From contig JAHDLB010000042.1 of NCBI GenBank assembly GCA_018432315.1, positions 62,001 through 126,000 of the forward strand: a stretch of DNA of 64,000 bases. Reading direction: 5' to 3'. Below the pieces are notes generated by a model that saw nothing but the letters and a program-made list of their open reading frames with translations, was not told the origin of the DNA and ran no database searches. Position 1 is the first letter of the stretch. Every line of letters starts with the position of its first letter. This document shows, piece by piece, positions 1 to 64,000 of the stretch. A program made the position numbers and the translations under genes. This DNA is from Anaerolineae bacterium (GTDB lineage: Bacteria; Chloroflexota; Anaerolineae; Aggregatilineales; Aggregatilineaceae).

Positions 1-414
1 CGCGCGCTGGGCAAGGATGGTCAGACCTTCATGAAGGGCTTCGTGACCCAGTCGAAGTTCACGCAGGCCATGCCGGTCGCCTCGCTGTCGACGACGATTT
101 CGGGGCTGCTGCTCTATTACAGCGTCTCGGATCACTTCAACAGCGACTGGATTACCTCGGCGGGCGGCGTCGTGCTGACGGTCGGCAGCGTGGCGGGCGT
201 CCTGGCGACGGTCCACGGGATCACGGACACCGGCCCGACGACCTCGCGGCTGGCTGCTCTCGGCAAACAGATCGACGCGCAGGGCGGGCCGCCGTCGGAG
301 TCCCAGTTGGCGGAGCTGCGCACCTTGCAGGCGAAAAACGCCCGCGCGGGCCAGATCAGCCTCGCGTTGATGATTGTCGCCGTGATCGGCATGGCAGCGG
401 CCCGCTATATGTGA
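1..414 (+). CDS. C-terminal part of an integral membrane protein (5' truncated by window edge)
   Basis: The frame is open from base 1 to a TGA at 412-414, so the gene starts upstream; the first ATG at 31 is internal or at least unproven. The visible 137 residues contain hydrophobic stretches around the LSTTISGLLLYY, GGVVLTVGSVAGVLATV and SLALMIVAVIGMAAARYM segments, with a polar, Gln/Glu-rich loop between the second and third. This is a small multi-pass membrane protein with a very short cytoplasmic or external tail. No family was recognised. It is followed by a stem-loop and then an independently promoted dehydrogenase, so it does not appear to belong to the sugar operon. Confidence 0.6.
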   Translation, partial: RALGKDGQTFMKGFVTQSKFTQAMPVASLSTTISGLLLYYSVSDHFNSDWITSAGGVVLTVGSVAGVLATVHGITDTGPTTSRLAALGKQIDAQGGPPSESQLAELRTLQAKNARAGQISLALMIVAVIGMAAARYM

Positions 415-448
415 TGGCCCCCTGCTGAAAACTGCATACTTCCCCGGA

Positions 449-476
449 CCAACGAGGGCACGCCAGCCCTCGTTGG
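449..476 (+). terminator. Strong stem-loop after the membrane-protein gene
   Basis: Perfect 11-bp inverted repeat (449-459 with 466-476, CCAACGAGGGC arm) closing a 6-base loop. There is no T-run after it, so it is a terminator or 3'-end structure candidate rather than a textbook intrinsic terminator. It sits between the end of the membrane-protein gene and the next promoter. Confidence 0.5.
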
Positions 477-512
477 CGTTGCGCGGGCGGGACGATCTGA
501 CCGGTCGAGTCA

Positions 513-541
513 TTGACAACGGCGCCGGTTGAGTCTATAAA
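513..541 (+). promoter_or_regulatory. Sigma-70-type promoter for the zinc alcohol dehydrogenase
   Basis: TTGACA at 513-518, 17-bp spacer, TATAAA at 536-541. The predicted start of transcription is near 548. The motif ATTACAA at 557-563 lies just downstream and recurs behind the promoter at 1703-1731. The -35 box coincides with an in-frame TTG, which argues against using that TTG as a start codon. Confidence 0.8.
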
Positions 542-611
542 GGATGTGATCCTCTCATTACAAGTTGTCGACACCCAGGCGGCGCATCCTTATTCGAACG
601 GAGCATTGTCC

Positions 612-1655
612 ATGTTAGCAGCAGTGTATTACGGACCGCACGACCTGCGCCTGGAAGAACGCCAGGTTCCCACCATCGGGCCGGACGAGGCTCTGCTCAG
701 GGTGATGAGCGCGGGCATCTGCGGCACCGATCTGCGCATTCTGCACGGCGCGCACCGCAAATACCCGGAGGGCACGGTGCGCGTTCCGGGGCACGAGGTG
801 GTTGGCGAGATCGTCGAGGTGGGCGCGCAGGTGGCCGGGCTCGACGTGGGCGAGCGGGTGATGGTCGCGCCCAACTACGGCTGCGGTCACTGCCTGCAGT
901 GCGTGACCGGGAACAACAACCGCTGCGCCAACTACGGCGCCATTGGCATCACCATCGATGGCGCGTTCGCCGAATACATGCGCATCCCGGCGCCGTTGAT
1001 CCTGCAGGGCGATCTCATCCCCATCGGCCCGGACGTCGATGCGGCGGCTGCCGCGCTGATCGAGCCGTTCGCGTGCGTGCTGCGCGGGCAGGACCCGCTG
1101 CGCGTGGGGCCGGATGACGTCGTGCTGGTCACCGGGGCGGGGCCCATCGGCGTGATGCACGTGATGCTCGCCCGCCTGCAGGGCGCGCGGCGCATCATCG
1201 TCAGCGAAATGAGCGCGTCACGCCTGCCGCAGGCGCTGGCCCTGGGCGCAGATCGCGGCGTGGATGTCACGCGCGAGAACCTGCAGGACGTGATCCTGGC
1301 GGAGAGCGGGGGGCGCGGCGCGGACGTGATCATCACGGCGGCCCCGGCGCACCAGGCACAGGAAGAGGCGCTGCGCCTGGCAGCCATCGGCGGGCGCATC
1401 AACTTCTTCGGCGGGCTGCCCAAGGATCGCCCGACCATCACCTTCGACTCGAACCTGGTGCATTACAAGGAACTGGTCGTGACGGGCACGACGGCATGCA
1501 GCACCAGCGACTGCTGGCGCGCGGCGGAAATCGTCAACGGGGGGCGGCTGGACCTGGGCCAACTCGTCAGCGGGCGTTACGCGTTGGACGACGTCCACGC
1601 GGCGTTTGCCGCGGCTGAGAATCGCGACGCGCTGAAAATCGTGGTCGAGCCCTAA
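612..1655 (+). CDS. Zinc-dependent medium-chain alcohol/polyol dehydrogenase
   Basis: A 347-residue MDR-superfamily dehydrogenase, predicted to oxidise a polyol or sugar alcohol with NAD(P) in the cytoplasm. Catalytic-zinc residues are visible as Cys37 (GICGTD), His61-Glu62 (GHE) and Glu151 (IEPFAC). The structural zinc site is Cys91, Cys94, Cys97 and Cys105 (CGHCLQC...RC), and the Rossmann motif VTGAGPIG lies near 173-180. The ATG at 612 was chosen because GGAG precedes it at 8 bases and the upstream in-frame TTG is part of the -35 box. Length fits sorbitol/threonine dehydrogenase relatives. It is monocistronic, but its promoter shares a downstream motif with the sugar operon, suggesting co-regulation. 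The exact substrate cannot be read from the sequence. Confidence 0.88.
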   Translation: MLAAVYYGPHDLRLEERQVPTIGPDEALLRVMSAGICGTDLRILHGAHRKYPEGTVRVPGHEVVGEIVEVGAQVAGLDVGERVMVAPNYGCGHCLQCVTGNNNRCANYGAIGITIDGAFAEYMRIPAPLILQGDLIPIGPDVDAAAAALIEPFACVLRGQDPLRVGPDDVVLVTGAGPIGVMHVMLARLQGARRIIVSEMSASRLPQALALGADRGVDVTRENLQDVILAESGGRGADVIITAAPAHQAQEEALRLAAIGGRINFFGGLPKDRPTITFDSNLVHYKELVVTGTTACSTSDCWRAAEIVNGGRLDLGQLVSGRYALDDVHAAFAAAENRDALKIVVEP

Positions 1656-1702
1656 GCGGCGGCGCGATCCCGCGCACATCGTTACATGCCGGTTGATTCA
1701 AG

Positions 1703-1731
1703 TTGACACGCGGGCCGGTCTCTCCTATAAT
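1703..1731 (+). promoter_or_regulatory. Consensus sigma-70 promoter of the sugar operon
   Basis: TTGACA at 1703-1708, exactly 17 bp, then TATAAT at 1726-1731: both hexamers match the consensus in full. The first gene starts at 2050. Confidence 0.9.
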
Positions 1732-1735
1732 GATC

Positions 1736-1761
1736 TGTAAGCCTGTAATTACAACATTACA
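1736..1761. promoter_or_regulatory. Operator-like cluster of TGTAA / TTACA half-sites
   Basis: TGTAA at 1736-1740, the perfect palindrome TGTAATTACA at 1744-1753 and ATTACA at 1756-1761 follow the -10 box directly. This position suits repression. The GntR/UTRA regulator encoded at the end of the operon (11935-12753) is the obvious candidate to bind; that link is inferred. Confidence 0.6.
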
Positions 1762-2049
1762 TGATCACTGGATCAATCCGTGAGCGGGGGTATTGTCGTC
1801 AATAATAGCTTGGCGGTTATGCGGCGAAGTTCCGATGATTGGTTCTTTTCTCCTCCATTACGCCCCCTTGGCCGACACACAACCGCCACCTGTTCCCTGT
1901 GGCGTTTTCGCGCGTTGTTTTTCGCCCGCATGCTGGATCATCGAGCTGGATGAAAGGAGGCGAACTCGAAACCGGCTGCTATCTGCGCACCACCTACCGT
2001 TTGATCGTGTGAACTGGACAGGTACGAATATAGCTTTCGGAGGTTTACC

Positions 2050-3225
2050 ATGTTTCGCAAGAGAACCCATCTGCTTGTCTTTCTGGTCATTGTCATGGGC
2101 ATCGTGGCGGGCGCATCCGCCAGCGCGGCGCCCAACGCCCAGCGCTGGGAAGAAGAGATCGTCATTGGCTGGACGCCGCCGGACATCACCGGCGTGTTCA
2201 AGACGGCCACCGATTTCTTCGAGGCAGCCGCAGCCGACGCCAATGAGAATGGCTTCAACGTCACGGTGATCACCCAGTCACCCGCTTCGCACACCGACTT
2301 CGGCGACCAGGTCGCGATCATCGAGGACTACATCCAGCGTGAAGTCGATGTGATCGCCATCTCCCCGATCGAGGTCGAAGTCGTCAAGCCCGCGCTGGCG
2401 AAAGCCAACGAGGTCGGGATCCCGGTGATTATCGTCAACCTGCTGGAGCCGATCGAAGGTGTCGAGATCGCGTCCTACATCGGCTTCGACAACACCATGG
2501 CTGCGAAGGTGACGGCGTATGCCGTCGCGGACTACTTCGGCGGCCCCGGCGTGCTCGGTGAAGGCGAAATGGTCGAGATCGAGCCGGACACCTACCTGGA
2601 TATCGAGTTCTGGGAGGAACTGTACGGTGATCTGACCGAGGAAGAAATGGCCGAGATCGTCGCCAGCGGCGCGATCATCGAGGGTGTGGCGGGCGGCTTC
2701 TTCTCGGTGGCGCGCCTCAACGGCTTCAACGAAGTCATGGACATGTTCCCTGGCCTCGAGATCGTGGGCGAGCCGTGCGCGGCGGACTGGAACCGCGAGA
2801 AGGGGATCGACTGCGCGGAGGACATCCTGCAGGCGAATCCTGAAGGGCTGGACTTCATCTGGGCGGCCTCCAACGAGATGGGCATGGGCGCCATGCTGGC
2901 GGCTGAGGCTGCGACACGCCTCGAAAGCGCCGAAGATGGCGTTTCTACCGGCGACGAGACCGTGGCGATCTTCACCAACGACGTGACGCCGGAGTCGGTC
3001 GAGCGCCTGTCGGAAGGCCGGATGATCGCCGAGACGACTCACGGCTTCGCCGACTGGGGTTGGTTCGGTGGCGAGTTCGCGGTGCGGATCGTCTGCGGCC
3101 TGGACGTGCCGGAGACCTTCGACATTCGCCCGCGTATCGCCTACCAGGAGAACGCGAACCTGTTCTACCCCGAGCCGGCGCTGCCTGAGATCGATTGGGC
3201 GGGCATCCAGGAAGCCTGCGAGTAA
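2050..3225 (+). CDS. Sugar ABC transporter substrate-binding protein (RbsB/LacI-type fold)
   Basis: A 391-residue secreted binding protein of the Peripla_BP_4 type that would deliver a sugar or polyol to the ABC importer encoded downstream. An N-terminal export signal (basic MFRKR, hydrophobic core, Ala-rich end near residue 27) is followed by the mature IVIGWTPPDITGVF start. The typical features are a D-x-V-x-x-IEDYI-type repeat, an IAISP strand and an IPVIIVN strand. There is no lipobox cysteine. GGAGG precedes the ATG at the right distance. It is the first gene of the operon and is followed by a stem-loop that may raise its level relative to the membrane components. Confidence 0.88.
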   Translation: MFRKRTHLLVFLVIVMGIVAGASASAAPNAQRWEEEIVIGWTPPDITGVFKTATDFFEAAAADANENGFNVTVITQSPASHTDFGDQVAIIEDYIQREVDVIAISPIEVEVVKPALAKANEVGIPVIIVNLLEPIEGVEIASYIGFDNTMAAKVTAYAVADYFGGPGVLGEGEMVEIEPDTYLDIEFWEELYGDLTEEEMAEIVASGAIIEGVAGGFFSVARLNGFNEVMDMFPGLEIVGEPCAADWNREKGIDCAEDILQANPEGLDFIWAASNEMGMGAMLAAEAATRLESAEDGVSTGDETVAIFTNDVTPESVERLSEGRMIAETTHGFADWGWFGGEFAVRIVCGLDVPETFDIRPRIAYQENANLFYPEPALPEIDWAGIQEACE

Positions 3226-3249
3226 TCCCGGCAACGTCCCGGTGTGGGT

Positions 3250-3274
3250 GAGGAGGCTCTCGGCGGGCCTCCTC
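3250..3274 (+). terminator. Intercistronic stem-loop behind the sugar-binding-protein gene
   Basis: Perfect 8-bp stem GAGGAGGC/GCCTCCTC (3250-3257 with 3267-3274) with a 9-base loop and no T-run. Probably an mRNA-stability or partial-termination element. Confidence 0.6.
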
Positions 3275-3305
3275 GTCCCATTCCTGAGTGTGTGAGGAGA
3301 CAGCG

Positions 3306-4067
3306 ATGCGTTTCCAATCAGCAGTTGTAGTCGTCACCGGCGCGGCAGTGGGGATCGGGCAGGCCGCGCTGATGGCCTTTGCCCGCGAGGGCGCCCGCGT
3401 GGTGTTAGTGGACCGCGATCGCGAGCGGGGGCAGGCCCTGGTGAACGATCTTCAGCGCGACGGATACGAAGCTCTGGCGGTGGGGGCGGATGTATCGGAC
3501 GAGAACGACGTGCGGGCCACGATCCGGCAGGTCGTCGACCGGTGGAATCGCCTGGATGTGCTGGTCAACAACGCGGGCGTGTATATGCAGGGGGACGTGA
3601 CCCAGACCTCGCTCGACGACTGGGAACGCATCCTGCGGATCAACGTCACCGGCGCGTTCCTGTGCTCGAAGTACGCCGCGCCGGTCATGATCGCGCAGAA
3701 ACGCGGCGCCATCGTGAATGTCGCGTCGGAGGCCGGGCTGGTCGGTATCAAGGGGCAGGTCGCGTACAACGTCTCGAAAGGGGCGATGATCGCGCTCACG
3801 CGGAGCTGCGCGGTCGACCTGGCCGGGCACGGCATCCGGGTCAACAGCGTGTGCCCCGGCACGACGGCGACTCCGCTGGTGGAAGCGGCGGTGAATCGCG
3901 CGGACGACCCGGCGGCGGCCCGGCGTCACCTGGAGCAGATCCGCCCGGCGAACCGCCTGGGCACGCCCGAGGAGATCGCTTCGGCCATCCTGTACCTGGC
4001 GAGCGACGAGGCGGCCTACGCGACGGGCGCCATTCTGAGCATCGACGGCGGTTACACGGCCCAATAA
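3306..4067 (+). CDS. Short-chain dehydrogenase/reductase (first of two in the operon)
   Basis: A classical SDR of 253 residues, expected to oxidise or reduce a sugar or polyol hydroxyl with NAD(P). Visible landmarks are the cofactor motif TGAAVGIG (11-18), NNAG, catalytic Tyr154 and Lys158 in YNVSK, the PG motif after the active site and the C-terminal IDGGYTAQ. The ATG at 3306 is preceded by GAGGAGA; earlier in-frame starts have no better site. It lies between the binding protein and the ATPase, so it belongs to the operon. The Asp in the VLVDRDRE segment suggests an NAD(H) preference, which is an inference from SDR families. Confidence 0.87.
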   Translation: MRFQSAVVVVTGAAVGIGQAALMAFAREGARVVLVDRDRERGQALVNDLQRDGYEALAVGADVSDENDVRATIRQVVDRWNRLDVLVNNAGVYMQGDVTQTSLDDWERILRINVTGAFLCSKYAAPVMIAQKRGAIVNVASEAGLVGIKGQVAYNVSKGAMIALTRSCAVDLAGHGIRVNSVCPGTTATPLVEAAVNRADDPAAARRHLEQIRPANRLGTPEEIASAILYLASDEAAYATGAILSIDGGYTAQ

Positions 4068-4088
4068 CGCCCGAACCAGGAGAGTCCT

Positions 4089-5576
4089 ATGGCGACTGGC
4101 TCACCGCTCCTGCAAATGGAGCGTATCGACAAGACGTTTCCCGGCGTTCACGCGCTGGATCACGTCGATTTCGACCTGTACCCCGGCGAGGTTCACATCC
4201 TGTTGGGCGAAAACGGGGCGGGCAAATCGACCTTGATGAAAATTCTCAGCGGCTCGCTGGAAGCCGACAGCGGGCGCATTCTGATCGAAGGGGCGGAGGT
4301 CCGGCACAACAACCCGGATCGCGCCGCGAAACTGGGCGTTGGCATGGTGTACCAGGAATTCAGCCTCGTGCCGACGCTGACCGTGGCCGAGAACATTTGC
4401 CTGGGCGACATGCCGCGCAACCGCGCCGGCCTGATCCGCTGGGGCGAGGTCTATCGCCGGGCGCAGGACATCCTGGCGACGCTCGGCGTGGATATCAACG
4501 TGCGCGCGCAGACCAGCAGCCTGAGCGTGGCCGAGCAGCAGCTCACCGAGATTGCGCGCATCCTGGCGCAGGAGCCGCGCATCCTGCTGCTGGACGAGCC
4601 CACGTCGGCGCTGTCCGACACGGAGGTCGACCGGTTGTTCGACATCATCCGCCGCCTTCAGGAGCGGGGCGTGGGCATCATCTACATCTCGCACCGGCTG
4701 GATGAGGTACCGCGCATCGGCACGCGCGTCACGGTGATGCGCGATGGCCGCGTGGTGGGCACGCTGCCCGTCGCCGAGGCGGACAAAAACACGCTGATCA
4801 GCATGATGGTCGGGCGCCGCCTGGCGGAGCAGTATCCCAAGACGGTGAGCCAGCCCGGCCCGCCGGTCCTCCGCGTGGAGAACCTGACCGCCGAGCCGGT
4901 GCTGCACGACCTGTCGTTCGAGGTGCGCGCCGGGGAGATCCTGGGGATCTTCGGGCTGATGGGCGCCGGGCAGACCCACCTGGCTCACGTCCTGTTCGGC
5001 CTGGAGCCGATGACGTCCGGGCAGGTGTACATCGACGATGAGCCGGTGACGATCCGGCACCCTACCGGGGCGATCCGGCGCCGGATGGGCCTGCTGCTGC
5101 GCGACCGGCAGGCCAGCCTGGTGCCGGTGCAGGGGCTGGGCCCCAACATCACCCTGCCGAAAGTGAGCCAGCGCGCGCTGTTGGGCCTGCTGAATCTGCG
5201 CAGCGAAACACAGATCGCCTCGCAATACATCGCCGACCTGTCGATTCGTCCGCCGCAGGTCCGGCGCCCGGTGAAGTTCTTGAGCGGCGGCAACCAGCAG
5301 AAGGTGTGCCTGGCCCGCTGGCTGGCGACCGGGGCGCGCATTTTGATCGTGGACGAGCCCACGCGGGGGATCGACGTGGGCGCCAAGGCGGAGGTTTTTG
5401 GCCTGCTGGATCGCCTCGCCTCCAGCCAGAATGTCGGAATTATCCTGATCTCATCGGAGATGCCGGAAATACTGGCGATGGCCGATCGAATCCTGGTGAT
5501 GCGGCAGGGGCGGTTCACTGCCGAATACGCCTACGGCGAAGCCACACAAGAGTTGTTGTTGAAGAGCGCCAGTTGA
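4089..5576 (+). CDS. Sugar ABC transporter ATP-binding protein with two fused nucleotide-binding domains (RbsA-type)
   Basis: At 495 residues it has the normal length of RbsA/XylG/MglA proteins. Domain 1 has Walker A GENGAGKST, the LSVAEQQ signature and Walker B LLLDEPTSAL. Domain 2 has the degenerate Walker A GLMGAGQTH (lysine missing, as usual in this family), LSGGNQQK and VDEPTRGIDVGAK. It would energise uptake through the permease that follows. Start ATG 4089 has AGGAGAG upstream. The family transports ribose, xylose, galactose, inositol and similar compounds, so the substrate is open. Confidence 0.93.
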   Translation: MATGSPLLQMERIDKTFPGVHALDHVDFDLYPGEVHILLGENGAGKSTLMKILSGSLEADSGRILIEGAEVRHNNPDRAAKLGVGMVYQEFSLVPTLTVAENICLGDMPRNRAGLIRWGEVYRRAQDILATLGVDINVRAQTSSLSVAEQQLTEIARILAQEPRILLLDEPTSALSDTEVDRLFDIIRRLQERGVGIIYISHRLDEVPRIGTRVTVMRDGRVVGTLPVAEADKNTLISMMVGRRLAEQYPKTVSQPGPPVLRVENLTAEPVLHDLSFEVRAGEILGIFGLMGAGQTHLAHVLFGLEPMTSGQVYIDDEPVTIRHPTGAIRRRMGLLLRDRQASLVPVQGLGPNITLPKVSQRALLGLLNLRSETQIASQYIADLSIRPPQVRRPVKFLSGGNQQKVCLARWLATGARILIVDEPTRGIDVGAKAEVFGLLDRLASSQNVGIILISSEMPEILAMADRILVMRQGRFTAEYAYGEATQELLLKSAS

Positions 5577-5603
5577 GCCCAGCCTACCTTGCCGGAGGAT
5601 TTC

Positions 5604-6683
5604 GTGTCAGAAAAGAACCTTACCGAAACGCGTGAGACGCGTAATGAGTTGGTTGCGACCCTGGCTTCATCCCGCATCGTACGCCTGCTTCGTCATTTGC
5701 TCATCCACGGCGGGCCGGTGATCGCGCTGCTCTTGCTGGGGCTGTACCTGCAAAGCGCCACCCCCTATTTCTGGACCGAGAGCAACCTGGTCAACGTGGC
5801 GCGCCGCACGTCGGTGCTGGTGATTTTCGCCGTCGGCCAGACGTTCGTGATCCTGACGGGCGGCATCGACCTGTCGGTTGGGGCCACGGCAGCGCTGGCC
5901 GCATCGGTGTCCGCCGTGACGATGACGCAGCAGGTCAACGTCTTCGGGATCAAGTTCGGGCCGGTTGGGTTCGTCGAGGGGCTGGTGATCGCGCTGCTGG
6001 TCGGCACGGGCGCCGGGCTGGTCAACGGGCTGCTGATCACGCGCGGGCGCATCCCCGATTTCATCGCCACACTGGGCACGCTCGAGGCGTTTCGCGGCGT
6101 GGCGCTGCTGACGACAAACGGGCTGCCGGTGCCCTCGTATTACACGGACGCGCCCAAAGCCCGGAACTATCTTCCGTCCGAGGTGATCGCGCTGGGCAGC
6201 AACGACTGGCTGGGGATTCCGATCGCTGCCTGGATTGGGCTGGCGGTGGCCCTGGCGAGCTGGATCATCCTCAAGTATACGGCGTTTGGACGCAGCACTT
6301 TCGCCGTCGGCGGCAACCGCGAGGCGGCGCGCGTGTCGGGCATCAAGATCGAGCGCACCAAAATCGGTGTGTACGTCGTATCGGCCATCACGGCTGCGCT
6401 GGCCGGTTTCGTGCTGATGGGTCGCCTCAACTCGGCCAACGCGCTGATGGCGAGCCAGGAGAATCTGAACTCCATCGCGTCGGTCGTGATCGGCGGCACC
6501 AACCTGTTCGGCGGCGAGGGCGGCGTGTTCGGCTCGATCATCGGCGCGCTGACGATCGGCGTGATCGGCAACGGGCTGAACCTGCTCAACGTCACCGATT
6601 TTTACCAGCGCATCATCCAGGGGTCGATCATCGTGGGGGTCGTCATCTTCGATCAATGGCGCCGCCGTCGCTTCGGAGCATAG
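5604..6683 (+). CDS. Sugar ABC transporter permease (RbsC-type)
   Basis: A 359-residue multi-pass permease of the BPD_transp_2 family. Typical signs are the ARRTSVLVIFAVGQTFVILTGG segment, GIDLSVGA, a short LAGFVLMGRL stretch and the conserved VVIGGTNLFGGEGGV motif near the C terminus. GTG at 5604 is preferred because GGAGG (5594-5598) stands 5 bases upstream; the upstream TTG is too close to that site. It pairs with the ATPase and the binding protein of this operon. Eight to ten membrane segments are expected. Confidence 0.9.
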   Translation: MSEKNLTETRETRNELVATLASSRIVRLLRHLLIHGGPVIALLLLGLYLQSATPYFWTESNLVNVARRTSVLVIFAVGQTFVILTGGIDLSVGATAALAASVSAVTMTQQVNVFGIKFGPVGFVEGLVIALLVGTGAGLVNGLLITRGRIPDFIATLGTLEAFRGVALLTTNGLPVPSYYTDAPKARNYLPSEVIALGSNDWLGIPIAAWIGLAVALASWIILKYTAFGRSTFAVGGNREAARVSGIKIERTKIGVYVVSAITAALAGFVLMGRLNSANALMASQENLNSIASVVIGGTNLFGGEGGVFGSIIGALTIGVIGNGLNLLNVTDFYQRIIQGSIIVGVVIFDQWRRRRFGA

Positions 6684-6697
6684 CAAAGGGACAACCA

Positions 6698-7459
6698 ATG
6701 GTGGATGGACGTTTCGAGGGCAAAACGGTAATCGTCACCGGCGGGAGCCGCGGGATCGGCCTCGCCACCGCCGGGGCATTCGCGCGCGAGCGCGCCCAGG
6801 TCGTGATCACGTCCCAGGACGAGGCGCGCGGCCAGGCTGCCCTGCGCGGGCTGCGCGAGGCGGGCGGCGCCGTCGAGTTCGTGCGCGCCGACCTGACCCG
6901 GCAGGCGGACGTCGAGCGGATGGTCGGGCGCGTGCTGGAGCAGTTCGGCCAGATCGACGTGCTGGTCAACAACGCGGGCGCGCACGAAAAAGCGCCCTTC
7001 ACCGAGGAGAGCGAGGCCCTGTGGGACCGCATGTACCGCGTGAACGTGTTGGGGACGGTGTTCCCTTCGCAGGCGGTCGTGCGCCACATGCTGGCCCGCG
7101 GGCAGGGCGCCATCGTGCACGTCGCGTCGAAGGCGGGCGTCGTCGGCGAGCCGGGACACGCGGCCTACAGCGCGGCGAAGGGCGCGGTGATCGCGCTCAC
7201 GCGGGCGATGGCGGTCGAGCTGGGGCCAGCCGGCATCCGTGTGAATGCGGTGTGCCCCGGCCCGGTCGTGACGGACATGCTGCTGGAGGCCGTCCCGTCG
7301 GCAGACGAGCGCGAGAAGCTGGGAGGGTTGGCCCCTTTGGGGCGGTTGGGCCAGCCGGTCGATATTGCGGGCGCGGTGTTGTTTCTGGCCTCGCCCGACA
7401 GCGACATGATGACCGGGCAGGCGCTGAGCATCGACGGCGGCATGTCGATCCTGCTGTGA
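6698..7459 (+). CDS. Short-chain dehydrogenase/reductase (second in the operon)
   Basis: A 253-residue SDR with TGGSRGIG (14-21), NNAG, catalytic Tyr157/Lys161 (YSAAK), NAVCPGPVVTDM and the terminal IDGGMSILL. It is similar in plan to the SDR at 3306 but clearly diverged. The two probably act on different steps or positions of the same substrate. ATG 6698 follows an AAAGGGA site 15 bases behind the permease stop, so the two are likely translated from one message. Confidence 0.87.
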   Translation: MVDGRFEGKTVIVTGGSRGIGLATAGAFARERAQVVITSQDEARGQAALRGLREAGGAVEFVRADLTRQADVERMVGRVLEQFGQIDVLVNNAGAHEKAPFTEESEALWDRMYRVNVLGTVFPSQAVVRHMLARGQGAIVHVASKAGVVGEPGHAAYSAAKGAVIALTRAMAVELGPAGIRVNAVCPGPVVTDMLLEAVPSADEREKLGGLAPLGRLGQPVDIAGAVLFLASPDSDMMTGQALSIDGGMSILL

Positions 7460-7518
7460 GCCGTTGGCGCGCGGGCTTTCGAACTGGATAGAACGAGCAC
7501 CATACATAGGAGCAAAAA

Positions 7519-8550
7519 ATGTCGCAATCCATAGGCGTGTGTCTGGTCGGTGCAGGGCGGGTGGCCCGCGTCCACGCGAAATCGCTGGTGCATCACGTGC
7601 CGGCGGCCAGGCTGGTCGCCATCGTCGATCCGGACCGGGCAACGCGCGACGAAACCGGCGAGATATTCGGCGTCGATACGCGCTTTGCATCGCTGGAAGA
7701 GGCGCTCGAAAAGGCGCAGTTCGACGCGGTCGTCATCACGACGCCGACCTTCACGCATGCCGATCTGGCCGTGATGGCCGCCAACGCGGGCAAGCACATC
7801 CTGCTCGAAAAGCCGATGGCGCTGAACCTGGAAGAATGCGATACCATTATCGCGGCAGTCGAGGCCAACGGGGTGCTGCTGCAGCTTGGCTTCATGCGCC
7901 GGTTCGACCCGGAATTCGTCGCGGCGGCAGAGCGCATCGAGGCGGGCGAGATCGGGCGCCCCATGCTGATCAAGTCGCTGACCCACGGGCCGGGGCTGCC
8001 GCCCGCCTGGGCGCGGGACCTCAAGACGTCGAACGGGATGCTGGCCGAGGTCAACAGCCACGACTGGGACTGCGTGCGCTGGCTGATGGGATCCGACTAC
8101 GAGCGAGTATACGTCGAAGTGGCGAACTTCAAGGGCGCGGCGCGCGGCGTGGATACCGAGCATTTCTACGATAACGTACTGGTCAACATCCGCTTCGAGA
8201 GCGGCGGCCTGGGGAGCATCTCCGGCGTGTGCCCGTGCGATTACGGGTACGATGCCCGCGTCGAGATCGTCGGCGAGAAGGGCATCATGCAGATCGGCGA
8301 CATGCGCGGGCAGGCGGTCGTCGTCTGCACGAACCGCGACCAGGGCCTGCTCACGCCGATCTACCGCACGTGGCCGCAGCGCTTCGAGTGGGGCTACATC
8401 CGCGAGATGGAGCATTTCGTACAGTGTATTCAGGACGGCATCCAGCCGAAGGTAGGGGGGCCGGAAGGGCGCTGGGCAGTGGCCGGGGTGCTGGCGGGAA
8501 CGACATCGTTCCTCGAGGAGCGCCCCGTCTTCTTGAACGAGATTCTGTAG
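7519..8550 (+). CDS. Gfo/Idh/MocA-family oxidoreductase (inositol-dehydrogenase-like)
   Basis: At 343 residues it is the usual length for NAD-dependent inositol/sugar dehydrogenases. The N-terminal Rossmann fold carries GAGRVARVHA (11-20). EKP (97-99) holds the active-site lysine, and the NSHDWDCVRWL segment corresponds to the conserved His/Asp catalytic region. A C-terminal alpha/beta domain follows. AGGAG precedes the ATG. The family oxidises inositols, glucose derivatives or amino sugars. In this operon it provides a third oxidoreductase beside the two SDRs, which points to a multi-step oxidation or inversion of the imported sugar. Confidence 0.88.
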   Translation: MSQSIGVCLVGAGRVARVHAKSLVHHVPAARLVAIVDPDRATRDETGEIFGVDTRFASLEEALEKAQFDAVVITTPTFTHADLAVMAANAGKHILLEKPMALNLEECDTIIAAVEANGVLLQLGFMRRFDPEFVAAAERIEAGEIGRPMLIKSLTHGPGLPPAWARDLKTSNGMLAEVNSHDWDCVRWLMGSDYERVYVEVANFKGAARGVDTEHFYDNVLVNIRFESGGLGSISGVCPCDYGYDARVEIVGEKGIMQIGDMRGQAVVVCTNRDQGLLTPIYRTWPQRFEWGYIREMEHFVQCIQDGIQPKVGGPEGRWAVAGVLAGTTSFLEERPVFLNEIL

Positions 8551-8641
8551 TAGGGCACCGGCTGCGCCAGCCGCCGCGAGCGGCCCGGTGCGCTGGCTGG
8601 TAACGACGATGCATGCATAGACTGACAGGAGTGACGCGCTC

Positions 8642-9232
8642 ATGAAGACCGTACCTTTCACCTTCGACGTATCCATCGCGGATGCGATCCTCAGCGAGTA
8701 CGACAACCACATCGAACGCCGGCTGTCGGCCATGAAGGGCCAGTTTCTGGACGCCGGCGCCTTCCAGGCGCTGCTGGCCCAAGACGACGCCCTGCTCTAC
8801 GAGGTATACGAGATCAAGCGCCCGGAGATCGCGGGCGAATTGTTGAACGGCCTCTCGATCGTGCATCCGGGCAAGGTGGGCGACGAGTATTACATGACCA
8901 AGGGGCATTTCCACACCGTGCTGGAAACCGCCGAGGTCTATTACTGCCTCAAAGGCGAGGGTGTGATGGTCATGGAGACGCCGGAGGGCGAGTGGTCGGT
9001 CGAGCCGCTGCGCCCCAACGCCGTGCTGTACGTCCCGCCGCGCTGGGCTCATCGCTCGGTGAATACCAGCCCGTTCGAAGACCTCGTCACGTTCTTCGTG
9101 TATCCGGGCAACGCGGGCCACGACTACGGCACGATCGAGACGCAGGGCTTCCGCAAGCTGGTCGTGGAGCGCGAGGGCGCGCCCGCGATCGTCGACAATC
9201 CGCGCTGGATGTCGCCGGAACAGCGAGCCTGA
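8642..9232 (+). CDS. Cupin-type glucose-6-phosphate-isomerase family protein
   Basis: A 196-residue single-domain cupin related to archaeal phosphoglucose isomerases (GPI cupin family). The metal ligands fit the family in order and spacing: His89, His91, Glu98 and His137, within TKGHFHTVLETAE and PPRWAHRSVN. The G-x-E-Y-Y-M-T-K-G lead-in is typical. Such enzymes interconvert aldose and ketose phosphates using a divalent metal. With an FGGY kinase two genes on, a sugar-phosphate isomerisation is plausible, although the substrate need not be glucose 6-phosphate. The gap before it (8551-8641) has GC-rich inverted segments but no clear terminator. Confidence 0.85.
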   Translation: MKTVPFTFDVSIADAILSEYDNHIERRLSAMKGQFLDAGAFQALLAQDDALLYEVYEIKRPEIAGELLNGLSIVHPGKVGDEYYMTKGHFHTVLETAEVYYCLKGEGVMVMETPEGEWSVEPLRPNAVLYVPPRWAHRSVNTSPFEDLVTFFVYPGNAGHDYGTIETQGFRKLVVEREGAPAIVDNPRWMSPEQRA

Positions 9233-9315
9233 CCGCGACCGGCATGGCGCCGCTCGGCCTGGGCGCGATCACAGTGACCTGAGAGCTGACTCCGACAACC
9301 AAACGGGAGCAAACG

Positions 9316-10296
9316 ATGTCCGAAACGCAGTACCCGATCGAAACCAAGACCGTCCCCACCTTCTATTTCGTGGGCGTGACGACCGCCAAATCGTCGATCA
9401 TGCGCGTGTTTCCGCGCTGGATGGAAGCCATTGACCGCCCTGACGTCGTGATCGAGGGCATCGACCACCCGATCCACGACACCGCGGAAGCGTATCGCCG
9501 CACGGTGGCCCAGATGAAATATGACCCGCTGTCGCTGGGCGGGCTGGTGACAACCCACAAGATCGACCTGCTCGAAGCGGCGCGCGACATGTTCGACGAG
9601 CTGCATTCGTCCGCCCGGCTCACCGGCGAGGTGTCGAGCATTTCCAAGCGCGACGGCAAGCTGTGGGGCCACGCCAAAGACCCGCTCACCGGTGGCCTGA
9701 GCCTGGACGCGATCACTGGACCGGGCTATTTCGGGCGCACCGGCGGGCACGTGCTGTGCTTCGGGGCGGGCGGCTCGGGCAAGGCGATGTCCCTGCACCT
9801 GATCAACAAGCAGGACCGCGCCGACCGGCCCCGGAAGATGATCGTCACCAATCGCTCTGCCGGGCGGCTGGCGACGCTGCGCGCCATGGTCGAGAGCCTG
9901 GAGACCGACATCGAATTCGAGTTCGTCCAGAACGCCGACCCGGCGCGGAACGACGCGATCATGGCCGGCCTGCCGGCGGGCAGCATCGTGATCAACGCGA
10001 CCGGCATGGGCAAGGATACGCCCGGCTCACCGGTGACGGACCGGGGCATGTTCCCGCAGAATGGCATCGCCTGGGAGATCAACTATCGCGGCGAACTGGA
10101 TTTCTGGCACCAGGCCATGGCCCAGCAAGAGGCGCGCAACCTGACGGTCGAGGACGGATGGCTGTATTTCCTGCACGGCTGGACGCAGGTCATCGCCGAG
10201 GTGCTGCACATCGACATGAGCGAACCGGTGTTCAACCGTTTGGCGGAGATCGCCGCCGAACTGCGCCCGCCGCTCGTCTACAAGCCGCGCACGTGA
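9316..10296 (+). CDS. Shikimate/quinate-dehydrogenase-like oxidoreductase
   Basis: A 326-residue AroE-type protein. The catalytic Lys82 (LVTTHK) and Asp122 (HAKDPL) of the family are present, and the NADP-binding GAGGSGKAMS loop is intact at 151-159. The substrate-pocket Asn of the usual VNT segment is replaced by Ser (EVSSIS, 105-110), and the N-terminal HSxSP-type motif reads AKSSI. It therefore keeps the fold and catalytic pair but probably acts on another substrate, perhaps a cyclic or branched polyol. Its place in a sugar operon supports that. A role in aromatic amino-acid synthesis is unlikely from context. Confidence 0.8.
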   Translation: MSETQYPIETKTVPTFYFVGVTTAKSSIMRVFPRWMEAIDRPDVVIEGIDHPIHDTAEAYRRTVAQMKYDPLSLGGLVTTHKIDLLEAARDMFDELHSSARLTGEVSSISKRDGKLWGHAKDPLTGGLSLDAITGPGYFGRTGGHVLCFGAGGSGKAMSLHLINKQDRADRPRKMIVTNRSAGRLATLRAMVESLETDIEFEFVQNADPARNDAIMAGLPAGSIVINATGMGKDTPGSPVTDRGMFPQNGIAWEINYRGELDFWHQAMAQQEARNLTVEDGWLYFLHGWTQVIAEVLHIDMSEPVFNRLAEIAAELRPPLVYKPRT

Positions 10297-10343
10297 TAGC
10301 GCTCCCCCCGGCGGACCGGTGGGGACGCGTCGAGGATTCTGAT

Positions 10344-11894
10344 ATGTCCAACCAGTACCTGATTGGCATTGACCTGGGCACGAGCAGCACCAAATCGGCG
10401 CTCTACCGCAGCGATGGCTTCCTGGTGGCGGAGTGCGCCGAGGAAGTGCCAATCTACTATCCCAGGCCGGGCGTCGTCGAGCAAGAGAACAACGATTTTT
10501 ACACCACGGCGGCCAGCACGGTGCGCAAGTGCATCGAGTCCAGCGGCATCGACCCGCGCGAGGTGGCGGCGATTGCCTGCGACAGCCAGATGGCCGGCAT
10601 CGGCACGGTCGACGAGGATTTCAATCCGGCGACCCGCTTCGACTCCTGGCTGGATATGCGCTGCCAGCCGTACATCGAATACATGGATCGCGAGTACGGG
10701 GACCTCATCACGCGGCTGACCGGGTGCCCGCCCACCTGCGATCACGGCCCCAAGATCCTGTGGTGGAAGGAAGAGGAGCCGGACGCCTACCGGCGCATCG
10801 CCAAGTTCGTCACGCCTGCCGGGTACGTGGCGGGCAAAATGGCGGGCCTGAAGGGCGAAGACGCCTTCATGGATTACACGTTCATCCACTTTTCGGGCCT
10901 CAGCGACGCGCGGCATGGCCGGTGGTCGGATGAGCTGTGCGACAGGCTGGGCGTGGATCAGGACAAGCTGCCACGCATCGTCGAGCCGTGGCACATCGCG
11001 GGCGAAGTGACGGAAGCCGTCGCCAGGGACTTTGGGCTGGCACCCGGCACGATCGTCGCTGCCGGGTGTGGCGACACCGCCGCCAGCGCGTTGGGCGGGG
11101 GCATCGTGCGGCCCGGCATGTTCCTGGACGTGGCCGGGACGGCGTCGATCCTGATGGGGTGCACCGGCTCGTTCGTGGCCGACGTCGAGCACCGGACACT
11201 GCTCACCATGCGCTCCGTCATCCCGGGGCTGTGGAATCCGCTGGCGTACATCGCGGGGGGCGGCATCGCGCTGCGCTGGTTCCGCGACCAGTTCTACAAC
11301 ACGCACCTCGGCCAGCAGCAGCCGGCGGACAGCGACCTGTTCGCCGAGATGATCGCCTTTGCCGAGACGGCGCCGCCGGGCGTGGATGGCCTGTTCTTCT
11401 CGCCGCACCTGGGCGGGCGCATCTGCCCCGCCACGCCGGAGATGCGCGGCGCGTGGCTGGGCTTTTCGTGGGGCCACACGCAAGCGCACTTTGCGCGGGC
11501 CGTGCTGGAAGGGGTCGCCTATGAATACGCGTACTACCTGGGCATCCTGCGCGAGCTGATCGGCGAGCTGGAAGTGATCGAGGCGCGCGCGGTGGGCGGC
11601 GGCGCCCGCAGCGCGACGTGGAACCAGATCAAGGCCAACGTGCTGGGCGTGCCGTACCAGTCGCTGCGGGGCAGCGAGTTCAGCTCGTGGGCGTCGGCCA
11701 TGATCGCCGGGAAAGCCGCGGGTATCTTCGACGACCTGGCCGCGGTGGCCGAGGCGCGGGCGGTGCCCGCCGGGGCGCGCCGCGAGCCGGACCCGGACCT
11801 TCAGGCTCTTTACCAACCGCTGGTTGCCCAGTATATTAAATGGCAGGATCTCTTAAGCAGCGCTTTTGTGCAGATGTCGCGCGACGACGCATAA
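10344..11894 (+). CDS. FGGY-family carbohydrate kinase (xylulokinase-like)
   Basis: A 516-residue two-domain sugar kinase that would phosphorylate the ketose or polyol produced by the upstream dehydrogenases. Motifs are the N-terminal phosphate loop IGIDLGTSSTKSALY, the substrate segment DSQMAGIG, the catalytic-Asp region GCGDTAASALGGG and the C-terminal AVGGGARSATWNQIKAN. The ATG at 10344 has GAGG upstream and lies 47 bases after the preceding stop. The frame stays open much further upstream, over the shikimate-dehydrogenase-like gene, only because of the high G+C. Specificity cannot be assigned beyond the family. Confidence 0.88.
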   Translation: MSNQYLIGIDLGTSSTKSALYRSDGFLVAECAEEVPIYYPRPGVVEQENNDFYTTAASTVRKCIESSGIDPREVAAIACDSQMAGIGTVDEDFNPATRFDSWLDMRCQPYIEYMDREYGDLITRLTGCPPTCDHGPKILWWKEEEPDAYRRIAKFVTPAGYVAGKMAGLKGEDAFMDYTFIHFSGLSDARHGRWSDELCDRLGVDQDKLPRIVEPWHIAGEVTEAVARDFGLAPGTIVAAGCGDTAASALGGGIVRPGMFLDVAGTASILMGCTGSFVADVEHRTLLTMRSVIPGLWNPLAYIAGGGIALRWFRDQFYNTHLGQQQPADSDLFAEMIAFAETAPPGVDGLFFSPHLGGRICPATPEMRGAWLGFSWGHTQAHFARAVLEGVAYEYAYYLGILRELIGELEVIEARAVGGGARSATWNQIKANVLGVPYQSLRGSEFSSWASAMIAGKAAGIFDDLAAVAEARAVPAGARREPDPDLQALYQPLVAQYIKWQDLLSSAFVQMSRDDA

Positions 11895-11934
11895 TACAGG
11901 GCGCAACGGCGAATGTGTGCAGGACCCTGACCCT

Positions 11935-12753
11935 ATGAAAATCAACCACGAAAGTCCTATACCCTACTATATCCAGCTCAAAGAGGCGCTCGAAGCGCGC
12001 ATCGCGGACGGCGAATGGAAGCCGGGCGACCGGCTTCCGTCCGAACAAGACCTGTGTGCCGAGTACGAGGTGAGCCGGACCGTCGTGCGGCAGACCTTGC
12101 TCGAGATGGAAAACAAGGGGCTGATTGTCAAGCGGAAGGGCAAAGGCTCGTTCGTGGCCCGGCCCAAAATCCACGAGAGCCTGATCCACAAGCTGACCGG
12201 CTTTCACCAGGACATGGTCGAGCGCGGCTTCACGCCGGTGACCCAGGTGCTCCACCACGCGGTGGAACCGGCCAAGCCCAAAGTCGCCCGGCACCTGGGC
12301 CTGGAGCCGGGCACGCCCGTGTTCAACATCGAGCGCCTGCGCTTCGTCAACGACGAGCCGATCAACCTGGTGCGGACCTTCCTGCCCTATGCGCTGTGTC
12401 CGGGGCTGGCGGACGTCGATCTGAGCGAACACTCGCTGTACGCTGTGCTGGAGGACCGGTTTGGGTTGGTGCTGTCGCACGGCCAGCGCGCGATCGAAGC
12501 TGTCGTCGCGGACGAGCGCGAAGCGGCGCTGCTGGGCATCGACCGCGGCGCGCCGTTGATCTACCTCGAAAGCGTGACGTACCTGCAGGATGGGACGCCC
12601 ATCGAGTATTATCAGGCCCTGCATCGCGGCGACCGGTCGCGCTTCGAGGTGAGCCTGCTGCGGCTGCGCCAGGCGGACGAGGCCAGGATCCTCGTCGGCA
12701 AGGACGAGATCGTGATGCCGGGCAGCAACGGCGTGCGCGATCCGTTCACGTAG
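11935..12753 (+). CDS. GntR-family regulator with UTRA effector domain
   Basis: A 272-residue HutC/FarR-type regulator and the likely local controller of the sugar operon. The N-terminal winged helix is visible from IPYYIQLKEALEARI through SRTVVRQTLLEMENKGLIVKRKGKGSFV. A UTRA small-molecule-binding domain follows, ending in IEYYQALHRGDRSRFEV. The ATG at 11935 gives the standard family N terminus (MKINHESPIPYY). It is the last gene of the run that starts at 2050. I infer that it binds the TGTAAT/ATTACA sites behind the promoters at 513 and 1703 and is released by a pathway intermediate. Confidence 0.88.
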   Translation: MKINHESPIPYYIQLKEALEARIADGEWKPGDRLPSEQDLCAEYEVSRTVVRQTLLEMENKGLIVKRKGKGSFVARPKIHESLIHKLTGFHQDMVERGFTPVTQVLHHAVEPAKPKVARHLGLEPGTPVFNIERLRFVNDEPINLVRTFLPYALCPGLADVDLSEHSLYAVLEDRFGLVLSHGQRAIEAVVADEREAALLGIDRGAPLIYLESVTYLQDGTPIEYYQALHRGDRSRFEVSLLRLRQADEARILVGKDEIVMPGSNGVRDPFT

Positions 12754-12851
12754 GGGCCAGTCTTTCTCCTGGTGCAGGCTTTCACGTCCCCCGCCGGTGT
12801 GGTACGCTTGGTGGCCTGTGTGCCGGATGAGGTCGAGCCCGAAAACCCGCC

Positions 12852-13535
12852 ATGAAATCTCCCGCGTCTGCCGCGCTCTTGAAGGAATACATGGTGAGGA
12901 TCCCGTACCTCGGCGTGCTGGATCCCCAACAGCTTGACGCGCTGGCCCGCGACGCCGTGCACCTGATCTTCTCGCCGGACGAGGTGATCTTCCTCGAAGG
13001 GGATGCGTCGCGCGGGCTGTGGATCATCGAGGACGGAAACGTCAAGATCACCAAGCTGAGCCTCGAAGGCAACGAATACATTCTGCACCTGCTTGGTCCC
13101 GGTGACTCCTTCAACGACATCGCCGCGCTGGACGGCGGCCCCACGCCCGGCAACGCCATCGCGATGAGCCTGGTGTCGGCGTGGCTGCTGCCGGCAGAGG
13201 CGATGGAGCACGCGCTGGAGTCCTACCCGGCGATGGCGCGCGCGGCGCTGAAAATGATGGGCGAGCGCATTCGCGCGCTCGGCCACCAGATCGAAGACCT
13301 GACGCTGTACCCGGTGATCGTCCGGTTGGCGCGTTTCTTGCTGGCGCAGGCCGAAAACCCCTCGCTGAGCGGCCCCGGCGTGACCCGCGCCGCCATCGCC
13401 GCGCACCTCGCCACGACGCCCGAGACGATCAGCCGGGCGTTAGCCAAGCTCCAGGAGGCGGGCGCCATCCGGTTCGACCGCCACCGCATCATCATCACCA
13501 ACGGGGACCTGCTGCGGTCGATGGCCGTGCTGTAA
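12852..13535 (+). CDS. Crp/Fnr-family transcription regulator, DNR-like
   Basis: 227 residues: an N-terminal cyclic-nucleotide-binding-type beta roll (about 20-120), a long dimer helix and a C-terminal winged helix. The recognition helix contains E191-T-I-S194-R195, the E-x-x-S-R pattern with which FNR reads TTGAT. The protein has no cysteine at all, so it cannot carry an FNR-type iron-sulphur cluster. A haem/NO-sensing DNR-like or redox-blind role fits better. Two matching boxes lie only 40-72 bases behind its stop codon, in front of the ferredoxin-nirK genes, which it probably activates. Confidence 0.88.
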   Translation: MKSPASAALLKEYMVRIPYLGVLDPQQLDALARDAVHLIFSPDEVIFLEGDASRGLWIIEDGNVKITKLSLEGNEYILHLLGPGDSFNDIAALDGGPTPGNAIAMSLVSAWLLPAEAMEHALESYPAMARAALKMMGERIRALGHQIEDLTLYPVIVRLARFLLAQAENPSLSGPGVTRAAIAAHLATTPETISRALAKLQEAGAIRFDRHRIIITNGDLLRSMAVL

Positions 13536-13574
13536 GCCCTCGCGCCCGTTTTTCCCCTCGTTCGACCCTCATTC

Positions 13575-13588
13575 TTGATCTGGATCAA
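13575..13588. promoter_or_regulatory. FNR/DNR-type box (upstream copy)
   Basis: TTGAT-CTGG-ATCAA, a perfect match to the FNR-family consensus TTGAT-N4-ATCAA. Its centre is about 60.5 bases before the predicted transcript start near 13642. Confidence 0.85.
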
Positions 13589-13593
13589 CTCGG

Positions 13594-13607
13594 TTGACAC
13601 CTGTCAA
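13594..13607. promoter_or_regulatory. FNR/DNR-type box (promoter-proximal copy)
   Basis: TTGAC-ACCT-GTCAA, a perfect inverted repeat one base per arm away from the FNR consensus. Its centre lies 19 bp from the first box, at about -41.5, the classic class-II activator position. Confidence 0.82.
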
Positions 13608-13629
13608 TGTGGCCGCGCTGCGCGTGGTC

Positions 13630-13635
13630 TATGCT
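13630..13635 (+). promoter_or_regulatory. -10 box of the ferredoxin-nirK promoter
   Basis: TATGCT, placed so that the proximal activator box replaces the -35 element. This is expected for a class-II FNR-family promoter. Confidence 0.6.
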
Positions 13636-13665
13636 GGGATCAGTTGTGGATGAAAGAGTCGATCC

Positions 13666-13899
13666 ATGAAGACCGATTTACGTTGGAAACCGCAGGTCGA
13701 TCGCGCCCGGTGTAACGGGTGTAGCGACTGTATCACCGTCTGCCCGACCGAAGCGCTGGGGCTGGTTCGGGGACGGGCCGCCGTGGTGCGGCCCCAGGCG
13801 TGCACGTACTGTTCCGCCTGCGAGGACGTCTGCCCCACCGGCGCGATCGCGCTGCCGTACCAGGTCTGTTTTTCGCCCGATTGTTCTGAATTGGAGTAA
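13666..13899 (+). CDS. 2[4Fe-4S] ferredoxin
   Basis: A 77-residue protein with two complete cluster motifs of the C-x2-C-x2-C-x3-C-P kind: CNGCSDCITVCP and CTYCSACEDVCP. It is an electron carrier in the cytoplasm. It lies directly before nirK (2-base gap between stop and start) and behind the double FNR-type boxes, so it is expressed under low oxygen or NO. The electron partner is not evident: NirK itself is exported, so the ferredoxin may serve another enzyme, such as an NO-handling or assembly protein. Confidence 0.9.
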   Translation: MKTDLRWKPQVDRARCNGCSDCITVCPTEALGLVRGRAAVVRPQACTYCSACEDVCPTGAIALPYQVCFSPDCSELE

Positions 13900-13901
13900 C
13901 G

Positions 13902-15314
13902 ATGCTGCCCAAATCCATTCTAGCCTTCACCCTGTCTCTGATCGTCGCTTCCGGGATGATCCTCACGGCGGCGACCGGTTTGTCCCTGGCCGAAACGCCC
14001 GACACCGCGCGGGATGCCGGTGCGCGCTCGGCGAACGTGACCGTCGAGTATACGCTGACGACCGGCGGCGGCACCGGCCAGCTCGTGTTCGTTGGGGTGG
14101 GCGGAGAGATCGACGGCGAGATCAACCCGACGCTGCGCGCCAATCCCGGCGACGTGGTCAAGATCACGCTGCTGAACGACGACGGGATGCTGCACGACCT
14201 CGTCATCGACGAATTCAACGTCGCCACCGACCAGTTCGCCGACCGTGACGCGCAGGACTCGATCACGTTCACGGTGGATAAGATCGGCGAATACGTGTAT
14301 TACTGCTCGGTTCCGGGCCACCGCCAGGCTGGCATGTGGGGCAAGCTCGTCGTGGGCGAGTCGGCGGCCCAGGGCGCGACCGGCGCGGACATCGTCCGCG
14401 ATCCGGCTGACGTGCCGTCCGCCATCGGCGAGCGCGAGCCGGAAACCGTGCGCGTCGAGCTGGTCGCGGAAGAGGTCGTCGGCCAGTTGGCGGACGGCAC
14501 GGTGATGACCTATTTCACCTTCAACGGGACGGTCCCCGGCCCCATGCTGCGCGTGCGGGTGGGCGACACGGTCGAGGTTGCGTTCCGAAACGAGACGTCG
14601 AGCCAGTTCCCGCACTCGGTCGATTTCCACGCGGCGACCGGCCCCGGCGGCGGCGCGGTCTACAGCAACCTGCACCCCGGCGAGGAGACGGTGTTCACGT
14701 TCAAGGCGCTGAACTCCGGCCTGTACGTCTATCACTGCGCGACGCCGAGCGTGGCGCACCACATCGCCAACGGCATGTACGGGATGATCCTGGTCGAGCC
14801 GGAAGAGGGTCTGGCGCCGGTGGACCGCGAGTTTTACGTGATGCAGGGCGAGATCTATACCGAGGAACCTTACGGCACGCCGGGTTACGTCCGCTTCGAC
14901 CACGACAAGATGCTCGCCGAAGCGCCGGAGTACTTCGTCTTCAACGGCGCGGCGGGCGCGCTGACCTCTGAGGAGCACGCGCTGCGCGCCAATGTGGGCG
15001 AGACGGTCCGCATCTACTTCGGCGTCGGCGGCCCGAACTTCGTCTCGTCGTTCCACGTCATCGGCGAGATCATGGACCGCGTCTACGACCAGGCGTCGCT
15101 CACCAGCCCGCCGCTGACGGACGTGCAGACGACGCTGGTGCCGCCCGGCGGCGCGACGGTGGTCGAGTTCGCGCTGGACGTGCCGGGGCGCTTCATCCTG
15201 GTGGATCACGCCCTCAGCCGGGCTGAGCGCGGGCTGGTCGGCCATCTGGTCGTCGAGGGCGAGGGCGACCCGGCGATTTTCGACGGCGAGCTGACCGCCG
15301 GGTCCGGCCATTAG
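13902..15314 (+). CDS. nirK: Copper-containing nitrite reductase with extra N-terminal cupredoxin domain
   Basis: A 470-residue exported enzyme reducing nitrite to NO. A signal sequence (about 1-30) is followed by a plastocyanin-like domain with a full type-1 copper set (His98, Cys135, His140, Met145). Two NirK cupredoxin domains follow. Type-1 ligands are His238, Cys279, His286 or His287, and Met292. Type-2 and catalytic residues are Asp241, His243, His278, His385 and His436 (VDHALSRA). All expected ligands are present. The fused cupredoxin probably acts as a built-in electron donor, as in some other three-domain NirKs. The ribosome site GGAG overlaps the end of the ferredoxin gene, so the two are coupled. 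Confidence 0.92.
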   Translation: MLPKSILAFTLSLIVASGMILTAATGLSLAETPDTARDAGARSANVTVEYTLTTGGGTGQLVFVGVGGEIDGEINPTLRANPGDVVKITLLNDDGMLHDLVIDEFNVATDQFADRDAQDSITFTVDKIGEYVYYCSVPGHRQAGMWGKLVVGESAAQGATGADIVRDPADVPSAIGEREPETVRVELVAEEVVGQLADGTVMTYFTFNGTVPGPMLRVRVGDTVEVAFRNETSSQFPHSVDFHAATGPGGGAVYSNLHPGEETVFTFKALNSGLYVYHCATPSVAHHIANGMYGMILVEPEEGLAPVDREFYVMQGEIYTEEPYGTPGYVRFDHDKMLAEAPEYFVFNGAAGALTSEEHALRANVGETVRIYFGVGGPNFVSSFHVIGEIMDRVYDQASLTSPPLTDVQTTLVPPGGATVVEFALDVPGRFILVDHALSRAERGLVGHLVVEGEGDPAIFDGELTAGSGH

Positions 15315-15382
15315 ACCGAGTCGACAGGCAGGTGTGCGGCGCGGGCGCGCATGTGGCCGCGCCGCCATGAAAGGTGAGGGAG

Positions 15383-15685
15383 ATGGCGGTAACCGTTGAC
15401 GATGCGATCGCCGCGCTCAAGCAGGTGATCGATCCGGAACTGGGGATCAACATCGTGGACCTGGGGCTGGTGTACGACGTGCAGATTGCCGGCGACGATG
15501 TGCTGGTCACGATGACGATGACCACGCCGGCCTGCCCGCTGGGCGCGCACCTGGTCGATGAGACGACCTTCGCCGTCGAGCAGTTGACCGGCGCGGCCAG
15601 CGTCGATGTCCAGCTCGTCTGGGAGCCCGCCTGGAGCCCGATGATGATGTCCGTTGAAGCCAAGCAGCAGTTAGGATGGTTATAA
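15383..15685 (+). CDS. SufT/PaaD-like (DUF59, MIP18-family) iron-sulphur assembly protein
   Basis: A 100-residue DUF59 protein starting at ATG 15383 after a GGTGAGGG site. Landmarks are DPELGINIVDLGLVY and the TPACPLGAHL segment with the conserved cysteine. Such proteins help mature Fe-S clusters or metalloenzymes. It sits between nirK and a DUF2249 gene, 13 bases before the latter, so it belongs to the nitrogen-oxide cluster. It may service the ferredoxin encoded upstream. Confidence 0.85.
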   Translation: MAVTVDDAIAALKQVIDPELGINIVDLGLVYDVQIAGDDVLVTMTMTTPACPLGAHLVDETTFAVEQLTGAASVDVQLVWEPAWSPMMMSVEAKQQLGWL

Positions 15686-15697
15686 GGAGCGAGTACC

Positions 15698-15943
15698 ATG
15701 TCTCAAATCGACGTGCAAACCCTCGACGTGCGCGACATCATTCCGATGATGCGGCACAAAATGATCTTCCAGATCTTCGATGAGCTGGAGCCCGGCGCGG
15801 CGTTCGTCCTCGTCAACGATCACGATCCCAAGCCGCTGTACTACCAGTTCCTGCACGAGCGCCCCGACGAGTTCTCCTGGGATTACCAGGAAGAAGGCCC
15901 GGTCGAATGGCGCGTGCGCATCGGCAAAGTCGCGGCCAGCTAG
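15698..15943 (+). CDS. DUF2249-domain protein
   Basis: 81 residues with the typical LDVRDIIP start, FDELEPGAAFVLVNDHDPKPLYYQF core and the FSWDYQEEGPVEWRVRI end. DUF2249 proteins are small, cytoplasmic, and often found next to denitrification and NO-response genes. Their biochemical role is not established. Ribosome site AAGGAGCGAG stands upstream. Family assignment is firm, function open. Confidence 0.85.
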   Translation: MSQIDVQTLDVRDIIPMMRHKMIFQIFDELEPGAAFVLVNDHDPKPLYYQFLHERPDEFSWDYQEEGPVEWRVRIGKVAAS

Positions 15944-15957
15944 CCCGGAGGGGTTCC

Positions 15958-17103
<1,146 letters not shown>

Positions 17104-17184
17104 TCGTCCCGCGCCGCGCGCCCACATTCCCCTGATTCAGCGCCCTCCCCGATCGCACTGCCGGTTTGCGGCGCAAAAAACCCC

Positions 17185-17213
17185 ATGCAAAAGGCTGCCC
17201 GCTGGCATATAAT
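17185..17213 (+). promoter_or_regulatory. Possible promoter of the kinase-regulator genes
   Basis: TATAAT at 17208-17213 with a weak -35 (ATGCAA, 17185-17190) at 17 bp. If used, it makes the ATG at 17281 the natural start of the histidine kinase. Confidence 0.35.
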
Positions 17214-17280
17214 GACTATGGCGATCCTGCTGGGGATCGCTACGCTGTCGATAGGAAATGATGCAGAGAGCGCCGTCGCG

Positions 17281-19236
17281 ATGAGCAGACCGCCGTCCAG
17301 GTTCGAGCAGATCGTGGGAGATACCGAAGCGTTCCGGCTGATGCTGAAGGGCGCCTTGCGGGACGCCAGCAGCCCGTGCCTGGTGTGGCTGCCCGACGCC
17401 GGGCAGTTTCTGTCCGGCAGGGAGTATCACGCGGCTCTCGGCGCGTTCTTCGGGCTGGTGTTCGGCCACCCGGAAGGCGAGCGCCGCTACCGCGCCCAGG
17501 CTGCGGCCATCACCGGGCGCCTGGAGGAAAGCGGCGCAGATTCCCTGGTGTTCGCCTGCGAGGTGACCGGCCTCAAGGTGGTCGCCGTGCCCGTCCGCGT
17601 CGCGGAAACGCTGGCGGCGGTGCTGTTCTGCTGCGCCATGCGCCCCACCGACCCCGACGACGATCGCCGATTCAGGGACGCGGTCCGGGGGTTGGAGGAG
17701 GCGTTTGGGCTGGCGGCGGGCCAGCTTCACCAATACGCGGCGCACCTGCCCGACGACGCCGATCCGGGCGTGGAACGGGCGGTGGCGCGCGCCCGGCGGG
17801 TGATCGCGGCGCTGACCCGGCTGTGCGCCGACCGGCTGGCGCTGCAACAGGCCCAGCAGCAGGATCGCTGGCGGCTGAAGGCGATCGGCGCGCTGCAGGT
17901 GGCGAACCAGCACCTCAACGACCTGTCGATCAGTTGGGACGCGTTCTGGCGCGCGACCGCCCGGCTGTTGGAGGACCTCTCGCCCATTATCGGCGCGGTG
18001 TGCGGGCTGGTGCTGGTGCCCGGACGGGGCACGCGCCGCGATATGCACATCGCGACGGCGGTGTGCGGCCTGCCGTCCGAGCAGTTCGCGGGGCGGCTGT
18101 ACCGGCTGGACGACGCGCTGCTGGGCGTCATCGCGCGCGCCGAGCACTTCCACATCCTGCACACGCCTAACGACGACCTGGCGCAGGGGCCGGTCCGCCG
18201 GAGCATCATCGAACAGGTGCCGGAGGTCGGCGCGCGGCTGGGGCGCGAGGTGCTGATCCCCATGTTCTTCGAGGACCAGCGCAACGGCCTGGTGGTGTTC
18301 TTCCTCAGCAACGATCCGGCGCCGGATTCGGACGTCCTCGTGATCGACTCGAGCACCGGCGACAGCATCCTGGCGCAGTCCGGCTCGCTGATCGGCGCGG
18401 CGTTCAACAACCGCCAGTTCGTGCAGCGGCGGCACCAGCAGCACAAGTTCAAGCGGGCGTGGCTGGAGACGGTCACGCACCAGTTCGTCGCGCCGCTGAG
18501 CGCGGTGCAGGGCCACGCCGAGCTGTTGACCAACCGGCTGGCACGCTGGGAGAACAAGAACCCCAAGCTGTTCGCCAACTGGCCGGAGCGCCACATCGAG
18601 CAGTTCTGGAACTCGCTGACCGCGATCGAGCGCACGGCGCAGTATGCGTCCCGGCTGGCGTATAATTTCTCGCGGGTGGTCTACCAGGACAAAGAGCTGG
18701 GCGGGGATCTCGAGCTGACCGTGGCCGACGACCTGACCGGCGAGCTGATCCAGATCGCGCGCGACTTTCAGGGCAGCGCCCGCGAAAACCGGATCCTGAA
18801 GGTCGAGGTGGACACCCCCAGCGTGGCGCCGCTCAATGGCCGGGTAGCGATCATCACGAGCGACGACCTGTTCCGGCAGGCGATCGGGAACCTGGTCGAC
18901 AACGCGGTCAAGTATTCGTTCGAGAACACCGCGATCATCCTGCGCGGCAGGCTGGAAAAAGACTGGGGCGTCATCGAGGTGATCAACGAGGGGATCCGGC
19001 TTGCCCCCGGCGAAGAAACGCGGATCTTCGAGTACGAGTACCGCACGCCCGAAGCGCGTGCGACCTACGCACCCGGCACCGGCATCGGGCTGTCGGTGGC
19101 GCGGGACATCATCGTGCAGCACGGCGGAACGCTCACCGCCCGGCCCTCGGTGCCGGTGCGGAAACTGGGCGACCGGCAGAGCTGGCTGACCACCTTTACG
19201 ATCCGGCTTCCCTTGATAGACAGTGACGGGAGTTGA
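17281..19236 (+). CDS. GAF-type sensor histidine kinase
   Basis: 651 residues from the ATG at 17281; an in-frame ATG at 17185 would add 32 residues but overlaps a probable promoter. The N-terminal half (sensor/GAF-like, about 20-370) has no membrane segment, so the kinase is cytoplasmic. Phospho-acceptor His400 lies in THQFVAPLSA. The ATPase domain shows the N box NLVDNAVKYSFE and the G box GTGIGLSVARDI. The sensed signal is unknown. The gene is 4 bases ahead of its response regulator. The nearby nitrite-reductase cluster suggests, but does not prove, a link to redox or NO signalling. Confidence 0.87.
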   Translation: MSRPPSRFEQIVGDTEAFRLMLKGALRDASSPCLVWLPDAGQFLSGREYHAALGAFFGLVFGHPEGERRYRAQAAAITGRLEESGADSLVFACEVTGLKVVAVPVRVAETLAAVLFCCAMRPTDPDDDRRFRDAVRGLEEAFGLAAGQLHQYAAHLPDDADPGVERAVARARRVIAALTRLCADRLALQQAQQQDRWRLKAIGALQVANQHLNDLSISWDAFWRATARLLEDLSPIIGAVCGLVLVPGRGTRRDMHIATAVCGLPSEQFAGRLYRLDDALLGVIARAEHFHILHTPNDDLAQGPVRRSIIEQVPEVGARLGREVLIPMFFEDQRNGLVVFFLSNDPAPDSDVLVIDSSTGDSILAQSGSLIGAAFNNRQFVQRRHQQHKFKRAWLETVTHQFVAPLSAVQGHAELLTNRLARWENKNPKLFANWPERHIEQFWNSLTAIERTAQYASRLAYNFSRVVYQDKELGGDLELTVADDLTGELIQIARDFQGSARENRILKVEVDTPSVAPLNGRVAIITSDDLFRQAIGNLVDNAVKYSFENTAIILRGRLEKDWGVIEVINEGIRLAPGEETRIFEYEYRTPEARATYAPGTGIGLSVARDIIVQHGGTLTARPSVPVRKLGDRQSWLTTFTIRLPLIDSDGS

Positions 19237-19240
19237 GCAC

Positions 19241-19681
19241 ATGACTCAGCCAACGGCGCGCAAACGTATTTTGATGGTCGACGACCAACTAGACTACATC
19301 CAGCCCTACGCCGAGGCGCTGGAAGACGAAGATTTCGACGTGACGCTGATCTCGCAGGTCGATAGCGCGCTGGAAATGCTGCGCGAAGGCGGGTTCGATG
19401 TCATCATCCTGGACATGCTCATGCCGCCCAGCGAGGGCGTCCACGAGGATTTCGAAGATTTGGACCTGCGCAAATCCGGCGGCTGGGTGCTCAGCCAGAT
19501 CCGCGAAGACGAACGGCTGCGCGACGTGCCGATCATCTTCATCACCGCCGTGCGCGACACGCGCGTGCGGGAGTGGGTCGAGCAGACGGAGCGCGCCTAC
19601 ACCGGGCGCGACCCGGTGATCCTCACCAAGCCGGTGACGCTCACCCAGTTGATCAAGATCGTGAGGAGGGTGTCGGAATGA
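19241..19681 (+). CDS. Single-domain response regulator
   Basis: A 146-residue receiver domain with no output domain. The acidic pair is Asp14-Asp15 (MVDDQ), the phosphorylation site Asp58 (IILDMLMPP) and the conserved Lys near the C terminus (ILTKPV). A small insertion follows the phospho-site (SEGVHEDFEDLDLRKSGG), making it longer than CheY. It is the likely partner of the preceding kinase. The ATG of the next gene overlaps its stop codon (ATGA), so the third gene is translationally coupled and may encode the output partner. Confidence 0.9.
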   Translation: MTQPTARKRILMVDDQLDYIQPYAEALEDEDFDVTLISQVDSALEMLREGGFDVIILDMLMPPSEGVHEDFEDLDLRKSGGWVLSQIREDERLRDVPIIFITAVRDTRVREWVEQTERAYTGRDPVILTKPVTLTQLIKIVRRVSE

Positions 19682-20265
19682 GCGACCAACCGTTACCCCC
19701 TCCCGGCACCGGCGACCACGACATCACCGGCCACCCGATGCCCGCTGGCTCGCCCCAGGACAACCCCGCCCCGGCGGGTGAGGCGCCAAGCGTCGAGGAC
19801 CGGCTGGCCGCGCTCGCGCAGCAGATGCGGACGTTGCAGGATGAGCTGGACAAGACCCGGGCCCAGTTGGACAACGTCGAGCATCGCCTGCTGCTGTCGC
19901 AGAAGCTGTCCGAGATTCAACGGAACGCGCTCCGTCTGTCCAGCCCCTACAGCGTCCACTGCCGGATCGCGCTGCTGACCCTGTTCGAGTACAGCCTGGA
20001 CGAGGACGAGATGGTGCGCTACGAATGCGTCAACGCGCTGGCCCGCATCCCGGAACTGCCCAGCTTCGAGCTTTCGCTGCGCCCGATCATCCTGCACCTG
20101 AGGGGCATGGCGCGCCACGACCAAAGCCCGGAGGTCAGCCTGGCGGCCAGGCGGCTCCTGCTGAAATTCGGGGTTGATCTCGATGCCCGCAAGTCCGGCG
20201 ACCTGGGGGCCGATGACGACGTCGACGCGCGCGGCTTCGGCACGAACCGGAACCGGATGCGCTAG
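19678..20265 (+). CDS. Coiled-coil protein with HEAT-like helical segment, unknown function
   Basis: A 195-residue protein whose start overlaps the response-regulator stop. Residues 1-35 are Pro/Gly-rich and disordered. About 37-75 form a coiled coil (AALAQQMRTLQDELDKTRAQLDNVEHRLLL). About 90-165 look like two helical HEAT-type repeats (YECVNALARIPEL, VSLAARRLLLKF). No enzyme motif is visible. Coupling to the kinase and regulator suggests a protein-interaction partner of the phosphorelay. Its stop codon overlaps the stop of the convergent flavodoxin gene. Confidence 0.7.
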   Translation: MSDQPLPPPGTGDHDITGHPMPAGSPQDNPAPAGEAPSVEDRLAALAQQMRTLQDELDKTRAQLDNVEHRLLLSQKLSEIQRNALRLSSPYSVHCRIALLTLFEYSLDEDEMVRYECVNALARIPELPSFELSLRPIILHLRGMARHDQSPEVSLAARRLLLKFGVDLDARKSGDLGADDDVDARGFGTNRNRMR

Positions 20266-20780
20266 GGCTGGAGCCTGGCCGCCAGCGCCTCCGCCCAGGC
20301 GCGAATGGCGTCCCAGTCCCGGTGATCGCCCTCGTCCCACGCGCCGAGCGCGATGCTCAGGCGGAACATCAGCCGCTTGCGCAGCGACGGCACTTTGCTG
20401 AGATCGAGCGCCCCGGCGAACAGGCCCTCGCTCACCGGCCTGACGAGCGCGCGCACCGGCTGCATCCACTGGGCGACCTCGGCGCGGTACTTACCGTTTT
20501 GAATCGTCAGGGTCATGCACACCAGAAAAGCGGCGAAAGGCTTTTGGGCCAGCCCCGCCTGATGGGTCCGCACGAACTGCATGGCTTCGGGCAGCCACCG
20601 CTTGTCCTGAATGGCGCTGCCGGCGACAACGGCCCGGTAGGGGGCCAGGTCCACCACGTCGCTCATCGGGCGGACATCGACTTGAAGGCCGTGTTCGGCG
20701 AGCGTCTTGCCGATGGCCTCGGCCACGCCCGCGGTAGAACCGGCCCGGCTGGCATAGGTCACAAGGATTGTGTTCGACAC
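20262..20780 (-). CDS. Flavodoxin-domain protein (HemG/menaquinone-dependent protoporphyrinogen oxidase-like)
   Basis: A 172-residue Flavodoxin_5-type protein. The FMN phosphate loop is YASRAGSTAGVA, with the downstream AVVAGSAIQDKRWLPEA segment typical of HemG-like proteins. It starts with GTG 20780, preceded by GAGGAA. It could oxidise protoporphyrinogen or act as a general FMN electron carrier; no haem genes are adjacent. It converges with the plus-strand gene ending at 20265, the two stop codons overlapping by 3 bases. Confidence 0.82.
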   Translation of the reverse strand: MSNTILVTYASRAGSTAGVAEAIGKTLAEHGLQVDVRPMSDVVDLAPYRAVVAGSAIQDKRWLPEAMQFVRTHQAGLAQKPFAAFLVCMTLTIQNGKYRAEVAQWMQPVRALVRPVSEGLFAGALDLSKVPSLRKRLMFRLSIALGAWDEGDHRDWDAIRAWAEALAARLQP

Positions 20781-20903
20781 GGTGATGTTCCTCTTTTATC
20801 CAGGCATCCGTATCTATCCTAACGGTGACCGGGGAGCGCGGGGCAGTGAAAAAACGCGCCGATCTGCGCCCCATCCGGCACTTCCGGCCCTGCGCGGTGC
20901 AAG

Positions 20904-20927
20904 AAAAAACCCCCGGCTGGCCGGGGG
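20904..20927 (-). terminator. Intrinsic terminator of the alpha/beta-hydrolase gene
   Basis: On the minus strand a 7-bp G+C stem (CCCCCGG/CCGGGGG, 20910-20916 with 20921-20927) is followed by six T residues (20904-20909). It lies 11 bases behind the stop codon. Confidence 0.85.
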
Positions 20928-20937
20928 CTGGGGCTGG

Positions 20938-21966
20938 TTACAGGTGCTTCTTGAAGAAGACCACCGTGCGCTCCATCGCGTCTTCGAAGTAGGGTGAGTC
21001 GATGTCGTGCCCGCCGCCCGCGTACTCGTAAAACTCGTAGACCTTGTTGTGCTCGACCAGCACCTGGGCCAGGTCGCGCGAATAGCCGACGTTGACTACC
21101 GAATCGTTGACCGCGTGGTGAAGCTGCAAGGGACTCTGGAGGAGGTCGATATGCTCGGTGAGCGACACCGCCTTCCAATACGGCTCGGCGGTGTCCGGCT
21201 GTCCGTAGGCTTCCCGTATTTCGCGGCCCCGGCGGCGGCTGGGCGACTCTTCGCCGTCATTGGTCGACGGCGCGCGAGATGGGTCCGAGATGCGGTATTT
21301 CACGAAGTCGTCATAGCTGTAGACCGCGCCGGCCCAGATCACCCCGGCCTTGATGTCCGGCTCGATCAGCATCGCGCGCAGGACCAGGTTCCCGGCCATG
21401 CTGTGCCCCCACATGCCGATCCCCTGCGGGTCGACGAAATCCAGCGTTTGCAGGCTTTTGAGCGCGGCGATCGCGTCGATCGTGTAGGCGGGGGAATAGT
21501 ACGACCCGGTCGGCTCGCCCTCGGAGTTGCCATGCCCGCGCAGGTCGATCTTGAAGACCACGAACCCATGACTCGCCAGCGTGCCGACGTAGGCCACGTA
21601 GCGTTCCGTGGTCCGGTAATACTGCGGCGGGATGTAGCCATGATTGAACACGATGGCCTTGAAGCCGCCTTCGGGCACCTCGCCGGACGGCACCGTGAGC
21701 AGGCCGTAGATCTTGTTTCCCTCGGAGATGTAACTGGCGATGTACTGCGCGTAGCCGGGGCCGTTGGCCAGCGTCTGCTCGAACGTGATCTCGCTCCCGG
21801 TGATCTCCCGCTCCAGCAGCGCCGCGATGGTCAAATCGTTGCCGACTTCGAACCCGCCATCCTGCGCCGCCGCCGGCACGGCGATCACAAGCGCGCCCAG
21901 CAATACGGCGATCAGGACGAGGCGCGCCGCCAATGATCGTTTGTGTTGTCTGCTTCCATCCATCAT
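20938..21966 (-). CDS. Secreted alpha/beta-hydrolase (dienelactone-hydrolase/S9-peptidase-like)
   Basis: 342 residues from tandem ATGs at 21966/21963, chosen for the GAGGAAA site upstream; a GTG further upstream lacks one. A signal peptide (RSLAARLVLIAVLLGALVIAVPAAAQ) indicates export. The nucleophile elbow is GHSMAG, with the oxyanion-side FNHGYIPP and a catalytic His in GGGHDIDS; the Asp probably lies in AVNDSVVN. Substrates could be esters or peptides. It is monocistronic with its own terminator. The region upstream (22042-22291) is markedly A+T-rich. Confidence 0.85.
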   Translation of the reverse strand: MMDGSRQHKRSLAARLVLIAVLLGALVIAVPAAAQDGGFEVGNDLTIAALLEREITGSEITFEQTLANGPGYAQYIASYISEGNKIYGLLTVPSGEVPEGGFKAIVFNHGYIPPQYYRTTERYVAYVGTLASHGFVVFKIDLRGHGNSEGEPTGSYYSPAYTIDAIAALKSLQTLDFVDPQGIGMWGHSMAGNLVLRAMLIEPDIKAGVIWAGAVYSYDDFVKYRISDPSRAPSTNDGEESPSRRRGREIREAYGQPDTAEPYWKAVSLTEHIDLLQSPLQLHHAVNDSVVNVGYSRDLAQVLVEHNKVYEFYEYAGGGHDIDSPYFEDAMERTVVFFKKHL

Positions 21967-22291
21967 CCCGTTTCCTCTTCGATGCTCTAGCAATAAACCG
22001 CTGTTCCAACTGGCTGTCTGCTCAAGCCGGTACATTTCCATCGCGACCCAACGTCCACAGACAAAAACATGAAAAAGATAATGAATATTATATCCTCGTG
22101 GCGCGAGACTGAAAAATCGAATGCGCGGGAGTATCCCGCTGGCGATGCCGTTCCGCTTCGTGATGCGCCGCCCCGAACGATCGTTTTAGACTATTTTTCA
22201 CAGATAAAACTTCTTATTGATTCGAATAGTAAATTTCACTACAATCATATAATCGGTCTGTAACAATAATAAAAACGAAGCGAGGAATGAT

Positions 22292-23932
22292 ATGCGTCGC
22301 ATTCTGTCACGATCTATCTGGCCGGTGATTCTGATAGTGTTTTGCTTTGTTGTGGCCGGTGTTCCGACGGCGTATTCCCAGGGCGAAGACACGACCCTGA
22401 TCAACATTGGCGAGAACAAAATCGGCGAGGTGACCGCCGAACAGCCAACGCCCGCTTACTTGCTCACCATCTTCGATCCCCAGCTCATCGATGTTCAGGT
22501 CCTGGCGGTGACTCAAGGATTCGCGCCCGCGCTGCGCGTGTTCGATCCATCCGGCGCGGTGGTTCAGGACGTGACGAATGCCGGCTTGGCTTCGGTCGCG
22601 CAGGTGCGATCGCTGGAGGTAATCGCCGGAGTGTACCGGATCGAGGTGGCGAGCGCCAACGGGCAGCCGGGGCAGTACGTGCTCGGCATCCAAGCGGGCG
22701 AGCCGCTTCCCCCGCCGGCGCCGCTGGTCCTGGGCCGGTCGCTGGATGGCAGCGCGGCCAGCGATGCACCGCGCCAGCGCTACACGTTCGCCGGGCTGGA
22801 GACGGACGCGTTGCTGCTGTACGTGACGAGCGAGTCGGACTCTGCGCCGCTGGTCAGCCTGAAGGATGCCGCCACCGAGGACACGCTGGCGAGCACCAGC
22901 GCCCGCGTGACGAGCGTGCGCTATCGCATCCCGGCGGGCGAGGGCGATTACCTGGTGGAAGTGTCGAACGGCGGGGGGGCGGCCAGCGAGCCGTACACGA
23001 TCTGCCTGGAAGATGAGAGCGGCGCCGGTCCGCGCTGCCCCGGTGGCGCGGTGGCGACCCCCTTGCCCACCGCCACGGCTGCCGTATTCGTGCCGACGCC
23101 GACGCCCGTCCAGCAGGACCAGCCGCTGCCGCCGCTGCCTTCGACGGGCGCGTGCGTCGTCGCCTCGCTGACCGGCGGGAGGGTCAACGTGCGGAGCGGC
23201 CCGAGCACGGATTACCCGGTGCTGTTCCAGTTGTCGGGCACCGCGCTCGCGGCGGTCACCGGGCGGCTGCCGGATGGCTCGTGGTTCCAGGTGAACGTCA
23301 ACGGCGTGACCGGCTGGATCTCCACCAGCGTCGTCCGGATCGGGGGACAGTGCGGGAGCGTGCCCTCGGTGACGCTCACCCCGACCAGCCCGGCCACGTC
23401 GACGACTCCCACCAGCAGCCCGACGACGGATACGACGACGACCGCCACCTGGACGCCCACCGCCACCGAGCCCTGGACCGCCACGCCCACGCCGACAGAG
23501 ACACCCGCTATGGTCGCCACGCTGAATTTCTCGCTGCCGCCGGTTTACGGATCGAGCGCCCTGACGTCGGGCTTCGTGCCGGACCCGTTCACCGTTGGCG
23601 TGACGGGCGGCGGCCCGGCGAACGTATCGTATCTGGGCGGTGGGTGCACGGGCTATACGACCTCGGCGCCCAGCTTTTCGCTGAACTACACCGCCGGCGC
23701 CTTTCCACTGCTCCGTTTCTACTTCATCGGGGCCAGCGATTCCACGATGATCATCAACACGCCGGGCGGCAGTTACATCTGCGTCGACGACTCGTTCGGG
23801 ACGACCAATCCCACCATCGATTTCAACAGCCCGGCGAGCGGGCGTTACGATATCTGGGTGGGCAGCTTCAACAGCGGCGGGGCGGTCGCCGGCACGCTCT
23901 ACGTGACCGAAAACACGGCCAACCATCCCTAG
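22292..23932 (+). CDS. Secreted SH3b-domain protein with Thr/Pro-rich linker
   Basis: A 546-residue exported protein: signal peptide (1-29), two pre-peptidase-C-like beta domains (about 40-130 and 145-240, each ending YRIEV/YLVEV), a Pro-rich spacer, then a bacterial SH3 domain (about 287-350, GGRVNVRSGPSTDYP and WFQVNVNGVTGWI). A long TPT/TTT linker (about 362-405) and a C-terminal beta domain with two cysteines follow. No catalytic motif is seen. It probably binds cell wall or extracellular polymer. This architecture with TPTPT linkers is common in Anaerolineae. AGGAATG precedes the start, and TATAAT at 22248-22253 may be its -10 box. Confidence 0.82.
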   Translation: MRRILSRSIWPVILIVFCFVVAGVPTAYSQGEDTTLINIGENKIGEVTAEQPTPAYLLTIFDPQLIDVQVLAVTQGFAPALRVFDPSGAVVQDVTNAGLASVAQVRSLEVIAGVYRIEVASANGQPGQYVLGIQAGEPLPPPAPLVLGRSLDGSAASDAPRQRYTFAGLETDALLLYVTSESDSAPLVSLKDAATEDTLASTSARVTSVRYRIPAGEGDYLVEVSNGGGAASEPYTICLEDESGAGPRCPGGAVATPLPTATAAVFVPTPTPVQQDQPLPPLPSTGACVVASLTGGRVNVRSGPSTDYPVLFQLSGTALAAVTGRLPDGSWFQVNVNGVTGWISTSVVRIGGQCGSVPSVTLTPTSPATSTTPTSSPTTDTTTTATWTPTATEPWTATPTPTETPAMVATLNFSLPPVYGSSALTSGFVPDPFTVGVTGGGPANVSYLGGGCTGYTTSAPSFSLNYTAGAFPLLRFYFIGASDSTMIINTPGGSYICVDDSFGTTNPTIDFNSPASGRYDIWVGSFNSGGAVAGTLYVTENTANHP

Positions 23933-23940
23933 CGCCACCA

Positions 23941-23976
23941 GGCGGCGGCGAGTGAATGGCCCGCCGCCGCCTTTTT
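23941..23976 (+). terminator. Intrinsic terminator of the SH3b gene
   Basis: Perfect 10-bp stem GGCGGCGGCG/CGCCGCCGCC (23941-23950 with 23962-23971), 11-base loop, then TTTTT. Confidence 0.9.
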
Positions 23977-24060
23977 GAGGGATCGCCTATCGCCCGGCCA
24001 AGTGGAGACTGTTCGAAAAATCTACTCCTCAATAGGTTAGCGGCGTTACGATTCAACGAC

Positions 24061-24082
24061 ACATGTGAAATACATGTATAAT
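24061..24082 (+). promoter_or_regulatory. Promoter region with tandem ACATGT palindromes
   Basis: TATAAT at 24077-24082 with a weak -35 (TTCAAC, 24053-24058, 18 bp). Two ACATGT palindromes (24061-24066, 24072-24077) are spaced 11 bp, one helical turn, and the second touches the -10 box. This looks like a repressor-binding arrangement in front of the small gene at 24121. Confidence 0.5.
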
Positions 24083-24120
24083 AGAAGTGTGTCGTATTCG
24101 ATGTATACGAGGAGGATCTT

Positions 24121-24357
24121 GTGGACGAGCTTGTGAAACTGATTACGGCGAAGACCGGTCTGGACGAAAAGATGGCGCATCAGGTGGCGGATGTTGTGGT
24201 TGGGCACCTGCGCAAGACTCTGCCCCCGCCGCTGAACCAGCAGGTCGATAAGCTGCTCTCCGGCGAGGTGACCGATCTCTCCCAGATCGCGGGAGTGACT
24301 CAGTCCGGTGGAGGGCTGGGCGGGTTCCTCAGCAAGCTGACCGGGGGCAAGAAATAA
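24121..24357 (+). CDS. Small helical protein of unknown function
   Basis: 78 residues starting with GTG 24121 after a perfect AGGAGG (24111-24116). The sequence is amphipathic and helical (LVKLITAKTGLDEKMAHQVADVVVGHL), with a VDKLLSGEV segment and a Gly-rich lysine tail (GGGLGGFLSKLTGGKK). The pattern recalls DUF2267- or DUF937-like small proteins, but I do not assign a family. It is soluble, without a signal or membrane segment. Its own promoter and the strong ribosome site indicate that it is a real, well-expressed gene. Confidence 0.75.
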   Translation: MDELVKLITAKTGLDEKMAHQVADVVVGHLRKTLPPPLNQQVDKLLSGEVTDLSQIAGVTQSGGGLGGFLSKLTGGKK

Positions 24358-24577
24358 GCGCGCGTCTCTCCAGCCGCCGCGCGACCATGCAAGGTAAGCC
24401 ATAAACGCCAGGCGCCGTCCCGGCGGCGCTGACTCGCGCAGCGGCTCGAACAGTATCCAGCGGGGCCACCTCTCAGGTGGCCTCGTGTCGTGCCTGGGGC
24501 CGGGGGCGCAGCCCGGCGGGCGAAAGTCAGGTATAGTAGGGGAGCCAACGAGTTTTCGCCTGACAGGAGGACACACC

Positions 24578-25600
24578 ATGCCGACAGTGCGCTGGGGAAT
24601 TCTGAGCACGGGGTACATTGCCAACCTGTTCGCCGAGGGGCTGACGGCGGTTGGCGATGCCGAGATCAAAGCGGTCGGATCGCGAAGCCGGTCCTCGGCG
24701 GAGGCGTTCGGCGAGCGGTGGGGCGTGCCCAACCGGCACGCGAGTTACGAGGCGCTCGCCCACGATCCCGACGTCGACGTGATCTACATCGGCACGCCGC
24801 ACCCCTACCATTTCGAGCACACGCTGCTGTGTTTGGAGGCGGGCAAGCACGTGCTCATCGAAAAGCCGTTCGCCATGAACGCCCGCCAGGCCCGCCAGAT
24901 GATCGAGCTGGCGCGGTCGAAGGATTTGTTCCTGATGGAGGCGATGTGGACGCGCTTTCTGCCCGCGATGGTCCAGGTGCGCGAGTGGCTGGCCGCGGGC
25001 GCGATCGGCGAGGTGGAGCTGGCGCGGGCCAACCTGTCGTTCATGGCCGAGTTCGACCCCGCGAGCCGGTTGTTCGCGCCGGAGCTGGGCGGCGGGGCGC
25101 TGCTCGACGTGGGCATCTACCCGATCTCGTTTGCGAGCATGATCTTCGGCGCGCCCAAGACGATCGCCAGCACGGCCTGTCTGGGCCAGACCGGGACCGA
25201 CGACCGCTCGGCGTACCTGCTCGGGTATGAGGGCGGCAAAACCGCGCTGCTCTCGTCGGCGGTGCGGCTGGGCGTGCCGGTCGAGGCCGAGATCATCGGC
25301 ACGCAGGGCTACATCCGACTCCACGAGCCGTGGATCAATCCACGCGTCGTCACGCTGGCGACACCGGCGGCGCCCGGCGTGGAGTCGCGGCTGATCTTCG
25401 AGGGGAACGTGTTCGATACCCGGACCGTGCACCTGCCGACGCGGGGCAACGGCTACAACTACGAAGCGATCGAAGTGGGCGAGTGCCTGCGCGCAGGGCG
25501 GCGCGAGAGCCGCGTGATGCCGCTCGACGAGTCGCTGGCGATCATGGAAACGCTGGACGCGATCCGCGCGCAGTGGGGACTCACCTATCCCAACGAGTGA
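24578..25600 (+). CDS. Gfo/Idh/MocA-family oxidoreductase (dihydrodiol-dehydrogenase-like)
   Basis: 340 residues from ATG 24578, which has CAGGAGGA upstream. N-terminal Rossmann motif GILSTGYIA; EKPFAMN (95-101) with the active-site lysine; ELGGGALLDVGIYPIS, the hallmark of the glucose-fructose-oxidoreductase/dimeric dihydrodiol dehydrogenase branch. It differs clearly from the homologue at 7519, which has the inositol-dehydrogenase-type HDWD region. No transporter or kinase is adjacent, so the substrate is unknown. A perfect 8-bp hairpin (24464-24482) lies upstream without a T-run. Confidence 0.87.
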   Translation: MPTVRWGILSTGYIANLFAEGLTAVGDAEIKAVGSRSRSSAEAFGERWGVPNRHASYEALAHDPDVDVIYIGTPHPYHFEHTLLCLEAGKHVLIEKPFAMNARQARQMIELARSKDLFLMEAMWTRFLPAMVQVREWLAAGAIGEVELARANLSFMAEFDPASRLFAPELGGGALLDVGIYPISFASMIFGAPKTIASTACLGQTGTDDRSAYLLGYEGGKTALLSSAVRLGVPVEAEIIGTQGYIRLHEPWINPRVVTLATPAAPGVESRLIFEGNVFDTRTVHLPTRGNGYNYEAIEVGECLRAGRRESRVMPLDESLAIMETLDAIRAQWGLTYPNE

Positions 25601-25687
25601 TCGCCGTCTGCGTGGCATGGCCGTGCCCCAGCCGCACGAACGAACCAGCCCGGTCACCGCGATCGGGCTGTGCGCTGTGCGGGCGGA

Positions 25688-25716
25688 TTGATTTTGAGCG
25701 GTCCGGCGTGTATCCT
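25688..25716 (+). promoter_or_regulatory. Candidate promoter of the DinB-family gene
   Basis: TTGATT (25688-25693), 17 bp, TATCCT (25711-25716). Confidence 0.45.
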
Positions 25717-25756
25717 GAAACATATCGCCACAGTGAGTGAAGGACAGGTGACAACG

Positions 25757-26281
25757 ATGAACAGCATAGATGTCTTGCGCTACGGACACCAAACCGTCCT
25801 CCAAAGCGTCGAGGGCTTGCCCGATCCGGACTGGCTCACGCCGGGCGCGTGCGGCGTCTGGTCGGTCAAGGACATTATCGCTCATCTGGCATCATTCGAG
25901 GTCGTGCTGGCCGAATTGCTCGAGTCGCTGTCGCTGGTCGACGAGGTGCCCACCCCGGCGCTCGACCGGTTCATATCCGACAACGTTGGCTTCAACGACC
26001 TCGAGGTGAACGCGCGGCAGGCGCTTTCGCGCGAGGCGGTGTGGGCCGAATACGAGCGCGCGTGCCACAAGACGATCGACCTGATCGCCGAGGTTCCGGT
26101 GGCCCAACAGCGCCAGAATGGGGCGCTGCCGTGGTACGGCATGGAGTACGACCTGGAGGATTTCATCGTCTACACGTTCTACGGCCACAAGCGCGAGCAT
26201 GCGGCGCAGATCGCGTTTTACCGGGACGTGCTGCGCTCGCCGGAGCTGTCCGCGGCGATGCGCGCGGCCTACCAGGGATGA
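25757..26281 (+). CDS. DinB / maleylpyruvate-isomerase-like four-helix protein
   Basis: A 174-residue protein with the DinB_2 landmarks: an N-terminal YGHQTVLQSVEGL helix, GVWSVKDIIAHLASFE and the C-terminal FYGHKREHAAQIAFYR segment. The metal-binding histidines of the fold would be His in AHLASFE and the two in GHKREHAAQ. These proteins act as thiol-dependent S-transferases or have unknown roles. A GTG frame upstream is open, but the ATG at 25757 gives the family's normal N terminus and follows a GGACAGG site. A URO-D-family gene follows closely. Confidence 0.8.
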   Translation: MNSIDVLRYGHQTVLQSVEGLPDPDWLTPGACGVWSVKDIIAHLASFEVVLAELLESLSLVDEVPTPALDRFISDNVGFNDLEVNARQALSREAVWAEYERACHKTIDLIAEVPVAQQRQNGALPWYGMEYDLEDFIVYTFYGHKREHAAQIAFYRDVLRSPELSAAMRAAYQG

Positions 26282-26327
26282 TCGCGCGGGGAGGTATCCT
26301 GCCCCGCGGTGGATTGGACGAAGGGTG

Positions 26328-27338
26328 ATGAACAGTCGAGAACGCATCCGCGCGTTGATCGCGAAAGAACCCGCCGACCGGCACGGGTTTTGGCTGGGCA
26401 ACCCGTACCCCGACACGTGGCCGATCCTGCACGACTACTTCGGGACGGCCACCGAGGAGGAACTGCGCGTCCGGCTGGGGGACGATTTCCGCTGGATCTG
26501 CCCCCAGTACGACGACCGGACCTTCCCGGCGGCGGGCCGCGGCGACCCGTTCGAGATCATCACGCGCCGGACGGTGGGCGGCGGGGCGATGCCGTTCAAG
26601 GACTGTGAAGACCCGCGCGCAATCGAGGACTTTCCCTGGCCGTCCCCCGGTGGGCTGAACCTGGAGCCCACGCTGGACAGGCTGCGCCATGCCGGGCCGT
26701 ATTACCGCGCCAGCGGCTTCTGGTGCCCATTCTATCACGACCTGATGGACCTGTTCGGCATGGAAGCGTACCTGATGAAGATGTACACCCATCCCGACGT
26801 GGTCCAGGCGGCGACAGACCGCGTCTGCCAGTTCTACTACGACGCGAACGAGCGCTTTTTTCAACTGGCGGGGGATCTGGTGGACGGGTTCTTCTTCGGC
26901 AACGACTTCGGCACCCAGCAGGATCTGATCATCAGCCCCCGGTTGTTCGACCGCTTCATCATGCCGTGGTTCGCCACGTTCATCGACCAGGGCCACCGCC
27001 ACGGCTACCAGGTGATCCTGCATTCGTGCGGCTCGATCTACCGGATGCTGCCCACGCTGATCGCGGCGGGCGTGGAGTGTCTGCACCCGCTGCAGGCCAG
27101 GGCGGCGCACATGGACGCCGAAACGCTCGCGCGCGAGTTCAACGGGCAGGTGACCTTCCTGGGCGGCATCGACACGCAATACCTGCTGCCCTATGGCAGT
27201 CCGGAGGATGTCGAGGCGGATGTGCGCCGCGTGCGCGACCTGCTGGGGCCGCACGTGATCATCAGCCCCAGCCACGAAGCGATCCTGCCGGACGTGCCGC
27301 CCCGCAACATCGAGGCAATGGCCGCCGCCGCGCATTGA
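26328..27338 (+). CDS. Uroporphyrinogen-decarboxylase-family protein (probable corrinoid methyltransferase type)
   Basis: 336 residues from ATG 26328 after AAGGGTG. The TIM-barrel family is recognised by the late motifs LHSCGSIYRMLP, ECLHPLQ, TFLGGIDTQ and the end SPSHEAILPDVPP. The N-terminal Arg-rich signature needed for porphyrin binding in true HemE is absent. It is therefore more like the MtaA/CmuA-type methyltransferases or uncharacterised members found in sugar and methyl-group gene sets. The adjacent LacD-like aldolase 64 bases downstream suggests a catabolic context. Substrate unknown. Confidence 0.8.
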   Translation: MNSRERIRALIAKEPADRHGFWLGNPYPDTWPILHDYFGTATEEELRVRLGDDFRWICPQYDDRTFPAAGRGDPFEIITRRTVGGGAMPFKDCEDPRAIEDFPWPSPGGLNLEPTLDRLRHAGPYYRASGFWCPFYHDLMDLFGMEAYLMKMYTHPDVVQAATDRVCQFYYDANERFFQLAGDLVDGFFFGNDFGTQQDLIISPRLFDRFIMPWFATFIDQGHRHGYQVILHSCGSIYRMLPTLIAAGVECLHPLQARAAHMDAETLAREFNGQVTFLGGIDTQYLLPYGSPEDVEADVRRVRDLLGPHVIISPSHEAILPDVPPRNIEAMAAAAH

Positions 27339-27402
27339 TGGCGGTTTTGGGGGTGTGGCGGCACAATTGGGGTAGGACCCCGTTCGGAAAAGGAAGCATG
27401 CC

Positions 27403-28371
27403 ATGACCACCCCAGGTAAATACCGCCACCTCACGCGCACCAGCACGGAGAGCGGGCATTTCGCGATCCTGGCAATCGATCACCGCGACAACCTCAAGGA
27501 CAGCCTGCAAAAGCACGCATCTGGGCCGGTCACCGAGGACGACCTCAGCGCGTTCAAGCTGGACGTAATTCGCCACCTGGCGCCGCACATCTCCGCTGTG
27601 CTGGTCGATCCCGCCTACGGAATCGGCCCCGGCATCGGGCGGGCGGCGCTCGCGCGCGACGTGGGCCTGCTGGCCCCGCTCGAAGTGACCAACTACGCCG
27701 TCCACCCCAGCCAGCGCGAGAACGCATTGATCCCCGATTGGTCGGTGGCGAAGTTCAAGCGCGTTGGGGGCGACGGCATCAAGCTGCTGCTGTATTACCA
27801 CCCCGACGCGCCATCCGCGGCGGACAAGCGCGATTTCGTCGCGCGCATCATCGACGACTGCGCCCGTTACGACATTCCCTTCTTCCTGGAGCCGATCGCG
27901 TTTTCGCCCGATCCGGCGCGGCCCCTGCCCAACGACGAGCTGCGCCGGGTCGTCGTCGAGAGCGCGCGCACGTTCAGCCGGATGGGAATCGACGTGCTCA
28001 AGACGCCCTTCCCGCTGGACGTGAAGCGCGAGCCGGACGAGGCGGCGTGGCGCGCCGCGCTGGACGAACTCAACGAGGCGTGCAGCGTGCCCTGGGCGCT
28101 GCTGAGCGCGGGCGTGGATTATCCCACCTTTCGGCGGCAGGCGGCGCTGGCCTGCGAAGCGGGCGCCAGCGGCGTGATCGTCGGGCGCGCGGTGTGGGCG
28201 GAGGCGGTCGAGCTGCACGGCGAGGCGCGCGAGGCGTTCCTGGCGGATACCGCCCGCCGCCGCATGACCGAGCTGGCGGACGTCGTCCGGGCGGCGGGGG
28301 CGAGCTGGCGCGACCGCGTGCCGGGTCCTGACGGCGCGTTCGACTGGTACGCGCGCTACGACGCGATGTGA
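27403..28371 (+). CDS. LacD-like class I aldolase
   Basis: A 322-residue DeoC/LacD-type barrel, the length of tagatose-1,6-bisphosphate aldolases. The start (FAILAIDHRDNL) and the Schiff-base lysine strand GDGIKLLLYY (Lys127) fit, as does the IPFFLEPI strand. The C-terminal phosphate-binding segments LLSAGVDYPTF and GVIVGRAVWAEAV are intact. It should cleave a ketose phosphate or bisphosphate to two trioses. The sulfofructose-phosphate aldolase branch is an alternative. Start ATG 27403 follows AAAGGAAG. It converges with alr, the stops being 10 bases apart. Confidence 0.82.
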   Translation: MTTPGKYRHLTRTSTESGHFAILAIDHRDNLKDSLQKHASGPVTEDDLSAFKLDVIRHLAPHISAVLVDPAYGIGPGIGRAALARDVGLLAPLEVTNYAVHPSQRENALIPDWSVAKFKRVGGDGIKLLLYYHPDAPSAADKRDFVARIIDDCARYDIPFFLEPIAFSPDPARPLPNDELRRVVVESARTFSRMGIDVLKTPFPLDVKREPDEAAWRAALDELNEACSVPWALLSAGVDYPTFRRQAALACEAGASGVIVGRAVWAEAVELHGEAREAFLADTARRRMTELADVVRAAGASWRDRVPGPDGAFDWYARYDAM

Positions 28372-28381
28372 TCGCGGGCGC

Positions 28382-29506
28382 TCAGGCGTCCGCGCCCAGA
28401 TACACGCGCGGGACGCGCGGCAGCAGCCCGGTCGTCACTTCATAGTTGATCGTCTCGGCCCAGGCGGCGACCTCGTCGGCGGTGATGCGCGCCTCGCCCT
28501 GGGAGCCGATCAACACGACCTCGTCCCCCAGGGCGACCGGTCCCGCCGCGGAGACGTCGACCACGAACTGATCCATGCACACCCGGCCCAGGATCGGCGC
28601 GCGCTGGCCGTTGATCAGGACGGCGCCCCGGTTGGACAGCAGCCGGTGATATCCGTCGCCATAGCCCACCGGGATCAGCGCGACGGGCATCGCGCGCGGG
28701 GTGATGTAGGTGCGCCCGTAGCTGATGCTCGCCCCGGCGGGCAGCGTGCGCACACGCGCCACGTGGCTCTTCAGCGCCAGGGCGGGGCGCAACGGCACCG
28801 CCGCGTCCACCTCGGTCGATGGTCGCAGCCCGTAGATGGCGATCCCGGCGCGCACGGCGTCCAGGTGCATCTCCGGCAGGTCGAGCGCCGCGGCGCTGTT
28901 CGCCACGTGGCAGACCGGGATGGGGTGGTTGGCCGCCGCCAGTTGGGCGCGCACGGCCTCGAAGACCCGGAACTGGTGCCGCGTGTAGTCCTTGTCGGCC
29001 AGGTCCGCGACGGCGAAATGCGTGTACAGCCCCTCGATCCACACCCCCGGCAGCGCCGCCGCGTGCTCGACGAACGGGAGCGCTTCGTCCGGCAGCAGCC
29101 CGAAGCGCCCCATGCCGGTATCGATCTTGACGTGCACCGGCAGCCGGCGGCCCAGGCGCCCGGCCAGCGCCGACACTGTTTCGACGGAGGCCCGATCCGT
29201 CACGGTGAGCGTCAGATCATGGGCGCACGCGGCTTCGATCTCGCCGGGCAGCGTGTAGTTCATCACCAGGATCGGGGCGGTGATCCCAGCCTGCCGCAGG
29301 TGGATGCCCTCGGCGGCGCGGGCGACCGCCAGCCGGCTGGCACCATGCCGGAGCGCGGTCCGCGCCACCTCGACCGCGCCGTGCCCGTAGGCGTTCGCCT
29401 TCACGACCGCGAACAGCAGCACGTCCGGGCCGACGTGCGTTTTGAGCGCCCGGATGTTGTGCGCGATGGCGTCCAAATCGACTTCGATATAGGTTATCGG
29501 GCGCAT
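28382..29506 (-). CDS. alr: Alanine racemase
   Basis: A 374-residue PLP enzyme interconverting L- and D-alanine for cell-wall synthesis. PLP lysine Lys36 lies in VVKANAYGHG. The catalytic tyrosine is in the C-terminal domain (SISYGRTY), and CMDQFVVDV and a terminal YEVTTGLLPRVPR complete the family pattern. ATG 29506 was chosen over an upstream start because residue 1 then aligns with the family start (MRPITYIEVDLDAIAHNI) and an AAAGG site precedes it. It is monocistronic. It may also feed D-alanine chemistry for the oxidase encoded at 36767-37948, but that is only inference. Confidence 0.95.
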   Translation of the reverse strand: MRPITYIEVDLDAIAHNIRALKTHVGPDVLLFAVVKANAYGHGAVEVARTALRHGASRLAVARAAEGIHLRQAGITAPILVMNYTLPGEIEAACAHDLTLTVTDRASVETVSALAGRLGRRLPVHVKIDTGMGRFGLLPDEALPFVEHAAALPGVWIEGLYTHFAVADLADKDYTRHQFRVFEAVRAQLAAANHPIPVCHVANSAAALDLPEMHLDAVRAGIAIYGLRPSTEVDAAVPLRPALALKSHVARVRTLPAGASISYGRTYITPRAMPVALIPVGYGDGYHRLLSNRGAVLINGQRAPILGRVCMDQFVVDVSAAGPVALGDEVVLIGSQGEARITADEVAAWAETINYEVTTGLLPRVPRVYLGADA

Positions 29507-29975
29507 TTGCCGGCTGCCTTTCGGTGGCTGGATTGCTGCGCACAAGAGAAACCCGCGTATTTTCGGGCACTATTCACACGGCCAGTTCCCTTCAACCAGC
29601 ATACAATAGGCTCGTTCTGCCCGGCTCGCAACCCCGGTTCTACATACCGGGCGGGCGAGAAATGTGCTTTGGGAGGTGCTTGTGGTGTAAGACAATTCTA
29701 CCTATAATGAATTATACTATGTCACCAAAATATATCGTTTGCCAAAGTGTGTCATGAATTCCACGGCGCCTATGTCACTCTAGAACCGTCTCACGCCCTC
29801 GCGCGACCGGAAATGCGACGAAGAGTCCACGGGGGCGTGAATCGTGTTCAACTCCCTGATGCACGTCACGGGCGCTAGTCATACGAGGAGGTGATACCGG
29901 CACCCTATCCGCAGTCATCGTCCGGAAACGAGAGAGCAAACAATCGGATAAATATATTGGAGGCAGAGATCGACA
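29507..29975. other. 469-base divergent region between alr and the Liv importer
   Basis: Contains an A+T-rich promoter zone (29680-29718) and a long transcribed leader. In the leader, AGGAGGTGAT at 29886-29895 is a perfect Shine-Dalgarno sequence without a start codon at usable distance. The real ribosome site GGAGG stands just before 29976. No coding frame is convincing. A TACAAT at 29602-29607 is an isolated -10-like hexamer. Confidence 0.6.
29680..29718 (+). promoter_or_regulatory. Candidate overlapping promoters of the Liv operon
   Basis: TATAAT at 29703-29708 with a weak TTGTGG at 17 bp, and TATACT at 29713-29718 with AAGACA at 18 bp. Either would give a leader of roughly 250 bases before the binding-protein gene. 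Confidence 0.45.
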
Positions 29976-31160
29976 ATGTCCAAACGGCTGTTTACTTTAG
30001 TTTTGACTCTGGCGGTCGTGGTGGCCGCCTTCGGCTCTTTTCCCGTTGTTGCGCAGGACGACTGTGATTTTGTGGGCGAAGTGGTGGTTGGCGTGATTGC
30101 GCCGCTCACCGGCGATATCCCGAAAGTCGGCCAGAGCACGGTCGAGGCGGCGAACATGGCCGTCGACGAGATCAACGCGGCGTGTGGCCTCACCGTCGAT
30201 GACGAAAGCTACGAAGTGGTGATTGCCGTCGAAGACAACGAGTCGAAAGCCGAGTCCTCGGTGTCGGTCGCCACCCGCCTGATCGTCGAAGAAGAGGTGA
30301 TCGCGATCATCGGGCCCCAGGCCAGCAAGCAGGCCGTCCCCACGGGCCAGGTCGCCAACGACCGCGAGACCCCGATGATCAGCCCGTGGTCCACCAATCC
30401 GGACACCACCTTCGACCGTCCGTGGGTTTTCCGGGCCGCGTTCCTCGACCCGTTCCAGGGGCCGGTTCTGGCTAACTTTGTCGCCGCCGAATTCGGGGCC
30501 ACCAGTGCCGCCGTGCTGTACGACGTGGCGAGCGATTATCCGAAGGGCCTGGCCGAGAACTTCCGCGATGCTGCCGAAGCGATAGGCATCGAGATTGTCG
30601 GGTTCGAGAGCTTTACCCTGGGCGACACGGACTTCAGCTCGCAGCTCACCAGCATCATCGCCCAGGAACCGGATGTGTTGTTCACGCCCCAGTATTACAA
30701 CGAGGTCCCGCTGATCGTCCAGCAGGCGCGTGAATTGGGGTTCGAAGGCCCGATCGTCGGCAGCGACAGTTGGGGCACGCCGGACCTGATCGACCTGTGC
30801 GGCGAGGCGTGTGAAGGGCTGTTCTTCAGCACCCACTACGCCCCGGATATCGCGACCGAAGTCGGCCAGACGTTCATCTCGGCCTACGAGGAAGAGTACG
30901 GGGCCAAGCCGGACGACGTGGCCGCCCTGACCTATGACGCGTTCCAACTGCTGTTCACCGCAATCACGAACGCGAACTCGCTGGACAAAGAAGACGTGCG
31001 CGAGGCGCTGGCCGGTGTCGAGCTGTTCGAGGGCGTGACCGGCGTCATGAGCTTCGACGAGCAAGGCGACCCGATCAAGTGCGCGGTGATCATCGAGATC
31101 AAGGATGGCGCGTTCACCTACTACGACTCGGCCTGCCCGGCTGGGTTTCCCCCCGAATAG
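29976..31160 (+). CDS. Branched-chain amino-acid type ABC substrate-binding protein
   Basis: A 394-residue exported Peripla_BP_6 protein (LivJ/LivK type). Signal peptide about 1-25 (LFTLVLTLAVVVAAFGSFPVVAQ), then the characteristic VVVGVIAPLTGD start, AAVLYDVASDYPKGLAENF, GPIVGSDSWGTPDL and TYDAFQLLFTAI segments. Two cysteines near the mature N terminus (DDCDF, INAAC) may form a disulphide. It is the first gene of the Liv operon and is followed by a stem-loop. The ligand could be Leu/Ile/Val, another amino acid or a urea/amide-type compound. Confidence 0.9.
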   Translation: MSKRLFTLVLTLAVVVAAFGSFPVVAQDDCDFVGEVVVGVIAPLTGDIPKVGQSTVEAANMAVDEINAACGLTVDDESYEVVIAVEDNESKAESSVSVATRLIVEEEVIAIIGPQASKQAVPTGQVANDRETPMISPWSTNPDTTFDRPWVFRAAFLDPFQGPVLANFVAAEFGATSAAVLYDVASDYPKGLAENFRDAAEAIGIEIVGFESFTLGDTDFSSQLTSIIAQEPDVLFTPQYYNEVPLIVQQARELGFEGPIVGSDSWGTPDLIDLCGEACEGLFFSTHYAPDIATEVGQTFISAYEEEYGAKPDDVAALTYDAFQLLFTAITNANSLDKEDVREALAGVELFEGVTGVMSFDEQGDPIKCAVIIEIKDGAFTYYDSACPAGFPPE

Positions 31161-31181
31161 TCCATAGTGCGTATCGACCGT

Positions 31182-31209
31182 GTGCCCCATGTTCGCATGG
31201 GGCACTTTT
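31182..31209 (+). terminator. Intercistronic stem-loop with UUCG loop behind the Liv binding-protein gene
   Basis: Perfect 10-bp stem GTGCCCCATG/CATGGGGCAC (31182-31191 with 31196-31205), a TTCG tetraloop and four T residues. A short T-run suggests partial termination, giving more binding protein than permease. Confidence 0.8.
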
Positions 31210-31286
31210 ACGCTTGATAGGTTGAATGACCTGGGTGGCGAGGCCCGTGGTCGTCGCCATCCCCGGAACAAACCGGAGAACCTCCT

Positions 31287-32183
31287 ATGGAATTTTTCGT
31301 GCAACAATTCGTCAACGCACTCCAGCTTGGCAGCCTGTACGCCTTGATCGCGCTGGGGTATACGATGGTCTATGGCGTGCTGCTGCTGATCAACTTTGCG
31401 CACGGGGATATCTTCATGGTGGGCGCGTTTTTGGGCGTGTTTGGGTCGATCACCCTGGATCTCCCCTTCGTGCCGACTCTGGTCCTGTCGATGGTCCTGA
31501 CAGGGTTGCTGGGCGTCGGGATCGAGCGCGTGGCCTACAAGCCGCTGCGGCAGGCGTCGCGTCTTTCGGTCGTGATCACGGCGCTGGGGGTCGGCCTGCT
31601 GCTCGAAAACGGCATGCTGGCGCTCACCGGGGCCAACCCGCGCAGCTATCCACAGACGTTCATCACGACCCGGGTTTATGATATTGGCGGGGTCGCCATC
31701 AGCAACGTCAAAATCATCATCATCGTGCTGGCGGCGCTGCTTTTTGCAGGGCTTTATACCATTGTGCAGCGCACGAAATGGGGCATGGCGATGCGCGCCA
31801 TTTCGTATGACAAGTTTGCGGTCCCGTTGATGGGCGTTTCGCAAGATCAGATCATCTCGCTGACGTTCTTGCTGGGCACGGGCCTGGCAGCAGCGGGCGG
31901 CATTCTGTGGGGCGTGGCTTTCCCGGTGCTCAATCCCTATATGGGGTTGCGGGTGGGCTGGAAAGCCTTTGTCGCGGCGGTGGTGGGTGGCATCGGCGAT
32001 ATTCGCGGGGCGGCAGCCGGTGGGCTGCTGCTGGGTTTCATCGAGATATTCGTCCCGGCCTACGGAGACAGCATCGGGATATCCTCGACGTGGCGCGATC
32101 CGATTGCCTTCGGCCTGCTGCTGATCATTCTTGTCGTGCGCCCCACGGGCTTGTTCGGCGTGGCCCGCCGCCAGAAAGTGTAG
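31287..32183 (+). CDS. livH: Branched-chain amino-acid type ABC permease, LivH
   Basis: A 298-residue permease of normal LivH length with about eight membrane segments. The N-terminal signature FVNALQLGSLYALIALGYTMVYGVL, the GIERVAYKPLR loop and the EAA-like TFLLGTGLAAAGGILWG region fit the family. It forms the channel with the LivM-type subunit that follows. ATG 31287 is preceded by a GGAG site at a somewhat long distance. Confidence 0.92.
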   Translation: MEFFVQQFVNALQLGSLYALIALGYTMVYGVLLLINFAHGDIFMVGAFLGVFGSITLDLPFVPTLVLSMVLTGLLGVGIERVAYKPLRQASRLSVVITALGVGLLLENGMLALTGANPRSYPQTFITTRVYDIGGVAISNVKIIIIVLAALLFAGLYTIVQRTKWGMAMRAISYDKFAVPLMGVSQDQIISLTFLLGTGLAAAGGILWGVAFPVLNPYMGLRVGWKAFVAAVVGGIGDIRGAAAGGLLLGFIEIFVPAYGDSIGISSTWRDPIAFGLLLIILVVRPTGLFGVARRQKV

Positions 32184-32195
32184 GGTGAGAAACCG

Positions 32196-34220
32196 ATGAG
32201 CACTACCGCGAATCGCACCTTCTCGCTCGGTGGCCTGGTCGTGCTGGTCTGCGCCCTGGTCATCGCGATCGCCGTTGTGGGCCTGCCCTGGCTGGCCCTG
32301 GAAGATGACTCGACCGTCACCGCCACCGATCTGATCGCGGATACGGAAGGCGAGCTGGACGTCCCGGCCCGCATCACCAACACGTTTCTGGTGGTCGTCC
32401 CGGTGGGGGCGCTGGCGGCGGGGATATTGGCGCTGTGGGGCATGCTGGCGCCGCGCCACAATCGCGCCGTTTCGACGCTGGTGCTGTTGGTCGGGCTGGT
32501 CCTGGTCGGCTACTACTACGGCACCTTTTTCTACGAGGATCACGTCAACGACTCGACGAGCGCGACGGAGTTCGTGCGCAGCGGCTTTTTCGTCGCGCTG
32601 GTGGCCGGCCTGGGACTGATCGCACAGGCGGCGCTCCCACGCGCCAATCCGGGTGTGGCTGGCAATCCGCTTGTGCGGCCCGTACCGGTCGAGGCGGCTG
32701 GCCCGGTCGCGCTGCCGCAGAACTGGCGCTGGCCGTTCGCGTGGCTGCGCGCCCGGCTGTCGCCCCTCACGCGGCGGATCGCGGGCTATCTCGCGCTCAG
32801 CCGCATCCCGGTCCTCGCCTACCTGGTCGGCATGCTGGCAGCGACCGAGCTGGAACGCCGCGAAGGACAGGCGTTTTCGCGCCTGTTGGGGTTCCGCAGA
32901 GTGCCAAGCCTGTTCGGCAGCACGGAACTGCTGGAGCCGTTTTCGAAGCTGGACTTTTCGGGCATCCTGGCCCCGTTTTTCCCATCGCCAACCGATACCT
33001 ACGATGCGCCGCTGCGCGCCTCGTGGGAGGCGCTGCGCCAGTTGGGCGAGGATTTCGTCTACGCGCTCACCTCGCACGGCGCGCGCGAGCCGGGGTTCTT
33101 GAAGGTGCTGCTGCACGTGGTCGAATACGACCTGATCATCTTCATCATCCCGGTGCTGATCGTGGCGCTGCTGCTGCGCAAACCGAGCAACGCGCTGCTG
33201 CTGCGGCTGCCAAGCTGGGCCGGGCTCACCTTGCAGATCGTTGTGTTGTACGGCGTCGTGTCGCACTGGGGCGCGCTGAACGACTACCGCGGGCTGGTGC
33301 TGATCTACATGGGCGTCAACATCATGCTCGCTATCAGCCTGAACCTGGTCAACGGGTACATGGGCGAATTCTCGGTCGGCCATGCCGGGTTCATGGCGGT
33401 CGGCGCGTACGTCGCGTCGATCCTGACCATGTGGCTGTTCATCGACGAGCGCGTGTTCGGCGATGCCGTGCTGTCCGTGCCGGACTGGGCGCTGCCCATC
33501 GGCTTTCTGATCGCGCTGATCGCCGGGGGCGTCGCGGCGGCGCTGGCGGGGCTGCTGGTGGCGTTCCCGTCGTTCCGCACGCGCGGCGACTATCTGGCGA
33601 TCGTCACGCTGGCGGTCAATTTCATCGTGACGGGCGTGCTCAACAACATCTCGGCCATCGGCGGGGCGCGCGGCCTGAACGGGGTGCCGCTGTGGACCAA
33701 CGTGCGCTGGATTTTCGTGCTCACGATCCTGTCTGTGCTCGCCATCCACCACCTGGTAAGCTCGACGTTCGGCAAGGGCATCGTGGCGATCCGCGAGGAC
33801 GAGATCGCCGCCGAGCAGATGGGCGTCCACACGCGGCGGGTGAAGCTGGTGGCGTTTCTGGTGTCGTCGTTCATCGCGGGGATGTCGGGCGGGCTGTTCG
33901 CGCACGTGCTGGCGTACGTCAATCCCGGCGTGTTCGGCATCCTGAAATCGACCGAAGCCCTAGTGATGGTCTACCTGGGCGGCATGGGCAGTATCTCCGG
34001 CTCGGTGATCGCCGCCGTGCTGTTCACGATCCTGATCGAAGCGTTCCGCCCGCTGGCCGTTTTGAAGTGGGTGGTCATTCCCCTGATCCTGATTCTGCTG
34101 ATGATCTACCGTCCACAGGGCCTGTTCGGGTTCCGCGAGATGACGCTCAACCTGAAGGGACTCAAGGAAGATGGGCCGGACGTTCTGAAGGAGGCGAGCG
34201 ATGACGCTGCTGCAGATTAA
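32196..34220 (+). CDS. livM: LivM-type ABC permease with large N-terminal extension
   Basis: 674 residues, about twice the usual length. The LivM core begins near residue 340 (LQIVVLYGVV, YMGVNIMLAISLNLVNGYMGEFSVGHAGF, AVGAY) and continues to a normal C-terminal PQGLFGFRE. The extension has about four membrane helices (11-35, 63-83, 93-110, 128-146), a soluble part (about 150-305) and one more helix (312-327). The extension shows no motif I know. The reading frame is continuous and overlaps the livG start by 20 bases, so no frameshift or misassembly is evident. Function of the extra part is unknown. Confidence 0.88.
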   Translation: MSTTANRTFSLGGLVVLVCALVIAIAVVGLPWLALEDDSTVTATDLIADTEGELDVPARITNTFLVVVPVGALAAGILALWGMLAPRHNRAVSTLVLLVGLVLVGYYYGTFFYEDHVNDSTSATEFVRSGFFVALVAGLGLIAQAALPRANPGVAGNPLVRPVPVEAAGPVALPQNWRWPFAWLRARLSPLTRRIAGYLALSRIPVLAYLVGMLAATELERREGQAFSRLLGFRRVPSLFGSTELLEPFSKLDFSGILAPFFPSPTDTYDAPLRASWEALRQLGEDFVYALTSHGAREPGFLKVLLHVVEYDLIIFIIPVLIVALLLRKPSNALLLRLPSWAGLTLQIVVLYGVVSHWGALNDYRGLVLIYMGVNIMLAISLNLVNGYMGEFSVGHAGFMAVGAYVASILTMWLFIDERVFGDAVLSVPDWALPIGFLIALIAGGVAAALAGLLVAFPSFRTRGDYLAIVTLAVNFIVTGVLNNISAIGGARGLNGVPLWTNVRWIFVLTILSVLAIHHLVSSTFGKGIVAIREDEIAAEQMGVHTRRVKLVAFLVSSFIAGMSGGLFAHVLAYVNPGVFGILKSTEALVMVYLGGMGSISGSVIAAVLFTILIEAFRPLAVLKWVVIPLILILLMIYRPQGLFGFREMTLNLKGLKEDGPDVLKEASDDAAAD

Positions 34221-34974
34221 CAGGCTGTCGCACTATTTCGGTGGGCTGCTCGCCGTCGATAACCTGAACCTGACGATCGAGGAAGGCGAGCTGATCGGCT
34301 TGATCGGGCCGAACGGCGCGGGCAAGACCACGGTCTTCAACCTGGTCACCGGTGCCTACCGGGCCAGCGAAGGCGAGATTCTGTTCCGGGGTGAGGACCT
34401 CGTCGGCAAGCCGCCGCACGCGATCAACGCCAGGGGGATCAGCCGCACCTTCCAGACGATCCGCCTGTGGAACATGATGTCGGTGCTCGACAACGTGCGG
34501 ATCGCGCATCACGGCCAGATCAACTACACGCTGGCCGAGGCGTTCCTGCGGCTGCCGCGCTACCGGCGGGAGGAGCGCGAGATCGAGGAGCGCTCGATGG
34601 ACCTGCTGCGGCTGTTCAAGCTGGAGCGTTACGCGCAGGAGCCGGTCAAAAACCTGCCCTACGGCCAGCAGCGCCGCGTCGAGATCGTGCGCGCGATGGC
34701 GGCTCGCCCCCAACTGCTGCTGTTGGACGAGCCGGCAGCCGGCATGAACCCGCAGGAGATCAGCGCGCTGATGGACTTCATCCACTGGATCCGCGACGAG
34801 TTCCACCTGACGATCTGGCTGATCGAGCACCAGATGCGCCTGGTGATGAACATCTGCGAGCGGATCAAGGTTCTGGATTTCGGCGCGACCATCGCCGATG
34901 GCACGCCCGAGGAAATCCGGAATAATCCCCAGGTCATCGAGGCTTACCTGGGCGAGCAGGCGGAGGTGCACTAA
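34201..34974 (+). CDS. livG: Branched-chain amino-acid type ABC ATPase, LivG
   Basis: 257 residues. Walker A GPNGAGKTT, the LPYGQQRRVEIVRAM signature (family variant of LSGGQ), Walker B LLLDEPAAGMNP, and the C-terminal IRNNPQVIEAYLG typical of LivG. It starts within the end of livM and its stop overlaps the start of livF, so the three are tightly coupled. Confidence 0.94.
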   Translation: MTLLQINRLSHYFGGLLAVDNLNLTIEEGELIGLIGPNGAGKTTVFNLVTGAYRASEGEILFRGEDLVGKPPHAINARGISRTFQTIRLWNMMSVLDNVRIAHHGQINYTLAEAFLRLPRYRREEREIEERSMDLLRLFKLERYAQEPVKNLPYGQQRRVEIVRAMAARPQLLLLDEPAAGMNPQEISALMDFIHWIRDEFHLTIWLIEHQMRLVMNICERIKVLDFGATIADGTPEEIRNNPQVIEAYLGEQAEVH

Positions 34975-35678
34975 TGCTGTTCAGCGTTCAGGATTTACAC
35001 GTGTCCTATGGCAGCATCAGAGCGGTGCACGGCGTTTCGTTCGAGGTAGACGAGGGCGAGATCGTGACGTTGATCGGCGCGAACGGCGCGGGCAAATCCA
35101 CGATCCTCAACACGATCGCCGGCTTGCAGCGCCCCGACCAGGGCGAGATCATCTACCGGGGCGCCAACCTCGCCCGGATGGACGCGCACAACGTCGTCAA
35201 GCAGGGTGTGGCGCTGGTCCCCGAAGGACGGCGCATCTTTGGCAACCTGACGGTCTACGAAAACCTGCGCCTGGCGGGGTTCCAGGTGAGCCGCGACGAC
35301 CTGGAGGCGCGCATCAAGCTGGTGTACAGCTACTTCCCGCGCCTGGAGGAGCGCCGCGATCAGCTCGGCGATACCCTCTCCGGCGGCGAGCAGCAGATGC
35401 TGGCCGTTGGCCGGGCGCTGGTGACGGGCGGCAGGCTGATGCTGCTGGACGAGCCTTCGATGGGCCTGGCCCCGATCCTCGTCCAGCACATTTTCGAGAT
35501 TCTGGCCGAGATCAACCGGCAGGGCACGACGATCCTGCTGGTCGAGCAAAACGCGCACATGGCGCTGAAGCTGGCGAATCGCGGCTACGTGCTGGAAACG
35601 GGCAGCGTCATGCTGTCCGGTCCCAGCAAGGAACTGGCCGAAAGCCCGGAGGTCCAGCGCGCGTACCTGGGCGGCTGA
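34974..35678 (+). CDS. livF: Branched-chain amino-acid type ABC ATPase, LivF
   Basis: 234 residues, the normal LivF length. Walker A GANGAGKST, signature LSGGEQQMLAVGRAL, Walker B MLLDEPSMGLAP, and the end PEVQRAYLGG. The ATG shares one base with the livG stop codon. It completes the transporter: binding protein, LivH, LivM, LivG and LivF are all present. Confidence 0.94.
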   Translation: MLFSVQDLHVSYGSIRAVHGVSFEVDEGEIVTLIGANGAGKSTILNTIAGLQRPDQGEIIYRGANLARMDAHNVVKQGVALVPEGRRIFGNLTVYENLRLAGFQVSRDDLEARIKLVYSYFPRLEERRDQLGDTLSGGEQQMLAVGRALVTGGRLMLLDEPSMGLAPILVQHIFEILAEINRQGTTILLVEQNAHMALKLANRGYVLETGSVMLSGPSKELAESPEVQRAYLGG

Positions 35679-35791
35679 GCCGGACAGGCGCGCGCCGGGA
35701 TGGTGGGGTAGAGGAGCATATTTTTCGTGTCGGCCCGGCCCGAGGCGCGTTGGCAGGCAGCGCGCCGCGCCGGGCAGGGGGAGAATGGGTC

Positions 35792-36757
35792 ATGAAAATT
35801 CTCACAGCGGACGATGTGCGCGCCGCCGTCGATATGCGCGCGGCTATCGACGCGGTGCGCGCGGGTTTCGTCGCCCTGTCGCAGGGCCGGGCCCGCGTGC
35901 CGCTGCGCAGCGCCCTGGAGACGCCGGGCGGCGTCCTGCTGACGATGCCCGCCCAGCTCGCCGATGCGCCCATCAGCGCGGTGAAGGTCGTCTCGGTGTG
36001 CGCGGGGAACCCGTCGCTGGGCCTGCCGACCATTCACGCGGTCGTGCTGGCGACGGATGCCCGGACCGGCCAGCCGCTGGCCTTGATGGACGGCCAGACG
36101 GTGACGGCGCTGCGCACGGGGGCGGCCTCCGGGCTGGCGACTGACCTGCTGGCCCTGCCGGAAGCGTCCATCCTGGCGGTGATCGGGGCCGGGGTCCAGG
36201 CGCGCACCCAGGTGGCGGCGGTGTGCGCCGTGCGCCCGATCGCGGAGATTCGCGTCTTCAGCCTGAGCGGGGCGGAAGCGCTGGCGGATGAACTGCGCGA
36301 GCGCTACGCGGCTCGCGTCGTCGTGGCGGGCTCCGCGCCGGAAGCGCTGCAAGGCGCGCACGTGGTCGTCGCGGCGACGAACAGCAAGACCCCGGTCGTG
36401 CATCGCGCCGACCTGTCGCCGGGCGTGCACGTCAACGGCATCGGCTCGTTTGCGCCGGATATGCAGGAGATCGCCGCCGACGTGGTCGCGGAGGCCACCA
36501 TCGTCGTCGATCACCGGGCGAGCGCCTGGGCCGAGGCCGGGGACCTGATCATCCCGCGCGACCAGGGGCTGATCGCGGAGGACAGTGTCCACGCCGAGAT
36601 CGGGGAGATCGCCGCCGGGCTGAAGGCAGGTCGCACCAGCCCGCAGGAGATCACCTTTTTCAAGTCGGTTGGCAACGCCGTGCAGGATGCCGCCCTGGCG
36701 CAGCGCATCATCGCCGCGGCGGAGGAGCGCGGCCTGGGGACGGACGTCGCCCTGTGA
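35792..36757 (+). CDS. Ornithine cyclodeaminase / alanine dehydrogenase / mu-crystallin family protein
   Basis: 321 residues from ATG 35792, with AGGGGGAG upstream. The family features are the N-terminal [16 protein letters not shown] helix, the [16 protein letters not shown] strand, the [16 protein letters not shown] segment with the substrate-binding Arg, and the nucleotide motif VIGAGVQA. Members deaminate ornithine or interconvert an amino acid and a keto acid with NAD(P). It lies 113 bases behind livF on the same strand, so it may act on the imported amino acid. The exact reaction is not decidable here. Confidence 0.86.
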
Positions 36758-36766
36758 GCGGGCCGG

Positions 36767-37948
36767 TCAGCCCATGATGCTGTACGAGTAGCGCCCTTCG
36801 ACCAGCTCGCCCTCGGCGAAGCGTTCCAGGCGGAACGGGTGCGGGTCGATCGGGCACTGCCGGTCGCCGGTCGCCAGGTCGGCGATCATCTCGCCGGTGA
36901 CCGGCGCCATCTTGAAGCCGCTGCCGCTGAAGCCGAAGGCGCAGACGAGCCCCTCGATGCCCGGCATGCGCCCGATGATCGGGTGCCAGTCCGGCGTGAC
37001 GTCGTATAGCCCGGCCCAGCCCTTCCGGATCTGGGCTTCGCCCATCGCCGGGACGCGGTGCTCGGTGCGCTCCGCCATGTCGATGTTGAAGTCCATGTCC
37101 ACCGTCTCGGAGAAGTGGTCCGGGTCGACTTTGTTGGCGGCTTCCGAGGCTTCGAGCGAGCCGGAAAGGGTCAGCAGGCCGGTTTCCGAGCGCAGGTAGA
37201 ACCCCTGGATGAAATCGCCGATGAACGGGTGCTGCTCGGCGAGGCTCTCCGGTCGCTGGAACACGGCGACCTGGTGGCGGCTGTTTTCGACGGGGATGTC
37301 GCGGATGCCGGCGGTTTCCGCCAGGCGAGCGCCCCAGGGGCCCGCCGCGTTGATGACGACCGGCGCGCTGAAGTCGCCCTTCGTCGTCGCCACGCCGGTG
37401 ACGCGCCCGGCCTCGGCACAGATCGCGGTCACTTCCACGTCCTGGAGGATGGTCGCGCCGAGGGCTTTGGCGCGCTCGGCATAGGCGGTCGTCGCCATCG
37501 CGCCGTCGGCCACCCCGGAGTCCGGCTCGTATGCGCCGCCGCCCACGTCCTCGACGTTCAGGTATGGCGCCACCGCCAGGAGCGCCTGGGGGTCCAGGAG
37601 CTCGACGTTGATGCCGACCGCTCGCTGCATGTCGATGTTGGCCTGTAGCCCGTCCAGGTCGTGCGGGGCGACGATGAACAGCGCCCCGGTCTGAACCCAG
37701 CCCACGTCCCCGCCGACCGTCTGCTCGAAGTCGCGCCAGACGCCCAGCGCGCGCTGGGCCATCTGCGCGGTGACCTCGTTCGAGTAGTGCGTGCGCACCA
37801 GCCCGACCGTTCGCCCCGTGCCGCCCGCCGCCAGGTAACGCCGTTCCAGCAGCGTGACGCGGTGCCCGCGCAGGGCCAACTGGTACGCCGCGCTCGTGCC
37901 GGTGATCCCGCCGCCAATGACAATGAAATCGGCAGTCTGTTGAGCCAT
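36767..37948 (-). CDS. FAD-dependent amino-acid oxidase/dehydrogenase (DAO family, sarcosine-oxidase-beta-like)
   Basis: A 393-residue flavoprotein. The ADP-binding motif [19 protein letters not shown] is at the N terminus, followed by [14 protein letters not shown] and, near the end, the second FAD contact [15 protein letters not shown]. Family members oxidise sarcosine, glycine, D-amino acids or related amines. It converges with the ornithine-cyclodeaminase-like gene with 9 bases between, and divergently faces the acetyltransferase gene across 286 bases. Together with the Liv operon it suggests amino-acid catabolism. Confidence 0.87.
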
Positions 37949-38234
37949 CGTGTGTTGCTCCCCGTCCTCTGAAAAAACACTCTTCTAAGAAGAAGCGCCC
38001 CGCGACCGGACCAACCGGAACAGGCGTGCAGCGCGTCCTGCCAGACAATTGTGGATCAACTGGTGCGCCTTGACAACCGGGGGCAGCGGTGGCGTTTGGC
38101 GCTCCCGGCCCGTTCCGGCGGCAGAATCCGACTTTTGGCCGATTCCGGATCGCGCCGCTTCGTGTACAATAGCCATGCCCGATCGGCAACGAGCGGGCCT
38201 TTTTCCGACCAGCACACCACCAGGACACCGACCC

Positions 38235-39203
38235 ATGTTGACGATTCGCCCCTTCACCTTCACCGACGACGATTACTACCTGGCGATTGCCATCGTTGCA
38301 GCGATCTTCGACGATCCGCCCGAACCGTTGGACGAATGGAAGCACGACGACGAGACGCGCAACCCGGATTTCCCGCATCACAGCGAGATCGTCGAGCGCG
38401 ACGGGACCCCGATCGCCTACGTCGAGACGTTCCAGAGCCCGTTTTTCTACCACCCGCAGAAATACGAATGCCGGATCTTCGTCCATCCCGATCACGACGC
38501 GCCGGACATCCGCCCGATGGTGCTGGCGCACGCGCTCGACCGGCTGCGCGACCAGGACCTGATCGCGATCACGTCGGGGATGCTGGACGACAAGCCGGAG
38601 GCCATGCGCTTCTTCGACGACTACGGCTTCAAACCCGTTGCGGTGGAGAAGGTGTCCAAGCTGGACGTGACTCGCTTCGACGAGGCGCGCTACGAGCCGC
38701 ACCTGGAGCGCGTGCGCGCCGCGGGGTTCGAGATCGTGACACTGCGGACGCTGCAAGGGCGCGATGCCGACTGGCAGCGCAAGCTGTACGACCTGGACGT
38801 GACCGTCAACCGGGAGATTCCCTCGACGGGCGAGAAGCATTACCCGGCGTTCGACGATTGGCTCATCCGGCGGCTGACGACGCCCAAGTTCGACCCGGAT
38901 GGCTGGTTCATCGCGCTGGATGGCGATCGCTACGCCGGTCACAGCCAGGGCAGCATCAACGCCGAGGCGGAGCCGGTGCAGTTCGTCACCGGCGTGACGG
39001 GCACGCGCCGCGAATACCGCCGCCGGGGCATCGCCACCGCGCTCAAGGTGCACGCCATCCGCTACGCGAAGGCGCACGGCGTGCAGGAGATCTTCACGAC
39101 CAACGACTCGAAAAACCCGATGTACCAGTTGAACCTGGCGCTCGGTTTCGAGCCGCAGCCCTCATGGGTGCGCGTCGAAAAGTCGCTGGTCGATTCGCAG
39201 TGA
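38235..39203 (+). CDS. Tandem-domain GNAT N-acetyltransferase
   Basis: 322 residues from ATG 38235, with a TACAAT -10-like box at 38165-38170. Two GNAT folds are arranged in tandem, about 1-150 and 160-320, as in mycothiol synthase-type enzymes. The second carries a clear acetyl-CoA motif (VTGTRREYRRRGIATALK) and the NDSKNPMYQLNLALGF end. The first domain's motif is weak and probably non-catalytic. Substrate unknown. The 286-base gap to the divergent oxidase gene contains no other feature I can support. Confidence 0.83.
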   Translation: MLTIRPFTFTDDDYYLAIAIVAAIFDDPPEPLDEWKHDDETRNPDFPHHSEIVERDGTPIAYVETFQSPFFYHPQKYECRIFVHPDHDAPDIRPMVLAHALDRLRDQDLIAITSGMLDDKPEAMRFFDDYGFKPVAVEKVSKLDVTRFDEARYEPHLERVRAAGFEIVTLRTLQGRDADWQRKLYDLDVTVNREIPSTGEKHYPAFDDWLIRRLTTPKFDPDGWFIALDGDRYAGHSQGSINAEAEPVQFVTGVTGTRREYRRRGIATALKVHAIRYAKAHGVQEIFTTNDSKNPMYQLNLALGFEPQPSWVRVEKSLVDSQ

Positions 39204-39221
39204 GCCGCGCGCGGTGGTCGG

Positions 39222-40784
39222 TCAGCCGGGCATGACCAGCGGCACGGGCAGCCGGCCCGCCGGCTCGAACCGCCCCAGGATGGCGTCGACCGCCGCCTGG
39301 AGCGACGGCGCGCTGTCGCCGCAGGTGAACAGCGTCGCGTCCATGCCGCTCAGCACACCCGCGTCATACGGGTTACGCAGGCACAGCAGGATCGGGCGGC
39401 GGCCCGCGCGGATCAGGGCCTGCGTCGCGTCGCGCTGGTCCGGGTACAGGTGGGCGTTGCGGGTCGCGACGATCAGCACGTCGACGCGGGCGGCGATCTG
39501 CCGCGCCTGCGCGAGCGCGTCCGTTGCCGCGCCGCCCGGATCGAGCGCGACGCTCTGCAGGGCGGGGAGGCTCGCGGCGAGCAAGGCCGCCAGCCCGGTA
39601 TGCCCGCCGGATTCGAGCGCTTCGGAGTCCAGGGCAGAGGCGAACTCGACCAGGCCGACCGATTGGTCGCCCGCTGCGTCGACCGGCGTCCAGCCCGCCT
39701 CACCGGCCATCACTACCATCCCGGCGCGCGCGGCGCGGGCCATGATCGCCAGGTGGTCGGGGTGGCGAATGCGGTCGAACGCGGGCGGCGCCATACCGGC
39801 GGCGAACTGTTCTTTCATCGCCGCCACCTTGCTGACGGCGCGGTCGATCGTCGCTTCCGGCAGTCTGCCGGACCGGGCGGCCTCGATCAGCGCGTCGTGG
39901 GCCGCTTCCTGGTAGGCGCGCGTGTGCGAAAACAGGATGGTGCTCGCCCCGGCCAGCGCCGCCAGCACCGCCGACTCGCCGGGGCCGTAGGCGTTGGTGA
40001 CCGCCTTCATCTCCATGCAGTCGGTCGAGATCACGCCCTCGAAACCGATGTCGCGGCGCAGCAGGCCGTCGATGATGCGCGGCGAGAGCGTGGACGGGTA
40101 GCGCGGCTCGAGCGCGGTGAACTGGACGTGCGTGATCATCATGGCGGCGATCCCGGCTTCGCTGGCCGCGCGGAAGGGGACGAGATCGGTATCCCACAGG
40201 TCATCCAGCGGGCCATCGATGACCGGCAGGCTGACGTGCGGATCGACCGGCGTGTTGGCCTTGCCGGGGAAGTGCTTGGCGGTCGCGGCGACCCCGGCCT
40301 TTTGAAAGCCCCGCACCTGGGCCACGCCCAGCCCCGCGACGCGCTCCGGATCGATGCCCAGCGAGCGCACCCCGACCGACGGATTGTGAATGTTGTGGGT
40401 GAGGTCCAGCGCGGGAGCCAGATTCCAGTTGATGCCCAGGGCGCGCATCTCGGCCCCCAGGACCGCCGACACGTCCTCGGCCAGCGCCTCGGAATCGGCG
40501 GCGCCGAGCGCCATCGCCCCCGGACTCTCGGCGAACTGATCGCGCAGGCGGGCCACCACGCCGCCTTCCTGGTCGATGGCGATCAGCAGCGGGCACGGCG
40601 CGGCGGCATGGCACGCCTCGGTCAGCGCGGCGACCTGGGCCGGGCTGGCGACGTTGCGCGCGAACAGGATCACGCCGCCGACGCGCCCCTCGGCGATCCA
40701 GTCCAGCATGTACTGCGGCGGCTCCAGCCCCTCGAACCCTACGACGAGCATCTGGCCGATTTTTTCTTCCAAAGAGAGCGTCAT
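39222..40784 (-). CDS. GH3 beta-N-acetylhexosaminidase (NagZ-like)
   Basis: A 520-residue cytoplasmic glycosidase (no signal peptide). The GH3 barrel starts LSLEEKIGQMLVVGF. The N-acetylhexosaminidase loop KHFPGKANTPVDPH carries the Asp181-His183 acid/base pair, and the nucleophile is Asp255 in ISTDCMEM. A C-terminal alpha/beta domain (about 360-520) makes it longer than Gram-negative NagZ. It should remove GlcNAc from chitobiose- or muropeptide-type substrates. It is the last gene of the ten-gene minus-strand operon with a NamZ homologue, a kinase and a peptide-type importer, which supports peptidoglycan salvage. Confidence 0.9.
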   Translation of the reverse strand: MTLSLEEKIGQMLVVGFEGLEPPQYMLDWIAEGRVGGVILFARNVASPAQVAALTEACHAAAPCPLLIAIDQEGGVVARLRDQFAESPGAMALGAADSEALAEDVSAVLGAEMRALGINWNLAPALDLTHNIHNPSVGVRSLGIDPERVAGLGVAQVRGFQKAGVAATAKHFPGKANTPVDPHVSLPVIDGPLDDLWDTDLVPFRAASEAGIAAMMITHVQFTALEPRYPSTLSPRIIDGLLRRDIGFEGVISTDCMEMKAVTNAYGPGESAVLAALAGASTILFSHTRAYQEAAHDALIEAARSGRLPEATIDRAVSKVAAMKEQFAAGMAPPAFDRIRHPDHLAIMARAARAGMVVMAGEAGWTPVDAAGDQSVGLVEFASALDSEALESGGHTGLAALLAASLPALQSVALDPGGAATDALAQARQIAARVDVLIVATRNAHLYPDQRDATQALIRAGRRPILLCLRNPYDAGVLSGMDATLFTCGDSAPSLQAAVDAILGRFEPAGRLPVPLVMPG

Positions 40785-40849
40785 CTCACCACCTCACACG
40801 TTGCCTGATCGAAAAACCTGCTGGCCGGGGCGGGCGACCGGGCCGGTGC

Positions 40850-41755
40850 TCAGCGTGCCAACCGCGCCAGCAGCGCCGCGCCGACCGCCGGTGAATGGCG
40901 CGGCACAGGCGGGGACGCCAGTCCCAGGGCCGCGCAGAGATGGCGGCTCAGCGGCGTATCGCCGGTCAGCAGGCCGCCCGCAAACGCCAGCGGCGGCGCG
41001 TCCATCTCCAGGCGGCGCATGACCGCCCGGGCGGCCAGCGCCAGCTCGTCGACCGCCCGCGCTAGGATCCCCTGGGCGACCGGGTCGCCGGCCTCCGCCC
41101 CTTCGAGCACCAGCGGGGCCAGCCGCGCGACCTCGCTCGTGCGCGGCGCGTCCGCGCGGTAGAGCCACGGGATCAGGTCGAGCGCGTCGTGCAGGCCCAG
41201 CGCGCCCAGTAGGGCAGGCGCGAGCGCGGTCGTTGGCCCGCGGCCATCCGCGGCGCGCGCCACGGCTTGCAGCGCGCGAATCCCGATCCAGTAGCCGCCC
41301 CCGGCGTCGTCGAGCAGGTAGCCCCACCCGCCGGCCAGCGCCGACTGCCCGGCGGCGTTGACGCCATACGCCAGGCTGCCGGTCCCGGCCAGGATCAACA
41401 CGCCCTCGCGTTTGCCCAGCGCGCCCACCAGCGCGATCTCGTAATCGGCGCTGGGGACGATCCGCGCCTGCGGCGCGATCGCTGCGACGACCTCGCGCAG
41501 CCAGCCGGCGGAATGGTGCGCCGCCGCGCCCGCCACGCCGATCCCGACCGCCGCGATCTGGTCCGCGGCCAGCCCGGCGGCGTCGAGCGCGGCGCGCATG
41601 GCCGCCCGGATCGTGGCGGCGGCGGTGCCCGTCCCGACGATGCTCGGGTTGGCGGTGGGGCCCTCGCTCTGCCCGCAGATCGCCAGCTCCGGCGTCACGA
41701 TCACGACCCGCACGCCGCTGCCGCCGCCGTCGATGCCCATCACGTAATCGGTCAT
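40850..41755 (-). CDS. BadF/BcrA-family kinase, probable N-acetylglucosamine/N-acetylmuramic acid kinase
   Basis: A 301-residue ASKHA-fold protein. Phosphate-1 loop GIDGGGSGVRVVI, phosphate-2 loop LAGTGSLAYG and the adenosine segment FAGGLLTGDTP. Family members include GlcNAc kinases and the MurK-type MurNAc/GlcNAc kinases. Between a NamZ and a NagZ homologue the best reading is phosphorylation of released amino sugars. No MurNAc-6-phosphate etherase (MurQ) was seen in the window, so the next step would be encoded elsewhere or differ. Confidence 0.86.
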   Translation of the reverse strand: MTDYVMGIDGGGSGVRVVIVTPELAICGQSEGPTANPSIVGTGTAAATIRAAMRAALDAAGLAADQIAAVGIGVAGAAAHHSAGWLREVVAAIAPQARIVPSADYEIALVGALGKREGVLILAGTGSLAYGVNAAGQSALAGGWGYLLDDAGGGYWIGIRALQAVARAADGRGPTTALAPALLGALGLHDALDLIPWLYRADAPRTSEVARLAPLVLEGAEAGDPVAQGILARAVDELALAARAVMRRLEMDAPPLAFAGGLLTGDTPLSRHLCAALGLASPPVPRHSPAVGAALLARLAR

Positions 41756-41811
41756 GTCGGTTCAGCCGTTGGATGGAACCGGGTCGATTGCCTGCACGGC
41801 GCGCCTCCCCG

Positions 41812-43011
41812 TCACTCGTAGCGCAAAAACGGGCGGCGCGCTTCGGCGAAGGCGCGGCAGTCGTCGGCCCACGGTTCGGCCAGCCGGGCCAGGATCGCGC
41901 CCACCGGCTCGTTCGCCGCCACGCCCGCCTCGATCTGGCGGCGCACGTCCGGCGAGCCGATCAGCCGGTCGAAGTGCTGCACACCGGTGTCGGGATGGTC
42001 CGGCAGCCACGCGAAATGCTCCGGGTACGCCGCGCGCAGGGTGACGATCACGCCCAGCCACACGTGAATCGGGCGCCAGCGCGCCGGGTCGGTGATGTGC
42101 ACCTGCACGCCGTGGCAGACCTGCCCGGCCCACTTGCTGTGAAACGGTTGAAACGTGTGGGGCCGGAAGCGCGCGCCCATCGCGGCTGCCCACGCCTCGC
42201 CGTTGAGACGGTCGGCCAGCGCCAGCGGATCGATCCACGGCGCGCCGACGATCTCGAACGGCAGCGCGGTCCCGCGCCCCTCGGACAGTTCCGTGCCTTC
42301 GACCAGGCACGCGCCGGGATAGTGCCGGAGCGTGTTCAGCGTGGGCACGTTCGGCGATGGCGCGACCCAGGGCAGGTCGGTGTCGTCCCAGGCCATGGCC
42401 CGCCGCCAGCCTGCGCACGGGACGACGGTCAGGTCGGCGGGCGTCGCGTTCCACGTCGCGTTGACCATACCGGCCATCTCGCCCAGCGTCAGGCCGTGCC
42501 GCACCGGGACGGGGAAGCGCCCGACGAACGAGGCCATCTCCGGCTCCAGCACCGGCCCCTCGATGGCCGCGCCGCCGAGCGGGTTCGGGCGATCCAGGAT
42601 CACCACGCGGACGCCATGCTCGCCCGCCGCCTCGAGGATGTGCGACACGGTCCAGGGATACGTGTAGTAGCGCACGCCGATATCCTGAATGTCGCACACC
42701 AGCACGTCAATCGCTTGCAGCATGGCGGCGGTAGGGCGGTAGGTGTCGCCGTACAGGCTGAAGACCGGCAGGCCGGTGCGCGGATCGGTCGCCGTGGCGA
42801 TCTGCTCCGCGTCGGGCGCCGCCCCCGCGAAACCGTGCTCCGGCGCGAAGAACGCCGCCAGGTTCACGTTCGGCGCGCTGGCAAAAAGCCGGTAGGCGCT
42901 GGTGAGCTGGCGGTCGATGGCGCTCGGATTCGTCATCAGCCCCACGCGCTGCCCGGACAGCAGCGCGAAATCGTCGTCGATCAGGACTTCCAAACCGGTC
43001 AGTACGGCCAC
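41812..43011 (-). CDS. namZ: DUF1343 exo-beta-N-acetylmuramidase (NamZ-type, GH171)
   Basis: 399 residues, starting with GTG 43011 behind AGGGGGAA. Family landmarks are GLMTNPSAID, FFAPEHGFAG, SLYGDTYRPT, VCDIQDIGVRYYTYPWT and DRPNPLGG. Characterised members release terminal MurNAc from peptidoglycan glycans. No export signal precedes the catalytic domain, unlike the secreted Bacillus system, so it should act in the cytoplasm on imported fragments. It is 10 bases downstream of the GntR regulator gene and shares the operon with kinase and GH3 genes. Confidence 0.9.
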   Translation of the reverse strand: MAVLTGLEVLIDDDFALLSGQRVGLMTNPSAIDRQLTSAYRLFASAPNVNLAAFFAPEHGFAGAAPDAEQIATATDPRTGLPVFSLYGDTYRPTAAMLQAIDVLVCDIQDIGVRYYTYPWTVSHILEAAGEHGVRVVILDRPNPLGGAAIEGPVLEPEMASFVGRFPVPVRHGLTLGEMAGMVNATWNATPADLTVVPCAGWRRAMAWDDTDLPWVAPSPNVPTLNTLRHYPGACLVEGTELSEGRGTALPFEIVGAPWIDPLALADRLNGEAWAAAMGARFRPHTFQPFHSKWAGQVCHGVQVHITDPARWRPIHVWLGVIVTLRAAYPEHFAWLPDHPDTGVQHFDRLIGSPDVRRQIEAGVAANEPVGAILARLAEPWADDCRAFAEARRPFLRYE

Positions 43012-43021
43012 CTGTTCCCCC

Positions 43022-43756
43022 TCAATCGATCTGGCGCAGCACGGTGTAGAACTTGTAGCGGTCGCCCCGGTAGGACGAGCGCACGTACTCGATCGGCTGC
43101 TCGTTGTCGTTGTAGGTCACGCGCGTGATGCGGAGGATCGGCGTGCACGGCCCGGCATCGAGCACCTCGCGCTCGTCTTCCCCGGCGGTGTGGGCTTCGA
43201 TGGCCTGGTGCGCGTGGGTCAGCCGCAGGTGATATTCCTTGCGGAGCACGTTGTACAGCGATTCGCGGCTGAAGTCGTGATTCTCCAGAATGCCTGGACA
43301 CAGCGCGTAGAGGATGTGCGATTTTTCCAGCGCGATCGGCATCGAATCGGCCATGCGAACTCGGTGCAAAACGACCACCTCGACGCCCGGCAAGATCGAC
43401 AGGGCTTTGGCGACTTCCTCGTTGGCCGGCTCGACGCCGCTGTAGAGCACGCTGCTGGACGCTTTCTTGCCCCGGCTGGTCATCTCCTCGGTGAAGCTGG
43501 TGAGCGATTGCAGCGCCTGATCGATCTTCGCCGGGCTGACGTAGGTACCCTTGCCCACGCTGGAGTAGATCAGCCCTTCCTGGGTGAGCTCGCTCAACGC
43601 CTTGCTGACGGTCAGCCGGTTGACGCCGAACTGCTCGGCCAACTGGCGCTCGGATGGAATGCGCTCGTTGACGGCGTAGATCCCGTTTTGAATGTTCAGC
43701 CGGATGTAGTCCTTGATCTGAACGTACAGCGGGACGGGAGAATCGTGTTTTTTCAT
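43022..43756 (-). CDS. GntR-family regulator with UTRA domain (NagR/DasR-like)
   Basis: 244 residues, the size of NagR/YvoA and DasR. The winged helix includes PLYVQIKDYIRLNI and QFGVNRLTVSKALSELTQEGLIYSSVGKGTYV. The UTRA domain ends in PIEYVRSSYRGDRYKFY. In relatives this domain binds GlcNAc-6-P or glucosamine-6-P and releases DNA. It lies inside the peptidoglycan-salvage operon, whose promoter contains a closely matching operator at 50350-50365, so autoregulation is likely. Confidence 0.9.
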   Translation of the reverse strand: MKKHDSPVPLYVQIKDYIRLNIQNGIYAVNERIPSERQLAEQFGVNRLTVSKALSELTQEGLIYSSVGKGTYVSPAKIDQALQSLTSFTEEMTSRGKKASSSVLYSGVEPANEEVAKALSILPGVEVVVLHRVRMADSMPIALEKSHILYALCPGILENHDFSRESLYNVLRKEYHLRLTHAHQAIEAHTAGEDEREVLDAGPCTPILRITRVTYNDNEQPIEYVRSSYRGDRYKFYTVLRQID

Positions 43757-43810
43757 GGTCGAAGAACCCCTCTATTCACCTGGGGAAGCAAGTCCATAGC
43801 CCGTGCAGCC

Positions 43811-43999
43811 TCAGCGCGACAGGCGCGTGATGAGCGCCACGCCCAGCATGAGCGCCCCGCCGATCGCCGCGCTGCATACGCTGAGCACGAATTCGGGGCT
43901 GTCGCGCGGTTGAACGAAGATCATCAGGAATCCACAGACGGCGATGAACATCCCGATGCGGAAGAAGCCGCGCAGCGCCTCGATCTTGGGATCGTTCAT
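43811..43999 (-). CDS. Small two-helix membrane protein in the peptidoglycan-salvage operon
   Basis: 62 residues with ribosome site GAGGCGTGA just before the ATG. Two hydrophobic segments (about 16-29, GMFIAVCGFLMIFV, and 37-58, VLSVCSAAIGGALMLGVALI) are joined by a short PRDSPE loop. The N terminus is charged. No family recognised. It sits between the last ABC ATPase gene and the regulator gene with short gaps, so it is co-transcribed and may assist the importer or envelope. Confidence 0.7.
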   Translation of the reverse strand: MNDPKIEALRGFFRIGMFIAVCGFLMIFVQPRDSPEFVLSVCSAAIGGALMLGVALITRLSR

Positions 44000-44006
44000 T
44001 CACGCC

Positions 44007-45035
44007 TCAACTCTGCTCCTCGCGGAACGCGTCCCCATATTCGCGCAGCGCGTCGCCCTGCGTCAGCGGCAGGCAGGCGACCTGGTGCCGGAAGCCCTCC
44101 GCATCTGCCAGCGGGGGCACGCGCGAATCGCACAGCCCCGGCACGAAGAACGGGCAGCGCGGATGGAAGGCGCACCCCGCCGGGATCTCCGTCAGGCTGG
44201 GGATGTCCTCGCTGCGCAGGATCATGCGCTCTTTGCGGCGCGTCAGCTCCGGGTCGGCTTCGGGAATGGCCGAGATCAGGGCGCGGGTGTACGGGTGCGC
44301 CGGGTTGACGATCACGTCCGGCGTGGGACCCAGCTCGACCATGCGCCCCAGGTACATCACGCCGATCCGCCCCTCCCAGGCGAAGTACTTCGCCAGCGCG
44401 AGGTCGTGCGTGATGAACACGATCGCGAGATTGAGCTGATCGCGCAGGCGGTGCATCATCTTGAGCAGGCTCACGCGGATGCTGACGTCGACCATGCTCA
44501 CCGCCTCGTCGGCGACGATCAGCTTCGGCTCGACCGTCAGGGCGCGCGCAATGCTCACCCGCTGGCGCTGGCCGCCGCTGAGCTGGTGCGGGAACTTGTT
44601 CACCACGTCGCCGGGGGGCGTCAGGTCCACCAGGGTCAGCAGCTCCCAGATGCGGCGGCGCAGTTCCGCCCGGCTGTGGACCATCTTGTGCCGCTTGAGC
44701 GGATAGCTCAGGATCTGGCCGATGGTGTGCGCCGAGTTCAGCGAGGCGAAGGGGTCCTGGTGGACGATTTGCAGCGCGCGCCGGTAGGCCGAGCGCTCCT
44801 TCCCTCGGAATTCGCCGACCGGGCGCCCCTGGTAGAGCACGTCCCCGGCGGACTGGCTCAGCAGGCCGACGATGATCTTGCCGGTGGTCGTTTTGCCACA
44901 GCCGCTTTCGCCCACCAGGCACAGGATTTCGTTCGGCGCGACGGTCAGGTTGATGTCCTGCAGGACCGGGATCATGACGCGGCCCTGCTTGAACGAGCGG
45001 TCGACGTGGCGCAGTTCGACGAGTGGCTGGCTCAT
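44007..45035 (-). CDS. Peptide-type ABC transporter ATPase (OppF-like)
   Basis: 342 residues from ATG 45035, which overlaps the stop of the preceding ATPase gene (ATGA). Walker [12 protein letters not shown], signature LSGGQRQRVSIARAL, Walker B LIVADEAVSMVD (the usual DEP is DEA here), and the C-terminal oligopeptide-transporter cysteine domain (CAFHPRCPF...LCDSRVPP). It is the second of two ATPases powering the importer. Longer upstream starts only run into the neighbouring gene. Confidence 0.9.
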   Translation of the reverse strand: MSQPLVELRHVDRSFKQGRVMIPVLQDINLTVAPNEILCLVGESGCGKTTTGKIIVGLLSQSAGDVLYQGRPVGEFRGKERSAYRRALQIVHQDPFASLNSAHTIGQILSYPLKRHKMVHSRAELRRRIWELLTLVDLTPPGDVVNKFPHQLSGGQRQRVSIARALTVEPKLIVADEAVSMVDVSIRVSLLKMMHRLRDQLNLAIVFITHDLALAKYFAWEGRIGVMYLGRMVELGPTPDVIVNPAHPYTRALISAIPEADPELTRRKERMILRSEDIPSLTEIPAGCAFHPRCPFFVPGLCDSRVPPLADAEGFRHQVACLPLTQGDALREYGDAFREEQS

Positions 45036-46057
45036 GATTCGGCCCCTGTGAATTGGAGCGCCCTGGCATAGACCTGGTCGGCGTGCCAGCACGCGGCGCT
45101 GTGCCCGTCGCCAACGACTTCCATCGGCGGCGTTTCCTTGGCGCAGATGTCGGTCGCAAACGGGCACCGGATATGAAACTTGCAGCCCGAAGGCGGCTCG
45201 ACGAGGTCCGGCGGGCTGCCGGGGATGCTGGTCAGCTCTTCGGCCCCGGCGCTCAGGCGTGGGATGGCCTCCAGCAGCCCCAGGGTGTACGCGTGGCGGG
45301 GCCGGTAGAACATGTCGTTCACCGGGCCCAGCTCGACGATCTCACCGGCGTACATCGTGCCCACCGTGTCGGCCATCTCGGCGGCCACCGACAGGTCGTG
45401 GCTGATGAAGATGATGCTGAAGTTCAGCTCGTCCTTGATGGACAGCAGCACGTCGATGATCGTGCGCTGCGTGAGGATATCGACGGCGGTCGTCGGCTCG
45501 TCCAGGATCACGATCTGCGGATCGAGCAGCAGCCCCAGCGCGATCAGCACGCGCTGGCGCATCCCGCCGCTGAGCTCGTGCGGGTAGGCGTTGAAGACGC
45601 GCTCCGGGTCCAGCCGTACTTTGCGGAACAGCTCCAGCGCCCGGCGGCGAACCTTGTGGTGGTTGGTTTCGCCGTGCGCGCGGGCCGTGTCGTAGAACAT
45701 GTCGCGCACGCGCAGCACCGGGTTCAGCGAGTTCAGCGCGGCCTGGAACACCATCGCGCACTCGGACCAGCGGAAGCGTCGCAGGCGGTCCTGGTTCATC
45801 TTGAGCACGTCGATCGTCGAGCCATCGCGCCGGGTGTAGACGATCGCGCCGTTGGGAACGCGCGCGTTGCCCGGCAGCAGGCGCATCAGCGCCAGGTTCA
45901 ACGTCGATTTGCCGCAGCCGCTTTCGCCCATCAGCGCCAGCGTTTCGCCCTTGTGCAGGTCGAACGACGCGTGGCTGACGGCCTTGAGCGCGCCGCGCTG
46001 GGTCAGGTAGTGGACCGAAAGGTCTCGAACACTGAGAACGACTTTGTTTTCGCTCAT
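45032..46057 (-). CDS. Peptide-type ABC transporter ATPase (OppD-like)
   Basis: 341 residues. Walker [12 protein letters not shown], signature LSGGMRQRVLIALGL, Walker B VILDEPTTAVD, and the C-terminal oligopeptide domain (CKFHIRCPFATDICAKETPP). It forms the heterodimeric motor with the OppF-like protein. The ATG is preceded by an AGGGGAC site 9 bases after the permease gene. Confidence 0.92.
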   Translation of the reverse strand: MSENKVVLSVRDLSVHYLTQRGALKAVSHASFDLHKGETLALMGESGCGKSTLNLALMRLLPGNARVPNGAIVYTRRDGSTIDVLKMNQDRLRRFRWSECAMVFQAALNSLNPVLRVRDMFYDTARAHGETNHHKVRRRALELFRKVRLDPERVFNAYPHELSGGMRQRVLIALGLLLDPQIVILDEPTTAVDILTQRTIIDVLLSIKDELNFSIIFISHDLSVAAEMADTVGTMYAGEIVELGPVNDMFYRPRHAYTLGLLEAIPRLSAGAEELTSIPGSPPDLVEPPSGCKFHIRCPFATDICAKETPPMEVVGDGHSAACWHADQVYARALQFTGAES

Positions 46058-46066
46058 ACCGTCCCC

Positions 46067-47269
46067 TTACAGACCCTGGCGCAGGCGCGGGTTGAAGATC
46101 TCTTCGAGCGAGCGCGTGAACAACACCAGGAACAACTGGAACAGCGCGATGGCGATGATCGGCGAGATCAACATGCTGGCGGCGTTGGGATTGAAGATCG
46201 CCCCTTTGGCGCGCCCGAAGTAGATCATCACGCCCCAGTCCGGTTCCTGGATGGGGACCATGCCCAGGAAGACCAGGCCCACCAGGTTGTACATGGCGCT
46301 GCGGATGGTGAAGATCATGTTGACCACGATGTAGCTGATCATGTTGGGCAGTACCTCGCGGAAGATGATGTGGAACATCCCCAGATCCAGCGCGATCGCT
46401 GCCTGGACGTAGTCGCGCTCGCGCAGGCTGAACACCTGGGCGCGCACCGCCCGCATGAGCGTCGGCCAGTAGAGCGCGGCGAACAACAGGGCCAGGTAGG
46501 TCATGTTGTCGAACGTGATGACGCTGGCTAATACCAACAACAGCGGGAACGACGGCACCGTCAGGATGAAGTTCGAGAGCGCGGAGAAAACCTGATCCAC
46601 CACGCCGCCCAACAGCCCGGCCAGCGAACCGAGGGCCACGGCGACGATCGTCGTGAGCAGCCCGGCTTCAGCCGATACCAGGATGAGATTCTTGCCGCCA
46701 TAGACGACGTGCGAGAGCACGTCACGCCCGGCCCAGTCCAGCCCCAGCGGGAACTCGCGCGTGGGGCCCTGGTACAGCGAGGACGCGCCCGGCCTGCGCC
46801 GCTCCATGTGGGATTCGCCGTCGTACTCGATGAACAGGGGGCCGAACACGATCATGAGGAAGAAAAACAGCAGGCCCAAGAAGCCGATGAAGCCCGCCTT
46901 GTTGCGGACCAGCGCCCGCGTCGCGGCCCGCGTGCTGCGTCCCAGCGCGGCCATCTGGCGGATGAAGAAATCGAACCGGGTTTCCTCGAAACTGACCTGA
47001 TCGATCGAGGCGCGCGAGGTGAACGGGTCCTGGCGATCGACGTACGCGTACGAGATCACCACGGCTGTCGTCAGCACGATCATCAGCGCGCCGCCCCAGA
47101 TGCCCGCCGCAGCCCCGCCGAAGACACACGCGGCAAAGCCGAGCAGCGCGGGGCGCACGAAGCGTTTGCGCAAGCCCAGCACCAGCGGGATCAGGCCGCA
47201 CAGGATGCCAATGATCAGCCCGGTCGGGGATGCGGCGGCGCCGAACCCAATTGCATGATCGATACCCAT
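46067..47269 (-). CDS. Peptide-type ABC permease (OppC-like) with extra N-terminal membrane segments
   Basis: 400 residues, about 100 longer than typical OppC/DppC. The usual start (ALVRNKAGFIGFLGL) appears only at about residue 122. Before it are two or three added hydrophobic helices (about 16-34, 41-60, 62-77). The permease core shows the LGLDWAGRDVLSHVVYG motif and the EAA-loop region DYVQAAIALDLGMFHIIFREVLPN. Frame and ribosome site fit the long form, and the gene follows the OppB-like gene by 2 bases. The added helices have no recognised function. Confidence 0.88.
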   Translation of the reverse strand: MGIDHAIGFGAAASPTGLIIGILCGLIPLVLGLRKRFVRPALLGFAACVFGGAAAGIWGGALMIVLTTAVVISYAYVDRQDPFTSRASIDQVSFEETRFDFFIRQMAALGRSTRAATRALVRNKAGFIGFLGLLFFFLMIVFGPLFIEYDGESHMERRRPGASSLYQGPTREFPLGLDWAGRDVLSHVVYGGKNLILVSAEAGLLTTIVAVALGSLAGLLGGVVDQVFSALSNFILTVPSFPLLLVLASVITFDNMTYLALLFAALYWPTLMRAVRAQVFSLRERDYVQAAIALDLGMFHIIFREVLPNMISYIVVNMIFTIRSAMYNLVGLVFLGMVPIQEPDWGVMIYFGRAKGAIFNPNAASMLISPIIAIALFQLFLVLFTRSLEEIFNPRLRQGL

Positions 47270-47271
47270 GA

Positions 47272-48330
47272 CTATTTCTGACCTCCAACTCGCACGCGAG
47301 GATCCAGCAGGCCGAACACCAGATCCGCCAGGATGTTGGAGACGACCACTGCCGCGGAAATGACCAGGAAGACCCCCTGCATGGTGGTGTAGTCGCGCCC
47401 GTTGATGGCGGTGTACAGCAGGCGGCCCAGGCCCGGATACTGGAAGATGAACTCGATAATGACGCTGCCGCCGACGACGAACCCGATGCTGATCGCCAGC
47501 CGGGTGATCAGGGGCAGCATGGCGTTGCGCCCGACGTAGGCCAGCACGATGCGCCGTTCGGGCAGGCCGCGCGCCTTGGCGACCGTGATGTAATCTTCGC
47601 CCAGCGTCGAGATGGTGCTGCTTTTCATCGTCAGAATCCAGCCGCCGACCGTCGTCCAGACGTAGGTCAGGACGGGCAGGCCGGCATGTTGGACCAGGCT
47701 GGTGATGTAGGGCACGTTGAAGCCGGCCTCGACGTCCTGGCTGATGCCCCCCAGCACGTCACCGACCTTGAACAGCTCAAGCTGCACCCCTGCTACCAAA
47801 AGCAGCAGCAGCGCGATCACGAAATCCGGCACGCCGTACATGATCGACGCCACGACCGTCATCGTGTTGTCGAGAAGCCCGCCGCGCCAGTAGGCCATCG
47901 ACATGCCCAGCAGCACCCCCAGCGTGAAACTGATCAGCAGCCCGGACCCGACGCTGAACAGGGTCCAGGGCAGGTAGCGCCGGATCTGGTCGGCGACCGG
48001 CGTCCCGGCGGATAGGATCGACTTGCCGAGGTCGCCGCGGGCCAGCTTGCCGATGTATTTGACGTACTGCTGGATCAGCGGCTCGTCGGGATCGAAGTCG
48101 TACAGCCCGGCGGCGCTCTTGAGCGCGTCGTCATACGATAGCTGGCGCTGGTCCATGAGTTGGTCGATCTTGATCTGGATCGGGTTGCCCGGCATCTGGC
48201 GGATCAGCACGAAGGTGAACGTGGTGACCGCCCACAGGGTCAGAATCCCCTGAACCACGACGCGAAAAGCGTAGCTCCCCACGACGCGCTTGATCGCGTC
48301 ATAGAGGCGGTGCGCTGGTGTACCTTCCAT
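47272..48330 (-). CDS. Peptide-type ABC permease (OppB-like)
   Basis: 352 residues with the family N terminus (an amphipathic stretch, then a first helix GILTLWAVTTFTFVLIRQMPGNPI), the RYLPWTLFSVGSGLLISF segment and the EAA loop EDYITVAKARGLPERRIVLAYVGRNAMLP. The C-terminal DLVFGLLDPRVRVG is typical. It partners with the OppC-like protein, whose gene starts 2 bases on. A stem-loop lies between it and the binding-protein gene upstream. Confidence 0.92.
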   Translation of the reverse strand: MEGTPAHRLYDAIKRVVGSYAFRVVVQGILTLWAVTTFTFVLIRQMPGNPIQIKIDQLMDQRQLSYDDALKSAAGLYDFDPDEPLIQQYVKYIGKLARGDLGKSILSAGTPVADQIRRYLPWTLFSVGSGLLISFTLGVLLGMSMAYWRGGLLDNTMTVVASIMYGVPDFVIALLLLLVAGVQLELFKVGDVLGGISQDVEAGFNVPYITSLVQHAGLPVLTYVWTTVGGWILTMKSSTISTLGEDYITVAKARGLPERRIVLAYVGRNAMLPLITRLAISIGFVVGGSVIIEFIFQYPGLGRLLYTAINGRDYTTMQGVFLVISAAVVVSNILADLVFGLLDPRVRVGGQK

Positions 48331-48395
48331 ACCACTGTCCTGTTGGCATAAGGAGCGGACGTTGTGACGAACGAGCAGCCTTGAATGGAACCAAA

Positions 48396-48421
48396 TTGGG
48401 CGGGAGAGTCCCCCCGCCCAA
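48396..48421 (-). terminator. Intercistronic stem-loop behind the peptide-binding-protein gene
   Basis: Perfect 9-bp stem TTGGGCGGG/CCCGCCCAA with an 8-base loop. On the minus strand it is followed by only three T residues. Probably a partial terminator or 3'-end stabiliser. Confidence 0.65.
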
Positions 48422-48441
48422 CAGGTACGGCATCGTCTGGC

Positions 48442-50211
48442 TTATTTCGGGCTGAACGCACCCGTCAGCAGCGAGTAGATGATGAAGTGATCGGTGCTGG
48501 ACGGGTTCTGGAGAATCGGGTCGTCCGGGTCCGGCAGGCCGTCGATCAGATCGGTGTTGAACGGCTCGACGCTGATCAACTCGTTGAGCGGCACGAACGG
48601 CATCAACTGGTTGATGATCAGGGCCACCTCGCTGGTGATCTCGACCTGTTTCTCGATGTCGAGCCCGGCGCTGGAGTCGTTGATCATCTGGTCGAGGTCG
48701 ATCATCTCGCCGTTCCACTCGAACTCCATCGGGAAGTTCATGCCTTTTTGGCCCTGAGTGAGCCCGACGTAGTTGAAGCGCTGGATGGGGCCGTAGAACT
48801 GGCGGGCCGGGAACGGGCTCTGGCTCGACCACGACCACACCGACAGCTCGAAGTCACCATTGCGGATGTCGTCGGCGCACTGCTGCCAGGGGATGGCGCG
48901 GGCCGTGATGTCGAAGCCGAATTCGTTCAACTGCTCGGTGGCGTTCAGCGCCATGCCGGAGAAGTCGGTGAACTCGGCGGGGAACTTGAACTCGGCGGTG
49001 ATGACATTCCCATCCGCGTCGGCCCATTTGCCGTCCGCGTTGCGCTCGAAGCCGGCGCTCTGCAGCAGTTCCGCCGCGCGGTCGGGATCGAACTCGTAGC
49101 GGTCGAGCTGGTCGATCGCTTCCTGGGTCATCCACAGCGGCACCATGGAGTCGGCGAGGCCGGCCATGTATTGGGTCGCCGTCGCGCCGAGGCCGTTGGT
49201 CAGGAACGCGTTTTCTTCACGGTCGATCACCAGGGCGGACGCCTGGCGAACTTCGGTGATGTTCCAGGGCCAGGTATCGTGCTGGAACAGCAGCGCCGGG
49301 CCGTAGCCGCGCGGGATCGCCACGGTGTTGATCCCCGCTGCGGCGAAGGCTTCCAGGGTCGAGGGCGGGTAAACGTTGGTCGCGTGCGCGATCTCGCCGC
49401 TCAGCACCAGGGGCGTGGTGGCCTCGGTCTCGCCGGCCCAGATGCGGATTTCGCCGAAGTTGACGCTGTCGGAGAAGATGCTGTTGGGGTGCCAGTGGAG
49501 CGTCATGTAGGTGTCGCCCACGTCATCCAGGGTGTAGGTGTAGGGGCCGGACGCGAGCAGCTCGTCCGGGCGAAACGCGTTGATCTCGTCGACCAGCTCG
49601 GTCCACTCCGGATCCTCGCTGGTCTTGCCGCTGTCGTAGAGTTCCTGGGCCTTGGTCGCCAGCTCGCCATAGGTATAGGCATCGCGGATGTAGTTCTTCA
49701 GGATGAACCGTTCCGCCAGCAGCGAGCCCTGGCCTTCGAGGAAGATGTAGTTGACGGTCTTCTCGTCAACTTTTTCGAGCCGGTCGATGTAGGCGAAATC
49801 CGACCAGTTCATGAGCCGGCCAATGGCGTAGGTCGCCAACACGTCGTCAGCCGTCACCGGGTCGCCGTTGCTCCAGGTGGCATCCTCGCGAATCTTGGTC
49901 CAGTAGTAGCTGTTGTCATCCGAAAAGCCCCAGGATTCGGCCAGCAGGGGGAGATATTCGCCCGTGGACCACATGTAGAACGCCATGGGCAGCTCGACAT
50001 AGCTGCGGAACCCTACGCCGAGGTTGGTCTCCAGCCCGCCGTTCGTGACGTACGCGTTGAAGCTGTGCTCGGGGGGGAGCACATACGGCCACGTGCCGAA
50101 CCAGACGCCGGAGGGAGCTTCTTGAGCTTGGGCGGGTTTGTTCAGGCCAGCGGCCCCCACCAGGCTCAGAACCAGCGCGGCAATCAGCAGACATTGCAAA
50201 TAACGCTTCAT
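48442..50211 (-). CDS. Peptide-type ABC substrate-binding protein (SBP_bac_5, OppA/DppA-like)
   Basis: 589 residues from ATG 50211, chosen because GGAG lies 6 bases upstream and the signal peptide then begins MKRYLQCLLIAALVLSLVGAAG. The mature protein carries SBP_bac_5 segments (WTKIREDATWSNGDPVTADDVLATYAIGR in part, EVRQASALVIDREE). It is the first gene of the operon that also encodes NamZ, a sugar kinase and a GH3 hexosaminidase. I therefore infer muropeptides or amino-sugar peptides as cargo rather than plain oligopeptides. Confidence 0.9.
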   Translation of the reverse strand: MKRYLQCLLIAALVLSLVGAAGLNKPAQAQEAPSGVWFGTWPYVLPPEHSFNAYVTNGGLETNLGVGFRSYVELPMAFYMWSTGEYLPLLAESWGFSDDNSYYWTKIREDATWSNGDPVTADDVLATYAIGRLMNWSDFAYIDRLEKVDEKTVNYIFLEGQGSLLAERFILKNYIRDAYTYGELATKAQELYDSGKTSEDPEWTELVDEINAFRPDELLASGPYTYTLDDVGDTYMTLHWHPNSIFSDSVNFGEIRIWAGETEATTPLVLSGEIAHATNVYPPSTLEAFAAAGINTVAIPRGYGPALLFQHDTWPWNITEVRQASALVIDREENAFLTNGLGATATQYMAGLADSMVPLWMTQEAIDQLDRYEFDPDRAAELLQSAGFERNADGKWADADGNVITAEFKFPAEFTDFSGMALNATEQLNEFGFDITARAIPWQQCADDIRNGDFELSVWSWSSQSPFPARQFYGPIQRFNYVGLTQGQKGMNFPMEFEWNGEMIDLDQMINDSSAGLDIEKQVEITSEVALIINQLMPFVPLNELISVEPFNTDLIDGLPDPDDPILQNPSSTDHFIIYSLLTGAFSPK

Positions 50212-50349
50212 TTTAATCTCCATGGAGTTATTCTAACTGGTCTTGAGGATCGGGTTATGGTTCGAATCGGGGATGGTTCAGAGGCAACTCCTTTAAATCT
50301 AATTGGCGGCGAGCTAAGTTCAGTAATTGACTCGTCTAATCTGGAATAG

Positions 50350-50365
50350 AGTGGTATATGCCACT
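50350..50365. promoter_or_regulatory. NagR/DasR-type operator of the peptidoglycan-salvage operon
   Basis: AGTGGTATATGCCACT, 13 of 16 positions equal to the DasR/NagR-type consensus AGTGGTCTAGACCACT, with intact outer arms AGTGGT and CCACT. It lies exactly at the predicted transcription start, an ideal repression position for the GntR/UTRA regulator encoded in the operon. Confidence 0.75.
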
Positions 50366-50372
50366 TGGCCTA

Positions 50373-50402
50373 AGTATAACGTGGAAGAAGGCGCAAAGTC
50401 AA
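50373..50402 (-). promoter_or_regulatory. Promoter of the peptidoglycan-salvage operon
   Basis: On the minus strand TTGACT (50402-50397), 18 bp, TATACT (50378-50373). Predicted start near 50366. Confidence 0.8.
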
Positions 50403-50437
50403 CCAGGACGCGGGGCGGTTTTGCAGGACCGGCCCGC

Positions 50438-50467
50438 TTGACATGCCGCGAGAGGTCGCACTAAGAT
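50438..50467 (+). promoter_or_regulatory. Candidate promoter of the epimerase gene
   Basis: TTGACA (50438-50443), 18 bp, TAAGAT (50462-50467). Confidence 0.55.
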
Positions 50468-50630
50468 CGGTCAAGCGGTTGCGCAAGCGCCTGGCCGGGC
50501 TCCACGCCGCCGGCACAATAGCCCGCACCCACGGCAGCGCCAAAACCATCCTCCATCCCCGCTGCTCTGCCCGCCGCCGGTGCCAACCATGACGCGCCTG
50601 CTTGTATTCGACACATTCGGAGAGGAACGC

Positions 50631-51494
50631 ATGAACAGAATCGGGATTTATTACGCCTACTGGACTCACGACTGGGACGCCGATTTTCACCCGTTCGTGG
50701 ACAAGGTGGCCGACCTCGGCTTCGACGTGCTGGAGGTGAACGCCGGCACGATTGGCAACATGACGTCCGAGCAGCGCCGGTCGCTGAAGGCGCACGCCGA
50801 CGACCGGAACATCGGGCTGTCGTACTGCGTGGGGCTGACGAAGCAGTACGACCTCGCCGCCGAGGACAAATCCGTCCGCGACAACGGCATCGCCTTCCTG
50901 CGCACGATTGCCGGGGCGATGGGCGAGATGGGCGGTGGCAATCTCGGCGGGATCATCTACAGCTCGTGGCCCGCCACGCTGCCCGCGGGCGTCACCGACA
51001 AGCGCCCCTATTGGGACCGCAGCCTCGCCAGCATGAAGGAGGCGATCAAAGCCGCCGAGGACAACAACGTCTTCTTCAACATGGAGGTCGTCAACCGTTT
51101 CGAGCAGTACCTGCTCAACACGTGCGCGGAGGCCGTCGCCTACGTGAAAGCGGTGGGCAGCCCCCACGCCAAGGTGATGCTCGACACGTTCCACATCAAC
51201 ATCGAGGAGGACTTCTTCAGCGAAGCGATCCAGACCGCCGGCGAGCACCTGGGCCACTTCCACATCGGCGAGAACAACCGGATGCCCCCCGGCTATGGGC
51301 ACATCCCCTGGACGGAGATCGGCGCCGCGCTCCGCCAGATCGGCTACAAGGGCGACGTCGTGATGGAGCCGTTCCTCATGCCCGGCGGCGAGGTGGGACG
51401 CGACATCAAGGTATTCCGCGACATGAGTGTCGGGCTGGACCTGGACGCGGAAGCGGCCAAGGCGCTGCAATTTACCCGCGGTTTCATGAAATAG
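50631..51494 (+). CDS. D-tagatose/D-psicose 3-epimerase-type sugar isomerase
   Basis: A 287-residue TIM-barrel enzyme from ATG 50631 after GGAGAGGAA. All metal and catalytic residues of the ketose 3-epimerase family are present: Glu152 (NMEVVNRFE), Asp185 (MLDTFH), His211 (FHIGE) and Glu246 (VMEPF). The spacing equals that of the classical D-tagatose 3-epimerase. It should invert C3 of a free ketose using Mn2+ or Co2+. It has its own promoter and no sugar genes next to it, so it may serve the sugar operon at 2050-12753 or others. Confidence 0.9.
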   Translation: MNRIGIYYAYWTHDWDADFHPFVDKVADLGFDVLEVNAGTIGNMTSEQRRSLKAHADDRNIGLSYCVGLTKQYDLAAEDKSVRDNGIAFLRTIAGAMGEMGGGNLGGIIYSSWPATLPAGVTDKRPYWDRSLASMKEAIKAAEDNNVFFNMEVVNRFEQYLLNTCAEAVAYVKAVGSPHAKVMLDTFHINIEEDFFSEAIQTAGEHLGHFHIGENNRMPPGYGHIPWTEIGAALRQIGYKGDVVMEPFLMPGGEVGRDIKVFRDMSVGLDLDAEAAKALQFTRGFMK

Positions 51495-51553
51495 CGCGAA
51501 GAGCGAGCGCTAGACTTCGTCACAGCAAACCGCGCCGTTACCGGGCGGGCGCG

Positions 51554-51970
51554 TCAGCGCGACGGGGCGCCGGCGGCGGGCAGTGTGTACGCCAGGTCGT
51601 AGTGGTGCGTCCCGTCCACGATGTCGATCGTCATCGTCCCTTCGAGGCCCGCCAGATCGCCGGTCCCTGAATCGGGCACGACGGTGATCGTCAGCCGCTG
51701 CTCGCCGCGCGCCATGAGGCCGTTGTGCTGCAGGACGAACGTCCCGCTGCGCCCGTGAAGCTGGCCGCTGACGCGCTCGGCTGCCACGTACCCGGCTGAG
51801 CCTTCCGTCGCGGTTTGGACGGTGAGCATGACGCCCTGGCTAGCGGCTTCGAGATCGCCGTGGAACTGCTTGGTCAGCGACCACTGGCCCAGATTGGCCG
51901 CCTGGGCGTGGTCGCTGGGCGTCTGCGGGTCGAGCGTGACGTCGAACGTGCCGTGTGCGCGTGTGGTCAT
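51554..51970 (-). CDS. DUF3224-family protein
   Basis: 138 residues from ATG 51970, with AAGGAG upstream. Family pattern: GTFDVTLDPQ, KQFHGDLEAASQGVML, GSAGYVAAERVSG, GRSGTFVLQHNG and a final beta segment. It is a small beta-barrel protein, cytoplasmic, of unestablished function. It follows the adenosine deaminase gene on the same strand, 19 bases away, and may be co-transcribed. Confidence 0.87.
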   Translation of the reverse strand: MTTRAHGTFDVTLDPQTPSDHAQAANLGQWSLTKQFHGDLEAASQGVMLTVQTATEGSAGYVAAERVSGQLHGRSGTFVLQHNGLMARGEQRLTITVVPDSGTGDLAGLEGTMTIDIVDGTHHYDLAYTLPAAGAPSR

Positions 51971-51989
51971 GACATGCTCCTTGTGATGT

Positions 51990-53069
51990 CTACGTCCAGG
52001 ATAGTGTCTTGTCCGAGGGGAAACCCGCGCGGGCGGCCCATTCGTCGAACTCGCGCAGCAAGCGCGCCTTGATGGGGGGCTCCGCATAGCAGGCGGTGAA
52101 GGCGTTCCGGGCGAGGCGGATCACCTCGGCTGCCGGGTAGCCGAAGACGTCGACCAGCAGCCGGTATTCCCTGGAGAGCGTGGTGCCGATCAGCTTCGGA
52201 TCGTCGGTGTTGATGGTGACCGGCACGCCCGCCCGGTCGAGCGCGGGCAGCGGGTGATCCTCGATGCGCCGGTAGAAGTTCAGGTAGACGTTGCTGGTCA
52301 TGTTGATTTCCAGCGGGACCCCCCGCTCGGCCAGCGCGTGCAGCAGGCGTTCGTCTTCGACGGCGCGGACGCCATGCCCCACGCGATCGGCCCCCAGCGC
52401 GTCGATGGCGCCCCACACACTGGCCGGGCCCACGCTCTCGCCCGCGTGGGGCAGGCTTTTCAGGCCGCGGCGTTTGGCTTCGGCGAATACGGGAGCGAAA
52501 GGCTCCGGCGGCGCGTTGACCTCGTTACCCCCCAGGCCCAGCCCGATCACGCCGCGCTCGCTGCCGAGCAGCGCGTATTCGAGGGTGCGCTCGGCTACGC
52601 CCGGCACGTAGGTGCCCCCGGTGCGATAGTCGGCAAAGGCGCGGTTGCGCGGAATGTCGAACACCCAGCGCAGCTCGATCCCGAAGTCCGCCAGCACGCG
52701 CGCCCGACCCGCGTCCAGCCCGTCGAGCAGCAGGTCGATGGTCAGGCCCTGGTCCAGCGCATCGATGAGGCTGAAGGGCGTCACGGTGATCTCGGCATAG
52801 CGGACGCGCTGCGCGTCCAGTTCCTGCCCGGCAGCATAGACCGCCAGCGCGACGTCGTCCGCCGTGCGCAGCAGCTTCTTGATCGCGCGTATCACTTCGA
52901 CGAAGTGATAGAAGTCGCGGAAGACGAACCAGTTGACGAGGGCCTCTTCCGTGTCGCCGGGCAGCAGGTCGAGCGCGCCGTGCCGCTCGGCCAGCTCCAG
53001 GACGGTCCGCGGGGGCAGGGCGCCATCGAGGTGCAGGTGCAGCTCCACTTTGGGCATGTCGTCGAACAT
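51990..53069 (-). CDS. add: Adenosine deaminase-family protein
   Basis: 359 residues from ATG 53069, preferred because GGAGG stands 4 bases upstream; an in-frame ATG at 53126 lacks a site and would add 19 residues. Zinc and catalytic residues: His11 and His13 (HLHLDG), the HAGES motif with catalytic Glu, RVGHG, and the paired Asp in NTDDP. It deaminates adenosine or a related purine nucleoside; adenine or aminofutalosine deaminases are close alternatives. Purine salvage in the cytoplasm. Confidence 0.88.
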   Translation of the reverse strand: MFDDMPKVELHLHLDGALPPRTVLELAERHGALDLLPGDTEEALVNWFVFRDFYHFVEVIRAIKKLLRTADDVALAVYAAGQELDAQRVRYAEITVTPFSLIDALDQGLTIDLLLDGLDAGRARVLADFGIELRWVFDIPRNRAFADYRTGGTYVPGVAERTLEYALLGSERGVIGLGLGGNEVNAPPEPFAPVFAEAKRRGLKSLPHAGESVGPASVWGAIDALGADRVGHGVRAVEDERLLHALAERGVPLEINMTSNVYLNFYRRIEDHPLPALDRAGVPVTINTDDPKLIGTTLSREYRLLVDVFGYPAAEVIRLARNAFTACYAEPPIKARLLREFDEWAARAGFPSDKTLSWT

Positions 53070-53128
53070 CGTTCCTCCACCCGGCAGGTCGCTCGCGTTC
53101 ATCTGGCCGTACGGTTTGGATTCCATGT

Positions 53129-54220
53129 TCAGTTGTCCGGATTCACGATGGTGGCCGACAGGGGCAGCCCGACGAAGTCGGCGTAAGCCTGGGCCGCGGC
53201 CAGGACCTGGTCCTCTGCCGTGCCGAGCGGCGCGAAAGGCAGCAGCGTGACCTCGACCGACTTCTTCTTGAGGCGACGTTTCCAGGTGCCCACGACCTGC
53301 CCGCTGACGACGATCATCGCCAGGAAAATGCCGTTGTTCCCTGGGACGACCTTTTGCGCGTGTTCGGCGGCGAGCACCGCGCGCCGGTCCTTGTACCCTA
53401 GCAGGAATTCGTCGAAGCCCGGCAGCAGGACGGCATCGCCCACGCCATTGGGCAGGGACGGCGCGCTCTCGCTATACCAGTATTCGGCGCCCTCGATCGT
53501 TTCCGACAGCAGCGCCGGTTTGGCCCCTTCGAGCCCCTGCCGGGCGTCGGCCACGGTGAGCCCTGCCCACCACGCGAAATCGTGCACGGTGGCCGGACCG
53601 TGGCTGACGAAATAGCGCCGGGCGAGTTCGACGAGCGCTTCCTCACGCGGCAGATCGCGCGCGTCCGGCGCCCATTCGTCCAGCAGCGCGAATGTCTGCT
53701 GTTTGCCCTCCATGGGGCCCACGCAGATCATGCCGCTTTGCGAGAGGTTCCACAGGATGTGATAGCCGCGCTGGCCCTGCGTGCTGATGCCCGCGTCCTT
53801 CAATAGGGCCATCATCTCCGGGCGGGACAGGCGCTTGCCGCCGCTCAGCGCCTCGCGGAACAGGTCCCCGCAGCGCGCGATGATTTCCACGGTGAGATCG
53901 AGATGGGCCATGCGGCGCTTGTTCTCCGCCTGCATCCGCACCGCGGACAGGTTGAGCATCCAGCGGGCGTTTTCTGGCGGGACGAAATGGATGGTGCCGC
54001 GCATCGGCCAGGTCCGGATGATCTTGGCGTCCTCGATGGCTTGCTCGACGTCCGCCAGCGTGGCGGACCGGGTCCGCACGCCGATGGCCCATACGGCCTG
54101 TCCGTAGTCCTGCGCCTGGAGCGCGCCCATCCAGCGCACCGCGTCTTCGGGGTGGTCGAATGGGTCCCCGGCGATGTGCTGGGTGGCGAGCCGGCGCAAG
54201 CCGATGTCTTGCTGGAGCAT
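53129..54220 (-). CDS. Winged-helix DNA-binding (HTH_42, AlkZ/YcaQ-like) protein
   Basis: 363 residues from ATG 54220. The family start is clear (RRLATQHIAGDPFDHPEDAVRWMGALQAQDYGQ), with a TWPMRGTIHFV strand, the W-W-A-G-L segment and a GFDEFLLGYKDR region. Relatives include DNA glycosylases (AlkZ, YcaQ) that remove alkylated or cross-linked bases; their catalytic Q-x-Q motif has a counterpart in QAQDYGQ. So a DNA-repair role is possible, but many members are uncharacterised. It lies between the BBE-type oxidoreductase and the deaminase on the same strand. Confidence 0.82.
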   Translation of the reverse strand: MLQQDIGLRRLATQHIAGDPFDHPEDAVRWMGALQAQDYGQAVWAIGVRTRSATLADVEQAIEDAKIIRTWPMRGTIHFVPPENARWMLNLSAVRMQAENKRRMAHLDLTVEIIARCGDLFREALSGGKRLSRPEMMALLKDAGISTQGQRGYHILWNLSQSGMICVGPMEGKQQTFALLDEWAPDARDLPREEALVELARRYFVSHGPATVHDFAWWAGLTVADARQGLEGAKPALLSETIEGAEYWYSESAPSLPNGVGDAVLLPGFDEFLLGYKDRRAVLAAEHAQKVVPGNNGIFLAMIVVSGQVVGTWKRRLKKKSVEVTLLPFAPLGTAEDQVLAAAQAYADFVGLPLSATIVNPDN

Positions 54221-54310
54221 GGTTTCACCCCCGTGGGTTGGTTCGGGCAGCACTCGGCGCTGCCCGCAGCGACAGCGCCGAGTGCGTTCCAGTGAACGAT
54301 TGTCCGCGCC

Positions 54311-55768
54311 CTACGACGCAGAACCGTCGTTCGCCGGCGGGATGTTCTGGTTGAGCCGGAACAGGTTGGCCGGGTCGTACCGGCGCTTGATCGCAGTCAG
54401 CCGGTCCCAGGTGGGTCCAGGATAGGCTTCGCGCACGCGCGCCTCGCCTTCGTCCCCGATGAAGTTGACGTAGGCGCCGGTGCTGTCCTGGCGCAGCGCC
54501 GCCGCGAATTCCTCGGCCCAGGCTTCCTGTTGCGGGGCGTCCTCCGGATTCATGTATATCGCGGCCACTTGCGCCATGATCCGCCGGTCGCGATGCGCGA
54601 ACGCGGTCGCGTCGGCGGGCACGCGGGCCATTGCCCCGCCCAACACCCGGAGCTGCGTGACGGCCATCTGCGCGGTGGAATTGTTCAGGTAATCGAAGAT
54701 CACGTCCGCCCCGCGCTGGTCGAGCGCGTCGAGGAACATCGTGCGGCCCGCCGCGATCGGGTGGTATTCGCCCTCTTCCGGCGGGTAAAGCTCCGGGTAG
54801 CGCATGGGCCGGACCATGTCGACGATGGGCGTTGCCAGCGCGCGGAACGGCGCGAGAGCGCGCTCGCCGGCATCGGCGTCGCCCGCGTAGGCCATCAGCG
54901 CCATGGCGATGAGCTTGCCGTGATATTCGGCGGGCACGAACGGCATGGGCGGCGCGACCATCACGTTGAGGATGGTCGATAGCTCTTCCGGCGCGGCCTC
55001 GGCTTCGGCCAGGAACGAGCGCACGACGTCGGGCGTCGCTGGGAGGATGAGCATCCCGCCCACGACCGTTTCGACCTCGTGCAGCCGGAACTGGAACCGC
55101 GTCACGACGCCGAAGTTGCCGCCGCCGCCCCGGATCGCCCAGAAGAGGTCCGGGTGCGACTCGGCATCCACGCGCAGGAGCTGGCCGTCGGCGGTGACGA
55201 GTTCCGCGGCCAGCAGGTCGTCGATCGTCAGGCCGTGCTTGCGGACGAGGTAACCGATCCCGCCGCCCAGCGTGATGCCCCCGATCCCGACCGAGCCGGT
55301 GTCGCCGAACCCGGTCGCGAGGCCGTGCTCCGCCGCCGCGGTGGTGTACTCGCCCGCGGTCAACCCCGCTTCGGCCCACGCGGTCCGCCCTTCGACGTCG
55401 ATATCGAGCGCCTTCATGGCCGAGAGATCGAGCGTGATTCCCCCGTGCGAGACGCTGTGACCGGCAGCGCTGTGGCCGCCGCTGCGGATGGCAAGCTCCA
55501 TCCCGGTGTCGCGCGCGAGCGTGACGACACGCGCCACGTCGGTCGCGTCGGCGGCGCGAATGATGACCGCGGGCCGGCGATCGAACCCGCCGTGGAAGAC
55601 GGTGCGCGCCTTGTCGTACCCATCATCGCCGGGCGCGATCACCTGGCCGTTGAAGGTGGCGCGAAGCTGCGGGATCGAGAGTCCCTCCCCGACGAGGGCC
55701 GGGTTGTTTGCGCCGTTGTCTGAGGCACGTTCCTGAGTGGTCAGGGCGTTCTTGTGTTCGAGTGACAT
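54311..55768 (-). CDS. FAD-linked oxidoreductase of the berberine-bridge (BBE) type
   Basis: 485 residues. The FAD_binding_4 domain shows IRSGGHSAAGHS, in which His99 is the expected covalent FAD anchor, and GIGGITLGGGIGYL. The second anchor (a cysteine before the VG-x-GG motif in bicovalent members) is absent: the segment reads GDTGSVGIGG. So a single covalent bond is predicted. The C-terminal BBE domain (YVNFIGDEG, WDRLTAIKRRYDPANLFRLNQNI) is complete. No signal peptide is seen. Members oxidise sugars, alkaloids or aromatic alcohols; the substrate is unknown. Confidence 0.9.
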   Translation of the reverse strand: MSLEHKNALTTQERASDNGANNPALVGEGLSIPQLRATFNGQVIAPGDDGYDKARTVFHGGFDRRPAVIIRAADATDVARVVTLARDTGMELAIRSGGHSAAGHSVSHGGITLDLSAMKALDIDVEGRTAWAEAGLTAGEYTTAAAEHGLATGFGDTGSVGIGGITLGGGIGYLVRKHGLTIDDLLAAELVTADGQLLRVDAESHPDLFWAIRGGGGNFGVVTRFQFRLHEVETVVGGMLILPATPDVVRSFLAEAEAAPEELSTILNVMVAPPMPFVPAEYHGKLIAMALMAYAGDADAGERALAPFRALATPIVDMVRPMRYPELYPPEEGEYHPIAAGRTMFLDALDQRGADVIFDYLNNSTAQMAVTQLRVLGGAMARVPADATAFAHRDRRIMAQVAAIYMNPEDAPQQEAWAEEFAAALRQDSTGAYVNFIGDEGEARVREAYPGPTWDRLTAIKRRYDPANLFRLNQNIPPANDGSAS

Positions 55769-55886
55769 GTCGCTTCTCCCTACTGTTGATTCGATGCTTG
55801 CTGCGTTGCTGGCGCGCGTCCGGTGCCGGGCGCGTGCCGGGTTTGGGGATCGTCACTATCTGTCGGAAGACGTCCTCATTCGTAAC

Positions 55887-55941
55887 AGAACAAATGTTCT
55901 ATGCCCTTGAATAAAGTACATCTTTTTCTTGCTAATGTCAA
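55887..55941 (-). promoter_or_regulatory. Candidate promoter and palindromic operator of the BBE-type gene
   Basis: On the minus strand TTGACA (55941-55936), 17 bp, a weak TACTTT (55918-55913). Just downstream is the inverted repeat AGAACA-AA-TGTTCT (55887-55900). The repeat matches the GAAC-N4-GTTC pattern of Gram-positive LexA boxes but may belong to another repressor. Confidence 0.45.
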
Positions 55942-56039
55942 ACAGACAGTATTACGTAGAGAGCATGCGAAGGTTTCATCACTCGGCCAAAGCGAAGGGT
56001 GGCCCGCAGCCGGGCGGGCCACCGGCGGTTGTCAGCGGG

Positions 56040-56447
56040 TTATGACTGCGAATCGGGCGCCTGAAAGAGCGTGATCTGCATCCCATCCGGAGCCTGCAGG
56101 CGCGCGTTTCGGTCGCCCCAGGGCGTGACCAGCGGCCCGCGAATCAGGCTGGCGCCGTGCTCGACCAGGCGCTCGACCGCCGCATCGACGTCCGGCACCT
56201 GGAACGCGAAGCGAATCTGGCCGCTGAGGCGCTCGCCCGCTTCGATCTCGTCCACGTTGGCCGCGTGCTTCTCGTCGAAGATCTCCAGCGTGGCGCGGCC
56301 CATCTCGAGCAGCATGGCGCGACCATCGTTGTCTGTCCACAGCGCGGCAGGCTCGAGGCCCAGCCCGCGGCAGTAGAGATCGACCAGCCGCTCATAGTCG
56401 GCGACGGTGAGGGCAACTCGCATTTCCAAAACCGGCGATGTCGTCAT
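56040..56447 (-). CDS. VOC-superfamily (glyoxalase/bleomycin-resistance-like) protein
   Basis: 135 residues made of two beta-alpha-beta-beta-beta modules: VALTVADYERLVDLYCRGLGL ... LEIFDEK and FAFQVPDVDAAVERLVEHGA ... LQAPDGMQITLFQ. It could be a lyase, dioxygenase or antibiotic-binding protein; VOC members need metal residues from both modules, of which the Glu in LEIF is visible. AGGAGCAC precedes the ATG. It is 90 bases downstream of the MerR-type regulator gene on the same strand and may be co-regulated. Confidence 0.82.
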   Translation of the reverse strand: MTTSPVLEMRVALTVADYERLVDLYCRGLGLEPAALWTDNDGRAMLLEMGRATLEIFDEKHAANVDEIEAGERLSGQIRFAFQVPDVDAAVERLVEHGASLIRGPLVTPWGDRNARLQAPDGMQITLFQAPDSQS

Positions 56448-56537
56448 GGTGTGCTCCTGGTGTGGTCTGCGATGACATGCGATGGTCCGATTCTAGCACA
56501 ATGCCCATTGTTTATACGCAGCGAAAACGGCGTTGTG

Positions 56538-56939
56538 TCACTCGCGTTCGAGCGAAGGTTCCTGCTGCTGGATGAGCGATTCGTACAGCCCGATCTTGTA
56601 GCGGATGAGCTTGAGATGCTCGCGCACCTCGGCGATGCGCGCCTCGGCTTCCTGCTGGAGCATCCGCAGCATGTCCACCCGTTCGGGCAGCGTGTCGTCG
56701 CCCTGGCGCTGAAGCTCGGCGTAGCGTTGCATCTGCTGGATCGACATGCCGGTCGCGCGCAGTTTGTTGAGGAACTCGATCCAGCCGACGTCGTCCATCG
56801 TGTAGCGGCGGTGAGTGTTCTGCGCACGGTCGATGGTGTGGATGAGGCCGATGCGCTCGTAGTAGCGCAGCGTATGGGTGCTCAGCCCGGTGGCCTCCGC
56901 GACCTGTTGAATGGTGAGTTCGTCGACCTGGGTATCCAT
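56538..56939 (-). CDS. MerR-family transcription regulator
   Basis: 133 residues: N-terminal MerR winged helix (LTIQQVAEATGLSTHTLRYYERIGLI ... RRYTMDDVGWIEFLNKLRATGMSI) and a C-terminal dimerisation helix (LQQEAEARIAEVREHLKLIRYKIGLYESLI). There is no cysteine, so it is not a metal-thiolate sensor. It resembles the AdhR/YhdM-type members linked to aldehyde stress. It is encoded downstream of the aldo/keto reductase, whose promoter has a MerR-type 19-bp spacer. Confidence 0.9.
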   Translation of the reverse strand: MDTQVDELTIQQVAEATGLSTHTLRYYERIGLIHTIDRAQNTHRRYTMDDVGWIEFLNKLRATGMSIQQMQRYAELQRQGDDTLPERVDMLRMLQQEAEARIAEVREHLKLIRYKIGLYESLIQQQEPSLERE

Positions 56940-56991
56940 GTCTCGCTCGCTCTTTCACTCGCAGAGAATCGTATTGTATCGAAGATGGGGC

Positions 56992-57066
56992 GGGAGTGCC
57001 CACTCGTTCGCTCTCCCGGCGAGCGCGTGTACCGCTCACGCGCTCGCCACCAGGGGAGGCACTCCC
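56992..57066. repeat. Nested long inverted repeats between the aldo/keto reductase and MerR genes
   Basis: Inner perfect 12-bp stem GGCGAGCGCGTG/CACGCGCTCGCC (57018-57029 with 57037-57048, 7-base loop). Outer 9-bp stem GGGAGTGCC/GGCACTCCC (56992-57000 with 57058-57066). A competing hairpin GGGGAG-GCA-CTCCCC lies at 57053-57067. No T-run. It follows the reductase stop by about 35 bases and may end or stabilise its transcript. Confidence 0.7.
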
Positions 57067-57100
57067 CCCGCGCCGGACGTCCCGCGATTTACCGGGCGAC

Positions 57101-58084
57101 TCAGTCGGTCGGGACAGGACGGCCCAACAGCTCGTCGATCTGGCGCATCTGGTCCGCGCTCAGCGGCCCGTACTGCATGGCGCCGGCGTTTTCGGCAGCC
57201 TGCGCCACGGTGCGAATCCCCGGAATCGGGATGGTGATCGCGCTGCGCGCCCAGATCCAGGCCAGCGCGCCCTGCGCCAGCGTGCGCCCGCCGCTGGTCA
57301 GGATGTCGCGCAGCGCGTCGAGGTTTTCGAGGGTGGGCGTGAAGAACGTGTCGAGCGACCAGGGATCGCGGCGCACGTCATCCTTAGCGAAGACTGTGTC
57401 TTTGGTGTATTTGCCGGTGAGCGCGCCGCGCGCCAGCGGGCTGCGGTTCACGCTGGCGAGATTCGCCTGCGCGCACAGCGCCAGCATGTCCGCCGCATCC
57501 ATGACCACGTTCAGGTCGTGCTGGATGCCCGCGCAGTGCTCGCCGTCGGCAAACACGCGCGCCGCCTCGACGGAGTCCGTGCTCCAGCCGTAATACCGGA
57601 TTTTGCCGTCACGGACCAGCGCTTCCAGCTCGTCGCGCACGGCGACGGCGGGCTCCAGCGGGTAGTCCCACACGTGCAGCCAGTACAGGTCGATGACATC
57701 CGTGTTCAGGCGGCGCAGGCTGGCTTCACATTCGGCCCGCACGTTCCTGATCACGTCGCTATCCTGGGGGTGGCGGGCGACGACTTTGGCGGCCTCATCG
57801 ACGTGAAAGCCGAACTTGGTCGCGATGATCGCCTGGTCGCGCCGGTCTGCCAGCGCCTTGCCCAGAATGTGCTCGCTGTGCCCGGCGCCATAGTTGGCCG
57901 CGGTGTCGAAGAAGGTGATCCCGTGGTCCAGCGCGTGCTGGATGGCACGAATCGACTCGGCATCGTCGACTTCGCCCCAGCCGGCCTGTAGATCGCCGAG
58001 CCGCCACGTTCCTCCAATGGCCCAACAGCCCATGCCCAGCGGGGAAACCTCGATATTCGAACGTCCCAAAGATCGTGAATTCAC
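57101..58084 (-). CDS. Aldo/keto reductase
   Basis: 327 residues from GTG 58084, with AAGGAG upstream. TIM-barrel NADPH oxidoreductase: N-terminal SPLGMGCWAIGG, the catalytic region FFDTAANYGAGHSE (Asp and Tyr), Lys in IIATKFGFH and His in LYWLHVWDYP complete the tetrad. The C-terminal coenzyme segment is IPIPGIRTVAQAAENAGA. Members reduce aldehydes and ketones. The MerR-type promoter upstream suggests induction by an electrophile or aldehyde. Confidence 0.9.
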   Translation of the reverse strand: MNSRSLGRSNIEVSPLGMGCWAIGGTWRLGDLQAGWGEVDDAESIRAIQHALDHGITFFDTAANYGAGHSEHILGKALADRRDQAIIATKFGFHVDEAAKVVARHPQDSDVIRNVRAECEASLRRLNTDVIDLYWLHVWDYPLEPAVAVRDELEALVRDGKIRYYGWSTDSVEAARVFADGEHCAGIQHDLNVVMDAADMLALCAQANLASVNRSPLARGALTGKYTKDTVFAKDDVRRDPWSLDTFFTPTLENLDALRDILTSGGRTLAQGALAWIWARSAITIPIPGIRTVAQAAENAGAMQYGPLSADQMRQIDELLGRPVPTD

Positions 58085-58174
58085 TTTCGGCACTCCTTGT
58101 CTAACACGCGAACGGTGCGCGGACGAGGCACCGCGCTGCCGTGCGGCAGGCTGTGCCGCGCCCTCGCAATTCAC

Positions 58175-58205
58175 AGTGTACAAGTTAGAGTGCGCTCTAA
58201 GTCAA
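58175..58205 (-). promoter_or_regulatory. MerR-type promoter with palindromic 19-bp spacer before the aldo/keto reductase
   Basis: On the minus strand TTGACT (58205-58200), a 19-bp spacer, TACACT (58180-58175). The spacer region holds the perfect inverted repeat TTAGAG-N4-CTCTAA (58185-58200). An over-long spacer with a centred palindrome is the hallmark of MerR-activated promoters, and this arm sequence resembles AdhR-type operators. Confidence 0.82.
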
Positions 58206-58307
58206 GACCCCAATTTTCCCGGCTGGACGGGGCAGGGTGCGCGGGGAAAAAGCGGGAATGGAGGCGCGTTCCGGCTGGTGGCACCCATTCCCGCTGCGGG
58301 CGAGGAC

Positions 58308-59298
<991 letters not shown>

Positions 59299-59315
<17 letters not shown>

Positions 59316-60324
59316 GTGGGCCTCCGTTTCCTACGTCGTCTTTGCGCCAGCAGGCGACGTGGTGATGCTCGCTCACCGGTTCCTCGGGCGGCATCTCGTG
59401 CAGGCAGCGCTCGATCACCATGTGGCAGCGCGGCGCGAAGGGGCAGCCCTCCGGCAGCGCCACCTGGTCCGGCGGCTGGCCGGGGATCGAAAACAGCCTG
59501 GTGTTGGGCGGCGCGTCGAGCCGGGGGAGGGAGCCGAGCAGGCCGAGCGTGTACGGGTGGCGCGGATTGCCGTACAACTCCTTGACCGGGGCGGCCTCGA
59601 TCACGTAGCCGGCGTACATCACCATCACGCGCTGCGCGAGCCGGGCCACCACGCCGAGATCGTGCGTGATCCAGATGATCGCCATGTTGGTTTGCTGCTG
59701 CAGGCGCCGGACGAGGTTCACGATCTGCGACTGGATTGTGACGTCGAGCGCGGTGGTCGGCTCGTCGGCAATCAGCAGGTCGGGCTCGCACGCCAGCGCC
59801 ATCGCGACCATGGCCCGCTGGCGCATCCCGCCCGAGAACTGGTACGGGTAATCTTTGAGCCGCGCGCGCGCGTTGGGAATGCTGACCATCTCCAGCAGCT
59901 CGGCGGCGCGCTGGGTGGCGGCAGCGCCGCTCATCTTCCAGTGTTGTTCGAGCGCCTCGGTGATCTGCCGCTCGATGGTCAGCACGGGGTTGAGCGACGT
60001 CATCGGATCCTGAAAGATCATGGCGATCTCGTTGCCGCGCACCTTGCGGATCTGTTCGTCGTTCAGACCAAGCAGATCGCGCCCCTTGAACATCACGCGC
60101 CCGGACTCGATCTTGCCGGGCGGCTGCGGGATCAGGCGCATGATCGAGCGCACGCTGACGCTCTTGCCGCACCCACTCTCGCCGACAATCGCCAGGGTTT
60201 CGCCGTGGTCGATGTTGTACGACACGCCGTTGACGGCATGCACGACGCCCTCGCTGGTGTAAAAGCGTGTAACGAGATTCTCGACTTCCAGCAGCAAGTC
60301 TCTTGGCTCCTCACTATTCAGCAT
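59299..60324 (-). CDS. Peptide-type ABC transporter ATPase (DppD-like)
   Basis: 341 residues. Walker [13 protein letters not shown], signature [15 protein letters not shown], Walker [12 protein letters not shown], and the C-terminal oligopeptide cysteine domain ([20 protein letters not shown]). Its start overlaps the end of the FadR-type regulator gene by 11 bases, so regulator and both ATPases form one coupled minus-strand operon. Confidence 0.92.
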
Positions 60325-61012
60325 GATCGGTATCGGCTCGCACGCGGCCTTGAAGATTCTTGAAGCTAGCCAGCAGCCTTTCGCGCGCCAGGGCCGGATC
60401 GCGGCTTTGGATCGCGTCGAAAACGGCCCGGTGCGACCGGTACTCGACCCGGATATCGGCTTCGCCGTGCAGGTCGCTGTCCACCGTCTCGAAGGCGCGC
60501 CAGAAGACGTGCAGCAGGCTGGCGAAGGTGTCGTTTTCCAGCGAGCGGTACAGCACGTCGTGGAAGCGCTCGTCCAGGTCGGCGAAGCTCTCGTCCGAGT
60601 CGAAGCGCGCTTCCCACTCCTGCAGGATGGCCTCCAGCTCGGCGATGTCCCCGGTCGTCATCCGCGCGACGACCTCACCGATCGTCGCCGCCTCCAGCCA
60701 GACGCGAATCTGCATCAACTCCCTGAACGCCGCCGGGTTGAAGCAGATCCCGTAGCTGAGCGTTTCCAGCACGGGGTCCAGGTTCCATTTGCGGACGAAA
60801 AACCCCTCGCCGCGCTGCACCCGGACGATGCCCAACGATTGCAGCGATTTCATGGCTTCGCGGATCGAGCTGCGGCCCACGCCCAGGTCGGCGGCAAGCT
60901 GCGCTTCGGGTGGCAGCGAGTCGCCGGGCTTGAGTTTCTTTTCGAGGATGTAACGTTTGATGTGCTTGCGGACCGTCTCGCTCAAGACGGGCCGGCGAAA
61001 GTTGGCGTTCAT
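60314..61012 (-). CDS. GntR-family regulator of the FadR/FCD type
   Basis: 232 residues from ATG 61012; a TTG seven codons upstream is possible but weaker. Winged helix: VLSETVRKHIKRYILEKKLKPGDSLP and LGVGRSSIREAMKSLQSLGIVRV. The all-helical FCD effector domain follows (DERFHDVLYRSL with the His of the metal/ligand site, HRAVFDAI). Such regulators respond to organic or sugar acids. It is the first gene of the minus-strand operon and faces the binding-protein gene, so it likely controls both directions through the palindrome at 61110-61130. Confidence 0.9.
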   Translation of the reverse strand: MNANFRRPVLSETVRKHIKRYILEKKLKPGDSLPPEAQLAADLGVGRSSIREAMKSLQSLGIVRVQRGEGFFVRKWNLDPVLETLSYGICFNPAAFRELMQIRVWLEAATIGEVVARMTTGDIAELEAILQEWEARFDSDESFADLDERFHDVLYRSLENDTFASLLHVFWRAFETVDSDLHGEADIRVEYRSHRAVFDAIQSRDPALARERLLASFKNLQGRVRADTDHAE

Positions 61013-61076
61013 CTGGCTGCTCGAATAACTCAAAGAATACAGCAGTTCTATTTCCAGGGTTTGGACCCGTGCCGTG

Positions 61077-61105
61077 TTGACAAGTCGATGGATTCTTCTT
61101 ATACT
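61077..61105 (+). promoter_or_regulatory. Plus-strand promoter of the second peptide importer
   Basis: TTGACA (61077-61082), 17 bp, TATACT (61100-61105). Predicted start near 61112, inside the palindrome. Confidence 0.85.
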
Positions 61106-61109
61106 ATAA

Positions 61110-61130
61110 TTCAGATGTCTGATATCTGAA
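61110..61130. promoter_or_regulatory. Palindromic operator shared by two facing promoters
   Basis: TTCAGAT-N7-ATCTGAA, nested in a wider inverted repeat whose outer arms TTATACT (61099-61105) and AGTATAA (61134-61140) are the two -10 regions. It is the likely site of the FadR-type regulator. Confidence 0.78.
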
Positions 61131-61133
61131 CTA

Positions 61134-61163
61134 AGTATAACATCAGCTAAATTTGAATGTCAA
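61134..61163 (-). promoter_or_regulatory. Minus-strand promoter of the regulator-ATPase operon
   Basis: On the minus strand TTGACA (61163-61158), 18 bp, TATACT (61139-61134). Predicted start near 61127, so the two transcripts overlap by about 16 bases at their 5' ends. Confidence 0.85.
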
Positions 61164-61297
61164 CCATGCCGAGCCTTCGTTTTTTCTCATCCTGACATAC
61201 CGGCCAGACGGATTCTAAGGAGGCCCCTATCGCACGTTTTCCTCGCACTTTTCCCAAACTGGTTCGTAGCTTTAGACAGACTGGAGAGAATCTCGTT

Positions 61298-62923
61298 ATG
61301 ATCAAAAGACTGGTTGTGCTGCTCATCGTCCTCGCCATGCTGGTCCCGGCGCTGCCCGTGGCGCTGGCGCAGGATGGCGAACAGGTGCTTTACGTGGGGC
61401 TCGATGTTGGCCCCGGCGGCTACAACAACAGTATGCCGTACAACTATGGCGCCGGCCACACCATGCACATCAAAATGTATACCCCGCTGTTCGTGTGGAA
61501 CGCCGACTCGACTGACATGGAGCCCTTCATCGTAGAGAGTTACGAATCCAACGACGACTTCACCGTGTGGACGTTCAAGCTGCGCGAAGACGTGTACTTC
61601 TCGGACGGCGAGCAGCTCACAGCCCACGATGTCAAGTTTACGGCTGACTTCATGACCGCGCCCGACATCAACGTCGAGAACTTCAACCACGTCAACGAAG
61701 CGTATGCCCAGATCGAGGGCTTCGACGCGCGCCGTAATGGCGAGGCGGACGAGCTGGTCGGCGTTCAGGTGATCGACGACTTCACCTTCCAGTATACGCT
61801 GAGCACGCCCAACCCCCGCGTCTATGGCCGCATGTACGGCACGTACGTCTTCCCCGAGCACGCGATCGACTTCGAGCCCGCGGATTACCAGACAACCGAC
61901 TGGTGGTACAACCCGGACAAGCAAGTTGGCTCGGGCCCGTTCGTGGTGGGCGACTATCGCCGCGACGAGTACATCGAGCTGGTGCCCAACGAGTATTACT
62001 TCAAGGGCAAGCCCAAGCTCGACCGCCTGGTCAGCCGCTACTTCCCGGATGAAACCGCCGCCGTGCTGGCGCTGGCTGCCGGTGAGATCGACTTCTCCTA
62101 CGTCAGCCCCGACGTCATCCCGACGCTCGATCAGGATAAGTTCACCATCTTTAGCGGCAACTCGTACGTGTCGATCTTCTTCCACGTCGACTACTCCAAT
62201 TCGCCCGAAGCATGGCAGGATCTCCGCGTGCGGCAGGCGTTCATGTACGCCGTCGATCGCCAGGCCATCGCGGACATCGTGCTCGAAGGTACTCACTCGG
62301 TGCTGCCGTGCCTGGTCCCGATCGAGAGTGTCTACACCGACGACCTGAACGACTACGCCTACGACCCGGACATGGCCCGCGAGCTGCTGGCCGAAGCCGG
62401 TGTCGATCCGAGCGACCTGGGCACCATCGACTGGATAACCCACCCCGGCTACGCCAATCCCCTGATGCGGGATGCCGTCCAGGCGACGCAGGCGTACCTG
62501 GCTGACGTCGGCATCCAGGCGGAAATGCGCTACCTGGACCTGCCCACGTGGCGGACGACCTATCTGGCCGAAGGCTATCACATGGGCTTCCGCGGCCAGG
62601 CCTACCCGATCTTCAGCCCGCCGTTGACCAACCTGTACACGAATGCAGGCGGCCAGGGCGGCGACATCATCGGCTGGGACTGGGCGGCCACCGGGTTCGA
62701 GGCGAAAGTCTCCGAGATTCAGCTTGCGCCGACGTTCGAAGAATACACGGCCAAGTTGGGCGAGCTGTGCCAGATGGAAAACGAACAGCTCCCGTGGCTG
62801 CCGATGTGGGTCGGCCAGCGCTATGGCGCGGCCAACAACCGCATCCAGGACTTCTACTGGTATCCCGCCGGCGGTGGTGGCCCCTATGACGACCACGCTG
62901 AGTTGTGGTATGTTGAAGACTAA
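61298..62923 (+). CDS. Peptide-type ABC substrate-binding protein (SBP_bac_5)
   Basis: 541 residues. Signal peptide MIKRLVVLLIVLAMLVPALPVALAQ (cut near residue 25), then YVGLDVGPGGYN. SBP_bac_5 landmarks are FKLREDVYFSDGEQLTAHDVKFTADF and the later DLRVRQAFMYAVDRQAIADIV segment. Ribosome site GGAGAG. It differs in sequence from the binding protein at 48442 and is the first gene of the plus-strand half of this importer. With a FadR/FCD regulator, its cargo may be a peptide, sugar acid or oligosaccharide. Confidence 0.9.
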   Translation: MIKRLVVLLIVLAMLVPALPVALAQDGEQVLYVGLDVGPGGYNNSMPYNYGAGHTMHIKMYTPLFVWNADSTDMEPFIVESYESNDDFTVWTFKLREDVYFSDGEQLTAHDVKFTADFMTAPDINVENFNHVNEAYAQIEGFDARRNGEADELVGVQVIDDFTFQYTLSTPNPRVYGRMYGTYVFPEHAIDFEPADYQTTDWWYNPDKQVGSGPFVVGDYRRDEYIELVPNEYYFKGKPKLDRLVSRYFPDETAAVLALAAGEIDFSYVSPDVIPTLDQDKFTIFSGNSYVSIFFHVDYSNSPEAWQDLRVRQAFMYAVDRQAIADIVLEGTHSVLPCLVPIESVYTDDLNDYAYDPDMARELLAEAGVDPSDLGTIDWITHPGYANPLMRDAVQATQAYLADVGIQAEMRYLDLPTWRTTYLAEGYHMGFRGQAYPIFSPPLTNLYTNAGGQGGDIIGWDWAATGFEAKVSEIQLAPTFEEYTAKLGELCQMENEQLPWLPMWVGQRYGAANNRIQDFYWYPAGGGGPYDDHAELWYVED

Positions 62924-62945
62924 CCTCGCCGGTTAGTCAGGTTCC

Positions 62946-62976
62946 GGTGAGGGGGCGGGGCGTCCGTCCCCTCACC
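62946..62976 (+). terminator. Intercistronic stem-loop behind the second peptide-binding-protein gene
   Basis: Perfect 9-bp stem GGTGAGGGG/CCCCTCACC with a 13-base loop. No T-run follows, so a stability or partial-termination element is likelier than a full terminator. Confidence 0.65.
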
Positions 62977-63029
62977 CTGTATTGTCAAAAAACGTCAGGT
63001 TCCCAATATTCACCTGAAAGGGTGTATGG

Positions 63030-63995
63030 ATGGGCGGGTATATTTTACGGCGCCTTTTGATCAATATTCCCGTGTTGTTTTTGGTCACGTTTTTGGTCTT
63101 CTCGTTGATCGAAATCGCGCCGGGCGATGTCGTCGACTACTTCATTTCGCCCGACATGATGCAATACACGACCGAAGAGGACATCCAGCGGCTGCGCGAG
63201 CGCACCGGCCTGGATCAGCCGTTCCTCGTGCGCTATGGCAAGTGGTTGGGGCGCCTGGCCCAGGGCGACCTGGGGTACAGCTTCGTCGAAAGCCAGCGAG
63301 TCGACGAGCTGATTGTCGCCCACATGAAGAACACGCTGCCCCTGATGGGCGCGGCGTGGCTGATGGGCGTCGTCTTCGGAATCTCGCTGGGCGTGTTCGT
63401 GGGGCTGCGGCAGTATTCCGTCTGGGACTTCTCGCTGACGGGGTTATCCTTCCTGGGCCTGTCCGTCCCCGCCTTCATTTCAGGCATCCTGGGCCTCTAT
63501 ATCTTCTCCGTCCGGCTTGGCTGGTTCCCGGCGGGCGGCATGCGCACGGCGGGCGGCGATTCGTCGCTGGGCGATGCGCTGTACCATCTGGTGCTCCCCG
63601 CGGCCACGCTGGCCGTGATGGACATCGCGCGCAATATGCGTTACATGCGCTTCGCCATGCTCGAAGTGTTGAACCAGGACTACATCACGACCGCGCGCGC
63701 CAAGGGGCTCCGGCCCCGGCTGGTGCACTACCGGCACGCCATGCGGAACGCGCTGCTGCCCGTGATCACGATCGTGGGGCTGAGCCTGCCCCAGTTGGTG
63801 GCCGGCGCCGTGTTCATCGAGACGATCTACAGTTGGCGCGGCATGGGCTCGCTCTATCTCAACGCGGTCTCCGGGCGCGACTACCCGGTGATTATGGGCG
63901 TCAATCTCGTTTTCGCGGTGATGGTGTTGGGCGCCAATCTGCTCACCGACATCGCCTATTCGGCAGTTGACCCACGCGTACGTTTTGAGGACTAA
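63030..63995 (+). CDS. Peptide-type ABC permease (DppB-like)
   Basis: 321 residues, normal length. N terminus GYILRRLLINIPVLFLVTFLVFSLIEIAPGD, the GLDQPFLVRYGKWLGRLAQGDLGYS loop and the EAA loop DYITTARAKGLRPRLVHYRHAMRNALLP. It ends in TDIAYSAVDPRVRFED, as in DppB. AAAGGGTG precedes the ATG at 63030. The partner DppC-type permease is expected just beyond the window end. Confidence 0.92.
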   Translation: MGGYILRRLLINIPVLFLVTFLVFSLIEIAPGDVVDYFISPDMMQYTTEEDIQRLRERTGLDQPFLVRYGKWLGRLAQGDLGYSFVESQRVDELIVAHMKNTLPLMGAAWLMGVVFGISLGVFVGLRQYSVWDFSLTGLSFLGLSVPAFISGILGLYIFSVRLGWFPAGGMRTAGGDSSLGDALYHLVLPAATLAVMDIARNMRYMRFAMLEVLNQDYITTARAKGLRPRLVHYRHAMRNALLPVITIVGLSLPQLVAGAVFIETIYSWRGMGSLYLNAVSGRDYPVIMGVNLVFAVMVLGANLLTDIAYSAVDPRVRFED

Positions 63996-64000
63996 ATCAC

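Follow-up and report, generated by a model that had tools for sequence, protein, structure and literature searches.

A predicted peptidoglycan-salvage operon with an Opp-type ABC importer in an Anaerolineae bacterium

Gene content and layout of the operon

The window analysed here is a 64,000-nucleotide stretch of an Anaerolineae genome. Using ORF calls and Pfam profiles, we identified a ten-gene operon on its minus strand at 39222-50211, recovering every one of the close-set minus-strand genes that a first-pass annotation had listed; their spacing ranges from a 4-bp overlap to a gap of 111 bp. The leading gene (48442-50211) encodes a substrate-binding protein (SBP) of the SBP_bac_5 family (PF00496) with a hydrophobic, signal-like N-terminus. 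We place its start at the ATG at 50211, as the first-pass annotation did; this ATG has a GGAG 6 nt upstream (the ORF finder's start is 50223). It is followed by two BPD_transp_1 permeases, one of OppB type (47272-48330) and one of OppC type with an N-terminal extension and an additional OppC_N domain (46067-47269), and by two ATPases of OppD (45032-46057) and OppF (44007-45035) type, both with ABC_tran and oligo_HPY domains. The start of the OppF gene is an inferred one that gives a 4-bp overlap with the end of OppD. These five genes have the domain content of an Opp/Dpp importer.

Upstream of the SBP gene lies a sigma-70-like promoter, TTGACT-N18-TATACT (50373-50402, minus strand), with 10 of 12 consensus matches. 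In a consensus scan of 39000-50700, which returned two sites against 1.2 in shuffled sequence, it is the only such site on the minus strand, and this fits one transcript for the operon. An operator palindrome, AGTGGCATATACCACT (50350-50365, no strand assigned), lies 7 nt after the -10 box.

By profile and fold comparison, the solved structures closest to the SBP include binders of mannobiose, cellobiose and chitooligosaccharides, at just 17-18% identity and TM-scores of 0.62-0.77 to the sugar-binding structures, with NikA and peptide binders ranking close behind. Directly after OppF, a 62-aa small membrane protein (43811-43999) has no Pfam family and, read by eye, two hydrophobic stretches; it is conserved in this position, being found in 28 of the 31 importer-bearing NamZ loci described below. 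The next gene (43022-43756) encodes a GntR/HutC-type repressor with a GntR helix-turn-helix and a UTRA domain, one of six UTRA regulators in the genome. Its nearest solved relatives are NagR/YvoA (6e-48) and DasR (1.7e-36), in line with its earlier labelling as NagR/DasR-like, and it reaches no NCBIfam equivalog cut-off.

The last three genes encode predicted sugar-processing enzymes. The putative NamZ-family exo-N-acetylmuramidase (41812-43011) matches PF07075 (NamZ_N) at 271.6 bits (cut-off 26.9) and PF20732 (NamZ_C) at 152.7 bits (cut-off 25), and its Glu58-His59-Gly60 and further residues are invariant across 18 sequences. For the BadF-type sugar kinase (40850-41755) the nearest solved relative is the MurNAc/GlcNAc kinase MurK (8zo3, E 5e-41). 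It falls short of the NCBIfam GlcNAc-kinase equivalog (136.8 vs 370), and the residue preceding its catalytic Asp is Ala in a by-eye reading against the Tannerella MurK residues. We call it MurK-like, with MurNAc and GlcNAc as predicted substrates. The final protein (39222-40784) has a GH3 Pfam domain (252.5 bits) and lies just under the NCBIfam NagZ equivalog PRK05337 (206.1 vs 207), so it is labelled a predicted GH3 beta-N-acetylglucosaminidase and nothing narrower.

The NamZ_N domain begins at residue 23 of NamZ and the GH3 domain at residue 5 of its protein, and neither N-terminus is strongly hydrophobic; that of the SBP is. Judged by domain borders and hydropathy only, the two hydrolases show no export signal, as the first-pass annotation had proposed, and look cytoplasmic. 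The same measures gave no sign of the hydrolase export of the Bacillus NamZ/NagZ/AmiE system.

An operator shared by three loci

The palindrome follows the pattern AGTGG-N2-TA-N2-CCACT (AGTGGNNTANNCCACT), and the 5.69-Mb genome contains exactly three exact sites, each with a TTGACT-17/18-TATAxx promoter beside it. One precedes the window operon, one lies between a gene for a NagB-II-like deaminase and an NlpC/P60-MurQ gene pair, and one precedes genes for an AmiE-like hydrolase and AnmK. No site has one mismatch and 35 have two. Neither the pattern read backwards nor a version with AT instead of the central TA has an exact site in this genome. Once two mismatches are allowed, the reversed pattern occurs at 102 places and the operator pattern at 38, and only the exact counts stand out from this control. 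The three operons look tied together by one operator acting as a shared switch. The GntR repressor would be the protein that binds it and, by analogy with its relatives, a sugar phosphate the likely effector.

The absence of MurQ from the window had been taken to mean that the lower pathway may be unusual. The window does lack the gene, and a search of the genome found it on another contig (G000:C35:98118-98987), directly behind the NlpC/P60 peptidase gene, where its product scores 400.8 bits against a TIGR00274 cut-off of 302 and is the only MurQ above that cut-off in the genome. This closes the supposed gap and rules out a missing MurQ. Also encoded outside the window are AnmK (457.5 bits; NCBIfam equivalog cut-off 387) and NagA (315.9 bits; cut-off 225.65), together with the NagB-II-like deaminase, which has a SIS domain and misses NCBIfam NF046059 (219.4 vs 430). 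The AmiE-like hydrolase has the beta-lactamase fold of PF00144, and its best NCBIfam family, PBP4B, is missed (114.5 vs 385); we named it from gene position and from 28-34% matches in Bacillaceae loci. An epimerase-like protein that misses its NCBI equivalog (209.9 vs 400) is, like NlpC/P60, encoded by a gene linked to the system. With these genes elsewhere in the genome, an incomplete or unusual lower pathway is contradicted. The MurQ, AnmK, NagB-II-like, AmiE-like and NlpC/P60 genes all lie at the two further operator copies; NagA is the exception, with no operator seen.

Linkage and operator in relatives

We compared the operon with a further 68 NamZ loci from its order. At least three of the five importer genes lie beside NamZ in 31 of these, and the importer is absent beside NamZ in the other 37. 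This conserved linkage supports the earlier proposal that importer and hydrolases belong together and leads us to reject a chance neighbourhood. All eleven importer and pathway genes stand together in 14 of the 68 loci, suggesting that the window operon is probably a split form of an ancestral operon. A contig scan covered 80 relatives out of at least 593. In four of these 80 (L180, L181, L192 and L198), all Chloroflexota, NamZ is flanked by importer matches of at least 40% identity, and seven more have ATPase matches of 25-28% only.

Where a GntR gene is clustered with the operon, an operator-like site precedes the SBP gene in 13 of 15 cases, some of these 13 being nearly identical to each other; where no GntR gene was seen, it does so in none of seven. 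Operator-like here means a score of at least 14.5 of 19, a cut-off set after the data were seen. Among the relatives' NamZ loci only L070 has the perfect operator, and most relatives have a form with mismatches. In two genomes the operator precedes detached pathway genes, AnmK-MurQ-AmiE in G083 and GntR-AnmK-MurQ in G299, and in G250 the sole exact site lies between the deaminase gene and the full operon. The exact site is absent from nine of the 12 relatives' genomes scanned, one of the two exact sites in G083 is inside an unrelated ORF, and at one mismatch the backward control exceeds the operator pattern in all 12. Beside near-matches in G083, G296, G301, G249 and G055, sixteen queries found no salvage gene, just generic ATPase or GntR matches of 30-36%. 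In G249, whose importer is the closest among the relatives, GntR, AmiE, AnmK and MurQ are missing from the cluster, and a search for the operator found none.

A predicted salvage route and its alternatives

Most probably, the operon in the window covers import and the first steps of breakdown within a regulon dedicated to peptidoglycan salvage, in which intact muropeptides or disaccharides would enter by the ABC transporter and be broken down in the cytoplasm, as nutrients or for reuse. Outside the cell, the SBP would capture wall disaccharides or small muropeptides. These would be brought in whole by the Opp-type transporter, perhaps together with the small membrane protein. Inside, the AmiE-like hydrolase would strip off the peptide, to be processed by the NlpC/P60 and epimerase-like proteins, and the GH3 enzyme and NamZ would cut GlcNAc and MurNAc, respectively, from non-reducing ends. 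Phosphorylation by the MurK-like kinase and AnmK would then yield GlcNAc-6-P and MurNAc-6-P, MurQ would take off the lactate, and NagA with the NagB-II-like deaminase would lead to fructose-6-P. The GntR repressor would sit on the same palindrome at all three promoters and be released as sugar phosphate builds up. The chemistry of this pathway is standard.

A different cargo is conceivable. Like the Vibrio chitooligosaccharide system, the importer could take up GlcNAc saccharides, chitooligosaccharides among them, with NamZ a passenger: Vibrio chitin binders hold ranks 1-6 in the SBP fold comparison, and a GH3 enzyme, a kinase of GlcNAc type and a regulator resembling NagR would suit chitin too. 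We judge this unlikely, however, since NamZ, the AmiE-like hydrolase, AnmK and MurQ fit muramic acid and are tied to the importer by a common operon or operator. Less likely still is an importer for stem peptides only, comparable to MppA/Opp, with the sugars entering by another route. Membership of the oligopeptide family and the linked NlpC/P60 and epimerase-like genes would agree with it, but the SBP is closest to oligosaccharide binders and cytoplasmic exo-glycosidases would need saccharides inside the cell. Moreover AmpG, the one importer of a sugar route that was sought, has no TIGR00901 match in the genome and is rejected as the wall-fragment importer. A chance association of the importer with the recycling genes, or only a loose one, is hardly credible: NamZ does lack an adjoining importer in over half of the order's loci (37/68), but gene order is conserved across several families and three separate loci have a common operator.

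The predicted salvage regulon can be set beside several known systems. The ybbC gene of Bacillus subtilis is presumably namZ, and the MurP/MupG route of Staphylococcus aureus reportedly combines PTS import and phosphorylation with a 6-phospho-muramidase. AmiE-GH3-NamZ order recurs in several Bacillaceae loci. The B. subtilis cluster murQ-murR-murP-amiE-nagZ-ybbC (PMC5061867) has the same MurQ, AmiE, NagZ and NamZ enzyme set, but AmiE and NagZ are described there as extracellular and MurP as a PTS importer. The hydrolases of the present system show no export signal, and it has an ABC importer, a MurK-like kinase, AnmK and a NagR-like repressor. In S. aureus (PMC6262408), a wall disaccharide is imported intact and cut inside, as proposed here, where ABC import, NamZ and a kinase would do the work instead. 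The Agrobacterium muropeptide importer YejBEF-YepA is likewise a peptide-type ABC transporter for peptidoglycan recycling where AmpG is missing; it has broad specificity, one ATPase gene and an SBP encoded away from the permease genes (PMC9790009), a layout unlike that of the window operon, which unites the SBP gene with a pair of ATPase genes and those for catabolic enzymes. The Vibrio SBP (PMC8449061; 5yqw, 6lzq) is of the same family, binds an amino-sugar disaccharide and is the nearest fold, at 17-18% identity, but serves chitin rather than peptidoglycan. NagR of B. subtilis (PMC4333415) and DasR of Streptomyces (PMC4918961) belong to the same GntR/HutC family, with operators of similar layout. 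Counted by hand, the NagR contacts Arg38, Arg48 and Gly69 align with Arg37, Arg47 and Gly68 here. NagR and DasR control GlcNAc uptake genes, whereas the regulator here would act on an entire group of wall-salvage genes, those for MurQ and AnmK among them.

We found no description of this packaging, the importer or the small membrane protein in the searchable literature, in agreement with the first-pass view that the exact composition is undescribed. Most of what is known about peptidoglycan recycling concerns AmpG, PTS import by MurP and an ABC route of Alphaproteobacteria. For Chloroflexota, the operon offers a concrete ABC route that can be tested and that comes with a full set of enzymes and a regulon of its own. 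It also yields a candidate wall-fragment binding protein and a conserved small membrane protein as a possible transporter subunit. The short operator served to locate the rest of the pathway genes, which lie on other contigs. More tentatively, and with somewhat more doubt than confidence, we suggest a dedicated ABC importer for intact MurNAc disaccharides or muropeptides that has a new small membrane subunit, stands in one repressor-controlled regulon and feeds a wholly cytoplasmic dismantling, by which Anaerolineae could live on the wall fragments of others and recycle their own.

The window operon and pathway genes elsewhere in the genome

All ten genes that the first-pass annotation had placed in a minus-strand import-and-degrade operon for peptidoglycan fragments (39222-50211) were found in the window, where neighbouring genes range from overlapping by 4 bp to lying 111 bp apart, and for the solute-binding protein (SBP, 48442-50211) its start at 50211 was preferred over the ORF-finder start at 50223. 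Past the GH3 gene, a long plus-strand ORF runs convergently and is followed by a FAD oxidoreductase gene. On the other side of the operon, a divergent plus-strand gene (50580-51494) is by our own reading of the TIM-barrel sugar-phosphate isomerase type. Elsewhere in the window, at 32196-35678, genes for a permease and two ATPases resemble, also by our reading, an ABC importer for branched-chain amino acids.

The lack of MurQ in the window had suggested an unusual lower pathway; this did not hold, as a MurQ gene is present elsewhere in the host genome (5.69 Mb, 66 contigs) at G000:C35:98118-98987, scoring 400.8 bits (cut-off 302). Preceding it, with 4 bases between, is an NlpC/P60 gene whose product has a putative gamma-D-glutamyl-L-diamino acid endopeptidase as its nearest solved relative. 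Divergent from this pair is a gene for a SIS-domain protein related to NagB-II and also to a solved GlcN-6-P deaminase; this deaminase candidate reached 219.4 bits with the NagB-II model, under the 430 cut-off. NagA is located at C61:260659-261783. AnmK (457.5, cut-off 387) is encoded downstream of a beta-lactamase-family hydrolase, which we call AmiE-like because in loci of Bacillaceae it has 28-34% matches at the corresponding position, in front of GH3 and NamZ; its best NCBI model was PBP4B, with the cut-off not reached. An epimerase-like gene, below NCBI cut-offs, is convergent with AnmK.

Hydropathy and domain borders (NamZ_N from residue 23, GH3 from residue 5) formed the basis for assessing export. 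Unlike the SBP N-terminus, those of NamZ and GH3 are not strongly hydrophobic, in agreement with the earlier reading that neither carries an export signal, and the AmiE-like hydrolase, NlpC/P60, AnmK and MurQ, encoded outside the window, likewise have no strongly hydrophobic N-terminus.

In a fold search with the predicted SBP structure (mean pLDDT 84.2, 19 aligned sequences), every match from rank 1 to 14 was either a chitooligosaccharide-binding protein or TM1223, which binds mannosides, and NikA came at rank 15. A profile search with the same alignment placed saccharide binders, by structure titles, in 12 of the first 14 rows, the other two being 4jsd and 8i5j. Because identity to the matched structures is just 17-18% and TM-scores are 0.62-0.77, these matches favour sugar ligands somewhat but do not define a specificity. 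Directly behind OppF in most importer loci (43811-43999 in the window; also stretches L036, L037, L120, L124, L146 and others) is a small membrane protein, ~60-75 residues long, that has hydrophobic stretches (by our own reading two) and a common SPEFVxSVCS-like core. For the window copy no match to a Pfam family was obtained, and the protein may be an additional, possibly new, transporter part.

A putative operator shared by three loci

The palindrome AGTGGCATATACCACT lies upstream of the SBP gene. Judged on the window alone it is unremarkable, with 26 of 100 shuffles containing at least one match at up to two mismatches. Across the whole host genome, AGTGGNNTANNCCACT occurs at 38 places with at most two mismatches. 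Three of these are exact and the other 35 all have two mismatches, so that no place differs by just one. If those 35 are background, simple counting (1 versus 594 variants) gives ~0.06 expected exact sites. The pattern read backwards has 102 places at up to two mismatches, more than the 38 of the operator pattern, and none exact; with the central TA changed to AT there are no exact places and one with a single mismatch. One exact site precedes the window operon, one falls in the intergenic stretch that separates the deaminase candidate from NlpC/P60-MurQ, and one precedes the AmiE-like-AnmK operon; since the first defined the pattern, two of the three are independent. Beside each is a TTGACT-17/18-TATAxx promoter-like sequence. 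The distances between operator and -10 box are 7, 11 and -2 nt, a position from which a repressor would obstruct the promoter. For NlpC/P60, the longest reading frame extends across the operator, and the true start is probably the ATG at position 8870 or 8876 of stretch L034. Between the window operator and the divergent gene at 50580-51494 are 214 bases, with a promoter-like site at 50438-50467.

The GntR/UTRA protein of the window operon has NagR (6e-48) and DasR (1.7e-36) as its nearest solved structures. The NagR DNA-contacting residues Arg38, Arg48 and Gly69, as given in an excerpt of PMC4333415, align gap-free with its Arg37, Arg47 and Gly68 (own counting), and the palindrome at the window operon resembles the HutC consensus NyGTMTAKACNy as it appears in an excerpt of PMC4494728. 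The host genome has six UTRA proteins, so the pairing of this regulator with the three operator sites is putative.

In relatives, ~450 bases ahead of SBP were available and scored in 22 operons, window operon included. Of the 15 operons with a clustered GntR gene, 13 have a site of at least 14.5/19, a cut-off picked after the scores were seen, as against 0 of 7 without GntR seen, the latter including L127, whose contig ends before GntR could show; the 13 are not independent, with one common site sequence in L177, L178 and L179 (one genus) and likewise in L146 and L149 (one genus). Both GntR-operon exceptions, L121 and L122, have GH3 placed ahead of SBP, and in L121 (genome G250) the sole exact site of the genome precedes GH3 with the deaminase divergent, a layout as at the host-genome MurQ site. 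Outside the 22, genome G253 has a one-mismatch site ahead of SBP. AnmK and MurQ lie apart from the importer in G083 and G299, and an exact site before each detached operon provides a further test of the putative operator. Evidence against the operator in relatives comes from a second exact site of G083 that falls within an unrelated ORF, from the absence of an exact site in 9 of 12 genomes searched, from the backward control exceeding the operator pattern at up to one mismatch in all 12, and from G249, where no operator was found and the cluster is without GntR, AmiE, AnmK and MurQ.

The detached AnmK-MurQ operon of G299 begins with a second GntR/UTRA regulator gene (L280:2843-3649), which starts 29 bases past the operator. 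In a distant class member, a perfect palindrome near NamZ, AGTGGTCTAGACCACT (L070:7367-7382), is presumably DasR-like.

Conservation of the locus

Counting the host genome in both sets, NamZ is present in 99 of 154 order genomes and in 70 of 249 genomes sampled from the class. Stretches around NamZ from 66 of the 98 other NamZ genomes of the order yielded 68 loci. In 31 of them, three or more of the five importer genes lie near NamZ, bearing out the linkage of importer and hydrolases raised in the first-pass annotation. Over thresholds, these 31 contain NamZ (30), the small protein (28), GH3 (27), AmiE-like (22), GntR (21), kinase (21), MurQ (18) and AnmK (17). All five importer genes together with GH3, NamZ, AmiE-like, AnmK, kinase and MurQ occur in 14 of the 68 loci, in one of which (L171) AnmK is divergent, past SBP. 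The 37 loci without importer include some that end at contig ends and others with a more distant NamZ. Outside the order (28 of 58 class genomes sampled), at least three importer genes were found in 3 of 28, in a different gene order, and MurQ in 17 of 28. Because importer and pathway genes stand together in relatives' loci, the ancestral form in the order was probably a single long operon, of which the host-genome arrangement would be a split version.

A second importer type beside NamZ is seen in other Anaerolineae (L063, L064, L067, L192, L198), a related Opp importer in the order NamZ-PermB-PermC-OppD-OppF-SBP, with SBP 30-38% identical where covered; L198 ends after the permeases and GntR follows NamZ in L067. 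Genomes G374 and G375 (L172, L174) have a second, distant NamZ (36%) directly adjoining an SBP (33%). In two genomes of one genus, a 440-residue protein without known function is encoded between GH3 and NamZ (L038:10112-11434, L044:8288-9610).

Comparison with known salvage systems

The enzymes of the host genome match known peptidoglycan recycling chemistry, with MurQ, AnmK, NagA and NagZ/NamZ/AmiE. In S. aureus an intact disaccharide is reportedly brought in through a PTS. The Bacillus cluster (PMC5061867) has the same enzymes as the host genome set; by that description Bacillus AmiE and NagZ are extracellular and the importer is a PTS, whereas in the host genome no export signal was seen and the importer is an ABC system. 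In Agrobacterium, according to an excerpt of PMC9790009, a peptide ABC importer works with a separate wall-specific SBP. Such packaging of importer, enzymes and regulator was not found described in the literature searched, with NamZ literature partly covered, which agrees with the first-pass annotation, to which no described system of this exact composition was known. From the standard chemistry and the lack of a description of this packaging, we therefore regard the system as a variant of peptidoglycan salvage with known chemistry, not a new kind of system.
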